A DNA stretch of 64,000 nucleotides from Sanghuangporus weigelae (Eukaryota > Basidiomycota > Agaricomycetes > Hymenochaetales > Hymenochaetaceae), in assembly GCA_033182465.1 (NCBI GenBank), contig CP137321.1, positions 2,604,001-2,668,000 of the forward strand, read 5' to 3'. A program made the position numbers and the translations under genes. Each line of letters opens with the position of its first letter. The stretch's first letter is position 1. Below are positions 1 to 64,000 of this stretch, one piece after another. The notes beneath the pieces are model-generated. The model was not told the origin of the DNA and did no database searches. It worked only from the letters and a program-made list of their open reading frames with translations.

Positions 1-218
1 TCCGGTATCTCTGAGGGTTTGGCGTTTTCGAAGGCGTCAACGATTTCCGAGGCCATCCATGTACGCTTCTGTGCAGATTCGGGGCCACCCCAACCCTCGT
101 CGACAGCGAGCCGGAGTGCCTGCCAGACTGATAGTCGAGCTATTACACCGCGAGCAAAGAGCACTATAGATGAATCTGGTGCAGGTGCTGGAGATATGGC
201 GGAGGAAATGGAGGCCAT
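1..218 (-). CDS. TSR2: Pre-rRNA-processing protein TSR2, N-terminal part (runs off the window)
   Basis: The reverse strand reads from an ATG at 218 to the window edge without a stop (72 codons). After a short Ser/Ala/Pro-rich leader it gives LFARGVIARLSVWQALRLA and then DEGWGGPESAQKR and a WMASEIVDAFE-like helix. This is the conserved start of the TSR2 family, whose members chaperone ribosomal protein eS26 and support 20S pre-rRNA maturation in 40S assembly. The C-terminal acidic part lies outside the window. The gene is divergent from GRC3, also a ribosome-biogenesis gene, with under 100 bp between the two starts, so they may share a promoter; that is inference. The family call rests on the WGGPES-type motif recognised by eye. 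Confidence 0.85.
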   Translation of the reverse strand, partial: MASISSAISPAPAPDSSIVLFARGVIARLSVWQALRLAVDEGWGGPESAQKRTWMASEIVDAFENAKPSEIP

Positions 219-311
219 GGGTTTCCTTTTTTTTAAAAGATGAGCAGAGGTAGTCGTCGTGATGATGGATGAAGTAAGAGATTTTAGACGCGGGCACAAT
301 TTTTTGACACC

Positions 312-2858
312 ATGCTTAGCGCCATCGCCGCCCGAAAGGCAGCTCAAGCTGCAAACCTCGCTGCTACATCTCAACCATTTTCTTCAACGCCGGGCGATGT
401 TCTCATATCTGAATCCGAGTCCGAGTCTGGTTCTGAGGGTCTCAAGACAGTTATTCAAAAATCTAAACGCAAATCGAGCGATACTGTGAATCTGAAAAGG
501 CCAACTGATCGCAAAAAACGGCGGAAGAACAGTGCGAAGATCGAAGCAGCGCAACCTCGTTATTACGACACCATCGAAGCCTTTCCTCAACCAGTTGAGC
601 AGGACGAAGGCCCGTTGAGCTCAGCGAGCGACAGTGACGAGGACATACAGGAACTCCAATTCGCAGACACAGAACTCCGCGAAATCATAGAGGCTCAACA
701 GCCTCAAAAGACAAAGACTCAGCGGGCTTGGTCACCCAGTAGACCGCCTGGGAACTCGTCCGACGAGGGGGCCGAATTATCCGCCCCTACGCCTCACTTC
801 CCTTTTGCACCAGGTTCACGAACTGAACGATTACGAGGTGCAAAGTATCAAACCGCGTATTCCTTATCCTTCGTCCCACAGCCCGAGAAGAATGTCTTCT
901 ATATTGACAAGAATGATACGCAATCTGTTTTGGGTCGGAAAGGAACCGTGATCACTCTGGTGGAAGGGGAGACTACGGCACTTCTTGGTGTATACTCCCT
1001 AACTGTTCTTAGAGGTCGTGTCTCTCTTATGGGCACTGAACTACATGCATCGGCATCAAGACCGTATACCATTTTTGCCCCGAAGTGCTCCCCCATCCCA
1101 GTCGTAACGGCCGTACCTTCTAGCGGGATCTCGTCATTTCCATTGCCGGATAGAATTACCCATGCTATCGAACCGAGCGATACTATTTTATTCCTAGAGG
1201 ATGTACACACCGGAGTTGAAGGTCTCGGACTAATCTGCAAAACCTTCGAGAACGTTTTTGATGCATCATCGCTCGGTGAAGATACTCTTCGCCTATCCGG
1301 AGCAAGAGTGGTCAGGGATTTCTTCTTCAGCTCATACTCAAACACTCATCGCTGTATTAGCTCACTACGATTCCACGTTCACTGCAAGTTTTCCACATTC
1401 CAGATTCCTGGAGAAATGCTTTAGCAGCACTCCCCTCGGGCCTGTCCGAGAATGGTGATGTGGATTTAGAGCCTTTGACCCTGCTTGTAAGGGGGCAGAA
1501 GCGAACTGGAAAAAGTACCTTTGCGCGAACCCTATTAAATCGACTTATCTGCCGATACCGGCGTGTTGCCTATCTGGAGTGTGATATTGGACAAACAGAA
1601 TTTACTCCTTCCGGACTTGTATCGCTACATGTAATTGACAGACCCATGTTTGGTAGGTATTTTGCCTCCATGTCTTCGACGTGAGTTTGACTTGTGATTG
1701 ATAGGTCCTCCTTTTACACACCCTCTAATACCTTATGCCTCTCACTTCATCGGCGCATCCTCCCCGAAGGACAGCCCTGTGTACTACCTCACGTCTGTCT
1801 CCACTCTTTTACAAACATACAAGCTGGAGCTTCAATATCCCGCTCCTGAAGATGAGTTCTACGACTCTGATTCGGAAGACAATAGAATTGTGGATGTGAT
1901 CCCGTTGGTAGTTAACACAATGGGCTGGTTGAAAGGTCTTGGAGCCGATCTTGCGAGACGGATAGAAGAATTGGTGGCGCCTACAAATATTTTCATGACG
2001 CGATCTGAGGGTTCGGTAGCGGATAGAGATTTGCGCATGGAGCCGTTAGCCTTCCCAACAGTCAGCCCGGATGGTACACATTCAGCTAGATCTCGGACGC
2101 TCGAGGTAAAGGCAATATCTCCCAGCACTCAAGCTGCGCGTTACACGGCGGCAGACTGGCGAACACTCTCTTTAATGTCATATTTTCACTCGGCACCTTC
2201 AACCACACAATATAGGGCTCTTCCTGAATGCACTGAATTGCCTGATCCCGTTGATTTGGACCCGCGAGAACCATTATGCACATGGAAGTGTCAACTACCT
2301 CTTGTCGCCCAGATACCCTACTCCATATCACCAGCGGAAGCTATCGACAATGTTATCCTCGTCGGTGCAGGCATGGAAGACGTAGTGCCATCCGAGATTG
2401 CGCGAGTACTGAATGGTGCAGTTGTCGCGTTGGTGTCGTGTGATGCAAACTTGGCGGGTTCTTATCCGCAGGCCATTTCTCTAGCCGGTTTGCCTTATAC
2501 TCAAGCCGCTGCTCCTCCTGACCCGTCCGCATCAAATTGTATCGGCCTTGCGCTCGTCCGCAGCTTATCTCCCTCGTTATTAGCATCAGAAGGACAACGG
2601 AACTCCGAAAATGGTGTTATACATCTCCTGACCCCTGTGCCTCTTGCACTCATCGTTGCAACCTCGGCACGATGCTTCGTGAAGGGTGAAATTGAACTAC
2701 CCATCTGGGGAATGTTGGATTATCGGGAGTTCGAACATGGTGACCCCAGAGCGCACAAGATTAGCGGTGTACCATACTTGCAATGGAGCAAGAGCGAAGC
2801 AATTGGCGCGGAAAGGCGGAAAGTGCGAAGGAACATAATGCGAAAGGGGCAGATGTAA
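312..2858 (+). CDS. GRC3: Polynucleotide 5'-hydroxyl-kinase GRC3/NOL9
   Basis: Three exons (312-1310, 1361-1652, 1705-2858) join in frame to 814 codons plus stop. Introns of 50 and 52 nt have GT-AG ends. The product has a Lys/Ser/Glu-rich N-terminus (about residues 30-130, probably nuclear/nucleolar targeting), a central beta-rich region, then a Walker A loop (GQKRTGKST) near residue 360 followed by YLECDIGQTEF, the Walker-like/clasp segment of the CLP1/GRC3 kinase family. The C-terminal part has the SHFIGASSP and YLQWSK stretches typical of GRC3. Family members phosphorylate the 5'-OH of the 26S pre-rRNA after Las1 cleavage in ITS2, in the nucleolus. Splicing at 1311/1360 is needed to reach the LQVFHIPDSW exon; without it the frame ends at 1424. 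Confidence 0.9.
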
Positions 2859-2964
2859 TTTCTGTACCTACTGGAGATTATCTACAAATTTCTATGTTTA
2901 TCTTGTGATCCGCATTTTACTATACTAGGTACTGCTAGTAGTAACATCTTGCTCCGCGACTGTC

Positions 2965-4620
2965 ATGTCGACCGCCAGGCTTGTGTTTACTTCAAATAAT
3001 GTTCTCCTTCCTGGTTCGGACTCGTGCAAGCCTGGGACCATTGTAGTGGATAAATCAAATGGGAAAATCGTCGAAATTCGTGCTACTCGCTCTTCCCGCG
3101 CTGATTTCCCTGTTATCTCGGATGATAGTTGGATTGATGCAGAAGATAAATGGATTTTGCCTGGACTTGTCGAGTATGCTTGCACTTGATCTCACCATCC
3201 CACTCTTCATTAGCTGATGGTCGACTAGCACCCATGTTCATCTCAATGATCCTGGCCGAACGGACTGGGAAGGCTTCTGGACAGGAACCTCGGCTGCTGC
3301 TGCAGGGGGCGTCTCGACGATAGTCGATATGCCCCTCAACTCTTCTCCTCCTACGACGACAAAGGAGAATCTTACCATCAAACGAAATGCTGCAAGAGGA
3401 CAGTGCTGGACTGATATGGCATTCTGGGGAGGACTGATACCTGGTAACGAGGCATGTTTTATTCTTATCTATGAAGATATGATCCAGCTAGACGGTTGGA
3501 CTAGCTCGAACTTGGAGCGATGCTTGGTGAAGGCGCCAAGGGCTTCAAGTGCTTCATGATCGATAGTGGAATGGATGTAAGAACTATCCTTTCCCAGTTT
3601 ACTCGTGTTCTGATAGCATATATTCAGGATTTTCCGAATGTCAAGGCAGGAAATATTGAGAAGGCCATGCAAGAACTGAAGGTACATAGATTCATTTTCA
3701 GAAAGTGTTCTATTCATCTTTATTCTCACAGGACACTGGAACTGTTTTGCTATTCCACGCGGAACTTGAGTCAGAACACGCCCATGCTGAGGCGAAACCA
3801 GGCTCCGACCCAACGCGATACAAAACGTACCTTGACTCGAGGCCTCAGAAACTAGAAACGGACGCTATCGACCTCGTCATCAATCTACAGAAAAAGTATC
3901 CGTCTGTACGATGCCACATTGTTCATCTCTCAGCCGCCTCCGCATTACCGTCAATCCGCGCCGCGCGTGCGGCTGGTGCACGGTTAACCGTCGAGACTTG
4001 CTTCCATTACCTTACTCTCGCGTCTTCTTCGATCCCAGATGCAGCTCCGCAATATAAATGCTGTCCTCCCATTCGTGACGCTGCGAACCGAGACGCTTTG
4101 TGGGCAGCACTGCTAGATGGCACTATCGACTGTGTCGTTTCGGACCACAGCCCTTGCGTCGCGGAGCTTAAGCGTCTCCAGGATGGGGATCTTATGCGTG
4201 CATGGGGAGGAATTAACTCGCTCGGCCTTGGACTCAGTCTTCTGGGGACGGAAGGCAAAAAGCGAGGAGTCAGCATTGGTCAGATAATACAGTGGACCAG
4301 CGTTGCTACTGCGAAGCTTGCTTCGTTGGATAATAGGAAGGGGGCTATCAAAGTCGGGTTCGACGCAGACCTGATCATATGGGACCCAGCTGCGGAATTC
4401 AAGGCAAGATAAAGAGCAGGCTCTGGATGCACCGAGGGAAGAGGTGCTGATCACCATTTCTTAGGTCACAAAAGATAACATGCATTTCAAGAACAAATTG
4501 TCTCCTTACGAAGGAGTGACCGTTCAAGGAAATGTTGAGAAGACCTTTGTAAGAGGACATCCGTCCTGGGATTCGAATCTCAAAGGGCATGGGCTCACAC
4601 CTGTAGGACAACCCGTGTAG
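2965..4620 (+). CDS. DAL1: Allantoinase
   Basis: Six exons (2965-3173, 3229-3451, 3505-3576, 3628-3681, 3732-4403, 4465-4620) join to a 461-residue protein, the usual allantoinase length. It is an amidohydrolase-fold enzyme that opens the allantoin ring to allantoate in purine degradation. Visible metal and catalytic elements are THVHLND (HxH, exon 1/2 junction), KGFKCF (the lysine carboxylated in the family), FHAELE, CHIVHLS and SDHSP. Two introns, 3452-3504 and 4404-4464, start with GC rather than GT (GAG/GCATGT and AAG/GCAAGA); both are needed for the conserved protein. Only ~100 bp separate it from the GRC3 stop. It ends 160 bp from the convergent malate dehydrogenase gene. Confidence 0.93.
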
Positions 4621-4780
4621 GAAACGACACTATGAGTATGAGATACAATATGGAGTATCAGGATCACACATCGGTACTTGATAATCGATTAAAATGTTAA
4701 ATTTTATTACCTCAGTATACTGTGCGTCTAGTTACCTAACAGCATCTACTTGAGGAGCGGTCAAAGTATAGATACTCTGT

Positions 4781-6085
4781 CTACTGAGCCGCGAAAGCCT
4801 TGCCTTTCTCGATGTTCTTCTTGAGTTCAGGCAGAGCTGCGTCGAGAAGTTTCTGCTCCTCTGGCGAAACGGGGCCGACTGGGTAAATCTTTTCAACGCC
4901 AATTTTCTACGCAGACGTCAGATAATACGAAAGTAAGAACTATAACAGAAACTTACGCCGAGCTCCACGTTAGAAGCAAAGAAGTCAACACCCTTGTCTG
5001 CATAGAGGTTACTCTTGACGAAAGTGGGTGTGACGACACCCTTCTCGCCGTTGAGACCGCGGAGAAGCGCATTAGCAAACTTGGCACCAGCGTATGCCAT
5101 TGAAAGTGTTGCAGAGCCTGCACCATCCTTCGCTTTTACAACCTCGTCACCACCGAACTGGATACGGTGGACGAGCTTCTCGTACGCCTCGCCGGCGAGC
5201 GATTTGCCATACCTGTTCTGGCTGAGCAAAGGGACGATCGTCACACCAGAGTGTCCACCGACGACAGTAATTGGCGACTCCGCTGGTGCGACGTTGGCAA
5301 CACCAGAAACGAAGCGTGCAGCACGGACGACATCAAGTGTAGTCACGCCGAAGACACGACGAGGGTCGAAGACACCAGCTTTCTCGAATACGGATGCGAC
5401 AATCGGGACAGTGGAATTGACCGGGTTCGAAATTACAAGGACGTGGGCCTCTGGCGAGACTCGCGCGACTGCTGACGCAAGGTCACGAACAATCGAGGCG
5501 TTCGTCTGCGTTCCAGAACGATCAGACGTCGTGGACAATGAAAGAGAAACTGAAGGACACTCTCACGTTGAAAAGATCGTCACGAGTCATCTAATATTGC
5601 AGTATCTGACGTGTAAGTGTTGCAAACTGAGTGAACTTTTGAAATATGGCTTACTCCAGGCTATGGGATGTAAGTCTTAAGTAACTGGAAGTTGGGTCAA
5701 AATGTTTTGAACGGCATACCTTCCGTGGCACGCCAGCTGGAATAACGACAACCTTGACGCCATCCAAAGCATCGTCGAGTTTGTCTGCGGGGTAGCCATT
5801 GACCTGGTTGAAATAATTACTGCACTTTCTTTATCCGATTTCACTTTCATGAGATACCTCTCCAGGAGTGTCAATATGGCTGACATCGGCAGCAACACCG
5901 GGAGCCAGACGAATATCATACAAGTTCAGAGACGAAACAAGCGGGTCGAGCTTGAGAAGCAGGGAGAGCGGTTGCCCGATGCCTCCGCTGGCACCCAGAA
6001 CGGCAACTTTGGTCTGCCGTGGCACTGAAGAGGAGAAGAGGCGGGCATTCCTGATGAGCACGCGCGCTGCTTGTCTCGAGAACAT
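4781..6085 (-). CDS. MDH1: Malate dehydrogenase, mitochondrial
   Basis: Six exons on the reverse strand (6085-5858, 5803-5720, 5660-5655, 5590-5567, 5505-4957, 4906-4781) give 338 residues. An Arg/Ser-rich presequence precedes [14 protein letters not shown] (Rossmann NAD loop). Also visible are the substrate Arg segment [35 protein letters not shown] and [12 protein letters not shown] with the catalytic His. The enzyme interconverts malate and oxaloacetate in the TCA cycle. The Pro-Gly pair of the mobile loop is encoded by a 6-nt exon flanked by GT-AG introns of 59 and 64 nt. An in-frame ATG five codons upstream (6100) is an alternative start; 6085 better fits a plain mitochondrial presequence. 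Confidence 0.95.
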
Positions 6086-6591
6086 GATGGATGTCGACAA
6101 GAAGCTGGTTGACGTTCAGCTCGTCTTTTCTTGCGCGTTTTGAGCGGACCTCAGGAACCCCGGCTTCCCCCGATCATCCCATTATGTCACAGTATACTAC
6201 ACAACGCGATCATTTCGCGGGACCATATATCCATACGCATAGGTGGTAAAGCTGTAGCTCGAACGTAGTCAGTTCCGAAGCGGCAGCTCTGCAGATGTAG
6301 TTAACTACGCTCCGTTCCTTCAAGTTAAGTTGTTCAAACGCCTAAGTGTACAACGACACCATCTTGAATGACATGGCGCATTCTATTGTTTACTTCTTCA
6401 CTCCCAGGTTTGCTCATTCGTCAGTGACCAAGAAGTTTGCGCGACACATTGCAGGTCAACACCACGATGACATGCAATTCAATAGTCGCAGTCGCCATAT
6501 TCAAAGCAACTCAACTCATATTATTATTATGACCCGTGAAACCGCAATGCTCCTCATGTCTTGATATGCCCAGAGGTACCTGCAAGAGGGA
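6086..6591. other. Divergent intergenic region between MDH1 and the F-box-like gene
   Basis: About 500 bp hold the upstream regions of the two divergent genes. I see no convincing ORF, tRNA or repeat. Short open frames start at 6346 and elsewhere but lack family features. No clear TATA box could be assigned. Confidence 0.5.
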
Positions 6592-8270
6592 ATGACGGCG
6601 GTAGTTCACGATATCACGAATGTACCCAGTGATGTCTGGTGGCGGATCATGGCAGAATGTGGGCCATACGAAGTAAAGTCTTTGGCACTGGTAAACTCTT
6701 GACTATTTGTCTCGCGTGCACATATTACTCAAAGATCTTGTAGTGTTGTAGCTTATTCTTCAACCTTGCAAATAGCCGGACAATATGGCTGAGTTGCTTT
6801 CAGAACTTGAGGCCCAGTGAGCCTCCTTCTATACCAAAACACATCCGCCCAACATCATTGGGGACTCCGGAACTTCGTCGAATAGCAATTGATGCTCATC
6901 GACGATCTCTGAGACGCCAAAGCGATTCTACTCCGGATATCACTCGGGAATTCATCATTCCTTTGACAGACGCTAACCCCGACGAAGTTCTTGGAGATCC
7001 GGTGGAGTTTGGATTGCAATTGTTTCTTCTTCCTGGTGGGGACCATCTACTGGTATACTGGCCAGCGGGCTATCTTCAATGCTGGTCTGTACGAGACAAG
7101 TCCTGTCTTTGGGTGTATCCTGATCTTCCAGAAGGCGCGCCAGAGGACAGGCCTAAACTGCTATGGACTTTTGACTTTGACATGCAAGAAAATGGTGATG
7201 TACATTTACTGTTGCTGGACGAGTTCCTCCAGGGCGATGAAATGGGTGATATGTACGTAGAAACATCAATTTCCTTCGTTTGTCTAACCGACTGCTTGAC
7301 TAGGTCTTGGAATATGATGAAGTTCTCTTCCGGTGCTTCTTCTATTGAGAAGGTCTTTTCGGGACAACAGTTAAGCAGGGAATATGGTGCGCCGGTCATT
7401 ACGAGGCTGCGGAATAACTTGGCCATCCTGTATCAGCAGCTCTGGGGTATACCGCTTGGGACGCTATCAGTCTTCTTTATAAACGAAGATAAATCCGTGA
7501 CGGTGACTTGTGTGAGTTGATCGACCCTCGTTTTGGCCTGCTTGTTCTAAAAACTGATACAATGATGCGAGATTAATGCCGAATGTCTTGAGGTAGTGAA
7601 TGATTTCGTTATATGCCTGTCCAATGTGGGCAATGGATGCAAGTCTCTGAATATTCTGCTATTGACTGAATTATATAAAGCTGCGAGGGGCATAAACGAG
7701 CCACAGAAGACCGTGTCCGGTTCCGATGCTTTTTTTGCCTCTATGCCTCTCGAGTCAAAGTCTTTTAGTTTACGAAAGCCACAACTGACCATCAATACGC
7801 TTCACTGGAAAGTCAAACCAGATCAAGATGCAATATACATTTCTGTCCTGTATAAGGATAGGATTTGCAAGGGTACTCCTTTCGCAAGATTTGTTCTGAA
7901 CAATCTCACAAAACACCCCTCGACGTCCATTTGGCCACTTATTCCAATGTATTCTCTCGACCGTGGCAGCGACAAGGAGGACGTACCTCTGAAGTTCTCT
8001 GGGCGAATATTTGTCTCATATACGATCCTGACACCACCGACGCTGTCTGGTCAATGTCTTGCTCTCCTCCACAGCAACGATGTAGTCACTGAATGCGAAG
8101 ATAAGCTTGTCTTGGCGATTCTCAATGAGGATGGCAGTGTCAAATTCAAGTCATTGGATTTGGGAGTCGACTATCACCAAACGGAGGCACTCTGTACCGA
8201 ATTTTTTAGCGGAGCAGTTTACTTTGCGACGAAAGACTACGATTCTGTTATCATACAGTATCTTGAATGA
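6592..8270 (+). CDS. F-box-like protein of unknown target
   Basis: Exons 6592-6690, 6744-7252, 7304-7511 and 7572-8270 join to 504 residues. The N-terminus (HDITNVPSDVWWRIM ... SLALTC ... NSRTIWLSCF) is a degenerate F-box of the kind seen in large basidiomycete families; F-boxes bind Skp1 in SCF ubiquitin ligases. The rest is a WD/beta-propeller-like region without a motif I can name (for example FLLPGGDHLLVYW, LQCWSVRDKSCLW). The intron 7253-7303 is 51 nt with no stop, so it could be retained in frame; splicing is preferred because both ends are canonical. Function of the C-terminus is not known. Confidence 0.75.
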
Positions 8271-8499
8271 CATTCTGTGTATTTTTTACTTTATATTCGT
8301 TTCGAAATGTATAACAATCGCTGCGTTCCGTGAGATTCTAGCGGATGTCCGATAGATTACAGTAGTTGTGATAGCAAGAATATACAAGATCGTTCAGTCA
8401 GGCCAGAAAACTGAATCTACCGTAGCTTTGTGTATGTCATGTGTGAAGATACTACATGAAAATAAAATAGACAGACTGACTGAACAACTGAGTAGATTA

Positions 8500-9581
8500 C
8501 AGCCGTTTGCAAAAGTAATGAGAATCACGTGATTTCACCACTTTTCTCGCCATGAGAGCCTCAAAACACAGATAAAATCATATCTCACCCAAATCTCAAC
8601 GGTTTCACATCATCTAAGTTGCTAAATTCATCTTTTCGAAAGGGCTTTCGCTTAAAGAAAACTGTAGAGAAAATAGAGCGAAAAATGACCCTAAAATGGC
8701 GAAAATATCGGTTTTTGCCTCTTCCTTGCATGTGCAATTTTTTCTGTGATCCCTGCTGGTCCAGCACCTCCCCAAAGCTATCCAGAATGATAATATGATT
8801 ATAAAATGAATTTACAAACTGAGTTTGAGTTGAATTGTGTACCAGAATGTGCTGCTTTGAGGCATGCCTGAATCACTCAAAACTCATCATTTCCCCCTAG
8901 CCTCCCAGGCTCCAGGAAAACTTCTTACAGGCCAGATTCATGCATGTAAATTCATTTTGGATATAATAGACTAGGTTTATGTACTAGCTAAGGCCTCAGC
9001 ATCCACTTGTGAGCTGGGAAGATGCTGTCTAAAATGATGCATACAACCAGAATCACTTGTTCAGCCCAGCTCACCAGTGGATGCTGAGGCCTTAGCTAGT
9101 ACATAAACCTAGTCTATTATATCCAAAATGAATTTACATGCATGAATCTGGCCTGTAAGAAATTTTCCAGGAGCCTGGGAGGCTAGGGGGAAATGATGAG
9201 TTTTGAGTGATCCAGGCATGCCTTAAAGCAGCACATTCTGGTACAATTCAACTCAAACTCAGTTTGTAAATTCATTTTATAATCATATCATCATTCTGGA
9301 TAGCTTTGGGGAGGTGCTGGACCAGCAGGGATCACAGAAAAAAATGCACATATAAGGAAGAGGCAAAAAACGATATTTTCGCCATTTTGGGGTCCTTTTT
9401 TGCTCTATTTTCTCGAACGTTTTTCCTAAACGAAAGCCCTTTCTAAAAGATGAATTAAGCAACTTAGATGATGTGAAACCGTTGAGATTTGGGTGAGGTA
9501 TGATTTTATCTGTGTTTTGAGGCTCTCATGGCGAGAAAAGTGGTGAAATCACGTGATTGCCAACAATTTTGCAACTAGCTG
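8500..9581. mobile_element. Foldback MITE, copy 1 of tandem array
   Basis: A ~1.08 kb palindromic element: two ~500 bp inverted arms around a short centre near 9035, flanked by TA (8498-8499, 9582-9583). No ORF spans it. The right tip is CAACTAGCTG (reverse of CAGCTAGTTG). The left tip is instead CAGCCGTTTGCAAAAG, identical to the tips of the 14 kb element further right. The sub-terminal motif TCACGTGATT is present at both ends. TA duplications and CAG...CTG tips suggest mobilisation by a Tc1/mariner-type transposase. Confidence 0.85.
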
Positions 9582-9695
9582 TAAGTAAAATGATGAACTT
9601 TATTCTTTCTGCTTGAAATTAGCCTTTCTGGGACTGACCTAGTGTCAAATGAGTAAGCTGATGATGAAATATTTCATAAATCACATTGGAAATTA

Positions 9696-10778
9696 CAGCT
9701 AGTTGCAAAATTGTTGGCAATCACGTGATTTCACCACTTTTCTCGCCATGAGAGCCTCAAAACACAGATAAAATCATATCTCACCCAAATCTCAATGGTT
9801 TCACATCATCTAAGTTGCTAAATTCATCTTTTCGAAAGGGCTTTCGCTTAAAAAAAAACTATAGAGAAAACAGAGCAAAAAATGACCCCAAAATGGCGAA
9901 AGTATTGGTTTTTGCCTCTTCCTTGCATGTGCAATTTTTTCTGTGATCCCTGCTGGTCCAGCACCTCCCCAAAGCTATCCAGAATGATAAAATGATTATA
10001 AAATGAATTTACAGACTGAGTTTGAGTTGAATTGTGTACCAGAATATGCTGCTTTGAGGCATGCCTGAATCACTCAAAACTCATCATTTCCCCCTAGCTT
10101 CCCAGACTCCAGGAAAAATTCTTACAGGCCAGATTCATGCATGTAAATTCATTTTAGATATAATAGACTAGGTTTATGTGCTAGCTAGGTCCTCAGCATC
10201 CACTTGTGAGCTGGGAAGATGCTGTCTAAAATGATGCATACAACCAGAATCACTTGTTCAGCCCAGCTCACCAGTGGATGCTGAGGCCTTAGCTAGTACA
10301 TAAACCTAGTCTATTATATCCAAAATGAATTTACATGCATGAATCTGGCCTGTAAGAAATTTTCCAGGAGCCTGGGAGGCTAGGGGGAAATGATGAGTTT
10401 TGAGTGATCCAGGCATGCCTTAAAGCAGCACATTCTGGTACAATTCAACTCAAACTCAGTTTGTAAATTCATTTTATAATCATATCATCATTCTGGATAG
10501 CTTTGGGGAGGTGCTGGACCAGCAGGGATCACAGAAAAAAATGCACATATAAGGAAGAGGCAAAAAACGATATTTTCGCCATTTTGGGGTCCTTTTTTGC
10601 TCTATTTTCTCGAACGTTTTTCCTAAACGAAAGCCCTTTCTAAAAGATGAATTAAGCAACTTAGATGATGTGAAACCGTTGAGATTTGGGTGAGATATGA
10701 TTTTATCTGTGTTTTGAGGCTCTCATGGCGAGAAAAGTGGTGAAATCACGTGATTGCCAACAATTTTGCAACTAGCTG
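9696..10778. mobile_element. Foldback MITE, copy 2 of tandem array
   Basis: Near-identical to copies 1 and 3. Tips are CAGCTAGTTGCAAAATTG and its reverse complement, with flanking TA at 9694-9695 and 10779-10780. The arms pair along almost the whole length around a centre near 10,237. No coding capacity was seen. Confidence 0.88.
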
Positions 10779-10892
10779 TAAGTAAAATGATGAACTTTAT
10801 TCTTTCTGCTTGAAATTAGCCTTTCTGGGACTGACCTAGTGTCAAATGAGTAAGCTGATGATGAAATATTTCATAAATCACATTGGAAATTA

Positions 10893-11977
10893 CAGCTAGT
10901 TGCAAAATTGTTGGCAATCACGTGATTTCACCACTTTTCTCGCCATGAGAGCCTCAAAACACAGATAAAATCATATCTCACCCAAATCTCAATGGTTTCA
11001 CATCATCTAAGTTGCTAAATTCATCTTTTCGAAAGGGCTTTCGCTTAAAAAAAAACTATAGAGAAAACAGAGCAAAAAATGACCCCAAAATGGCGAAAGT
11101 ATTGGTTTTTGCCTCTTCCTTGCATGTGCAATTTTTTCTGTGATCCCTGCTGGTCCAGCACCTCCCCAAAGCTATCCAGAATGATAAAATGATTATAAAA
11201 TGAATTTACAGACTGAGTTTGAGTTGAATTGTGTACCAGAATATGCTGCTTTGAGGCATGCCTGAATCACTCAAAACTCATCATTTCCCCCTAGCTTCCC
11301 AGACTCCAGGAAAAATTCTTACAGGCCAGATTCATGCATGTAAATTCATTTTAGATATAATAGACTAGGTTTATGTGCTAGCTAGGTCCTCAGCATCCAC
11401 TTGTGAGCTGGGAAGATGCTGTCTAAAATGATGCATACAACCAGAATCACTTGTTCAGCCCAGCTCACCAGTGGATGCTGAGGCCTTAGCTAGTACACAA
11501 ACCTAGTCTATTATATCCAAAATGAATTTACATGCATGAATCTGGCCTGTAAGAATTTTTCCTGGAGCCTGGGAGGCTAGGGGGAAATGATGAGTTTTGA
11601 GTGATTCAGGCATGCCTCAAAGCAGCATATTCTGGTACACAATTCAACTCAAACTCAGTTTGTAAATTCATTTTATAATCATTTTATCATTCTGGATAGC
11701 TTTGGGGAGGTGCTGGACCAGCAGGGATCACAGAAAAAAATGCACATGCAAGGAAGAGGCAAAAAACGATATTTTCGCCATTTTGGGTTCATTTTTTGCT
11801 CTATTTTCTCGATTATTTTTTTGAAATGAAAGCCCATTCAAAAAGATGAATTTAGCAACTTAGATGATGTGAAACTGTTGAGATTTAGGTGAGATATGAT
11901 TTTATCTGTGTTTTGAGGCTCTTATGGTGAGAAAAGTGGTGAAATCACGTGATTGCCAACAATTTTGCAACTAGCTG
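10893..11977. mobile_element. Foldback MITE, copy 3 of tandem array
   Basis: Third copy, flanked by TA at 10891-10892 and 11978-11979. It is separated from copy 2 by the same ~110 bp spacer that separates copies 1 and 2. Tips and arms are as in copy 2. The right arm differs from copy 2 at scattered positions, so the copies have begun to diverge. Confidence 0.88.
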
Positions 11978-11979
11978 TA

Positions 11980-12286
11980 GCTATTTCCATGTAAGAACTT
12001 GGCAGTGATCAGAAGTATGATATAATAATGACTAATGTTGAGAAAAAATGCCCAAATATGGTGACTGATGGACAAATTTCACATTAAAATGCATAAATTG
12101 GCTCAAAATGTAATGCATTATGCAGTACAAAATTTTTGCATAATTTCCCTTCTCCCAAGTCAGGAGAAGCCCAAACCCAATGCATTATAAGATTTATGCA
12201 TTATGATTCAATGCACTATGACAATTTCAACTGTAGCAATACTAGAAGAGATTCACCAGAGGATACCATATCATCTACTGTAATAT
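11980..12286. other. AT-rich spacer between MITE array and the 14 kb element
   Basis: About 300 bp of A/T-rich sequence with several ATGCAT-like words (around 12,090-12,215). I see no gene, repeat boundary or RNA. Confidence 0.4.
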
Positions 12287-12288
12287 TA

Positions 12289-13660
12289 CAGCCGTTTGCA
12301 AAAGTAATGAGAAAAGCCTAAATCACGTGATTTTTTTGACACATGTCGTGCCCTTGAACAATAAAAATGAATTGAGTACTCTATTTCTCGGTCAATACTG
12401 CATGTAAAAATATGATATGGCTATGTAAAAAAAGTGCTCAAAAATGCGCTTCTAACGGTGTAAGAATGTATGAGAAATATAGTGTGTACATGACAGAACA
12501 AAACAGACAACCTTGTCAACCCATCCCTTACAACCATCTCTCAGGCCATTGAAAAATCACCACTCATGAAATACTCCATGTAAAAATATAATTCAGGTGG
12601 CATAATTCATGCAAGTACAGAAGGTATCTGTGTACAAGTTCTTGTGGCATATTGATAGGCCCTTCAATGGTAGAGTAAGGCAACAGCCATTCATGCCCAC
12701 TTGCAGAACCCCTCTCCTCAGCCTCCTCGCAGGGCACTAGCACTCATCGTTTCGATTACCAACAGGTCAGTACTTGCCCTTCACTGCCTATCCCATCCAG
12801 TCGAAGCTCTGAAGAGAAAATGCAGTAGCCTTTGGAGCCAGGTCCGTCAACATCTTCATATTCTTCTTTGCATCTCGAGCCAAAGCGGTCAAAGCAGGCT
12901 AAGGAGCCTCAACGACAGATCAGTTAGCTACAATTTGTTGTTATCACTCAGTACACAGCTCGCACGTACAGATCATATTAAGTACAAGAAGCAATTCACA
13001 ACTGAAGGCAAACTCTCGATCAAACAAGAGCAGGTGGAACTCAAATCATCGCTACTAAAAGAATACAGTCTGAAACTGCATATGACGGCCAAAATACACG
13101 GGAATACAGAGGTAGAATGACATATAGAAGAACAGAATACTTATTCAGATAGGGAGGGAACAAGAAGAGCATGACACAGCAATTCCTGCTGTACACGCGT
13201 TTCAAGACAAGGCAAATGGAGCCACTGCGTGGTGACCTACCGCAGCGTGCTCTTGGTATACTCAAACAGCCGCAAAAGGGATCAACGTGCCTGCGTAAGA
13301 AGTAAGAAGACTAAGTCAAAATAAATAAACACGAAATGAGATCCTTTCGAGTAACAACCGCCAAACTAGACAAAGGAGAGGTGAAGAGGGCATAATTCCA
13401 TCCATGGAGGGCAAGCAATTGTCCAGTCCGTAGTACTTTTGGCCTCCCACAGTGGGAGTGAGGCAAGACTGGATGGTCCCTCGCCCAGCTCACGTCGCTT
13501 TCGCCTTCAAGTCCGTCGTCTTCAGCTCCTGATCCGTCTGAGCAGGGTTAACTGACTCCATCCATTGTAACAGAATAAGGTAGTCCAGATTTGTCATATT
13601 CATTCTGTAACGTGTCTGCACTTCGATGAAATTATCGATTTCCTTCTCCGTGTTGGCGAG
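12289..13660 (+). repeat. Left long terminal inverted repeat of the 14 kb element
   Basis: The sequence is mirrored at the right end. The outer ~1.2 kb is nearly identical between arms: even a 139-codon open frame at 12701-13120 recurs mirrored at 25505-25924 with a few changes. The inner ~150 bp falls in the 3' ends of the arm genes and is more diverged. The inner limit is approximate. TCACGTGATT lies close to the tip, as in the nearby MITEs. Confidence 0.85.
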
Positions 13661-15133
13661 GCTCCATCAACTTCATCTTCGTTTGTTTCAAGAGTTTCGA
13701 CTTTCTCGGTCTTCTGCAAAGCTTTACTGGAATCGAAAACTTCCTGTGAGTCGACATCTCCTGTACAAGCCTTCTTGATCGTGGTCCACGTGGCTTCCAG
13801 CTGCTTGAAGGGTAGCTCGACCTCAAGCGCGCCCACTTTTATAAGATTGTATACACGTGAGGATCCAGATATTGCTAGATTCAGTAACTTCTCATCACCG
13901 AGCACTCGCAGGCACCGCTGAAGAACATTAAGCCGATGAGTGCAGCTTCGCTGCTTCTCGAGAGCCTTCTTGATTTCCTTCTCAAAGACTCCCGCATTTC
14001 CCTCTAGGTGGTTTATCAACGCCGAATTGATCGGGGGACGTTCGATTTGAGGACTGCTGTCAACCTTGATCCCAGAAGATTCAATGTTCGAAATGCCAAC
14101 AACGATATCTGATTGTCAAAATAGAGTGTTTCAGATTCAGAATTGCTGTGAAATGCTACCTGCCTTAAGTGAAGGGTCCATACTTTCTCTCTCTTGGTGC
14201 TTCAGTGGCGCAGGAGTCCCTCCAGATGCGCTGCTGGTATGGCCCGCCTGAGAGTGTTGCTGACTAGCATATACCGCTTCTTCCACTGTACCACCACGAG
14301 AAAGTACTCTAATAAGGTTGTGTTGCTCAGCAAGAGCAGCATTCAGAGATTCAATTTCCACGCCCGTTTGTTCTGTTTCCTTCTTAACCACGCTATATTC
14401 CCATATTATGAGCGGGGCAAAGAACTTCAAGATGCGACCAAAGAATTCCTCGATAGTTTCTGTACTGAAATGTCCAATTTTGTTACATTGGTGATCAGCT
14501 TCCGATCAAAAATCTCTGACAATTGCGGTGTTCGGAAGAGTAGCAAAATACGGACCATTCGGTGAATAACGCTCCTCTTCCAGAAGATAGTGGAAAACAG
14601 AGCGACGAGGACGAAACAGGTACGTCCCGTTCAGCCTCAATTGAACGTTGAAGTGGAGGCGGTAATGTTCCGTCAGCTTCAATAAAAACATGTGCCATAG
14701 ATTGACTGGCATCTCCCATTCCAATTCGCTCAGGAAACCTGTCACATTGAGGAACTTCAGAAGGACGAGCGTGAAACCACGTGCCACGTCAGATTGCGCC
14801 ATTGTATACCCACGTCAAACATCTAACAACTTCATGGCTGCATCATTCTGAAAAGAAAGAGAGACTATTAGGTAAGGTAGGAAAGGTGTGTCTAATTGTG
14901 AACGAGTCATTTACCTCTAAAGAAGAAGCCTCGAGCATCCTCACATGCTCCACAGTCTCGGAGAGCACCATCGCAAACTCAGAGATATCCTTTTTCACCA
15001 TCATGGAATGGTCTTTCAACTTCGCACATTGATCGTCCACAGCACTCACTACGCCATCACAATGCTTATCAAGACAAGTTACATGCTGAGAAAGCCGATG
15101 AACGACATCGCATAGCACATCTGTGAGAACCAT
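13490..15133 (-). pseudogene. Left arm gene: coiled-coil protein, decayed
   Basis: Reverse-strand exons 15133-14915, 14847-14160 and 14108 onward join through GT-AG introns of 67 and 51 nt. The frame carries TGA stops at 14817-14815 and 14508-14506 and a frameshift near 13,660, after which the frame runs to a TGA at 13490 inside the terminal repeat. Both TGA codons sit where Trp would fit, i.e. TGG to TGA. The product has an N-terminal helical region (VLTDVLCDVVHRL), a middle domain ending FFGRILKFFAPLIIW, and helical C-terminal parts. It shares this architecture with the right arm gene. I recognise no family, and the function is unknown. Confidence 0.65.
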
Positions 15134-15570
15134 TATTTAATCAGGAGGATAACCCTCAACCTCTTCCAGTTTCCTTTTAATCCTTGTATGCTGAACAGCC
15201 ATACCTTTAATAAGGTCTATAGAGCCCGATTTTAGGGGGGCAGGGCAAAACAAGACATGGAATGCACCTTCCCCCTTTGATGCGCCACAGGTTGGGTGGG
15301 TTGAGAGGCAGGAAACAAATGTCAGCAGGCAGATGCCGCGCCCACGTGTCATGATGGTGGGGCAGCTCTGAGACATAGTGTAAGTGTAGGACATTCTGAC
15401 TGAACAGTCCAAACTGTGTGGCAAAGGGAGGTGTGTGAGTGTGAGTGTTAGGAGGTGGAGCGAGGGAAGAGAGATATAGAGCGATGGGCATGCCTTATAC
15501 TTACTAAGCTGCGACACTGTCACAAGTTCTTTCTTTGTCTTTGTTTATTTCACCCACTGCCACTGCCAGC

Positions 15571-16737
15571 ATGACGTATGGGGTTCCTATCTCAGATGAC
15601 CTGCGTCGCGTTATCGTGCACATGTCCACAAACTGTGGACTAGATGTAAAAGGCATTGTTTATCTCACCGTGGTTCCTTGGGCTTCAGTGTATCGGGTCT
15701 TGAATACTTGGAAGCAAACTGGTGAAGAGTGTCCTACACCCCATTTGAAATCAGGGCGTCCAAGGGCATTAGACTTCGCTGATACCCAGGTACGACTGAA
15801 GAATCGTGATCTCGGAGATGTAACTAACAAGGAACAAGTTTCTTTTGAAAACAGTGACGTGTCACAATGATATCTATCTTGATGAACTCAGACAATCGCT
15901 CGAAGAAAGATGCGGTGTGAGAGTGTCTGATGCTACCATTTGGAGAACTCTTAACCGGGCAGGCTTTTGAATGAAGGAGGTAATTGTAGCTTATTCGAAA
16001 GGGCTGATAAAAAATCAACAATTTAACATAGATCACAAAGCATGCGCAAGAACGCAATGAGTCCCGTCGAGCAGAGTATTAGCTTCGCATCGGAGCAAAT
16101 TATTCTCCAGAGCAGTTGGTTTTCGTTGATGAAAGTGCGTGTGATCGAAGGACATATTTGCGTGATAGAGCATGGGCATTAGAGGGAGTTCGCGCATGCC
16201 GAAAGCAGGTATTCACGAGGGGAAAACGGTATACTTTCAGAGCTATCTGCACATCACGTCGTTTTCATGCTTCCAGGTATTCCATCCTCCCTGCTATATC
16301 TATGAGCGAAATTGTGGAATGCATGATTGTCGAAGGATCATTCAATATGGAGCTTTTTATGGTTTTCATTGAGGACCTTTTGGCCAAAATGAAGCTGTTT
16401 CCGGCACCAATGTCTGTCGTTGTTATGGACAATTGTACCATCCACAAAGCTCCCAAACTTCTCGAGCTTGTCAAAGGAAGGTGATAACTTTTTTCAAATA
16501 TGTTACTGAAAATTTGTTCACCACTTTCATAGAGGAATGAGGCTCAAATATTTGCCAGCGTATTCTCCCGACTTCAACCCGATCGAGCTAGCTTTCTCAC
16601 TGCTTAAACATAATTTACGTCGCAGTCCGCCGCCGGAGGGGGATAAGGTTCTTGTGTATGAATACCTATATCTTCAAACTTTTGGCACCTCTGCAGCGGA
16701 TTGTCGAAGTTTCTATCATCAATCAGGCTATCTCTGA
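15571..16737 (+). pseudogene. Tc1/mariner-type DD34E transposase, decayed
   Basis: Exons 15571-15789, 15839-15979, 16032-16480 and 16533-16737 are joined by GT-AG introns of 49-52 nt. The N-terminus is a helix-turn-helix (ISDDLRRVIV ... ASVYRVLNTWKQTG ... SGRPRALD). It is followed by DIYLDELRQSLEE and SDATIWRTLNRAGF, then the DDE core: VFVDESACDRR, VVVMDNCTIHKAP and YSPDFNPIELAFSLLK. There are 34 residues between the second Asp and the Glu. In-frame stops are TGA at 15968-15970 and TAG at 16080-16082. The family cuts and pastes at TA, matching the TA duplication of the surrounding element and of the MITEs. Whether it is the resident transposase or a separate insertion is not settled; I saw no inner terminal repeats. 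Confidence 0.85.
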
Positions 16738-16948
16738 TTTGGTCCTGACGTGGATCCCAAGGAACGAATACAGTTGAAGTAGTTTTATATATTTCATGCG
16801 TAGAAAGAGCTGTTGAAGCCCGAAATGGATTAAATACAGCGAGCAAAAGACAGAAGGAAAGAAACTGTGCACAGCGAACAGAAAGGGAGTACGTCGTGCG
16901 CATTAAACATCAAACAACTAAAGGAGAAAGCAATGCGACTGTGCCATT

Positions 16949-19900
16949 TCAATAGGTAGACAACTTTCCATCCCTCTTGACACAAGCAACATCCTCCACC
17001 GCATAATCATGAACGCGATTCACCAGTCCTATCGTCACATCTACCCCTTCTGCCTTTGCCAGAGCTTCGATCCTGTCTGTATTCATCCTTACGATATCAT
17101 CGATCCTTGTGCAACCATTATTTGAGAACACAGGTGCAAGCTTCCGGTATTCATGATTATCCCTGCCACGCTCCAAATCATCTTTGCATGCCTTGAGCCA
17201 ATCTCCGATAGCCGGGTAGTTCAGTGGTCCTTTGTGCGTAGTAGAAGTTAAAACTTCCTGTGCTACTCTGACGGGTGCCGCTGTAGCGCACTGGCTCCTC
17301 CTGTGCCACTAAACTCATACTATGGCTCCCTCTTACTGCAGATACCATATCCCAGCACTGCCGACACCTGAGAGTGTGAGGGCATACTCCTACTGCACTC
17401 GAGACACCATTTGAGCATATTTCCACTGATTCCAGTACACGTACTGTACTGCGGCGCCCTCCTATGACCCAGATCGATCCGCCGATGGCTCCCCGACACT
17501 CAGACAGGTCCGCCGACAGCTCCTACCCAGCACCAGGCACTATAGGACACATCCCCCAGTGACTACATGCCGCCGATCTTATGATTTACCATACGTACAG
17601 CCGTGCGGCGACTCTGGATGCCTCCGAGTCGGCCCCCCTTGGCGCCGATCAATGCGGCGGACACTCAGACATCCTCAGGTACCCTCGCCGACGCCTCCTA
17701 CAGCTTACCAAGCAGTCCCCCATTGTCTAGGGAGCTATATATTGTCATATGTGCTTACATGCCTCATTACGATGTATCTGCCACCAGTCCGGCAGTCCCC
17801 CACAGCACTGCCGCTCCGGCCACTCATATTAGTCACTAGGGATCGCCCACACTCTGTATTGAGTGCCGCCGATGCATCGGACACCTCAGGGACATCGGCT
17901 GATGCGCCCTTTGTCTCATATACGTGATATCAGCCTCCAATCATCGGTTCCGATGTTTCCCGACTTCCCCCCGACGCGGCGGCCCCCATTAGACCATGTA
18001 TGGAAGGTAGGCATGTGGTACATCGGCGTGCCAAGCCACCGACTTGCACCGCCAAGCCCAACTCCGCCGGCACCCGTGTTATTGCAGATACTCAATATTT
18101 CATGTGATTGGATGCCCCCCTCACGTTGCCGCTCTCAGATTTCACCTGGGCGCTCCGGCAGCGGCCCTTGGCGACCCAGATGACTCAGGAGATGTTGTCA
18201 GACAGTAGGATGTGTCGGCGACAGCAGTAGAGTATATATAGAGCTTATACTAGCTTGTAGATGACAGGATTCCAAGCCTAGCGAGGATTCCAAGCCTAGC
18301 AAGGATTCCAAGCCTAGCAAGGATTCCAAGAGCATGTACCAGACCGAGCGCCAGAGTTCGAGATATCCCTCACTCTGAGTCTCCCCTCATGTACTGAGCC
18401 TCCCCCTTGACTATATACTATCCTTGACATCTCCTCTTGTTTGACTCCACATTCTACTTGCCTTCGCCGCCTCCGGTACGCCTCTGCCGCTCTGACGTTC
18501 AGTGAGTGAGTAGGGCTTGGGATTTAACCCTGAGCCTCCTCCCCACACTTCATACCTGTCCGGCGCCCCTCTATTTGACATCGGCGACCCTTCGGCAACC
18601 CAGGCTTCTTATCAGACTCCCCTTCGGCATCCTTTCCAGGCTTTCACTCCAGTTTATCCCATCTATTGATCTTATACGGTCTTTTCCTTTCATCTATCGC
18701 GTTTACGCTACTTCGGCAGATTTGTGCAGCCTCCCCCTCAATCCGGCACCCCTCTATTCGACATCGGCGGCCACCTGGTGACCCAGCCTTCCTATCATAC
18801 ACCCCTGCAGCGCCCTTTCCAGCCTTTCACTCCAGCTTAGTCCATATATTCATCTTATACGGTCCTTTCTCTCCATCTATTGTGTTTACGCTATGTCGGC
18901 AGCCCCCTGTGATCCCCCCTCTCAAGCAGCGGTCCTGTTATCCTATTCCCTTTATCCAGCGGCATCCCTAGACCCATCCATTACGTCTCCGACGGTTCCT
19001 GGCACCTGCCGGGTAGTAGGTCTTTGAGAGTCTGATAGCGTCGGCATCCCATTTTTGGAGGTCCCTTCATACATTCAGCACCCTTAGTAGGACGGACATC
19101 TGTAGCACCTTCAGATACAACACCGCCGACCGACACCGCATGCGAGTCTACCTGTATCTTGTAGACTCCACCATTAGTAGGAGGTGCCCCCTGATTCATT
19201 CTTCCTGGCCTCTTGTAGTCAAGTAATTTTGCTGACATCGACTCTGGGACTTTACTTGCAACTACATGCAACTCCTGCCGTACCTCATGATGCCCAGTTA
19301 TCAGATCAGTAAGCGAAGAGAGTCAAACACGAAACTTACGAGTTTTTGCGTGTGTTCCAAAATGAGATCGGGGGTATAAACATCGCAAGTACCATTGTAT
19401 TTCTCGTAACACACGCGGTTGTGCACTGGACAAAACATGGCAGCCTGGATACTCTTCATAGCCTGAGTGATCTTTTCATCGACAGAGTCCCTAGCAGAAT
19501 ATGTAGGGTCAGTCTGTTTCAGTGGCCTACCCCTCGGCGCATCGGCTGCATGGACAGTCGTCTTTGTGGCACCCTATAGCAAATTTACTGAGCAAATGTC
19601 GTCATTTTCTAGGAAAGTAATTACCTGAAGAGTGTCCAACATGTTGTGAAAAACTATTTCGCATGTAATCTCCTGGTCGCGATTGCGACGTTTGCTCCGT
19701 TGATCCTTTACATACCTTCTATATGCACACCAGAACTCCGTAAGTTCATCCGGGTTGGAAAGATATGTAAGGCTCTTCTTCATCCCTATCTTTGAGCTCC
19801 AGGGGGCTTCATACCCGATCTCAACAAGATGATTTGGTTGTTTCATTGCTTGGGCAGCCTTGTCTAAGACGTCGACATGCTTGTCCAAAGATGATATGGT

Positions 19901-20946
19901 AACGATTCATTCTGCCAGTCCGTCGTGGACCTTGACTTTTATCTCTTCAATCTCTGGTCGTTTTAGGGTGCGACGTGTGTTCTTGCCTCTACTCAAGTTT
20001 GATGAGACTAGTGATAATTTATCATCTTCATCACAATTAGTATGGATTTCATTCAGCAACAAAAGCATGGTATTTATTACCGTCGTCTTCAATTTCCTCA
20101 AGATCGGAATCAGACAAAGGGATTGTAGAGTTTGCTATTCCATCTACAAGGATCTGTACAAGTACATCGTCCGAAAACTCCTCATCAAAAGTACTGGCAT
20201 CAGCAGGCCCTCCGCCGGGGGACGATAAGAAAGTTTTTTTTGGATGAGTATTGATCAGTAACGATGAACAAATAAATCACGTACATCAGAGCCTGGATAC
20301 CTCCGGAGTTGGATTATGTGGGTCCAATGGTAGAGGTGGTTGTGGAAAATGATTACGTTTGCGAGGCGGTACAATGGACTTCAGAAGAATTAAGACATAA
20401 GCAAATTTATGAGATCGGGAATATACCTTATTGTCTGTTTCTCTTTCGGAATCCATAGTGACGACAGCATCTTTCAGCTCTGGGTCAAAATACCCCATTC
20501 TACGACATTCTTGTTGCTTCAGAAGTGGTCAATAGCAGATATAAAAGTGGGAAACAAGGCCATCATTACCTGACCATCCCTGTCAGTTCCAGTCCTGTCT
20601 TTACAGTGAATTCTCACGGCTTGAACAGCATGCTGCAACAAATATGTCAAAACCAGCGCAAGGTGAAAGAAAAGAAGGAGCATACTTTGGCTTTGTCAAC
20701 GCAGGAATCAACATTTGAGCCCTGCTGTTCTGGTGCGACTTTGCGAGGGCGCCCACGACCATGCTTGACCATAGGGACGTCTTGGGCAGCTGCATCGAGA
20801 ACCTTCTGAGACGGTTTTGGCTGGCGTCTGCTTCTTACAATTGCTGCCGCAGATAGATTCGAAGACAGCTCGGTAGACATGGTGGGTGAGGGCAAGGGCA
20901 AAGGAAAAGAGAAACCAAGAGAAACTGTGACGTTACTGTCTGACAC
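16949..20946 (-). CDS. AT-hook protein with SAM-like C-terminus, split by a 1.85 kb insertion
   Basis: Reverse-strand exons begin at an ATG at 20946 (or 20881, MSTELSS) with ends at 20696, 20632-20570, 20516-20427 and 20378-20301, then further exons down to a stop at 16949. Exon 1 holds an AT-hook, KHGRGRPRKVAP, expected to bind the minor groove of AT-rich DNA. Acidic and Pro-rich stretches follow. The last ~80 residues (YPAIGDWLKACKDDLERG ... NNGCTRIDDIVRM ... VNRVHDYAVEDVACVK) look like a SAM-type helical domain. Repeat A (17282-19135) interrupts it: removing it with one CCGC copy gives a continuous VDSHA-APVRVAQEV frame. The exons between 20,300 and 19,900 are uncertain. A DNA-binding or regulatory role is inference. 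Confidence 0.6.
17282..19135 (+). mobile_element. 1.8 kb TG...CA repeat, copy A (solo-LTR-like)
   Basis: Starts TGTAGCGCACTGGCTCC and ends GACCGACA, flanked by a perfect 4-bp duplication CCGC (17278-17281, 19136-19139). It is nearly identical to copies B and C. No ORF of a known family is present. TG...CA ends plus a 4-bp duplication suggest a long solo LTR or a non-autonomous LTR element. It sits inside the last part of the AT-hook gene, so it is younger than the 14 kb element. Confidence 0.8.
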
Positions 20947-21837
20947 GTGTCCTTTCTGTTTGTCTCTTCTCTTCTTCTCTTACATACTTACGAACCCTCC
21001 ACATCACTGGGATGAGAACCCCATCACTTTTATTACCATGTCAGACAAGGTTCGAGTCAGCCGTTATTTTTCATCTTACCACCATCCTGACCTAACCTGG
21101 TCCATCAATCTCCTATGATCTCTCTCAACCTCTCCACCCATGGACACAGACACTACAGACACTACAGGACAACAGGATAAAGCTTTAGATCGTACGTGAC
21201 CTTTGGGATGCTGCATGCTACCCGTTTGGCATTACTAATCAGAGTTATAGTGGCGCTCAAGGATGTCTTGAAGAAGAGAGATGACCTGGTATCACGCTTG
21301 TCCTCGTCGAAAGGGAAAGTTGAAGATGGTTCTGCTGCTGTTATCGACAAGGCGGTGGATGCGATCGTCAAAATCTGTGATCATGTCCGATTGTTGTCTA
21401 GCAAACTTGGAATAGAAGAGAAGGAGATTAAAAAAACATGAGAACGAACTCAAGGATGTTATCACAACGGTTAAGAGCGATATCGGAGAACAAGCTGAGG
21501 TGCTGGAGCAACTCGTACAAGTAACGAGACTGTTGGAATCTAAGATACTCGAGGTGAGCATGCCGCATAGCATTCAAGCGCATTTTGTCTAATGTTGTCT
21601 TGTTTCTAGTACAAGGGAAGCCACGAGGCTATCGTTGTCCATCGACACCTTGATGATATTCGTGCTGCCGTTGCACAAGGATTCATCCTTGCTATGAGTG
21701 ATTATTTCATCAGTGATGATCTTGTCAACCGTTATGACCCACAAAAGTGTTCGGTGATATGGTGGAAGTTTACCGATCAGGTTGTCTGGGCGTGGGAGTC
21801 CTGTTACCAGTTCCAACGGCTCTTCGACAGCAATAAG

Positions 21838-21998
21838 GATGGTGGCAATGAGGATGGTGGCATTGAGTACATTGAGGATGGTGGCAATGAGTACGCTGAG
21901 GATGGTGGCAGTGGGTACATTGGCGATCGTGGCAATGAGTACGCTGAGGGTGGTGGCAATGAGCACGTTGACGATCGTGGCAACGAGTTCGTTGACAA
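21838..21998 (+). repeat. In-frame Gly/Asn/Glu-rich minisatellite
   Basis: Imperfect 30-bp-type units (GGTGGCAATGAGTACGCTGAG and variants) repeat five to six times inside the right arm gene. They encode units such as GGNEYAEDGG and DRGNEYAEGG. The left arm gene lacks them, so they expanded after the two genes diverged or were lost from the left copy. Confidence 0.8.
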
Positions 21999-22586
21999 AG
22001 AGCATCATGACCAGAGATTTCGAGCAATCCAGGACAAGAGCATTTTCTCGATTTTAATGAAGGATCTACCTTACAAAGCTCTCTTTGATGCCGGTCATTG
22101 TGTATTCACTTGCGACGGTAAAAATCGTGCTGTGCTGGATTACGAGCAGATTGAAGAAGGGAGTGCAACTCTGGCGAGACAGCTAAGGTTCTTCGCGCCA
22201 ATCTTTATATGGAAATTCATGGAGACGAAGTGTGACATATTGATGTGGAGCCAGCAGGTGCAATACTTTAAGGATCGAGACAGTTCGCTCCAAAGGATGC
22301 TCGAACTCATGGAAGCAGGAAACATTGTGGGAGTGTTAAAGTTCATCGGTGAACAATCCCCACCCAAGGGGCCTGGCAATGAAGTTTCCAATAATGATGG
22401 CACTGGAGACGAACTTGCTTTTGGAACAGCGCAAGAGTTACGACGGAAACCTGAGTGGGGCGCAATACTGGAGGCTTTGCCCCGTTTTTCCCCGCCGGGA
22501 CTGGGAAAGAAGGCACAACTAAAGCGAAAGCCGACCAGCAATGGTAACGCATACAGAGGCTCGTGACCCCGTTTCAAAGCTGACGT

Positions 22587-24371
22587 TGTAGCGCACTGGC
22601 TCCTCCTGTGCCAGTACACTCATACTATGGCTCCCCCTATACTGCAGATACCATATCCCAGCACCGCTGACACCTCAGAGTGTGAGGGCATACTCCTACT
22701 GCACTCGAGACACCATTTGAGCATATTTCCACTGATTCCAGTACACGTACTGTACTGCGGCGCCCTCCTATGACCCAGATCGATCCGCCGATGGCTCCCC
22801 GACACTCAGACAGGTCCGCCGACAGCTCCTACCCAGCACCAGGCACTATAGGACACATCCCCCAGTGACTACATGCCGCCGATCTTATGATTTATCATAC
22901 GTACAGCCTTGCGGCGACTCTGGACGCCTCAGAGTCGGCCCCCCATGGCGCCGATCGATGCGGCGGACACTCAGACATCCTCAGGTACCTTCGCCGATGC
23001 CTCCTACAGCTTATCAAGCAGTCCCCCATTGTCTAGGGAGCTATATATTGTCATATGTGCTTACATGCCTCATTACGACATATCTGCCACCAGTCCGGCA
23101 GTCCCCCACAGCACTGCCGCTCCGGCCACTCATATTAGTCACTAGGGATCGCCCACACTCTGTATTGAGTGCCGCCGATGCATCGGACACCTCAGGGACA
23201 TCGGCTGATGCGCCCTTTGTCTCATATACGCGATATCAGCCTCCAATCATCGGTTCCGATGTTTCCCGACTTCCCCCTGACGCGGCGGCCCCCATTAGAC
23301 CATGTATGGAAGGTAGGCATGTGGTACATCGGCGTGCCAAGCCACCGACTCGCGCCGCCAAGCCCAACCCCGCCGGCGCCCGTGTTATTGCAGATACTCA
23401 ATATTTCATGTGATTGGATGCCCCCTTCACGTTGCCACTCTCAGATTTCACCTGGGCGCTCCGGCAGCGGCCCTTGGCGACCCAGATGACTCAGGAGATG
23501 TTGTCAGACAGTAGGATGTGTCGGCGACAGCAGTAGAGTATATATAGAGCTTATACTAGCTTGTAGACAACAGGATTAAAAAGCCTAGCAAAGATTCCAA
23601 GCCTAGCAAGGATTCCAAGAGCATGTACCAGACCGAGCGCCAGAGTTCGAGATATCCCTCACTCTGAGTCTCCCCTCATGTACTGAGCCTCCCCCTTGAC
23701 TATATACTATCCTTGACATCTCCTCTTGTTTGACTCCACATTCTACTTGCCTTCGCCGCCTCCGGTACGCCTCTGCCGCTCTGACGTTCAGTGATCCGGC
23801 GCCCCTCTATTCGACGTCGGCGACCCTTCGGCGACCCAGGCTTCTCATCAGACTCCCCTTCGGCATCCTTTCCAGCCTTTCACTCCAGTTTATCCCATAT
23901 ATTGATCTTATACGGTCTTTTCCTTTCATCTATCGCGTTTACGCTACTGCGGCGGATTCCTGCGGCCTCCCCCTCAGTCCGGCACCCCTCTATTCAACGT
24001 CGGCGGCCATCTGACGACCCAGGCATCCTATCAGACGACCCAGCGGCGCCTTCTCCAGCCACTCACTCCATTTTATCCTTTATATTCATCTTATACACTT
24101 TATACCTTCCTGTGGCCGAGTTTATACCACGTCGGCAGCCCCCTGTGATCCCCCCTCTCAAGCGGCGGTCCTGTTATCCTATTCCCTTTATCCAGCGGCA
24201 TCCCTAGACCCATCCATTACATCTCCGACGGTTCCTGGCACCTGCCGGGTAGTAGGTCTTTGAGAGTCTGATAGCGTCGGCATCCCATTTTTGGAGGTCC
24301 CTTCATACATTCAGCACCCTTAGTAGGACGGACATCTGTAGCACCTTCAGATACGACACCGCCGACCGACA
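22587..24371 (+). mobile_element. 1.8 kb TG...CA repeat, copy B (solo-LTR-like)
   Basis: Starts TGTAGCGCACTGGC and ends GACCGACA, flanked by a perfect ACGT duplication (22583-22586, 24372-24375). It is in the same orientation as copy A and nearly identical, with a shorter segment near 23,800 where copies A and C carry a GTGAGTGAGTAGGG stretch. It interrupts the right arm gene; removal plus one ACGT joins GCTGACGT to GTCAACC and restores an open frame after a predicted intron. Confidence 0.82.
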
Positions 24372-24944
24372 ACGTGTCAACCTCAATCCATAGTTATGCT
24401 GCTGAAGGGCTCGAGAAGGTCCACTCGACCTATCCGGATGAGGGCCAACTCGCCCAAATTGCTCAGGACCCTCCTGAGAGGACCTCACATCCCCAGGCAC
24501 TTCAAAGTACCTTGGTGACGACTGCCTGGCAGCCTACCAAAGAAGGGACTGCCCAACAGCAGAGGGAGAACATTTCGCACATGCGAGAGGCTGAAGGTTA
24601 ACTTGCTGGAGCCAAGAGACAATTCGACATGCTCCGAAAGTGTCTTCATATCCTCCTTTCTGACAATATACTCCGTCTTGCAGTAACTGGCCTATCGGTA
24701 TTGAGAAACGCGCTGAACTATCTAGCACACTCCAGGCACACATACGACAAAGATTATGAGGAGTCCATATGAGATGTCAAACAGTTGCTTGAGAGGGTTC
24801 AAAAAGATATTGCCGATAAAGGTTATATGGATCTGTTGGCTGCATTTGATGAGACGCAGCAAGATGAAAAAGAGATTGCACATGGCAAGAAACTTGAAGA
24901 GGCACATCATGTTCTTATGGAGAGTGATTACTTCGCCAAGGACA

Positions 24945-26335
24945 ACGTGTCAACGGAGAAGGAAATTGATATTTTCATTGAAGCGCAGCTACGTTCCGGA
25001 ATAGATGCAACAAATCCGGACTATCTTATTCTGTTACAATGGATGGAGTCAGCTAACCCTGCTCAGACAGATCAGGAGCCAAAGACGACGGACTCGAAGG
25101 CGAAGGCGACGGACTCGAAGGCGAAGGCAACGTGAGCTGGGCGAGGGACCATCCAGCCTTGCCTCACTCCCACTGTGGGAGGCCAAAAGTACTACGGACC
25201 GGACAATCGCTTGCCCTCCACGGACGGAATTATGCCCTCTTCACCTCTCCTTTGTCTAGTTTGGCGGTTGTTACTCGAAAGGATCTCATTTTGTGTTTAT
25301 TTATTTTGACTCGGTCTTCTTACTTCTTACACAGGCACGTTGATCCCTTTTGCGGCTGTTTGAGTATACCAAGAGCACGCTGCGGTAGGTCACTATACAA
25401 TGGCTCCATTTGCCTTGTCTTGTAACGCGTGTACAGCAGGAATTGCTGTGTCATGCTCTTCTTGTTCCCTCCCTATCTGAATAAGTATTCTGTTCTTCTA
25501 TATGTCATTCTACCTCTGTATTCCCGTGTATTTTGGCCGTCATATGCAGTTTCAGACCGTATTCTTTTAGTAGTGATGATTCGAGTTCCACCTGCTCTTG
25601 TTTGATCGAGAGTTTGCCTTCAGTTGTGAATTGCTTCTTGTACTTAATATGATCTGTACGTGCGAGCTGTGTACTGAGTGATAACAACAAATTGTAGCTA
25701 ACTGATCTGTCATTGAGGCTCCTTAGCCTGCTTTGACCGCTTTGGCTCAAGATGCAAAGAAGAATATGAAGATGTTGACGGACCTGGCTCCAAAGGCTGC
25801 TGCATTTTCTCTTCAGAGCTTCGACTGGATGGGATAGGCAGTGAAGGGCAAGTACTGACCTGTTGGTAATCGAAACGATGAGTGCTAGTGCCCTGCGAGG
25901 AGGCTGAGGAGAGGGGTTCTGCAAGTGGGCATGAATGGCTGTTGCCTTACTCTACCATTGAAGGGCCTATCAATATGCCACAAGAACTTGTACACAGATA
26001 CCTTCTGCACTTGCATGAATTATGCCACCTGAATTATATTTTTACATGGAGTATTTCATGAGTGGTGATTTTTCAATGGCCTGAGGGATGGTTGTGAGGG
26101 ATGGGTTGACAAGGTTGTCTGTTTTGTTCTGTCATGTACACACTATATTTCTCATACATTCTTACACCGTTAGAAGCGCATTTTTGAGCACTTTTTTTAC
26201 ATAGCCATATCATATTTTTACATGCAGTATTGACCGAGAAATAGAGCACTCAATTCATTTTTGTTGTTCAAGGGCACGACATGTGTCAAAAAATCACGTG
26301 ATTTAGGCTTTTCTCATTACTTTTGCAAACGGCTG
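24945..26335 (-). repeat. Right long terminal inverted repeat of the 14 kb element
   Basis: Inverted copy of 12289-13660. The outer part is almost identical to the left arm. A 21-bp unit at the end of the arm gene (GACTCGAAGGCGAAGGCGAC type) is duplicated here and single on the left. The tip is CTTTTGCAAACGGCTG, followed by TA. Confidence 0.85.
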
Positions 26336-26337
26336 TA

Positions 26338-26564
26338 ACGGCAGACTACACGGACGCGTGATAATCGTGTCAATACGCAGTGAATTTGCTGAAATTTCGC
26401 AGCATGACTCATGTGTATTCTGTCCACCTATGATAAAAATTTCAAGTTGCAAATTGGAGGTTTGAGTGAGTAAATGTAGGGTGTTCAAAGGAAGGGTACT
26501 GTTTAAAGGACCAGTAAATGCCTGTTAGAACGTCGATCATCCTGCTTCTTCTCCGCTACTTACC
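26338..26564 (+). promoter_or_regulatory. Short FUR1 upstream region, bounded by the 14 kb element
   Basis: Only about 230 bp lie between the right end of the 14 kb element and the FUR1 start. If the insertion is recent, upstream control sequence of FUR1 beyond this point was displaced by 14 kb. No specific promoter motif was identified. Confidence 0.4.
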
Positions 26565-27663
26565 ATGACCACTACCAGTTCTCCTACTACCCAAACAAAT
26601 CCCTCTGCTATTCCACCTTCTGTATTCACGCTTCCGCATACAGCACAGCTCGAGGCACTGTACACAATCATTCGTGATAAAAATACAACGCGGGGCGATT
26701 TTCTTTTCTACTCGGACAGGATTATTCGTCTTCTTGTCGAGGAGGGTCTCAACCATCTTCCTGTCGTACCCAAAACCGTCGAGACACCAACAGTGAGTAC
26801 TTACGAAGCATGTGTTTTGAATGCTTTCTTTTCGGACAACGAGGATCGCTCGCTGATAGCGCTGTTTTTCATTAGGGTGCTACGTACGACGGTGTTGGTT
26901 TTGAGGGGAAAATATGCGGTGTTTCTATTCTGCGCGCTGGTGAGGTGTGTGATCCCGTGTGCTATTTAGTGAGCTATTTCTTTTGCTCTTTGTCCTTAGG
27001 CTATGGAGGCAGGGTTGCGTGAAGTCTGTCGAAGCGTACGAATAGGAAAGATACTTATTCAACGGGTAAGCCCATATACTGGGTGCACGCTGAGGATCGC
27101 TGACCGGAGGGATGTCAATCTGCAGGATGAAGAGACTGCTCAAGCGAAACTGTTCTATGCGAAGGTATGTAGATTCTTTGGGTATCGTATTCTTTAGACG
27201 TCAATTTGCTCTAGTTACCTCAAGATATTGCAAATCGATATGTTCTGCTCCTTGATCCGATGCTTGGTGATTGTCCTATTTCCAAGAGGTCCTTCGCAGT
27301 ACTAACACAGTGTCGACTTCAGCGACTGGTGGCTCGGCAATAAAAGCTATAGAGGTTATACTCAGTCATGGTGTCCCGGAATCTCGAATAATCTTCATTA
27401 ATCTTGTATGTTCATTATAAGTTATGGACGGATGCGTAACACTGAGCGAATTTCGTCAAGATATCGTGCCCAGAAGGTTTACATAAAGTCTGCGCTAGAT
27501 TCCCCAAATTACGTGTGATAACCGGATGGATTGATAAAGGCCTTGATGATAAGTCATACATCATCCCGGGCTTGGGCGACTTCGGAGAGAGGAGGTACAT
27601 TCATTTCCGTCGAACATTGAAGGCATTTAAATTACTAATCCCATGCGCAGGTATTGTGTGTGA
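26565..27663 (+). CDS. FUR1: Uracil phosphoribosyltransferase
   Basis: Eight exons (26565-26792, 26876-26944, 27000-27065, 27126-27164, 27215-27266, 27323-27405, 27461-27594, 27651-27663) give 227 residues. The enzyme makes UMP from uracil and PRPP in pyrimidine salvage. Visible family marks are RDKNTTRGDFLFYSDR (N-terminal), GVSILRAGEAMEAGL, the PRPP loop LLLDPMLATGGSA split by an intron, ISCPEGLHKV and the uracil-binding GWIDKGLDDKSYIIPGLG-type end with GDFGERRYCV. All seven introns are GT-AG, 50-83 nt. The last exon is only 13 nt and encodes the end of the protein. It is convergent with PMT1. Confidence 0.94.
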
Positions 27664-27912
27664 CCTTGATGACGGATCAATAGCTTTCGATGCGGAAGTT
27701 GCAAGTGGTCGTATTCACAGTGAAATATATGTACGTCACACATTTGGACTTGGAGATCGAAGCGGTTCTGTCTGAATGCATGTATTAAATGGCGAGCTCA
27801 TAGCTAGGACAGAGGAATAAATAACTAGTGTGAGCGAATGCGATATGTATACTCTGAAGCGATGGGTTTTGTAGAATCTCGAGGGCTACAACACTTTCCC
27901 TAGGACTCTGGT

Positions 27913-30900
27913 CTACGACTCCTCTGCGAAAAGGTCGCTGCGCGCAAGCTCTGCCTCCTGCGCATCATGCTCTATCGGGTCTTGAGGAGCTATGCCGTCA
28001 TCAACGGGGTCGACCCCATCCTCCGCCTCATGCGTCTCATCCTCCGTGCCTGCTTCATCCTTGGCTACTGGTGCCTCTTTCGCAGCCTGGGTCGTCGCAA
28101 TTGTTTTCGTCGTCTCCTCGGCTGCAGCCATTACCGTACTGATTTCCCTGTCTATCTCTGGTCTGCGATCTTGCTGCTTCGCAAGCTGCTCTTGGCTCTT
28201 TATATCTTTCCCATCGTTGGCGTTTTCAAAGGCGTTGTATCCCGGCTGTGGAATGGCACCTCGCCCTGAGGTGGTCTCGCCGTCCTTAGGAGGAATAGGC
28301 GCATTACCCATTGCCTCACCCTCAACAACTACAGCCGCACGACCTGCTTCCTCACCGCCTATTACACTAGCAGGAACCGCAGCGCTCGTCATGGGAATGG
28401 CTGCATTGCCGACGCCAATGCCATCGTAAGCCGAGAGATCCACCGGGAACTCATTACATGCGAAATCCCATGTCTTAAGCCAACGCGCATTCTCGCACGC
28501 CCCTCGTGTCCATGGCCCACCGTATGCCAGAGGACTGAAATAACTGAAGCTCCAGATTGCAAGAAGAAGCATACCTGCGGCAATATATAGCCGCACGCGT
28601 GGGCGCAATGACGAGGTGACAAGGTCAAATACACTGCAGCAGAGCAAAATTGAGAACCAAAGAGCAGGGAAGTAGTGATGGAGGAAAAGTTGTCGGGCCA
28701 TCAAATAGAAAGGGAAGTAATGTAACGCCCAGCCCATAAAGAGGAAACCACATATACTATCGTACTTCGATACACGAGCTGGAATGTCCGAAGTTAGTAA
28801 AAAGCCAGAAATGGGTAAAAGGATGACTCGCTGTTCTCAAAATCTCGGAAACCACGTTGTTGTCGAAGAATAAGAATACCTCGCGTCGCCACATACGCAA
28901 GTACAGCAAGCGAACTTAGCCACCAGACAGTAGGATTACCCAGGAGATATATCTGCCTGTGGTCTTTAACCCAGAAGTTCTTCGACGTCAATCAGTAATT
29001 TTATCAGAAGTTTGGATAGTATATTTCGAATGACTTACGATTCCACGACGAAGTCTTGGCCATGAGCTCGGGCGAGAATCGAACGTGTGCCGGTCTGTTA
29101 ATCCGGCGTTGGTGACCCACATCACCTTCTGAAGCTCGAAAATTTTGCCAAAGAAGCCAGGCAACTTGTAGTTAACTTTTTCTGCATCGGGAGGTACTGT
29201 TCTTTATCTCAGCACTAAAAAAGACTCTGTTATGAATAGTTTCCTTACAATTCGCGTGTGTTGAAGTCTCGATATACCACAAGCTATTGGCCTTCTTAGC
29301 GTTTTTGTTACAAGTCACCTCCTGTTGCTCCCAACCCCATTCCGGCAGTTTTACTTTGTGAGAGAATAAGTAACAGCTCTGCAGCTGATGCCGAAGCCTG
29401 AACACTGTTCTCAGTGTACGCAAACGCTTCGGACTTTCTGGATCCTCGCTTGCACCGTGTTCAATCTCTACCACCCAGTTGTCATTTGCGTCGCCTGGGA
29501 AGGTCCACGAACCATAACCAGACACTTCGTTCTGAAAGTCGACCTCTGAAATAGGTGGTCGTACATCATGCGAATGTAAGCGTTTGCCTGTCGAGAGATG
29601 TTGCAACTTGATGATGGATCCAGCCGTGATGTGTTTGAGAGGGGATGTTTGCCAGGTTTCCTCTTCTTCGAATACATCCGCCGTGCCATTATCGATGCGC
29701 CAGACATTATTCGAATCACGATGAGGATAGAGTGTAATGTGCTGCTGTTTGCTGCCGCCAGGGTAATCATGCGCGTGCGAATGCAGATAACCTCCTTGGG
29801 TGTTTAGGTGGCGAATCGTCACCTCCGATCCGTATGCGACGTCCGCAAAAGTATCCTGCATACCCCGTCCGGAAAGTGTGTGTTGGAAAGCCGAGCTCAT
29901 AAAGCCATCTCCGTCTCCAGAGCTTTGGAGGATCTGGAAATGGATCGCGAACATAAGCATGTAGAAAGCAATCGGAACAATGATAAGGCAAAGTGCTCGA
30001 GCCAGGAAGTGCTTAGCAAAAAGGCGAGGCGAGACACGAAGATCACCAAGAAGTCGCCACAGCTGGTAAATGGTCGAAAACCCGACGGTAGCAATAGTGA
30101 AGAGTCCGACCCATTTACAGCTGACGACGGCACCTAGACCAAGACCAGATAGAGTGAGCCATGTCCACCATTGCGTTGTAAATGGTCTGTGTCTGTCCTC
30201 ATTGCAAAAGCCAATCCAGAAAAATGTCGCGAGTGCAGTGAAGAAGAGCAACGGCGAGTCAAGTAGGATATGTCGCGACTGTGTGATGAGTCCGTTCTCG
30301 AAGGTGACGAAGAGGGCACCGAGTAAGGCAGTTGTTGCGCGGCAATCTAATGCACGAAGACTTAAATAAGTGAGCGGGACGAGGAAGAGACCGAGTGTGG
30401 CGGGCAACATGCGCATTGCGACATAAGGTACGTTCGCTTCGTATGGCTTGCCAATATCTTTGAAATCAAAGTTACCGTCATAGCCAAAAATGAAGGCAGC
30501 AAGCGTGATGAGCAGCTTGGCTAAGGGCGGGTGCACATCGACGTAGTATTGTGTTTTGATGTACTTTGAGGCGAACTTGCCAAAGTGCACCTCGTCAAAA
30601 CTGCGAAGCTATGCGTTAGAACAAGTGCTGCAAGGTAAGCTTTGCTACTTACACGACACTGTTCGGCCTCGACAACCTAAAGAGTCGGACGCCTGATGCG
30701 ATGACCATAATAAACGCGAGGAGCTTCCACTCGCCCGTAGTGAGCTTAAGACCACCTGGAGGATAACTGTGCCTCTGTTTCGGCCCAGCTCCTTTGGACG
30801 CTGCAGCTCTTCGTTCGTCCGCATCCATATGTTCCTTGGCCGCGTATGGGAAGCGCTGGGAATGGAATTGCGGTTGGATCGGTGGCGGCGAAGGAGGCCT

Positions 30901-30927
30901 ACGGGCCCTGAAGGTGCCAGCCGACAT
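27913..30927 (-). CDS. PMT1: Dolichyl-phosphate-mannose-protein mannosyltransferase, PMT1 type
   Basis: Reverse-strand exons 30927-30653, 30600-29249, 29196-29039, 28979-28832 and 28778-27913 give 932 residues. The enzyme transfers mannose from dolichol phosphate to Ser/Thr of secretory proteins in the ER membrane. Visible are the luminal catalytic loop FDEVHFGKFASKYIK with DVHPPLAKLL, several hydrophobic spans, three MIR-type repeats (GGYLHSHAHDYPGGSKQQH, KRLHSHDVRPP, CYLFSHKVKLPEWGWEQQ), and the C-terminal membrane block with RQLFLHHYFPA and WDFACNEFP. The match of the MIR region favours PMT1 over PMT2/PMT4. The intron 28779-28831 needs a GC donor (A/GCGAGT) to give DFENTRVSKYDS. The last ~170 residues are acidic, Ala/Glu-rich and likely disordered. 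Confidence 0.92.
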
Positions 30928-31537
30928 TTCTAGCGTGAGGACAGCTCAGAAACGAGTGAAAAAAGTGCCGAAGACCGAGTCGAGACAGTGTAAGATGATG
31001 AAGAGAAGGAGCGAGTATTCAGAAATCATTGGCTTCGGCTTTGCTTGCTGCGCTCAGACACGTATTGATCGCTGACGTAATACATCTAATTCAAAAATGC
31101 ATCAACATTCAAATCAGGTCAGAAAGGCTTGCACAGGTTCATGAGTAGACACTCGAAGCCCTTCAACAAGCAGGCCTGTAAGAATCGAAATAGTAGGAGA
31201 CGATTTCTGGCAAGTCATTGACTGGACAGTACAGTGAAACGCGTAAACAAGAATCAACAACGCGTCCTTCGCTTTAGACCTGCTGCAATTCATCTACTTA
31301 CTTTTATTCCGTTTTCAAGTCATTCAGAAGACCGATTTTCCCCTAATGATACTCTACGCACCCTTTTAGTCTGAAGACGCGCATCTGCTTTACCTTCAAA
31401 TAACTCGTAATCAATACGTGGGAAATCTTGTCCAAAATGGGAAGTAGGCTCTACGACTGTAGAAAGTCTATTTCGACAGTCACTGCAAACGCGTTCAACT
31501 TCGTCTTGAAGTTCGACCAGCTGAGTAGCATTGGATC
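30928..31537. promoter_or_regulatory. Divergent promoter region of PMT1 and CCT2
   Basis: About 610 bp separate the two divergent starts. It must hold both upstream regions. I see no ORF with family features, RNA gene or repeat, and no motif I would name. Confidence 0.45.
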
Positions 31538-33432
31538 ATGTCAGTAAACATCTTCGGACAAGAAGTAAGCACTCTGTTTTCCGCAGAGCACAACTCTCTG
31601 AATCGTCTTGTTTGCAGGCGACAGAAGAAAAGGCGGAGAGCGCACGTCTCTCGTCCTTCGTCGGTGCCCTCGCCGTCGGCGATCTAGTCAAGTCTACTCT
31701 CGGTCCGAAGGGAATGAATAAAATTTTGCAATCAGCATCGACCGGCGACATAAACGTGACGAACGATGGAGCAACCATTCTTAAATCCATTCAACTCGAT
31801 AATGCTGCCGCAAAAATTCTTGTGAATATCTCAAAGGTGCAGGACGATGAGGTTGGCGATGGCACTACCACCGTCTGCGTCCTGGCAAGCGAGCTGCTGC
31901 GCGAGGCGGAAAAGCTGGTGATGGCTAAGATTCATCCTCAGACGATCGTAGAGGGCTATAGGATTGCAAGTACTGCTGCTTTGCAAGCGCTTGAGGAGTC
32001 CGCGCTGGACCATTCGTGAGTACATATGCTCTGTTGCATCGGTAAGGAGGCACTAAATTAAATCGTAATAGCTCGGATCCGTCGATGTTCCGGGAAGACC
32101 TCTTCAATATCGCTCGAACCACACTGTCTTCGAAAGTCCTGTCTCAAGACAAGGATTACTTTGCAAACCTTGCCGTAGACGCTGTGCTTCGCTTGCAGGT
32201 GAGTAGAACTGCTTTTGTCCATGTTCATAAATTCAGCATACGCGCTTCAGGGCTCCACAGATCTCGACCATATTCAGATTATCAAAAAGGTCGGCGGAAA
32301 GCTGACGGATTCATATCTCGACGAAGGTTTCATCTTCGACAAGCAGATTGGTGTCAACTGTCCGAAACGCTTGGAAAATGCCAAAATTCTCATTGCCAAT
32401 ACCTGTATGTCGCTTGTTTGCATTTATAGCTATTGGCCGTTGACCACCGCCGATAGCTATGGATACTGACAAAATCAAAATTTTCGGCGCTCGCGTGAAG
32501 GTCGACAGTACAGGGAAGCTCGCCGAACTTGAACGTGCGGAACGGGAAAAGATGAAGGATAAAGTAAAAGCAATAGCCGCGCATGGGATCAACTGCTTCA
32601 TCAACCGACAATTGATCTATAACTATCCGGAGTCCCTCTTGGCTGAACACGGAATCATGACCATTGAGCATGCAGATTTTGAAGGTGTTGAACGACTCTC
32701 ACTTGTCACTGGCGGAGAAATCGCGAGTACTTTCGATCATCCAGATAAGGTGAAGCTTGGGAGATGTGAGCTAATCGAGGAGATTATGATTGGAGAGGAC
32801 AAGGTCTGCCGTTGGTACTTTTGATAGTGAGATGTGAGGCTCATCCCCCTTTAGCTAGTTAAATTCTCGGGTGTCGCTGCAGGTCAGGCGTGCACTGTTG
32901 TTCTACGTGGTTCAACGACGCAAATGGTCGATGAAGCCGAACGTTCGCTACACGACGCACTCTCTGTATTAAGTCAGACAGTCAAGGAGACGCGTGTGAC
33001 TCTCGGCGGCGGATGCTCGGAGATGTTAATGAGCTGTGCGGTTGAAGAGGCAGCAAGACGCGTCGCCGGGAAGAAAGCGATTGCTGTAGAGGCGTTTGCG
33101 CGGGCTTTGCGCCAGATTCCAATGATTCTGGCAGATAATGCAGGATACGACTCAAGTGATCTTGTCAGTCGATTACGAGTGGCGCATTATGAAGGTCAGC
33201 GGGATGCAGGTCTTGACATGACCAAAGGGACAATCGCGTCGATGCGCAAACTCGGCGTCACGGAAAGCTATAAACTTAAACGACAGGTCGTCATCAGCGC
33301 TAGTGAAGCGACTGAGATGATTTTGAGGTGAGTTGATTACTCCGTTGCGCGCGAGTTAGTATTGTTACTGAAATATTATGCAGGGTAGACACAATCTTAC
33401 GGGCTACACCTAGAAGACGTGAAGCACATTAG
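31538..33432 (+). CDS. CCT2: T-complex protein 1 subunit beta (CCT2)
   Basis: Seven exons (31538-31564, 31618-32015, 32072-32198, 32251-32404, 32457-32803, 32855-33327, 33384-33432) give 524 residues, the normal length. It is a subunit of the cytosolic TRiC/CCT chaperonin that folds actin, tubulin and other proteins. Group II chaperonin marks are [26 protein letters not shown], the ATPase [10 protein letters not shown] and [10 protein letters not shown]. The beta-subunit start [19 protein letters not shown] is split by the first intron, which fixes the ATG at 31538. The first exon is only 27 nt. All introns are GT-AG. Confidence 0.95.
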
Positions 33433-33634
33433 GGCATGTAGTATGTAGTCGATTTCTACTGCAACATTTGTAGATCATCATATTATGTAATTAACTCAAT
33501 GTTTCTGATGATCGTCACTACTAAATAAAGCAAGAGAGACGCGTGTCGTGACGCGTCCCAACGCAGTAGTGCGAGTTCGTGTGCAAACTACCTTTCACTC
33601 CAACCATATCTTTCTCTCTACCTTTCTTCTCAAC

Positions 33635-34361
33635 ATGGAGTGTACTTTCGCGCTAATTGGACGTGGCTATGTGTTAGTTGCTGCTGATACGACCGCTGCT
33701 CGTTCAATCGTGAAGATGAAGTCGGACGAGGATAAAACCAAAGCAATCGGCCCACACCTCGTTATGGCGTATTCTGGCGAACCAGGTAAGTGTATGCAAT
33801 ATATATGGCAGATGCTCGATCTTAAATTCGTATTCATATAGGCGATACCGTCTACTTTGCTGAGTACATCGAGCGAAATCTTCGCTTGCATCAGATCCGA
33901 TACCATCACGAACTGCGTCCAGCGTCTGCTGCTTCGTGGATCCGACGTGCTCTCGCCGATTCATTACGCTCACGGTCACCATATCAAGTAAACTTATTGG
34001 TCGGTGGTTTTGATAATAGCAGTACGGCCATTGAAGAGGGCAAGGAAGAACTTGGTGGAGCTCCAAAGTTGTACTGGATTGACTATCTCGGTACACTTGC
34101 AGAGGTCCCTTTCGCGGCTCATGGGTACGGTAGCTATTTCGCACTGAGCTTGCTTGATAGGTGAGTTGACTGGATTTCACTGATATCCGAAGAGTTGCGC
34201 TGACCTTGTACAGGTATCACGACCCGAACGCTACTTTAGAAGAAGGCCTAGCAACTCTTAAGCGCTGCATTGACGAAGTTGCAAAGCGCTTGATTGTCGG
34301 GAATTACAATTACAAGGTCAAGATAGTAGACAAAGATGGCGTTCGGGAAGTTTCGCTATGA
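33635..34361 (+). CDS. PRE1: Proteasome subunit beta type-4 (PRE1/PSMB2)
   Basis: Exons 33635-33785, 33842-34160 and 34214-34361 join to 205 residues. It is a structural, non-catalytic beta4 subunit of the 20S core. It starts [19 protein letters not shown] without a propeptide or an N-terminal catalytic Thr, as in PSMB2. Other family segments are [50 protein letters not shown] and LLDRYHDP. It lies ~200 bp downstream of CCT2 in the same direction. The pair belongs to protein quality control, but nothing shows co-transcription. Confidence 0.95.
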
Positions 34362-34892
34362 ACCATGGGCTTTCATATTCGAGTCGCACGACGGCAGACT
34401 TTTGTCATGCATACTTCTCCATCAGCAGAAGGTCCCCAGTCTTGTATTAGCTCACAAAACATCTTACAATCAACTACAGTATTTATGATTTACCAGCAAC
34501 TCGTATTTTCGGCTTCGCCGAAAACCCTGCTGGCTATAAATCCTAGTCTTCGTTACTGGTTATTCTGTCTATCCAACTTGATATAAATCCAACACATCAG
34601 TTGTACACTTGAAGTCAGGTGCACTGATTTGTGCATGTACAGAAATAAGAAAATAAAAAGAACTCCATTGAGCTTATCTGGTCTGTTCATATGTAGCAGG
34701 AACTTTCACAGCCACAGCTTTACTCAAATTTACAGCTCATAGCAGGCAAACTGTTATTTAGACCCGGACTAAATCCATAACTAGATGACAAATTAAATTT
34801 GAAATGTAGTAATGCATTTAGTCACATAATATATTTGATATTTGTTCTTTGACTAAATGATAAACTATATTTGAAATAACAAAAAGGATTTA
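34362..34892. other. Intergenic, AT-rich, no gene seen
   Basis: About 530 bp downstream of PRE1, becoming strongly AT-rich after 34,700. It contains imperfect repeats of TAAATGA/ACTAAAT words. No ORF, RNA gene or element boundary could be supported apart from the MITE that follows. Confidence 0.4.
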
Positions 34893-35973
34893 CAGCTAGT
34901 TGCAAAATTGTTGGCAATCACGTGATTTCACCACTTTTCTCGCCATGAGAGCTCAAAACACAGATAAAATCATATCTCACCCAAATCTCAACGGTTTCAC
35001 ATCATCTAAGTTGCTTAATTCATCTTTTCGAAAGGGCTTTCGCTGTAGAAAAACGATCAAGAAAATAGAGCAAAAAGTGACCCCAAAATGGTGAAAATCT
35101 CATTTTTTGCCTCTTCCTTGCATGTGCATTTTTTCTGTGATCCCTGCGGTCCAGCACCTCCCCAAAGCTATCCAGAATGATAATATGATTATAAAATGAA
35201 TTTACAGACTGAGTTTGAGTTGAATTATGTAACAGAATGTGCTGCTTTTAGGCATGCCTGAATCACTCAAAACTCATCATTTCCCCCTAGCCTCCCAGGC
35301 TCTAGGAAAAATTCTTACAGGCCAGATTCATGCATGTAAATTCATTTTAGGTGTAATAGACTAGGCTTGTGCACTAGCTAGGGCCTCAGCATCCACTGGT
35401 GAGCTGGGCTGAACAAGTATTTCTAGTTGTATGCACTATTCTAGACAGCATCTCCCCAGCTCATCAGTGGATGCTGAGGCCCTAGCTAGTGCACAAGCCT
35501 AGTCTATTACACCTAAAATGAATTTACATGCATGAATCTGGCCTGTAAGAATTTTTCCTAGAGCCTGGGAGGCTAGGGGGAAATGATGAGTTTTGAGTGA
35601 TTCAGGCATGCCTAAAAGCAGCACATTCTGGTACATAATTCAACTCAAACTCAGTCTGTAAATTCATTTTATAATCATATTATCATTCTGGATAGCTTTG
35701 GGGAGGTGCTGGACCAGCAGGGATCACAGAAAAAAATGCACATGCAAGGAAGAGGCAAAAAATGATATTTTTGCCATTTTGAGGTCCTTTTTTGCTCTAT
35801 TTTCTTGATCGTTTTTCTTAAACAAAAGCCCTTTTGAAAAGATGAATTTAGCAACTTAAATGATGTGAAACTGTTGAGATTTGAGTGAGATATGATTTTA
35901 TCTGTGTTTTGATGCTCTCGTGGCGAGAAAAGTGATGAAATCACGTAATTGCCAACAATTTTGCAACTAGCTG
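34893..35973. mobile_element. Foldback MITE, copy 4
   Basis: Same family as the array at 8.5-12 kb. Tips CAGCTAGTTGCAAAATTG and its inverse, TA at 34891-34892 and 35974-35975, palindromic arms around a centre near 35,433. The two arms of this copy pair closely with each other (for example GCACTAGCTAGGGCCTCAGC and its inverse). Confidence 0.85.
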
Positions 35974-35975
35974 TA

Positions 35976-37321
35976 AGGATACTTTCAGATACGAGATAAG
36001 AGTAAAAGCAGATTAGGATTTCCAAGAGATGTGATAGTACAAAGCACATAGTGACTAGAGCCGTGTGTTAAGAGGATCAAAAGATAAGGAAATAAGGGCC
36101 TAATCCTACAGCTATTTATGCTCCCAGATATTCTATTTTCCGTCCTATTTCTTACTCATCCTGTCTCCACTTTACTCCACTTTTCTCCACCTTTCTCCAC
36201 TATAACATCTGTTCCTTTGTCATCCTGCTACACTTTGCTCCACTTTGCTCCAATTTTTGTAAGGTTGTCTCCACTATGACGGAATTCTGTGAAGTTGCTG
36301 ACTGAGACAATAGAGGTGGTGTTCCAATATGAAATGCTCCACTGTCAGTACTCCATAACAATGTCTTTGCTGTCATTGAATAGCATTCTTGCTCTTAGAG
36401 CGATGTAGGCTGCTCAGTATGTGACTCTTCGGAATTCATCTTGAGGTCCAGTCAGTGTAAGCATAACTCACACGTCGGTATTAAGGTGTCGGGTCAGAGT
36501 AGAGTATGGTCCCAGGTATATCATGAACTGCGTAAGTTCTGCTGGGTTCTGGTGACTAGCTATGCTTTGCCTTCATATCATATGTCTCGAATATAATGCC
36601 ATATCCTTTGTTGTATAAGGAGTTGCAATTACCCAGTCTCCAGGTTCGTATCTCTTGGTAAGTAGAGGTTCGCCTGTATCGTAGATGCTGGACATGATGT
36701 GTGCAACTCAGGTCTATACCATCCAATTATTCTCTAAGTTATTGGGTTTGCAGTTCAAGGGGTTTGAGTTGTGATTGTGAGTTCCTCTCGTTTCTTGGGT
36801 ACTACTAGATTTGGTGAATTGGAATGTATTGTATCTTGAAGGTGTCGCTCGGTTTCGATGTGACAGTCACGTGTGCCAACTGTTGCCGTACATACTATGT
36901 AGTATACTTCATAAAGGATCATGTAAACTCGTGTACAGACTTAACAGTGCTGAAATGCCAGTAAGGTCTCCATAAACCTTATTAGCCTTTAGCCTTTTAG
37001 CGTTTAGGCTTTAGTAGTTGTGCTTCTGGACTTCTAAGAAGTTTGGTCGCTTCTTTGATCGAGGTCGCTCTAGTTATTTGGTCGGCAGTGTTAGAGTGGT
37101 AGTCCATAATAATAGGTGGTTGGCGGTGTTAGCTGTTAGCAGGATTACATATTCGCTTCGGTGCTTCTAGCGCCCGGGTGGCAACAGGTTACTGTTGCCT
37201 AGGCCGCTCGGTCACTTGAGCCTGTGATAGCTAGCTTGGTTACTGGTTGCATTTGGAAAGCCAATCGTGTAAATCTGCTAATCACATTGATCCTGATGCG
37301 AGTTTTTAAGTGGATCCTTTC
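35976..37321. other. Intergenic, no gene seen
   Basis: About 1.3 kb without a supported gene. It includes CTCCACTTT-type pyrimidine repeats at ~36,160-36,260 and runs of TTAGCCTTTAGC words near 36,980-37,015. It may be decayed transposon sequence, but no family is recognisable. Confidence 0.35.
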
Positions 37322-37377
37322 ACAGAGCGAGAAAAGTAGTAAAATTATGTGATTGCCAACAATTTTGCAACTAGCTG
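37322..37377. repeat. Terminal remnant of the foldback MITE family
   Basis: The last ~55 bp match the right end of the MITEs (GAGAAAAGTAGT ... TTGCAACTAGCTG) followed by TA at 37378-37379. The rest of the element is missing, so this is a solo end left by deletion or a decayed copy. Confidence 0.7.
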
Positions 37378-37509
37378 TAAGACTATATTCTCACTGCCTG
37401 CTGTAACCTGCTAGGTATTTCTCAGTCTTCTTTTTGGTGGTTTAAGTAGAATCTCCAACTCTATGGTTTTGTTTATTGCCTTTGGTTCTTTCTACAGAGT
37501 CAACCTTGC

Positions 37510-37752
37510 TTGCTCAAGTCTCCTGAAGCCAGGACAGAGCTTTATGCACTACTAGACAAAAACCCTGCTGTGTATCTGGATGAAATTCAGGAGTGGCTTG
37601 TGGTTGCCCATAACATAGGACTTGCAAAAAGCACATTGCAGAGAAATCTGTATGAGCTTGGCATATCTTATAAAAGGCTTCAAAAAGCAGCTGTAGAGCA
37701 AGATGAAGTGGCATGTACTGAGTTTCTTCAATACGCTATAGACAATCAGACT
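37510..37752 (+). pseudogene. Tc1-like transposase fragment (DNA-binding region)
   Basis: An open frame gives PEARTELYALLDKNPAVYLDEIQEWL, then STLQRNLYELGISYKRLQ and QDEVACTEFLQYAIDN. This resembles the second helix-turn-helix and linker of fungal Tc1/mariner transposases, just before the first catalytic Asp. The frame leaves the family at about 37,752, where GC-rich repeat DNA begins, so the catalytic core is absent. It differs in sequence from the transposase of the 14 kb element. Confidence 0.65.
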
Positions 37753-37762
37753 CTCTTGGATG

Positions 37763-38746
37763 GGGGCGAAGGCGGCAGCATTTGGCCACAGAGAGGTATT
37801 GGCAATGTCAAAGATCAGAGAGGTAAGAAGGGCACTAACTTGTGTCCAAAGCTCCTGAGCAGCTTGATGCGGCGGTGGATAATTTGACCTGAAAGCACTG
37901 CCACAGATTGGGACACATGTTCTGGTTTAGGGGACAACTCAACTGTAATGGCAAAGACGTGATCGGAACAAAGGGGGCACTGCCAATGATGTGAGAGAGA
38001 GAGGCACTAACAATTACTAGAAGAGTGACAGTGTCGCTAATTACTTCAAAAGGGACGGGGTCGGTGACTACTAGAAGAGTAATAGTGTCATTGATTACTA
38101 GAAGGGCAACGGCATTGTTAGCTACTTAGTCAGTGGCAATTACTAGAAGGGTAATGGCATTAGTGATTACTAGGAGGGCAATGGCTCTGCCAGTCACCTG
38201 CACAGCAGCGGGCGAACACGTGATCCGGTGTAGACTATCAGACCCTCTTAAGCAGCGGCGAAGGCGACGGCGTTCGACCACAGAGAGGCGTCGGCGGTGT
38301 CAAAGATTGGAGAGGTAAGAAGGGATCCAACTCGTGGCTAAACCTCCTGGACAGCTCGGTGCCGTGGCGGACAATTTGACCCGGAAGCACTGCTGCCGAT
38401 CGGGATGCGCGCTCAGTCGTGGGGAGAGCTCAATCGTAAGGGCTATGGTATGATCCGCGTATAGAGGGGGCGCCGCCGATAATGTACGGGACAGAGCCGC
38501 CGACGAGTCAAGATGTCGGCGTCGCGAATAAGTAGTAGAGCGACGGCGCTGTCGAGTCCTGCGAGCGGCGGCGATTACTAGTAGAGCGACGGTGCCGCCG
38601 ATTACCAGGAGAGCAACGGTGTCGCCGATTACCAGGAGAGCGACGGTGTCGCCGATTGTCAAGAGGGCGATGGCGCTGCCTATTCCCAGGACGGGAGATA
38701 GCTCTACCAATCACTTGCGCAGTGGCGAGTGAGCACGTGCCCCTGT
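37763..38746 (+). repeat. Tandem duplication of a ~492 bp GC-rich unit with internal minisatellite
   Basis: Two direct copies start with GGCGAAGGCG at 37765 and 38257. Both carry the GAGAGGTAAGAAGGG and GACAATTTGACC-type segments and end in several ATTACTAG(A/T)AGAGYGACGGTG-like units. The second copy keeps many CpGs. The first has TpG/CpA at the same places. No protein is supported. Confidence 0.7.
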
Positions 38747-39601
38747 TATTCCCTTAAACGGGGGCGGCGTCTTGTGTCGGCACACGGTCTTCGGCGAAGG
38801 CGATGGAGAGCAAAAAGGGCTAACAGAGACGAGAGGAGTGCACTGAGATCTATTCTGAACTACTGCTCTGAACACTACATACATGAGGTCTATATATACT
38901 GGGGAATGCTGGGGAAGAGCGTCACAGAGGCGGCAACAGTGACGGCGCATCACAGGCGCGCAATCGGTGCAGACCCGAAGATCGGGGCGCGCCGCGAAGC
39001 TGCCAAGACACGGGCGCGTGCTGATCGGGCTGGCAGTGATTGGCGCGGCGCATCATCATCGAGCGCGCTCGGATTGCTAAGTGGTCGCACCACACGAATA
39101 TGAAACGTCAGGGGAGGCAATAATACTAAAAGGGGAATACGCGAGTGGCCGCCGCGTCCGACAATCGGACTCGGCGCACGAAGCAGCATAGTATGAACAT
39201 GAAACGTGGTACCTGGGACCTTGTAAAACCACTACCCGACGTCGGATAAGCCAATCAACAGGAGCCGACGAATATTCCATCGGCTATACGGTTCGATATC
39301 CTTCCGCCGCCGTAGCCGATACATCCGCTGCAACGTTCCCGGCGCCCGCGCATCAGAAAGTGCGGCTGGCCAAGCATACTCGGTTTGGGAAGTCTTCGAA
39401 GGACGGGAGGCGGCGGACATATTGGTTGAGCCGCGAATCAAGGAGCGGCGGTTTGGAAGGTCTTAAGGAGCGGCGGAGGTGTAGCGGTCGCCGCACGATG
39501 GTATACTGTACAGAGTACTGAGGGGCCTGTACCGACGTACCGGTACAGGCAAGTGCGGCGCACTACACCGGTAATTACTCAAAAGGGGCATAAGATCACA
39601 C
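38747..39601. other. GC-rich repeat-derived region, LTR-like fragment
   Basis: 38,805-38,990 matches 43,085-43,275: both have CTATATATACTGGGGAAT (a TATA-like core), ACTACATACATGA and CACAGGCGYGCAATC. This suggests parts of one retroelement LTR. The remainder (to 39,601) is GC-rich with no supported gene. Confidence 0.45.
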
Positions 39602-39772
39602 TGTAGTGCACTGGCCCCTCCTGTGCCAGCACACTCATACTATGACTCCCTCTGACTGCAGATACTATATCCTAGTGCCGCCTACACCTCAGAGTGTGAG
39701 GGCATACTACTACTACACTCGAGACACCATTTAAGTATGTTTCCACCAATTTCAGCATATGTACTGTACCGC

Positions 39773-41269
39773 TGTAGCACACACCACTATTCTAGGCGTC
39801 AGTGGTCGAGTATTGTACATACTTCACCAGTGTCCAACACACTGGTGTATCAACTGCCCGAGCGACTCCAACAGTCACAAAGGGTATATACAACTTGATT
39901 CGATTCTTCTGAGCGCTTTGCCATACCTTAGGATGCGCCCGAGACTTTGTACATATTTCGGTTCACGCCATTTTACGTTCCTTTGCACATATGCCACCTT
40001 CCGAGACCCTGCAGACCCACTAATACCGTGCCATATTTTATTGTCCATATTTTGTCACACTACCACTCGCTGACCACCGCTTTAGTCATCCGAGCGGATA
40101 TCGGCACTTCGAGGCCTGGACCCAGACTCCTGAGAGGACTCTAGCCCTTTCCATTAATGTTTCACACCATCAGGGACTGTTCTGACCTATTTTGAGGTAC
40201 CAAACGGTCACGTACCTTTACCCTAGACGTTCTATGAGAGGCGCTCCTTGTTCGGACATTACCAAAGTGGCCTCCGAGGTTCGGACTTCTGATCGGAGTT
40301 TGCTGATTGGTACATCTGCTTAATCACTCCATCCGGTTTGTTCGCCGACTTGAGTGTGCCGTTTGGAGGACCTTTCTTGGACAGTTTTCATGTCATTTCA
40401 CAGTTCCTTGCAGTCCATCTGACCCTTATCACGTCAGTTTCACGCTCCTTGCTATGATTTCATCCTGTTTCACAGTTTCCTATAGTCCACTAGACTTCTA
40501 TCTTGTTGGTTTTATGCTCCTTGTTGTGGTTTCATTACATTTCACCTCACGTCTTGTCATGATCCTCTCCCAGTCCCAGATCAGTCGTTTTGTACATGTT
40601 TTAAACTCACATAGTCTATAAAACCTGCCCAGATGTCGTAGTTTTCAAAAAGCGAATACTAGAGATCTGTTCAGTGCACATATCTTTTGTTCCGAAGCCT
40701 CCCAGACCGTCCCGACCGACTCTGTCATTCATAGAAAGTTGTAGTACCCACTTCGGGTGTCTCACCTTCTTTGTCTAGACTAGTCCGGACATCTCGGGAG
40801 TGTCTCGGATACTCTCAGCTTATCTTCTTTCTTCATTGACTCATCTCCGAGGTGATCAAGTCGTCGAAGTATTCACTCGGTTCACTGCAGCACGTCCGGA
40901 TTGGTCTGCCTAGATGATCATCATTGAGTATCATATCTTGCCTACGTGTATTCGCTCCCCCCCCTTCTCCCCTTTTGAGATAGGTTCCTGTTGCTCGGTC
41001 GCAGGAGTATAGACCTAGACGCTCACTCACATCCCACCCTTCCGATAGTCCACCTCGACCATTCCAGCCGGAGATATTCCGACTGACCACGGTTCCTACA
41101 GAGTAGGCCAGAGTCCTGATCTATCTTAGGGGAGTCTTCCGGATCACCCTTCCTTATTTGGTTACCCCAATTCATTCTCGCTTGCTCTCTATAGGATCGA
41201 ACGCCCTAGCCTGCTAGGATTGCACCTACAGACCTAGTCTGATCGTCCACCCACCCTATTGATCATACA
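39773..41269 (+). mobile_element. 1.5 kb solo-LTR-like repeat, copy 1
   Basis: TGTAGCACACACC ... TTGATCATACA, flanked by a perfect CCGC duplication (39769-39772, 41270-41273). It is the same family as 55379-56808 in the opposite orientation. Excision restores the CTGTACCGCGGCACCCTCC-type join seen uninterrupted in copies A-D. TG...CA ends and no internal coding region suggest a solo LTR. Confidence 0.82.
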
Positions 41270-41633
41270 CCGCGGCACCCTCCTATGGCCCAGATCAATC
41301 CACCAATGGCTCTCTAACACTCAGATAGGTCTGCCGACAACTCCTACCTAGCACTAAGCACTATAAGACACATCTCTCAGTGACTACAGGCTGCCAATCT
41401 TACAATTTACCATACATACAGCCTTATGGCGACTCTAGATGCCTCTGAGTCGGCCCCCTATGGCACTGATCAATATAGCAGACACTCAGACATCCTCAGG
41501 TACCCTCGCTGATGCCTCCTACAGCTTACCAAGCAGTCCCCCATTGTCTATGGAGCTATATATTGTCATATGTGCTTATATGCCTTATTATGACATATCT
41601 GCCACCAGTCTGGCAGTCCCCTACATCAGGAAA

Positions 41634-41771
41634 ACAGTCCAAACTACTTACAGCTATCCACAGCTACCAAAGCTACTTACCACTATAGGCTGCTATATAG
41701 TGGCCTATAGTGTTGAGTAGTTGTGATAGCTGTAGGTAGCTGTGGGTAGTTTGGACTGTTTTCTTGATGCG
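41634..41771. mobile_element. Small hairpin MITE, ~138 bp
   Basis: Inverted ends CATCAGGAAAACAGTCCAAA and its near-complement TTTGGACTGTTTTCTTGATG flank a self-complementary interior (GCTATATAGTGGCC core). It is absent at this point from copies A-D of the host repeat. Possible TA duplication at 41632-41633 and 41772-41773. Confidence 0.7.
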
Positions 41772-43304
41772 TAGCACTGCCGCTCTGGCCACTTATATTA
41801 GTCACTAAGGATCACCCACACTCTGTATTGAGTGCCACCGATGCATCGGACATCTCAGGAACACTGACTGATGTGCCCCTTGTCTCATATCTGCAATATT
41901 AGCCTCCAGTTATTAGTTCTGACATTTTCCGACTTCCCCCCAATGTGGCAGCCCCCATTAGACCATGTATAGAAGGTAGACATGTGGTACATCAGCATGC
42001 CAAGCTGCCGACTTATGCCACCGAGCCCAACTCTGCTGGCACCTATATTATTGCAGATACTTGATATTCTATGCTAGTAGATGCCCCTCTCACATTGCCG
42101 CTTTCAGATTTCACCTGGGCACTCTGGCATTGGCTCTTGGTGACCCAGATGACTCAGGAGGTGTTGTCAGACAGTAGGACATGTTGGCAACAGCAGCAGA
42201 GTATGTATAGAGCTTATATTAGCTTAGCAGGATAGAGCAGAGCATAGACCAGACCAAGCACCAGAGTTTGAGATATCTCTCACTCTGAGTCTCCCCTCAT
42301 GTACTGAGCCTCCCCCCCCCCTTGACTATATATTATCCTTGACATCTCCTCTTGCTTGATTCATCATTTTACTTGCCTTCGCTGCCTCCAATATGCCTCT
42401 GCCACTCTGACATTCAGTGAGTGAGTAGGGTTCAAGATTTAACCCTGAGCCTCCTCTCCACACTTTATACCTGTCCGGCACTCCTTTATTTGACATTGGC
42501 AACTCTTTAGCAACCCAGGCTTCTTATCAGACTCCCCTGTGGCATCCTTTCCAGCCTTTCACTCCAGTTTATCCCATATATTGATCTTATACGGTCTTTT
42601 CCTTTTGTCTATTGTATTAACGCTACTTTAGCAGACTTGTACAGCCTCCCCCTTGTTCCTGCTCCCCCTGTTTGACGTCAGCAGCCCTCCGGTGGCACAG
42701 GCATCCTACCAGATGACCCATTAGCGTCTTTTCCACCCACTCACTTTATTTTAGCTCTTATATTCATTTTATATGCTCCTAGTGATCCTGTGCCTGAGTT
42801 TACACCACGTTAGCAGCCTCCTATGATCCCCCCTTTCAAATAGCGGCCCTATTAACTTTATCCCTTTCATACTTCGGCATCTCTAGACCCCTCCATCATA
42901 TCTCTGATGGTTCCTGGCATCTGCTGGGTAGTGAGGAGTTAGAGTCTGATAGCATCGGCATTTCATTTTCGGAGGTTTCTTCATACATTCAGCACCCTTA
43001 GTAGGATGAACATCAGTAGCACCTTCAGAGCCACACAACACTTACTACAATGATCAGTGGACAATCTTTGGTGGAGACAAAGGACGAGGAAAAACACTGG
43101 CAGATAAGAGAGGAATACACTGAGGATCTATTCTGGACCACTGCTTCTGAACACTACATACATGAAGTCTATATATACTGGGGAATACTGGTAGAGAGTG
43201 CAACAGAGGCGGCAGCAATGACAGCACGTCACAGGCGTGCAATCAAGGCAGACCCAGAGATTAGAGTGCGCCAATCAGGCTGATGGTGATTGGTGCGGCA
43301 TGCC

Positions 43305-43504
43305 TGTTAGAAGTGTGATCCCTGACACTCTTACTATTTTGTAGTTTATTGTTCTATTTATATTCTTCCTTATGTCCGCTTTCTTGATCATGTGATGCTT
43401 ATGTAATCTCCTGTAAAAGCGGCACAGTCCATTGGTGAGTACTCTACATTAAGTGTACTCACTACTGGACTCAGTGGTCCCTTCCTGGATTTGTGTGCTC
43501 ATCA
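43305..43504 (+). repeat. Copia-type LTR in inverted orientation
   Basis: TGTTAGAAGTGTGATCC ... TTGTGTGCTCATCA is the reverse complement of most of the LTR at 43719-43970, lacking an internal ~50 bp segment. It lies head-to-head with that LTR across ~214 bp of unassigned sequence. Confidence 0.7.
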
Positions 43505-43718
43505 CTACTCCCCATTTGGTTTCCTCCATTATATGGTCATCTGATTGAGCTTTGCAAGGCCTATTCAGCCTTTTAGATGATTCTGGACATGTCTCTATAT
43601 CATCTTTGCGACTTTCCTGTCATCTATAATACTCTCTCTGATCACTGAGACCTGATTGGCTCTCTTTGGAGTCAAACAGCCTACCAGCCATCACCCTTCA
43701 GAAACCCAATCAGCTACA

Positions 43719-43970
43719 TGATGAGCACACAAATCCAGCAAGGGACCACTAAGTCTAGTGGTGAGTACACTTGATGTATATTGACAGTCTAACTACATAC
43801 CTGAGTCCAGTGGTGAGTACACTTGATGTAGAGTACTCACCAATGGACTGTGCCGCTTTTACAGGGGATTACATAAGCATCACATGATCAAGAAAGCGGA
43901 CATAACAAACAATATAAACAGAACAATAAACTACAAAATAGTAAGAGTGTCAGGGATCATACTTCTAACA
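43719..43970 (-). repeat. 3' LTR of the outer Ty1/copia element
   Basis: TGATGAGCACACAAATCC ... ACTTCTAACA on the plus strand; the element reads on the minus strand. The adjoining CTCCCCCC (GGGGGGAG on the coding strand) is the polypurine tract. It is homologous to the LTRs of the inner element (47520-47771, 53529-53768), but more diverged. Confidence 0.8.
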
Positions 43971-45183
43971 CTCCCCCCTGATCTGACACTTCTTCCTTCA
44001 ACATAATCCCAGCATCCTACATATCTCCTGCACCTTCACTCTGCTTAGTGCTTTGTCATGATGTCAGCTGGCATGGTCTGAGTAGGCAAGTAATGCACTT
44101 TGATATGACCAGCCTCAACAACATCTCTCAACCAGTAGAAGCGCAGATCCAGGTGCTTCATGCATCCATGATGCTCAGGATTGTTTGCCACAGAGAGAGT
44201 AGACTGGTTGTCCATGTACAGAGAGGAAGGTGCATCAAACTTGTAGCCAAACTCTGTGAAGAGATTTCTTAGCCACATGATCTCTTGTCCTGCACTGACA
44301 GCAGCAATGTATTCTGCCTCGGTGGTGACAGAGTGACAAAGGGCTGCAACTTGCTAGCCCAGCTGATAGCACCAGTTCCCATCTTGACAACCATCCCACT
44401 TGTGGACCATCTGTTGTCCCTATTTCCTCCATGGTCAGCATCACAGAAGGGGACTTAGAATCAGGTGCATAACTCAGTCTGAAATCCTTTGTACCCTGCA
44501 GATAGCGACATAGATGCTTTGCTGCCTTCCAATGAGCTGGACCAGGATTGGAACTGAAGTGTCCCAAGACACCAACTGCATAGGCAATGTCTGGCCTAGT
44601 AGCTATAGCTAAGTACATAGTGCACCAACTAGTTGCTTGTAAGGCACTTGCTTCATATACTCAGTCTCTGCAGGGGTTTTAGGAGCCATGTCCTTACTGA
44701 GCTTGTGCTCAGGGAGAGGAGTAGTAACAGTGTCACAGTTGCTCATGCTAAAGCGCTCTAGCACATCAATAATGTACTGTCTCTGTGACAGACTGACAGA
44801 GTGCTTAATCTCTCTCAATGTGGACTCCTAGCAGGAATGAGGTTGGGCCTAACTCATGCTGTTTGAAGTGCTTGGCCAGCTCATCTCTGACAGACTCATA
44901 CTGCTGTTTAGACTTTGCAGCAATGGTCATGTCATCAACATAGACTGGAATGATGATGCGCACTTCATCTCTGCTGTACACCCAGATGCTGTAATCACAG
45001 CGCACTAGATTGAAGCCCATGCTCTTCATTACTGAATCAAGCTTCTTGTGCCATTGATGGCCAGCCTGCTTAAGGCCATAGATAGATTTGATCAGCTTGA
45101 GAACAAATCCAGGGCCAAAGTAGTCCCCAATCCTTCAGGCTGGTTTATGTAGACATCATACTCCATCTCACCATTGAGGAAAG

Positions 45184-45392
45184 TATTAAGAGTTGAAAAC
45201 AGGTGACCGGCCAGACTAGGGATTGAACCTAGGATCTCCTGAGTATATACCAGATGCTTTCACCATTAAGCTATCTAGCCAGGTTAATCACTTAGGTTGG
45301 CATTACCAGCCTATGAGTTCAGTGTCCAAATTGCAACTTAGGCAGGGAATAACTCATAGTCTGAGTAAGCTGAGGATTATATAATCCTAACA
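45184..45392 (-). mobile_element. Small LTR-like insertion carrying a tRNA-like sequence
   Basis: A 209-bp block absent from the inner copia copy, flanked by a perfect 5-bp duplication GAAAG (45179-45183, 45393-45397). On the minus strand it begins TGTTAGGATTATATAATCC, like a copia LTR, and ends near CTCTTAATA. A 72-nt tRNA-like unit lies near its 3' end. It may be a TRIM/solo LTR with a captured tRNA or a SINE-like retroposon. Confidence 0.7.
45209..45280 (-). tRNA. tRNA-like sequence (anticodon position UAU), probably not a host tRNA
   Basis: Read on the minus strand it folds as a cloverleaf of exactly 72 nt. The acceptor stem is GGCTAGA with TCTGGCC (7 pairs, one G-U). D stem GCTT/AAGC, anticodon stem TCTGG/TCAGG with two G-U, T stem CTAGG/CCTAG. 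The A-box TAGCTTAATGG and B-box GGTTCAATCCC are good. Loop position 33 is A rather than the near-invariant U, and the unit lies inside a mobile element. So it is most likely a tRNA-derived promoter or relic. Confidence 0.65.
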
Positions 45393-47519
45393 GAAAGCAG
45401 TAGAGATGTCAACACTGTACAGCTCAAGATCCTCAAATGCAGCTAATGCCAGGATGGCTCTAAGTGCAGCCCACTTAGCTGTAGGAGCAAACACCTGAGA
45501 GAACTCAAGTTCTGGCTGCTGTGAGAAGCCCTTGGCCGCCAGCCTTGCCTTGTACCTGTCCACAGAGCCATCTGCCTTGCGCTTGAGCTTGAACACCCAT
45601 CTGCAACCAATAGGCTTTCTGCCAGGAGGCAGTCTGACAGGCTCAAATGTGCCATTCTCAATCAGACTGACAAATTCCTCCATGGCTGCCTTCTCCCAGA
45701 GGTCTGCATCAGGGCGTCCTTTAATGTCCTTCCACTGATAGGGTTCAGGACTGATGTGTTGCACTCCTTGTGCAGAAAACACATGTTCAGTGCAATGAGA
45801 TGTCTAAAATGCATATTCCAGAGCATCCTCATAAGACAGACAGATGTCCTCCAGTCCTACATTAGCACCAAAATCCATGAGGCAAGTAAACATCAGTGCT
45901 TCAGCTTGCAACTCCTCCTCTGACATGATGTCCAGTTCATCATGTGAATCACTGTCTGTCTCAGCATCTTGCTCTGGCTGCTCTACAATATCTGGCTGAG
46001 TTGCAGAGTCAGTACCAGAAGCAGTGTCAGGTGCAGTTGGCTCTGCAGAGTTGAAGTTGAAGCGCTGTTGTGCAACAGGAGAGCCTGGCACATGTCTAGG
46101 AAGGCGCTTTCCAACATAGTCCATATCCCACCAGCTAGTGGTATGACGTCTAACTGGTCTCCACATTGAATCTGGCCACCGGGGAGAAGTAGGCCTTTGT
46201 TTCTTTGAGGCCTGCTCAGATGGCAGTGGTGAAGTAATGTGTTCACGCTTCAGTGGATCAGCAGCTGGTGAAGGAGAGTGATGTGGAGGACTATGTGGAG
46301 GAGGACTAGGTGATGGATTGGGTGGAGGACTGGGTATAGGTGTAAGTGTAGACATAGGAGGATCTGCTGGATGCACAGGAGCAGGTGGAGGAGAAGGAGC
46401 TGACAGAACATCAATGCCATCCTCTACTCCCCCCTGTTCTGGCAGGTCTTCTGTCTGTGCAGGCATATTCACCCTCAGGTCAACTGGGTTTCTAGATGTA
46501 CCAGGGAAGACTCTCTCATCAAACTGAGCAGAGTCACTAATAACTTCCTTCCTGGTAAGAGGATTCCAGAACAGCCAGCCTTTATAATTTGAGGAATAGC
46601 CTAGGAACACACATTTCTGTGTGTGGGACTGTAGCTGCTTGTGTTGGTCTTTCTTCACAAGCACATAGGAGGTGCACCCAAATACATGCAAGTGAGAGAC
46701 ATCTGGCTTTGACTGGTACCAGAGCTCATAGGGTGTACTGGCAGACACTGCAGGTGGGAGAGCGGTTGTGCACATGCACAAATGCTGCCACTGCATCCCA
46801 CCAGAAGATCATTAAGCATAGTAGTAATGCCCTCTGCAAGTGTCCTGTTGACACGCTCTGCAACACTATTCTGATGAGGTTCATCTCTAATCGTGTGCTG
46901 CCTGTGGATGCCTGCAGTAATGTAAAACTGGTCTCATTCCTTAGACACATACTCTCCACCTTTATCATCATGAGTGGCCTTGATCTTCACTCCTAACTGG
47001 TTCTCTGCATAGGCCTTAAATTGCTTAAAGACAGCAAATGCATCACTCTTCTTCTTCAATGGAAGAACAGCCCAGTAGTGACTGTAATCATCAATGAAGG
47101 TGATCCAGTATTTGAAGCCATGTCTAGACTGGACAGGCAATGGACTATGAACATTAGAGTGGACCAGTTGGAGGAGACCAGAAGCTCTGTGAGATGCAAG
47201 TTTGGAGACATTGGACCTGTGCTGCTTGCCAGCAATGCAAGTTCACAGATAGGATCTGGAGTGCTCTTGGACTTGACAACCATTCCTTTGACCAACTCCT
47301 CAGTCATCAACCTGTTCATATCACCATGATTAAGGTGTGCAAAGTGCCTGTGCCAAAGTGTAGTATCAAGTGAACAGGTGCTGGTAAATGCAGCATAAGC
47401 AGTGGTGGGGACAATATGGCCATTGAGAGTTGCTGCATTGTTGGGAGTGATATTTGCAGTGAACAGGACAGTTCCATGACAATGGAAAAGCATCTTGTCA
47501 TGATGAATAGTGACAACAT

Positions 47520-47771
47520 TGTTAGATCACACAAGTCCAGCAATGGACCACTGAGTCCAGTGGTGAGTACACTTGATGTATATTAACAGTCTAACTACAT
47601 ACCTGAGTCCAGTGGTGAGTACACTTGATGTAGGGTACTCACCAATGGACTGTGCCGCTTTTACAGAAGATTACATAAGCATCACATGATCAAGAAAGCG
47701 GACATAACAAACAATATAAACAGAATAAGAAACAACAAAATACTAACAGTGTCAGAATCACACTTCTAACA
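47520..47771 (-). repeat. 3' LTR of the inner copia element
   Basis: 252 bp, TGTTAG...CTAACA on the plus strand, next to the polypurine tract CTCCCCCC (complement GGGGGGAG). It holds a repeated GTCCAGTGGTGAGTACACTT motif. Confidence 0.9.
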
Positions 47772-47798
47772 CTCCCCCCTGATCTGACACTTCTTCCT

Positions 47799-50700
47799 TC
47801 AACATAATCCCAGCATCCTACACATCTCCTGCACCTTCACTCTGCTTAGTGCTTTGGTCATGATGTCAGCTGGCATGGTCTGAGTAGGCAAGTAATGCAC
47901 ATTGATATGACCAGCCTCAACAACATCTCTCAACCAGTAGAAGCGCAGATCTAGGTGTTTCATGCGTCCATGATGCTCAGGATTGTTTGCCACAGACAGA
48001 GCAGACTGGTTATCAATGTACAGGGAAGAAGGTGCATCAAACTTGTAGCCAAACTCTGTAAACAGATTTCTAAGCCACATAATCTCTTGTCCTGCACTGA
48101 CAGCAGCAATGTACTCTGCTTCAGTGGTAGATAGAGTGACAAAGGGCTGCAACTTGCTAGCCCAGCTGATAGCACCAGTTCCCATCTTGACAACCATCCC
48201 ACTTGTGGAGCGCCTGTTATCCTCATTTCCTCCATGGTCAGCATCACAGAAGGTAGTGAACAGCTCAGAGGACTTAGGATCAGGTGCATAGGTTAGCCTG
48301 AAATCCTTGATGCCCTGCAGATAGCGACATAAATGCTTTGCTGCCTTCCAATGAGTTGGACCAGGATTAGAACTAAAGCGTCCTAAGACACCAACTGCAT
48401 ATGCAATGTCTGGCCTTGTAGCTATAGCCAGATACATGAGTGCACCAACCAATTGCTTGTAGGGCACTTGCTTCATGTATTCAATCTCTGCAGGGGTCTT
48501 GGGAGCCATGTTCTTGCTGAGCTTCTGCTCAGGGAGAGGAGTAGTAACAGTGCCACAGTTGCTCATGCTGAAGCGCTCTAGCACATCAATAATGTACTGT
48601 CTCTGTGACAGACTGATAGAGTGCTTAGAGCGGTCTCTCTCAATGTGAACTCCTAGTAGGAATGAGGTTGGGCCCAGTTCATGCAGTTTGAAGTGCTTGG
48701 CCAGCTCATCTCTGACAGATTCATACTGCTGCTTGGACTTTGCAGCAATAGTCATGTCATCAACATAGACTGGAATAATGATGCGCACTTCATCCCTGTG
48801 TACACCCAAATGCTGTAATCACAGCGCACTAACTTGAAGCCCATGCTCTTCATCACTGAATCAAGCTTCTTGTGCCATTGGTGGCCAGCCTGCTTAAGGC
48901 CATAAATTGACTTGATCAGCTTGAGAACAAATCCAGGGCCAAAGTAGTCCTCAAATCCTTCAGGCTGGTTCATGTAGACATCATGCTCCATCTCACCATT
49001 GAGGAAAGCAGTAGAGATGTCAACACTGTACAGCTCAAGGTCCTCAAATGCAGCCAATGCCAGGATAGCTCTAAGTGCAGCCCATTTGGCTGTAGGAGCA
49101 AACACCTGAGAGAATTCAAGTCCTGGTTGCTGTGAGAATCCCTTGGCTACCAGCCTTGCCTTGTACCTGTCTACAGAGCCATCTGCCTTGCACTTGAGCT
49201 TAAACACCCATCTGCAACCAATAGGCTTTCTGCCAGGAGGCAGTCTGACTGGCTCAAATGTGCCATTCTCAATCAGACTGATAAATTCCTCCATGGCTGC
49301 CTTCTCCCAGAGGTCTGCATCAGGGCGTCCTTTGATGTCCTTCCACTGATAGGGTTCAGGACTGATGTGTTGCACACCTTGTGCAGAGAACACATGCTCA
49401 GCGCAATGAGATGTCTGAAGTGCATATTCCAGAGCATCCTCATAAGACAGATAGATGTCCTCCAGTCCTGCATTAGCACCAAAATCCATCAGGCCAGCAA
49501 ACATCAGTGCTTCAGCTTGCAACTCCTCTTCTGACATGATGTCCAGTTCATCAGGTGAATCACTGTCCATCTCAACATCCTGCTCTGGCTGCTCTACAAC
49601 ATCTGGCTGTGCTGCAGAGTCAGTTTCAGAAGCAGTGTCAGGTGCAGTGTCAGATGCAGTTGGCTCTGCTGAGTTGAAGTTGAAGCGCTGTTGTGCAACA
49701 GGAGAGCCTGGCACACGTCTGGGAAGGCGCTTTCCAACATAGTCCACATCCCACCAGCCAGTGGTATGACGTCTAATAGGCCTCCACATTGGATCTGGCC
49801 ACCAGGGAGAAGCAGGCCTTTGTTTCTTTGAGGCCTGCTCAGATGGCAGAGGTGAAGTAGTATGTTCACGCTTTGGAGGATGAGTAGCTGGTGGTGAAGG
49901 AGGATGATGTAAAGGACCATGTGGTGGAGGACTAGGTGATGGATTGGGTGGAGGACTGGGTGTAGGTGTAGGTGTAGGCATAGGAGGATCTGCTGGATGT
50001 CCAGGAGCAGGTGGAGGAGGAGGAGCTGGCAGAACATCAATAGCATCCTCTACTCCCCTCTGTTCTGGCAGGTCTTCTGTCTGTGCAGGCATATTCACCC
50101 TCAGGTCAACTGGGTTTCTGGATGTACCAAGGAACACTCTCTCATCAAACTGAGCAGAGTCACTGATGACTTCCTTCCTGGTAAGAGGATTCCAGAACAG
50201 CCAGCCTTTATAATTGGAGGGGTAGCCTAGGAACACACATTTCTGTGTGTGGGACTGCAGCTGCTTGTGTTGATCTTTCTTCACAAGCACATAGGAGGTG
50301 CACCCAAATACACGCAGGTGAGAGACATCTGGCTTTGACTGATACCAGAGCTCATAGGGTGTACTGGCAGACACAGCAGAGGTGGGAGAGCGGTTGTGCA
50401 CATGCACAAATGCTGCAACTGCATCCCACCAGAAGGTAGAGGGCAAATGTGCTTCATTAAGCATAGTAGTGATGCCCTCTGCAAGTTTCCTGTTGGCACG
50501 CTCTGCAACACTATTCTGATGAGGTTCATCTCTAATAGTGTGCTGCCTGTGGATGCCTGCAGTGATGCAGAACTGGTCCCATTCCTTAGACACATACTCT
50601 CCACCTTTATCATCACGAGTGGCCTTAATCTTCACTCCCAATTGATTCTCTGCATAGGCCTTAAATTGTTTGAAGGCAGCAAATGCATCACTCTTCTTCT

Positions 50701-52342
50701 TCAAAGGGAGAACAGCCCAGTAGCGACTGTAATCATCAATGAAGGTGATCCAATACTTGAAGCCATGTCTAGACTGGACAGGCAATGGACCATGAACGTT
50801 AGAGTGGACCAATTGAAGGAGATCAGAAGCTCTGTGAGATGCAAGTTTGGAGACATTAGACCTGTGCTGCTTGCCAGCAATGCAAGGTTCACAGATAGGA
50901 TCTGGAGTGCTCTTGGACTTGATAACCATTCCCTTGACCAACTCCTCAGTCATCAACCTGTTCACATCACCATGATTAAGGTGTGCAAAGCGCCTGTGCC
51001 AAAGTGTAGTGTCAAGTGGACAGGTGCTTGTAAATGCAGCATAAGCAATAGTGGGGACAATGTGGCCATTGAGACTTGCTGCATTGTTGGGAGTGATGTT
51101 TGCAGTGAACAGGACTGATCCATGACGATGGAAAAGCATTTTGTTATGATGAATGGTGACAACATATGATTTGGAGCGAGTCAAATACAGGACTGAGAGG
51201 AGATTGTTTCTAAGATCAGGAACATGTAATACACGCTCAAATTCAAGTAACTGTCCAGGTTTGCCACCAACTACAGGCTGAAAGCGCACTGTGCCAATGC
51301 CAACTGAATAAATAACTTGGTTGTTGGCTAAACGAATTGGGGTGTGATTTGTTGAGTATTTGGTGAACCAATGACGATGTGGAGTCATGTGGCAAGTGGC
51401 ACCTGTGTCAGCAATCCAGTCAGTTCCTGCATCTAGGATAAGAGGTGAATGGGGATTGGTGTAGTCAAGAGCACTTGCATTGCCAGCAAATTCAGCAGAT
51501 TCAGCAGATTGTTCCTGTTGAGCAACATGGGCCTTCTGGCCCTTTCTGCCCTTCCTCCTCTTCTCTTCCCTGTTTCTCTTAGCCCTGGCATGTGCATCCT
51601 TAGAGGCTGCCTGCTTCATATGGCAGTTCTCCTCAGTGTGCTTAGGAATGCCACAGAATGTGCAAGTGACATTTTGAGAGGAGATAGGCTTAGCAGCACT
51701 ACTGGTGGATGTGAACATGGCCTGGGGCTGAAGCTGGACACGCTCTTGACGGTTCTGCTGCTCTTGAGCAAATGCTTCCTTGAGGTTATTCCACTTGAAT
51801 TCCTTCATAAGGAGCACTGCAGAGCGAAAGGAGGCATAGTCCTCAGGAAGAGCACGTATCAGGCATGCACATGCAAGCTCATTCTCAAACTCCTCAAGCT
51901 TGAGGGTGGTAGAACGAGTGCTTCTGATCTTGTGCAATGCCAGCTCAACCCTGCTCACCAGGTTGGTGAGGGACTCATCTTCCTTCTTGGTGATGTTGAA
52001 GAACTCATCATAAGCATTAAAGCGCGCAGCTGGGTTGCCCTGCTCATTGATCTTCTAAAGCTCAGTCTACATTTTAACTGGATCATCCATGTAGTCTTGC
52101 ACTATGACCTACATGCTATGCTCGATTCTCTGATAGAACAGGCCAGCAGCTTGCTCAGCCTTCTCTTCCCAGAGTTGAACAGCATCATCTGGAGCACTAG
52201 GCTTAGCTTCCTGACCAGAGGTCAAGCGCCACAACTTCTTGACTTGAAGTGTAGCACGCATATCATGCTTCCAGACAGAGTAATTGCTGTCATTGAGCTT
52301 GGTGATGGTGGATAGCGTCTCAGAGGTGACAGGATCAGACAT
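47799..52342 (-). pseudogene. Ty1/copia gag-pol polyprotein with three stops and one frameshift
   Basis: One minus-strand frame starts at 52342 (MSDPVTSETLSTITK). Domains in order: gag (SNYSVWKHDM), zinc knuckle CTFCGIPKHTEENC, protease DTGATCHMT, integrase zinc region HRRFAHLNHG and core FIDDYSRYWAV, a Pro-rich linker, RT (RYKARLVAKGFSQQ, VDISTAFLNGE, YVDDMTIAAK) and RNase H (CDADHGGNEDNR, STTEAEYIAA). Stops lie at about 52,106, 52,070 and 52,058. The related outer copy has Gln, Trp and Gln codons there. A one-base deletion near 48,797, against the outer copy, shifts the frame within RT. It is otherwise intact, so it is a recently inactivated element or depends on other copies. Confidence 0.88.
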
Positions 52343-53528
52343 GATTGTTGGAATGAGGTGTGGATGAGAGTGGACAAGTGATGCTCAGAAGAAATAAGCA
52401 GTGAGGGAGTAATGAGGGAGAGAGCGCTAACAAATTTATGTCTGGAGGTGACAGATCAATGCCAACCAGTGCAGTCTTCTACAGTCACTGAAGTATACAC
52501 AGATTTGCCGCAAGACAGTGCTGGTCTGTTGGTCTGCTAAGACCCCGCAGGCACCGCTAACTGAGAGAGGCTCTAGGCTTAAGTAGACACTCAAAGAGCG
52601 ACTACAACCAGTGAACTAAGGCCGGGCAGGCAAGCTTCACAGTCTGTAGGCTAGGCTGATCCAACAACAGTGATGGAGCCACACACCAATTAACACCAGA
52701 GCTGCCAGACACAAAATGCAGCGCAGAGAGGGAACGGATAGGCGGATTGGTGCGCAAATTGGCACGCAGATAGAGGACGACGAGCCGAGTCGAACGGTGT
52801 AAAGATCACGCGGATCGGATCGGCAGATCGGCGGCAATCAACGATTTCCGACAGAACAAGAACAGCCAACAGCGCAGTTAAACCGCAGCCGATTAAGCTG
52901 AAACTTGGTGGAAGGGTGCAGAGGTATGGGAGCCGTATGCACACCAAAGGGCGTCTGGATCGGATCAACGGATGCCGAGAAAATCGGAAATTGGCAAAAT
53001 GAGGTTCAAAACAGAGAACCTGCAATAAGTCGGCGAGTTCTTGACCGATTTGGCTGAAACTTCGCGACAAAGGACGTTGCAATAGGCCAAATAGACGTGC
53101 CAAGTTTCGTGAGAAACGAATCAGCGGTTCCTCCGGAATAGGCAATAGAAGTTCGAAGATAGCCCAAATTGATAGGGCTGCAGCAGCGTCAAATTGCGAC
53201 GGATCGGGCTGAAACTCGGCAGGACAGTAGGCCTATATGGGCCGAGTAAACGTGCCAAAGGGCGTCGAACACGGCTGGACGGTTGTGGAGCAATCAAGCG
53301 GCGAAGTTTTGGGGAGATTTGGCACTGATAACAGCCAAAGAAAGCAGCAGAGGGCTCTGGGACTGTGGAAACTGCACAGAAGGGTGCAGAAGGTGATGGG
53401 AACACTGGGAACACACCAAAAGGCCAGTCCAGAACACCAAAAGCTTCTCTGACAACAACAGCAGCTCTCCAAACCCAAAAACTCAAAAATGCGGCAGTGC
53501 AGACAGCTAGAGCTCAAGGCTCATAACC

Positions 53529-53768
53529 TGTTAGATCACACAAGTCCAGCAATGGACCACTGAGTCCAGTGGTGAGTACACTTGATGTATATTAACAGTC
53601 TAACTACATACCTGAGTCCAGTAGTGAGTACACTTGATGTAGGGTACTGTGCCGCTTTTACAGAAGATTACATAAGCATCACATGATCAAGAAAGCGGAC
53701 ATAACAAACAATATAAACAGAATAAGAAACAACAAAATACTAACAGTGTCAGAATCACACTTCTAACA
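53529..53768 (-). repeat. 5' LTR of the inner copia element
   Basis: 240 bp, same ends as the 3' LTR, minus 12 bp. The coding-strand sequence right after it is GGTTATGAGC, the likely primer-binding site, though I cannot assign the tRNA with confidence. Confidence 0.88.
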
Positions 53769-55013
53769 AACATATGATTTGGAACGAGTCAAATACAGGA
53801 CTGAGAGGAGATTGTTTCTAAGATCAGGAACATGGAGTACATGCTCAAATTCAAGCAACTGTCCAGGCTTGCCACCAACTACAGGCTGAAAGCGCACTGT
53901 GCCTATGCCAACTGAATAAATAACTTGATTATTGGCCAAACGAATAGGGGTGTGATTTGTTGAGTATTTAATGAATCAATGACGATGTGGAGTCATGTGG
54001 CAAGTGGCACCTGTGTCAGCAATCCAGTCAGTTCCTGCATCTGGGATAAGAGGTGAATGGGGATTGGTGTAGTCAAGAGCACTTGCATTGCCAGCAAATT
54101 CAGCAGATTCAGCAGATTGTTCCTGTTGAGCAACATGGGCCTTCTGGCCCTTTCTGCCCTTCCTCCTCTTCTCTTCCCTGTTTCTCATAGCTCTGACATG
54201 TGCATCCTTGGAGGCTGCCTGCTTCATGTAGCAGTTCTCCTCTGTGTGCTTAGGAATGCCACAGAATGTGCAAGTGACATTTTGAGAGGAGATGGAATTA
54301 GCAGCACTACTGGTGGATGTAAACATAGTCTGGGGCTGAAGCTGGATGCACTCTTGATGGTTCTGCTGCTCTTAAGCAAATGCTTCCTTAAGATTATTCC
54401 ACTTGAATTCCTTCATAAGGAGCACTACAGAGCAAAAGGAGAGTCCTCAGGAAGAGCACGTATCAGGTATGCACATGTAAGCTCATTCTCAAACTCCTCA
54501 AGCTTGAGGGTGGTAGAACGAGTGCTTCTGATCTTGTGCAATGCCAGCTCAACCCTGCTCACCAGGTTGGTGAGGGACTCATCCTCCTTCTTGGTGATGT
54601 TGAAGAACTCATCATAGGCATTAAAGTGCGCAGCTGGATTGTTCTGCTCATTGATCTTCTGAAGCTCAGTCCACATCTTGACTGGATCATCCATGTAGTC
54701 CTGCACTATGACCTGCATGCTATGCTCAATTCTCTGATAGATCAGGCCAGCAGCTTGCTCAGCCTTCTCTTCCCAGAGTTGAACAGCATTATCTGGAGCA
54801 CTAGTCTTAGCTTCCTGACCAGAGGTCAGGTGCCACAACTTCTTAACTTGAAGTGTAGCATGCATATCATGCTTCCAGACAGAGTAGTTGCTGTCATTGA
54901 GCTTGGTGATGGTAGATAGCATCTCAGAGGTGACAGGATCAGACATAATGATTGGAATGAGGTGTGGATGAGAGTGGACAAGTGATGCTCAGAAGAAATA
55001 AGCAGTGAGGGAG
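53769..55013 (-). pseudogene. Outer Ty1/copia element, gag and protease part
   Basis: Continues the outer element on the far side of the inner insertion. Gag starts at 54946 (MSDPVTSEMLST) and keeps open codons where the inner copy has its three stops. A 4-bp loss near 54,440 shifts the frame, and stops follow near 54,374 (Gln site) and 53,975 (Trp site). The zinc knuckle CTFCGIPKHTEENC and protease DTGATCHMT are present. The sequence matches the inner element's leader up to about 55,013, where it joins gypsy DNA; no 5' LTR remains. Confidence 0.8.
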
Positions 55014-57760
55014 GCTATAGTCCTTGATGAAACGGCGTAACCAATTACCTAGACCAAGGAATTGCTGTAGTTTGTGAACGTTCTTTGGGACTGGCCATTC
55101 CTGGACTGTGACCGTCTTCCTTGGATCCATGTGTACTTCACCATTGCCGATGATATGCCCGAGGTATTTGACTGTACTAACCTCAAACTCACATTTCTGT
55201 GGTTTCAGGAAGAGTTTGTTCTGTCGAAGGATCTCAAAGACTCGTCTAGTACGTTCGTAATGTTCTTCCAACGTGTTTAAGAAGATGAGTATGTTGTCAA
55301 GGTAAATGATAACGATGCCCTCATGAATCATTTCTCGGAAGATATCATTCATGAAGCCCTGGAATGTCACTGGTGCATTGTATGATCGATATTGTGGGTG
55401 GACGATCAGACTAGGTCTGTAGGTGCGATCCTAGCAGGCTAGGGCGTTCGATCCTATAGGGAGCGAGCGAGAACGAGTCGGGGAAACCAAACAAGGAAGG
55501 GTGATCCGGAAGACTCCCCTGAGATAGCCTACTCTGTGGGAACTGTGGTTAGTTGGAATGGCTCCGGCCGGAACAGTTGGGGTGAACTATCTAAAGGGCG
55601 AAAAAAGAGAGGAGCGAATACACGTAGGCAAGATGTAATACTCAATGGTCGTCTAGGGAGACCAATCCGGACGTGCTGCAGTGAACCAAGTGAATACTTT
55701 GGTGACTTGATCACCTCGGAGATGAGTCGACGGAGTAAGAAGACAAGCTGAGTATATCCGAGTCACTCCCGGGACATCTGGACTAGTCTAGACAAGGAAG
55801 GTGAGATACCCAAAGTGGGTATTTCGACTTTCTATGAATGACAGAGTCGGTCGGGATGGCCTGAGAGGCTTTGGAACAGAAGATGTGTGTGCTGAACAGA
55901 TCTCTGGTATTCGCTATCTGAAAACTACGACATCTGGGTGGGTTTTATAGACTATGGGGGTCCAAAACATGTACAAAACAACTGATCTGGGACTGGGGGA
56001 GGATTGTGACAAGATGTGAGGTGAAACGTAATGAAACCACAACAAGGAGCGTGAAACCGACAAGACAGAAGTTTAGTGGACTACAGGAAACTGTGAAACA
56101 AGATGAAATCATAGCAAGGAGTGTAAAACTGATGCGATAAGGGTCAGACGGACTGCAAGGAACTGTGAAACAACATGAAAACTGTCCAGGAAGGGTCCTC
56201 CAAACCGCGCACTCAAGTCGGCAAACAAACCGGATGGAGTGATCAAATGGATGTACCAATCAGCAAACTTTGACCAGAAGTCCGAACCTCGGAGACCACT
56301 TCGGCAAGGTCTGAACAATGGAGCGCACCTCGTGGAATGTCTAGGATGTAGGTACGCAACCGTTGGGTGCCTCAAAACAGGTCAGAACGATCCCTGGCAG
56401 TGTGAAACGCTGATGAAAAGCGCTAGGGTCCCTTCAGGAGTCTGGGTCCAGACCTCGGAGTGCCAATATCTGCTCGGATGACTGAGGCGGAGGTCGGCCA
56501 GTGGTAGTGTGACAAAGTATGGACAATGAAATATGGTGTGGCGCCTATGGCGCAGTATTAGCAGGTCTTCGGGGTCTCGGAATGTGACATATGTGCAAAG
56601 GAAGGTGAAATGGGGTGAGCCAAGATATGTACAAAGTCTCAGGCGTGTCCTAAGGTATGGTGGAACACCCGGAAGAATCGAATCAAGTTGTATATACCCT
56701 TTGTGACTGTTGGAGTTGCTTGGGAAGCTGATACACCAGTGTGTTGGACACTGGTGAGGTATGTACAATACCCGACCGCTGACGCCCAGAATAGTGGTGT
56801 GCGCTACAGCATTACACAGACCGAAGAACATTACTGTTAGTTCAAATAGTCCCAGGTTTGTCCTGAAAGCCGCCTTCCATTCGTTGCCTTCGCGGATCCG
56901 GATGTTGTAGTATCCCCAGTGGACATCGAGCTTGGTGATGTACTTAGTGTCCTTGACCTTATCAATGAGCTCGTTGATCAAGGGCAAGGGATACTTGTTC
57001 TTGACTGTTCCTTCATTGAGCTTTCGATAGTCTTGGATTGCTCGCAAGCTCCCATCTTCCTTCTTGATAAAGAAGAATGGTGACGCCATTGGAGATTTTG
57101 ATTGCCTGATTCGTCCTGATGCAAGGTTCTCTTCAATGAATGCCTTCATCACTTCTTGTTCTTTTGGCAACAATGGATATACCTTGCAATCACTTGGCTT
57201 GAAATCTGATTTCAGGTCTATAGCGTGGTCCCACGTCCGATGAGCTGGTAACTGCTTGAAGGATTCCTTGCTAAAGATGTCTGCATACTCCTCTAGGTAA
57301 GGCGGCCACTTTGCCGCTTCCTCCATCCTCACATTCCTCACATACTCGTCATCCACCTCTTCTTTTGATAACGAGGACTCACATTTGTCAGGGCAGCGAG
57401 TGAAGTTGATCTTGCCGATCTTCCAGTCAATCTTGAGATTATGTCTCTGTAACCAATCATGACCAAGGAAGATGTTGCTTGATGCCAGCGACGTCATGCT
57501 AGACAAATCTCTTCTTCGTGTTTCCCAAAAATTATACATACGACCACATATTCCATAATTAGTCCACCTTCGTTGCTTGTACCGTCAGCATTGAAGACTG
57601 GTCTCGGGCGTATATACTTCTGAGTTGGGAAACTATACCGCTTGACGAACCCTTCGTCGATGCAGGAGCCTGTACACCCCGAGTCAATGAGCGCATGAGC
57701 GTCGATGAGATTTTCTTTCTCTAAAAGAGGGTTTGAGATGTCAACCTCATCATCATTCAC
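55014..57760 (-). pseudogene. Ty3/gypsy protease and reverse transcriptase, broken
   Basis: Protease: HALIDSGCTGSCIDEGF (57760 onward, DSG active site), then NIFLGHDWLQRHN after a frameshift near 57,500. RT: KVYPLLPKEQEVMKAFIEE, SKSPMASPFFFIKKEDGSL, DYRKLNEGTVKNKYPLPLI, TKLDVHWGYYNIRI, FELTVMFFGLCNA. The solo LTR then interrupts it. RT resumes at 55374 with PVTFQGFMNDIFREM. The catalytic box reads YLDNILIF instead of YLDDILIF, which should inactivate the polymerase. The remainder (HIIGNGEVHMDPRK, QQFLGLGNWLRRFI) ends at the copia junction. Confidence 0.85.
55379..56808 (-). mobile_element. 1.43 kb solo-LTR-like repeat, copy 2
   Basis: Same family as 39773-41269, opposite orientation; TGTATGATCG ... 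GTGCGCTACA on the plus strand. It is flanked by a perfect GCAT duplication (55375-55378, 56809-56812). It lies within the gypsy RT. Removing it with one GCAT joins FFGLCNA to PVTFQGF, the expected RT sequence. Confidence 0.88.
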
Positions 57761-58195
57761 TGCCTTTGGGTGTACGATACTGACAAAAGCATCTAGTTCT
57801 TTTCCACCACTTCATCTCATGAATTGTCCCGTTGTTGCATCCTCTATGCCCTCACACCATACCTCAGCTGCGCATCTGCCAACAACATCCCACACCGCCT
57901 CAGTAACGTTCGCCTGGGCAACAACGTTCTCACGGTAAGGTTCTTCCATCACAACCTCATTTTTTATAGTGGTTTGAATCCGCTCATCTGCTCTTAACAC
58001 ATTTAAGTCACCTTCTTGCGCACTCGCTTGTTTGTTGAATAAGTTGTCATAGACATTGAAGTCTTCATCGTCTTCTGACTTCTCTGGGTTACGTTAGACA
58101 GGATCTTTCGAAGTAGAAAACCGCCTCGTATTCTTGCATCTAGATAGTGTACATCGGGGCGATTATATTTTAACGAACGTGACGAAAAGAGTCCT

Positions 58196-58452
58196 TTAGC
58201 CGTGTGACCAGTCGTTCCGACGTTTACGCCTGGTTGTCCTGAAAACCCTTACTATCAACCATCTCTTCCAGCTCAGCGGCACTGCTCGCACGTCGACATT
58301 GTCGAAGTCTGATTCCTTTGCATTGCCAAGCTCTTCGAGGAGTGCCAGTCTGTCTTCTGGTTCGAAAGCAGCGATGATGGACCTGATTGCCTCATGACCA
58401 CGTGGGCAATCCCTGATAAAGTGGCCAGTTTGGCCACACTTGTAGCATGCAC
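58196..58452 (-). pseudogene. Ty3/gypsy gag C-terminal part with CCHC zinc knuckle
   Basis: The minus-strand frame reads CYKCGQTGHFIRDC (CX2CX4HX4C) and continues about 60 residues to a stop at 58196. Repeat D is inserted directly in front of the first Cys. Confidence 0.8.
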
Positions 58453-60232
58453 TATAGTGCACTGGCCCCTCCTGTGCCAGTACACTCATACTATGACTCC
58501 CTCCCACTACAGATACCATATCCCGGTGCCGCCTACACCTCAGAGTGTGAGGGCATACTCCTACTGCACTCGAGACACCATTTGAGCATATTTCCACCAA
58601 TTCCAGCACATGTGCTGTACTGCGGCGCCCTCCTAAGGCCCAGATCAATCTGCCAATGGCTCTCCAACACTCAGACAGGTCTGCCAACGACTCCTACCCA
58701 GCACCAGGCACTATAGGACACATCTCTCAGTGACTACAGTCTTACGATTTACCATATATACAGCCTTGTGGCGACTCTGGGTGCCTTTGAGTTGGCCCCC
58801 CATGGCACCGATTGATGCAGCGGACATTCAGACATCCTCAGGTACCTTCGCTGACGCCTCCTACAGCTTACCAAGTAGTCCCCCATTGCCTAGGGAGCTA
58901 CATATAGTCATATGTGCTTATATGCCTCATTATGATGTATCTTGCGCCGATCCAGCAGTCCCCTGTAGCACCACCGCTCCGGCCACTCATATTAGTCACT
59001 AGAGATTGCCCACACTCTGTATTGAGTGCTGCCGATGCATCGGACACCTCAGGAACACTGACTGATGCGTCCCTTGTCTCATATAGGCGATATTAGCCTC
59101 CAATCATCAGTTCCAACGTTTTCCAACTTCCCCCTGATGCGGCGGCCCCCATTAGACTATGTATGGAAGGTAGGCATGTGGTACATCGGCGTGCCAAGCC
59201 CCAACTCCGCTGGCGCCTGTATTATTGCAGATACTTGATATTTCATGCTATTGGATGCCCCCCTTACGTTGCCGCTCTCAGATTTCACCTGGGCGCTCCA
59301 GCAGTGGCCCTTGGCAACCCAGATGACTCAGGAGATGTTGTCAGACAGTAGGACATGTCGGCGACAGCAGCAGAATATATATAGAGCTTATATTAGGTTG
59401 GTAGAAAAAAAAGACCATCATCTAAGAGAGCATGTACTAGACCAAGCGCCGGAGTTCGAGATATCCCTCACTCTGAGTCTCCCCTCATGTACTGAGCCTC
59501 CCCCTTGACTATATACCATCCTTGACATCTCCTCTTGCTTGATTCATTATTCTACTTGCCTTTGCCGCCTCTGATACGCCTTGGCTGCTCTGACATTTAG
59601 TAAGTGTGTAGAAACTTGGGATTTAACCCTGAGCTTCCTCCACCCCTCTTGTACCTCATCGGTGCCCCTCTATTTGACATCAGTGATCCTTTGGCGACCC
59701 AGGCTTCTTATCAGACTCCCCTGCACCGTCCTTTCCAGCCTTTCACTCCAGTTTATTCCATATATTGATCTTATATGGTCTTTTCCTTTCATCTATTGCG
59801 TTTACGCTACTTTGGCGGATTTGTGCAGCCTCCCCCTCATTCCTGCTTGCCCTATTTGACGTCGGCGGCCATCTGGCAATACAGCCATCCTATCAGACGA
59901 CCCAGCGACGCCTTCTCCAGCCACTCACTCCATTTTATCCTTTATATTTGTCTTATACGATCCATATCTTCCTGTGACTGAGTTTATACCACATCGGCAG
60001 CCTCCTGTGATCCCCCCTTTCGAGCGGCAGCCCTATTAGCTCATTCCTTTCATACTGCGGCATCCCTATACCCATCCATTATGTCTGCGACAGTTCCTGG
60101 CACCTGCCGGGTAGTGGGGATTTAGAGTCTGATAGTGTCGGCATCCCGTTTTCAGAGGTTTCTTCATACATTCAGCACCCATAGTAGGACGGACATTGGT
60201 AGCGCCTTCAGAGACACACACCACCCACTACA
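58453..60232 (+). mobile_element. 1.8 kb TG...CA repeat, copy D, diverged
   Basis: Matches copies A-C throughout but starts TATAGTGCACTGGCC and has many CpG to TpG/CpA changes (for example CTGCCAATGGCTCTCC where A has CCGCCGATGGCTCCCC). It interrupts gypsy gag. The flanks GCAC and GTGT would be a decayed 4-bp duplication; with one GTGT the gag frame reads QARHTCYKCGQ. Confidence 0.8.
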
Positions 60233-61092
60233 GTGTGTCGAGCTTGTGCTTGGTTCATGGCGACGTCCATTGGTTGACCCATTCCACTGTACGTTACTCC
60301 TGTTGCATCTCGATGATCTACTTGGTTGAAGGGTTGGGGGTTTAGAACGTAAGGTCGTGCAAATTGTTGCGGCATCGGACGTCGCAGTTGTGGTAGAGGG
60401 AGCATCCTTTGAGTCATCTGAATTGGGTTTCGTCATCAACGTTTGGCAAACAAATCCCTGATCTGTTGTTCCGTTTGATTGACCTTGATTGCCCTTGCCC
60501 TCCAGTCTGCATACTTCGTTGGTTTCAGTTCCGTTCACATGACGCCTTTGACTGGGTTCATGGCCTTTCTGAGACGACTGATCAACTAGCTATTGTGGGC
60601 CTCTAGTGTCAGGCCTGCATGTGTTCGATAGATGTCGAACTCATTGAAGAACTTGTCAGCGTTATCGTCACCTTGGTGTAGCTCTTCAATCTTTTGGAAA
60701 GCTTTGTGATGACAGCTGGGGTCTGCGAATGACAAGTCAAGGTGTTTCAGGAAATCCACCCATGACTCCGTGATGTGTAGGTTGCCATTGATTTTGGGCA
60801 TTATCTCAAAGTAACTCTCTGCCCATGTCACTGCCTTGCCATCCTTTAGGTATGAGAGGGTGAAGATAATCTTGTCGCTGTCTGTTTTGAACTTCGATGG
60901 ATACAACTGGATGTATAACTGAATTTCCCGTTTGAAGCTGAGATAGTCCTTTCCTCTGCTGTACTCTCGTGGCTTGGCCGTTCCGATCTTTTCTGACGAC
61001 TTCGATGCACTTCCGCTTCCTACTCCCTGCGTCTGGAGTGCAAGAGCAATCGCGACACCTAAATCCTTCATCTGCTCCTGGCTTAACAACAT
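60233..61092 (-). pseudogene. Ty3/gypsy gag, N-terminal part
   Basis: The minus-strand frame from 61092 (MLLSQEQMKDLG) encodes a Retrotrans_gag-like region (YIQLYPSKFKTD, FTLSYLKDGKAVTWAESYFE, WVDFLKHLDLSFADPSC) to a stop at 60586. A shifted frame continues with QPMDVAMNQAQARH up to repeat D. The frame upstream of 61092 stays open for ~70 codons, so the original start may be further out. Confidence 0.75.
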
Positions 61093-61477
61093 CTCTACTT
61101 CTTCTTCCTGCTCAGGTGTCGTACTCCTGCTGATGACTGGTGGTTCCGGGTCTCTTAGTGCCGTGAACGATGTTGACAGTTGGAGAGGGGGTGCTGGCGT
61201 AACAACTTCGGGTTTAGGAGCAATGGGTGGAGGTATCCTTGATGTCGATGCTTCTGTTACTGTTGAGCATTGAAGAGTAAGACTAAAGCTTGGGAGCGTA
61301 CGAAGTCGTTACAACCAGTTCCGTGGTGTTCTGACTGGTTTCGCCCAGTTTCGAATGATTTTGCTGGAACGAGTGGACTTAGCAAGAACGCCATAGTCTA
61401 AATGGCACGTGCACCGTTCTGTGATTGGCCATCATATCAGACACGGCGGAAGAATCACGTAACGATCCTACACGCAT

Positions 61478-63295
61478 TGTAGCGCACTGGCTCCTCCTGT
61501 GCCAGTACACTCATACTATGGCTCCCTCTTACTGCAGATACCATATCCCAGCACTGCCGACACCTGAGAGTGTGAGGGCACACTCCTATTGCACTCGGGA
61601 CATCATTTGAGCACGTATCCATTGATTCCAGCACACGTACTGTACTGCGGCGCCCTCCTATGACCCAAATCGATCCGCCGATGGCTCCCCGACACTCAGA
61701 CAGGTCCGCCGACAGCTCCTACCCAGCACCAGGCACTATAGGACACATCCCTCAGTGACTACGTGCCGCCGATCTTATGATTTACTATACGTACAGCCGT
61801 GCGGCGACTCTGGATGCCTCCGAGTCGGCCCCCCTTGGCGCCGATCAATGCGGCGGACACTCAGACATCCTCAGGTACCCTCGCCGACGCCTCCTACAGC
61901 TTACCAAGCAGTCCCCCATTGTCTAGGGAGCTATATATTGTCATATGTGCTTACATGCCTCATTACGATGTATCTGCCACCAGTCCGGCAGTCCCCCACA
62001 GCACTGCCGCTCCGGCCACTCATATTAGTCACTAGGGATCGCCCACACTCTGTATTGAGTGCCGCCGATGCATCGGACACCTCAGGGACATCGGCTGATG
62101 TGCCCTTTGTCTCATATACGCGATATCAGCCTCCAATCATCGGTTCCGATGTTTCCCGACTTCCCCCCGACGCGGCGGCCCCCATTAGACCATGTATGGA
62201 AGGTAGGCATGTGGTACATCGGCGTGCCAAGCCACCGACTCGCGCCGCCAAGCCCAACTCCACCGGCGCCCGTGTTATTGCAGATACTCAATATTTCATG
62301 TGATTGGATGCCCCCCTCACGTTGCCGCTCTCAGATTTCACCTGGGCGCTCCGGCAGCGGCCCTTGGCGACCCAGATGACTCAGGAGATGTTGTCAGACA
62401 GTAGGATGTGTCGGCGACAGCAGTAGAGTATATATAGAGCTTATACTAGCTTGTAGACGACAGGATTCCAAGCCTAGCGAGGATTCCAAGAGCATGTACC
62501 AGACCAAGCGCCAGAGTTCGAGATATCCCTCACTCTGAGTCTCCCCTCATGTACTGAGCCTCCCCCTTGACTATATACTATCCTTGACATCTCCTCTTGT
62601 TTGACTCCACATTCTACTTGCCTTCGCCGCCTCCGGTACGCCTCTGCCGCTCTGACGTTCAGTGAGTGAGTAGGGCTCGGGATTTAACCCTGAGCCTTCT
62701 CCCCACACTTTATACCTGTCCGGCGCCCCTCTATTTGACGTCGGCGACCCTTCAGCGACCCAGGCTTCTTATCAGACTCCCCTTTGGCGTCCTTTCCAGC
62801 CTTTCACTCCAGTTTATCCCATATATTGATCTTATACGGTCTTTTCCTCTCATCTATCGCGTTTACGCTACTTCGGCGGATTCCTGCGGCCTCCCCCTCA
62901 GTCCAGCACCCCTCTATTTGACGTCGGCGGCCATCCGACGACCCAGGCATCCTATCAGACGACCCAGCGACGCCTTCTCCAGCCACTCACTCCATTTTAT
63001 CCTTTATATTCATCTTATACGCTTCATACCTTCCTGTGGCTGAGTTTATACCACGTCGGCAGCCTCTTGTGATCCCCGCTTTTGAGCGGCGGTCCTGTTA
63101 TCCTATTCCCTTTATCCAGCGGCATCCCTAGACCCATCCATTACGTCTCCGACGGTTCCTGGCACCTGCCGGGTAGTAGGTCTTTGAGAGTCTGATAGCG
63201 TCGGCATCTCATTTTTGGAGGTCCCTTCATACATTCAGCACCCTTAGTAGGACGGACATCTGTAGCACCTTCAGATACAACACCGCCGATCAACA
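61478..63295 (+). mobile_element. 1.8 kb TG...CA repeat, copy C (solo-LTR-like)
   Basis: TGTAGCGCACTGGCTCC ... GCCGATCAACA, flanked by GCAT (61474-61477) and GCGT (63296-63299), a 4-bp duplication with one transition. It is nearly identical to copy A, in the same orientation as A, B, D and E. No coding region was recognised. Confidence 0.8.
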
Positions 63296-63299
63296 GCGT

Positions 63300-64000
63300 C
63301 AATCACAAGTCTCCAGATCTCGGATCCATACTCCTGACAAAGAGATTTGACCCTGCAGCGTCGTCCACAGTCCCTCTCCCATTCAAAATGTTGCAGATTT
63401 GACTTGTTAAGCTAGCCGAGGCCTTTCCAAGTCCTTTCCCCAAGTTCCGACTCATTCCGCTCAAAGACACCCAGTTTCAAAGGTTTCGCTTATGCCCTCA
63501 CCTTTCTATATGCGTCCCTTTTATTTCAATATGCTCTCGTTCCGATCATGCTTAGTATTGTTTCTTTCTGCTTTATGTGTCCCTTAACCATTCATATGCG
63601 CCCCTCTCCTTTGTAGATAGTGATATGCTCCTCTTTTTCTTATAACTTATGTTCTTTGACTGATGGGAGGCTCAGCATTGGACGTTTAGTATAAATATAG
63701 CATGACTCTCGTAGTGAGGGGGACAGCTTAGTTGGAGCTGAGCAGTTCTCAGATTGTCTCAAGTCCCCCAGCTTCGAGTTCTACTTGTTCGTAGTGGACT
63801 CTCTCGTCTCTAAAGTCTAATATATGATATTTCGTGTTCTGTACAGTCGATCAGTGATCTCTCTTTGCAGCAGAGCCATTTGTACATTCGTATAGTTTGC
63901 TGTGCTTGTGTAAAGGACTCCTCTCAAACCAATCACCTGTACCGAAACCCTTTGCGTGTTCCAATCAGTTTCGCTAGTTTCGCTTGTAACCCTGTTACTT
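63300..64000. other. Unassigned sequence, possibly gypsy leader or LTR
   Basis: No gene is supported. TATAAATATA near 63,690 is a good TATA-like core followed by a pyrimidine-rich transcript-like stretch, as in an LTR promoter. GTTTCGC words near 63,960-63,990 resemble those at 61,330-61,360 on the other side of copy C. So this may be the outer part of the gypsy element, or host DNA. Confidence 0.35.

Follow-up and report, generated by a model that had tools for sequence, protein, structure and literature searches.

The window, a 64,000-nt stretch of Sanghuangporus weigelae DNA, holds one copy of what is very probably a multi-gene Tc1/mariner DNA transposon with long terminal inverted repeats (TIRs) that moves as a unit, as judged from the sequence of one genome. 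We present below its structure and genes, its copies and target sites, and its relation to known transposons.

Architecture and genes of the element

Self-comparison of the window revealed two inverted arms with 95.2% identity, the outermost 51 nt of which are 100% complementary, and this 1.37-kb arm pair far exceeds what chance alone would produce. The tips read TTA-CAG...CTG-TAA, and thus the exact inverted tips and mirrored arms noticed in the sequence-only reading were borne out. The tip coordinates underlying its 14-kb size also held, but the length did not, since the 14.05 kb from tip to tip includes two nested 1.8-kb LTR-like insertions, without which the element measures about 10.4 kb. 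Two direct repeats in the window copy were considered as element genes and rejected, as they are these LTR-like insertions with their 4-bp duplications. With stops as well as the two insertions, the window copy is decayed.

Table 1. Features of the element copy in the window
Feature	Position	Strand	Remark
Left TIR and TTA of the TTAA target	12286..13651	+	CAG begins at 12289
Multi-exon left arm gene L, C-terminus within inner TIR end	13490..15140	-	Limits approximate, from comparison with copy c7a
Tc1-type DDE_3 transposase, four exons, DD34E once spliced	15508..16740	+	Limits approximate
AT-hook/SAM-like gene, broken by nested LTR-like insertion	16949..20979	-	Limits approximate
Nested solo-LTR-like insertion, TG...CA	17282..19135	.	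CCGC on both sides (17278-17281 and 19136-19139); foreign to element
Right arm gene R, C-terminus within inner TIR end, broken by nested LTR-like insertion	21038..25135	+	Limits approximate
Nested solo-LTR-like insertion, TG...CA	22587..24371	.	ACGT on both sides (22583-22586 and 24372-24375); foreign to element
Right TIR and TAA of the target	24953..26338	-	CTG finishes at 26335

As summarized in Table 1, a DD34E transposase lies beside an AT-hook/SAM-like gene and two arm genes, and this gene set, already proposed from the letters, was supported. Two transposase exons matched DDE_3 above the cut-off (E 5.6e-15 and 8e-9), and 34 residues separate the second D and the E by hand count after removal of a predicted GT..AG intron. 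The N-terminus of the transposase matched HTH_29, HTH_Tnp_Tc3_2, HTH_SB and others, all under Pfam cut-offs; the catalytic exon of the window copy contains one TAG, and the spliced protein matched no transposase among PDB sequences. For the AT-hook/SAM-like gene, the AT hook match fell under the Pfam cut-off, no Pfam SAM model matched, and comparison of the SAM-like part with PDB gave no SAM match as good as E 0.001.

The transposase and SAM segments showed in-frame pN/pS values of 0.19-0.38, while those of the arm genes were 0.63-0.80, a weak constraint that overlaps the control frames. L and R are homologous to each other (28%, E 2.6e-22) and fast-evolving, and the structure of an R exon, predicted without an alignment, had a mean pLDDT of 35. 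A 148-aa ORF within the TIR was also considered as a gene, with frames of equal length found twice per copy in 6/6 copies and a 39.6% match in the sister family F2. It had no Pfam match, and it was rejected, with a pN/pS of 0.69, 3 stops and a reading frame not clearly better than the others.

Copies, target sites and sister families

Our searches covered one genome of 33.87 Mb, in which arm sequence matched 51 dispersed stretches and counting by coordinates gave 16 tip-to-tip copies along with five partial copies, so that the element does occur as a family. Ten of the 16 are known from coordinates alone, and the pairing of their tips is our own. The whole 10.4-kb core was kept in all six copies read. 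Among the 16 tip-to-tip copies, a transposase-exon match was found in 14, a SAM match in 13, the L C-terminus in 13 and at least part of R in every one, and TTACAG was present at 31/31 intact tips examined (27 + 4). When internal genes without tips were looked for within this genome, the 11 gene matches outside the tip-to-tip copies proved to sit in partial copies. Most differences between copies are C-to-T changes, located chiefly at CpG, a pattern suggestive of recent spread and subsequent methylation decay.

Eight copies were tested for empty sites, and two gave clean paralogous ones. The site for copy c2 (17.2 kb) lies at C6:1361783, with 97% identity over 385 nt by search and an alignment of about 885 nt across an intact TTAA, and that for copy c1a lies at C4:2187720. 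Filled ends read TTA...TAA and empty sites TTAA, indicating that the target is TTAA and that only TA is duplicated. The TA duplication of the sequence-only reading is thus supported by c2 and c1a; for the window copy, the genome yielded no empty site. Movement of only a sub-segment was likewise looked for within this genome, and the c2 empty site is consistent with the unit having moved whole, from tip to tip. Copy c11 lacks 198 nt that are present in its paralogue between two CATTAA sites; copies c7a and c7b have a paralogue match on the left side only, ending at TTAA; and for c4w, c6a and c9 no match spanning the site was found within the genome.

The same genome carries a diverged sister family, F2, with four genes in the order and orientation seen in the family of the window copy, F1, and each of the 39 matches that the SAM exon has in the genome is within 10 kb of a match to a related transposase (the random expectation computed for this comparison drew on guessed lengths for two contigs). 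Because of these two observations, the accessory genes look like core genes rather than captured cargo, and the word "cargo" in the earlier reading was not upheld. At 14 of 66 transposase places no SAM match was found within 15 kb, and SAM and transposase matches are arranged differently in an F4-like group. F3 and F4 are known from search coordinates only; for F5 and F2 one copy each was read (L079 in the case of F5), and neither had an outer end in the stretch retrieved.

Relation to known transposons and alternative explanations

The element shares with Tc1/mariner transposons the DDE_3 catalytic domain, the DD34E spacing, the TA duplication and the CAG...CTG end motif of that superfamily. 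It differs from typical members in its length of about 10.4 kb, its four genes, its 1.37-kb TIRs and its TTAA target, given that Tc1 elements are described as having a single ORF and averaging about 1300 bp in length, and Minos as having TIRs of several hundred bp (PMC7325037). It is thus not a short single-ORF element, a property typical of Tc1/mariner and not strictly defining. The suggestion of an undescribed class was too strong, since transposase and TA duplication place the element in Tc1/mariner and multi-gene, long-TIR members are described from ciliates (PMC7325037, PMC3464196).

The best parallels, compared by description, are the ciliate elements Tec and Sardine. Euplotes Tec, with TIRs of about 700 bp and three ORFs, has the same layout of a Tc1/mariner transposase, very long TIRs and multiple ORFs (PMC7325037), and Paramecium Sardine is described as about 6.7 kb long, with 425-bp TIRs and as many as four ORFs, one of which encodes a DD35E transposase (PMC3464196). 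Unlike the fungal element, in whose scanned ORFs no such recombinase was found beside the DDE transposase, Tec encodes a site-specific recombinase, and Sardine and Thon have a tyrosine recombinase as well as palindromic TIRs; the description in PMC3464196 gives them no SAM/AT-hook gene. Oxytricha TBE, a Tc1/mariner element with three ORFs, one encoding a zinc-finger protein (PMC7325037), differs in its TIRs of about 80 bp and its other accessory genes. Fungal DNA transposons bearing TET also carry an extra gene beside the transposase, but they belong to other superfamilies (PMC12730594), and the main text of that paper contains "mariner", "Tc1" and "SAM domain" 0 times each. Finally, piggyBac duplicates TTAA in full, whereas the fungal element duplicates TA only.

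The long TIRs and the size recall Polinton/Maverick, and we considered a virus-like element of that type or a member of some other giant class (Starship, Helitron, KDZ), which is extremely unlikely. Polintons duplicate 6 bp and carry viral hallmark genes, Starships carry a tyrosine recombinase gene, and Helitrons have a Rep/helicase and no TIRs. The fungal element, with its TA duplication and 1.37-kb TIRs, showed no polymerase, capsid, tyrosine recombinase or helicase among the Pfam matches of its scanned ORFs (virus-named families matched weakly, under the cut-off), the last two absences agreeing with the sequence-only reading, and close-match scans found no relatives of three element proteins in viral contigs. 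The 8-bp target duplication described for Zisupton also differs (PMC12730594).

The single ORF and small size of ordinary Tc1 elements (PMC7325037) would fit a small Tc1 lying by chance within a larger repeat or segmental duplication, the long arms being unrelated to movement. We rejected this reading as very improbable: the transposase alone has no flanking inverted-repeat pair above chance level, its position is identical in 6/6 copies, F2 shows the same layout, and the entire unit, tip to tip, is missing at both empty sites. Capture of host genes, carried by a Tc1 element as passengers, could account for the several genes beyond the transposase, the weakly constrained arm genes and the deviating F4-like arrangement. 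It is nonetheless quite improbable in view of the gene order retained in F2, the 39/39 association of SAM with transposase, the constraint on the SAM segments and the absence of any host-enzyme Pfam domain above the cut-off in the scanned ORFs.

Proposed mechanism and significance

As expected from its family, the DD34E transposase of such a multi-gene Tc1/mariner transposon would cut at the CAG...CTG ends and paste the element in. The AT-hook/SAM protein would serve transposition as a regular partner, binding to and oligomerising on either the element's DNA or the transposase, and, more tentatively, the two fast-evolving arm proteins may be directed at host functions such as CpG methylation. 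A bolder proposal, which we regard as rather doubtful, is that of a separate lineage of DNA transposons in fungi whose Tc1-type transposase requires an AT-hook/SAM protein as its dedicated partner, with several families here (F1, F2 and groups F3 to F5), at least one having its transposase enclosed by TIRs longer than 2 kb, and with rapidly evolving arm proteins acting against host CpG methylation.

Tc1/mariner is the textbook minimal transposon, with one gene and short ends. The one described here is instead unusually large, is present in about twenty copies in this genome, and carries four genes, rather than the usual one, that appear to have moved as one unit. Since this several-fold larger fungal family keeps a second gene beside the transposase across diverged relatives and appears to move as a unit, our results suggest that the Tc1/mariner superfamily evolved accessory machinery outside ciliates too. 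This family makes it possible to test how large a DNA segment a Tc1 transposase is able to move, and if such movement requires a SAM/AT-hook protein.

Structure and copies of the element

The window spans C4:2604001-2668000 of a genome whose gene style would suggest a basidiomycete. The window element (12289..26335) is bounded by 1.37-kb terminal inverted repeats (TIRs, or arms), the outermost 51 nt of which showed complete complementarity, and it is flanked by pieces of genes with UPRTase and protein O-mannosyltransferase domains, among others. Its interior contains two 1.8-kb direct repeats, each starting with TG, ending with CA and surrounded by a 4-bp duplication (CCGC for one and ACGT for the other), and these termini and duplications agree with what solo LTRs would show. 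Minus these two LTR-like insertions, the element measures about 10.4 kb.

Features of the window and related loci in the genome
Feature	Position	Orientation	Observation
Arms of the window element	12286-13651 and 24953-26338	inverted	95.2% identity over 1387 columns
C-termini of arm genes L and R (left, right), within TIR inner ends	13490-13651 and 24953-25135		
21-nt tandem repeat	25082-25132		beside the inner TIR stretch coding arm-protein ends; arm alignments often stop there
Relatives of the 1.8-kb repeats	39-43, 58-60 and 61-63 kb		
1.09-kb near-palindromic repeat	8496-11992 and 34890-35977	direct and inverted units	array
CpG-depleted block	44000-57000		CpG observed/expected 0.29 (about 1.0 at 1-8 kb, 1.1 at 27-34 kb)
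F2 copy	C6:896-909 kb	as in F1	order L, transposase, AT-hook/SAM, R as in F1; left tip truncated; amino acid identity to F1: L 48-51%, transposase 76-82%, AT-hook/SAM 48-82%, R 26-53% (mostly about 35%)
Second F2 copy	C11:898034-913164		both ends present (by coordinates)
F5 element L079	C10:100500-109500		each TIR at least 2.48 kb, 99% identical

Searching the genome (33,870,148 bases, 13 contigs) revealed at least 51 stretches matching the arms (40 of 58 candidates scored), and pairing by coordinates yielded 16 tip-to-tip copies of this family (F1), with lengths ranging from 8.1 to 49.0 kb and a median of 14.1 kb, and 5 partial copies. Counting the gene matches assigned to F1 (high-identity ones or, for L, weaker ones of 39 to 66%), a transposase exon was present in 14 of the 16 tip-to-tip copies, the AT-hook/SAM-like gene (SAM gene) in 13 and the L C terminus in 13, while R was found, at least in part, in all 16; the 11 assigned matches outside these copies all fell in four of the five partial ones. 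The six copies read in sequence (the window copy, c7a, c11, c6a, c1a and c2) all retained the entire core, with identities of 95.2 to 98.4%. F1 copies also contain further insertions, about 1.3-1.5 kb in length. In c2, two LTR-like copies in opposite orientation enclose an inverted interior and probably caused the inversion.

The six read copies showed 987 departures from the majority, 875 of them C-to-T or G-to-A. Such changes occurred at 10.1% in CpG, 1.3% in CpA, 1.1% in CpC and 0.3% in CpT, and CpG accounted for 696 of the 908 in the context count. The window copy and c6a had 46 and 48 other differences, and each of the remaining four had 19 to 23. This CpG-biased decay would fit a family that spread recently and whose CpG sites, presumably methylated, were then deaminated.

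Target site and movement

Joined flanks of eight copies (c1a, c2, c4w, c6a, c7a, c7b, c9 and c11) were used as queries for empty sites, i.e., paralogous places with an intact TTAA and without the element. For the 17.2-kb c2, a paralogue on C6 was continuous across TTAA; the c1a junction was spanned by nine places, and the one aligned (C4:2187720) was continuous across TTAA, the alignment beginning 34 nt left of the junction. The paralogue of c11 (L050, C11:43500-44400) carries, between two CATTAA sites, 198 nt that are absent in c11, where the element occupies that spot. Since TTAA is uninterrupted in the empty sites, insertion turned TTAA into TTA-CAG...CTG-TAA, that is, TA was duplicated. 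Paralogues of c7a and c7b agreed with the left flank as far as TTAA and diverged beyond it, possibly because the target was rearranged or because copies recombined ectopically. None of the matches listed by the genome search spanned the junction of c4w, c6a or c9.

Tips were intact in 27 of the 30 arm-match loci examined, and all 27, as well as four additional tips, read TTACAG. At L015, L016 and L029 the tip was broken at about position 33, and in L015 and L016 another repeat adjoins the break. Relatives of the 1.09-kb near-palindromic repeat adjoin L015 and L016 with the tip TACAGCTAGTTGCAAAA, resembling the F1 tip, and L016 versus L029 resemble a filled versus an empty TA site. The 1.09-kb repeat is possibly a non-autonomous foldback relative of the element.

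Predicted genes and selection

Long open frames in c7a, from which exon limits were read, point to four predicted genes: L (-), transposase (+), AT-hook/SAM (-) and R (+), the first R exon being split by a 1.5-kb insertion. The transposase showed DDE_3 matches on two exons (Pfam; E 5.6e-15 and 8e-9), and removal of a predicted GT..AG intron left 34 residues from the second D to the E by hand count. L and R are homologous (28% identity, E 2.6e-22). The structure predicted for the SAM exon (pLDDT block means 69-90, residues 81-160) gave mostly Eph-receptor SAM domains as best PDB matches (probability 0.80-0.99; TM by target 0.33-0.80 in the top seven), none reaching E 0.001, and a Pfam scan of the gene gave no SAM match.

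Between F1 (c7a) and the diverged sister family F2, dN/dS came to 0.30 (transposase), 0.26 (SAM gene), 0.53 (L) and 0.37 (R). In-frame pN/pS of the transposase and SAM segments was 0.19-0.38, against 0.70-1.65 in control frames apart from one reverse frame each (0.28-0.48), a frame that has third positions in common with the coding frame. The L and R segments gave 0.63-0.80, barely or not below their control frames, and had 0-2 stops versus 8-18 in controls; thus, L and R look coding yet fast-evolving.

Related families and known elements

The F2 tip read starts with TTACAGCTATTTGCAAAAGTAATGG. Transposase exons b to d find matches in both TIRs of the F5 element L079, which thus apparently has two transposase genes; a SAM match lies just inside one arm, beside another exon homologous to an F1 SAM-gene exon (25%, E 2.9e-5). 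Other convergent transposase pairs in the genome may be similar to L079. Two further groups, F3 and F4, were defined from search coordinates alone. Genome-wide, the SAM exon had 39 matches, with a transposase match within 10 kb for all 39 and within 5 kb for 38, compared with a random expectation of about 2% of places within 5 kb; among the 66 transposase places, as grouped by hand, 14 had no SAM match within 15 kb.

Tc1 elements are described as having one ORF and averaging about 1300 bp in length, some (Minos) with long TIRs, and Tec as having three ORFs and TIRs of about 700 bp (PMC7325037). Sardine, about 6.7 kb in size and with as many as four ORFs, encodes a tyrosine recombinase (PMC3464196), and a paper on Marasmius oreades mentions a 3,972-bp Mariner family (PMC9674265). 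Neither a review of giant eukaryotic transposons (PMC6431247) nor a study from 2025 on fungal transposons that carry TET genes (PMC12730594) has the word mariner in its main text, and in the open-licence literature, mostly at the level of titles and abstract openings, we found no description of a multi-gene fungal Tc1/mariner element.

The SAM protein may be a partner in transposition, and the arm proteins might have an anti-host role. The sequence-only reading had suggested that this may be a large cargo-bearing TA element, and F1 is a real family of large multi-gene Tc1/mariner elements that apparently was mobile in recent times.
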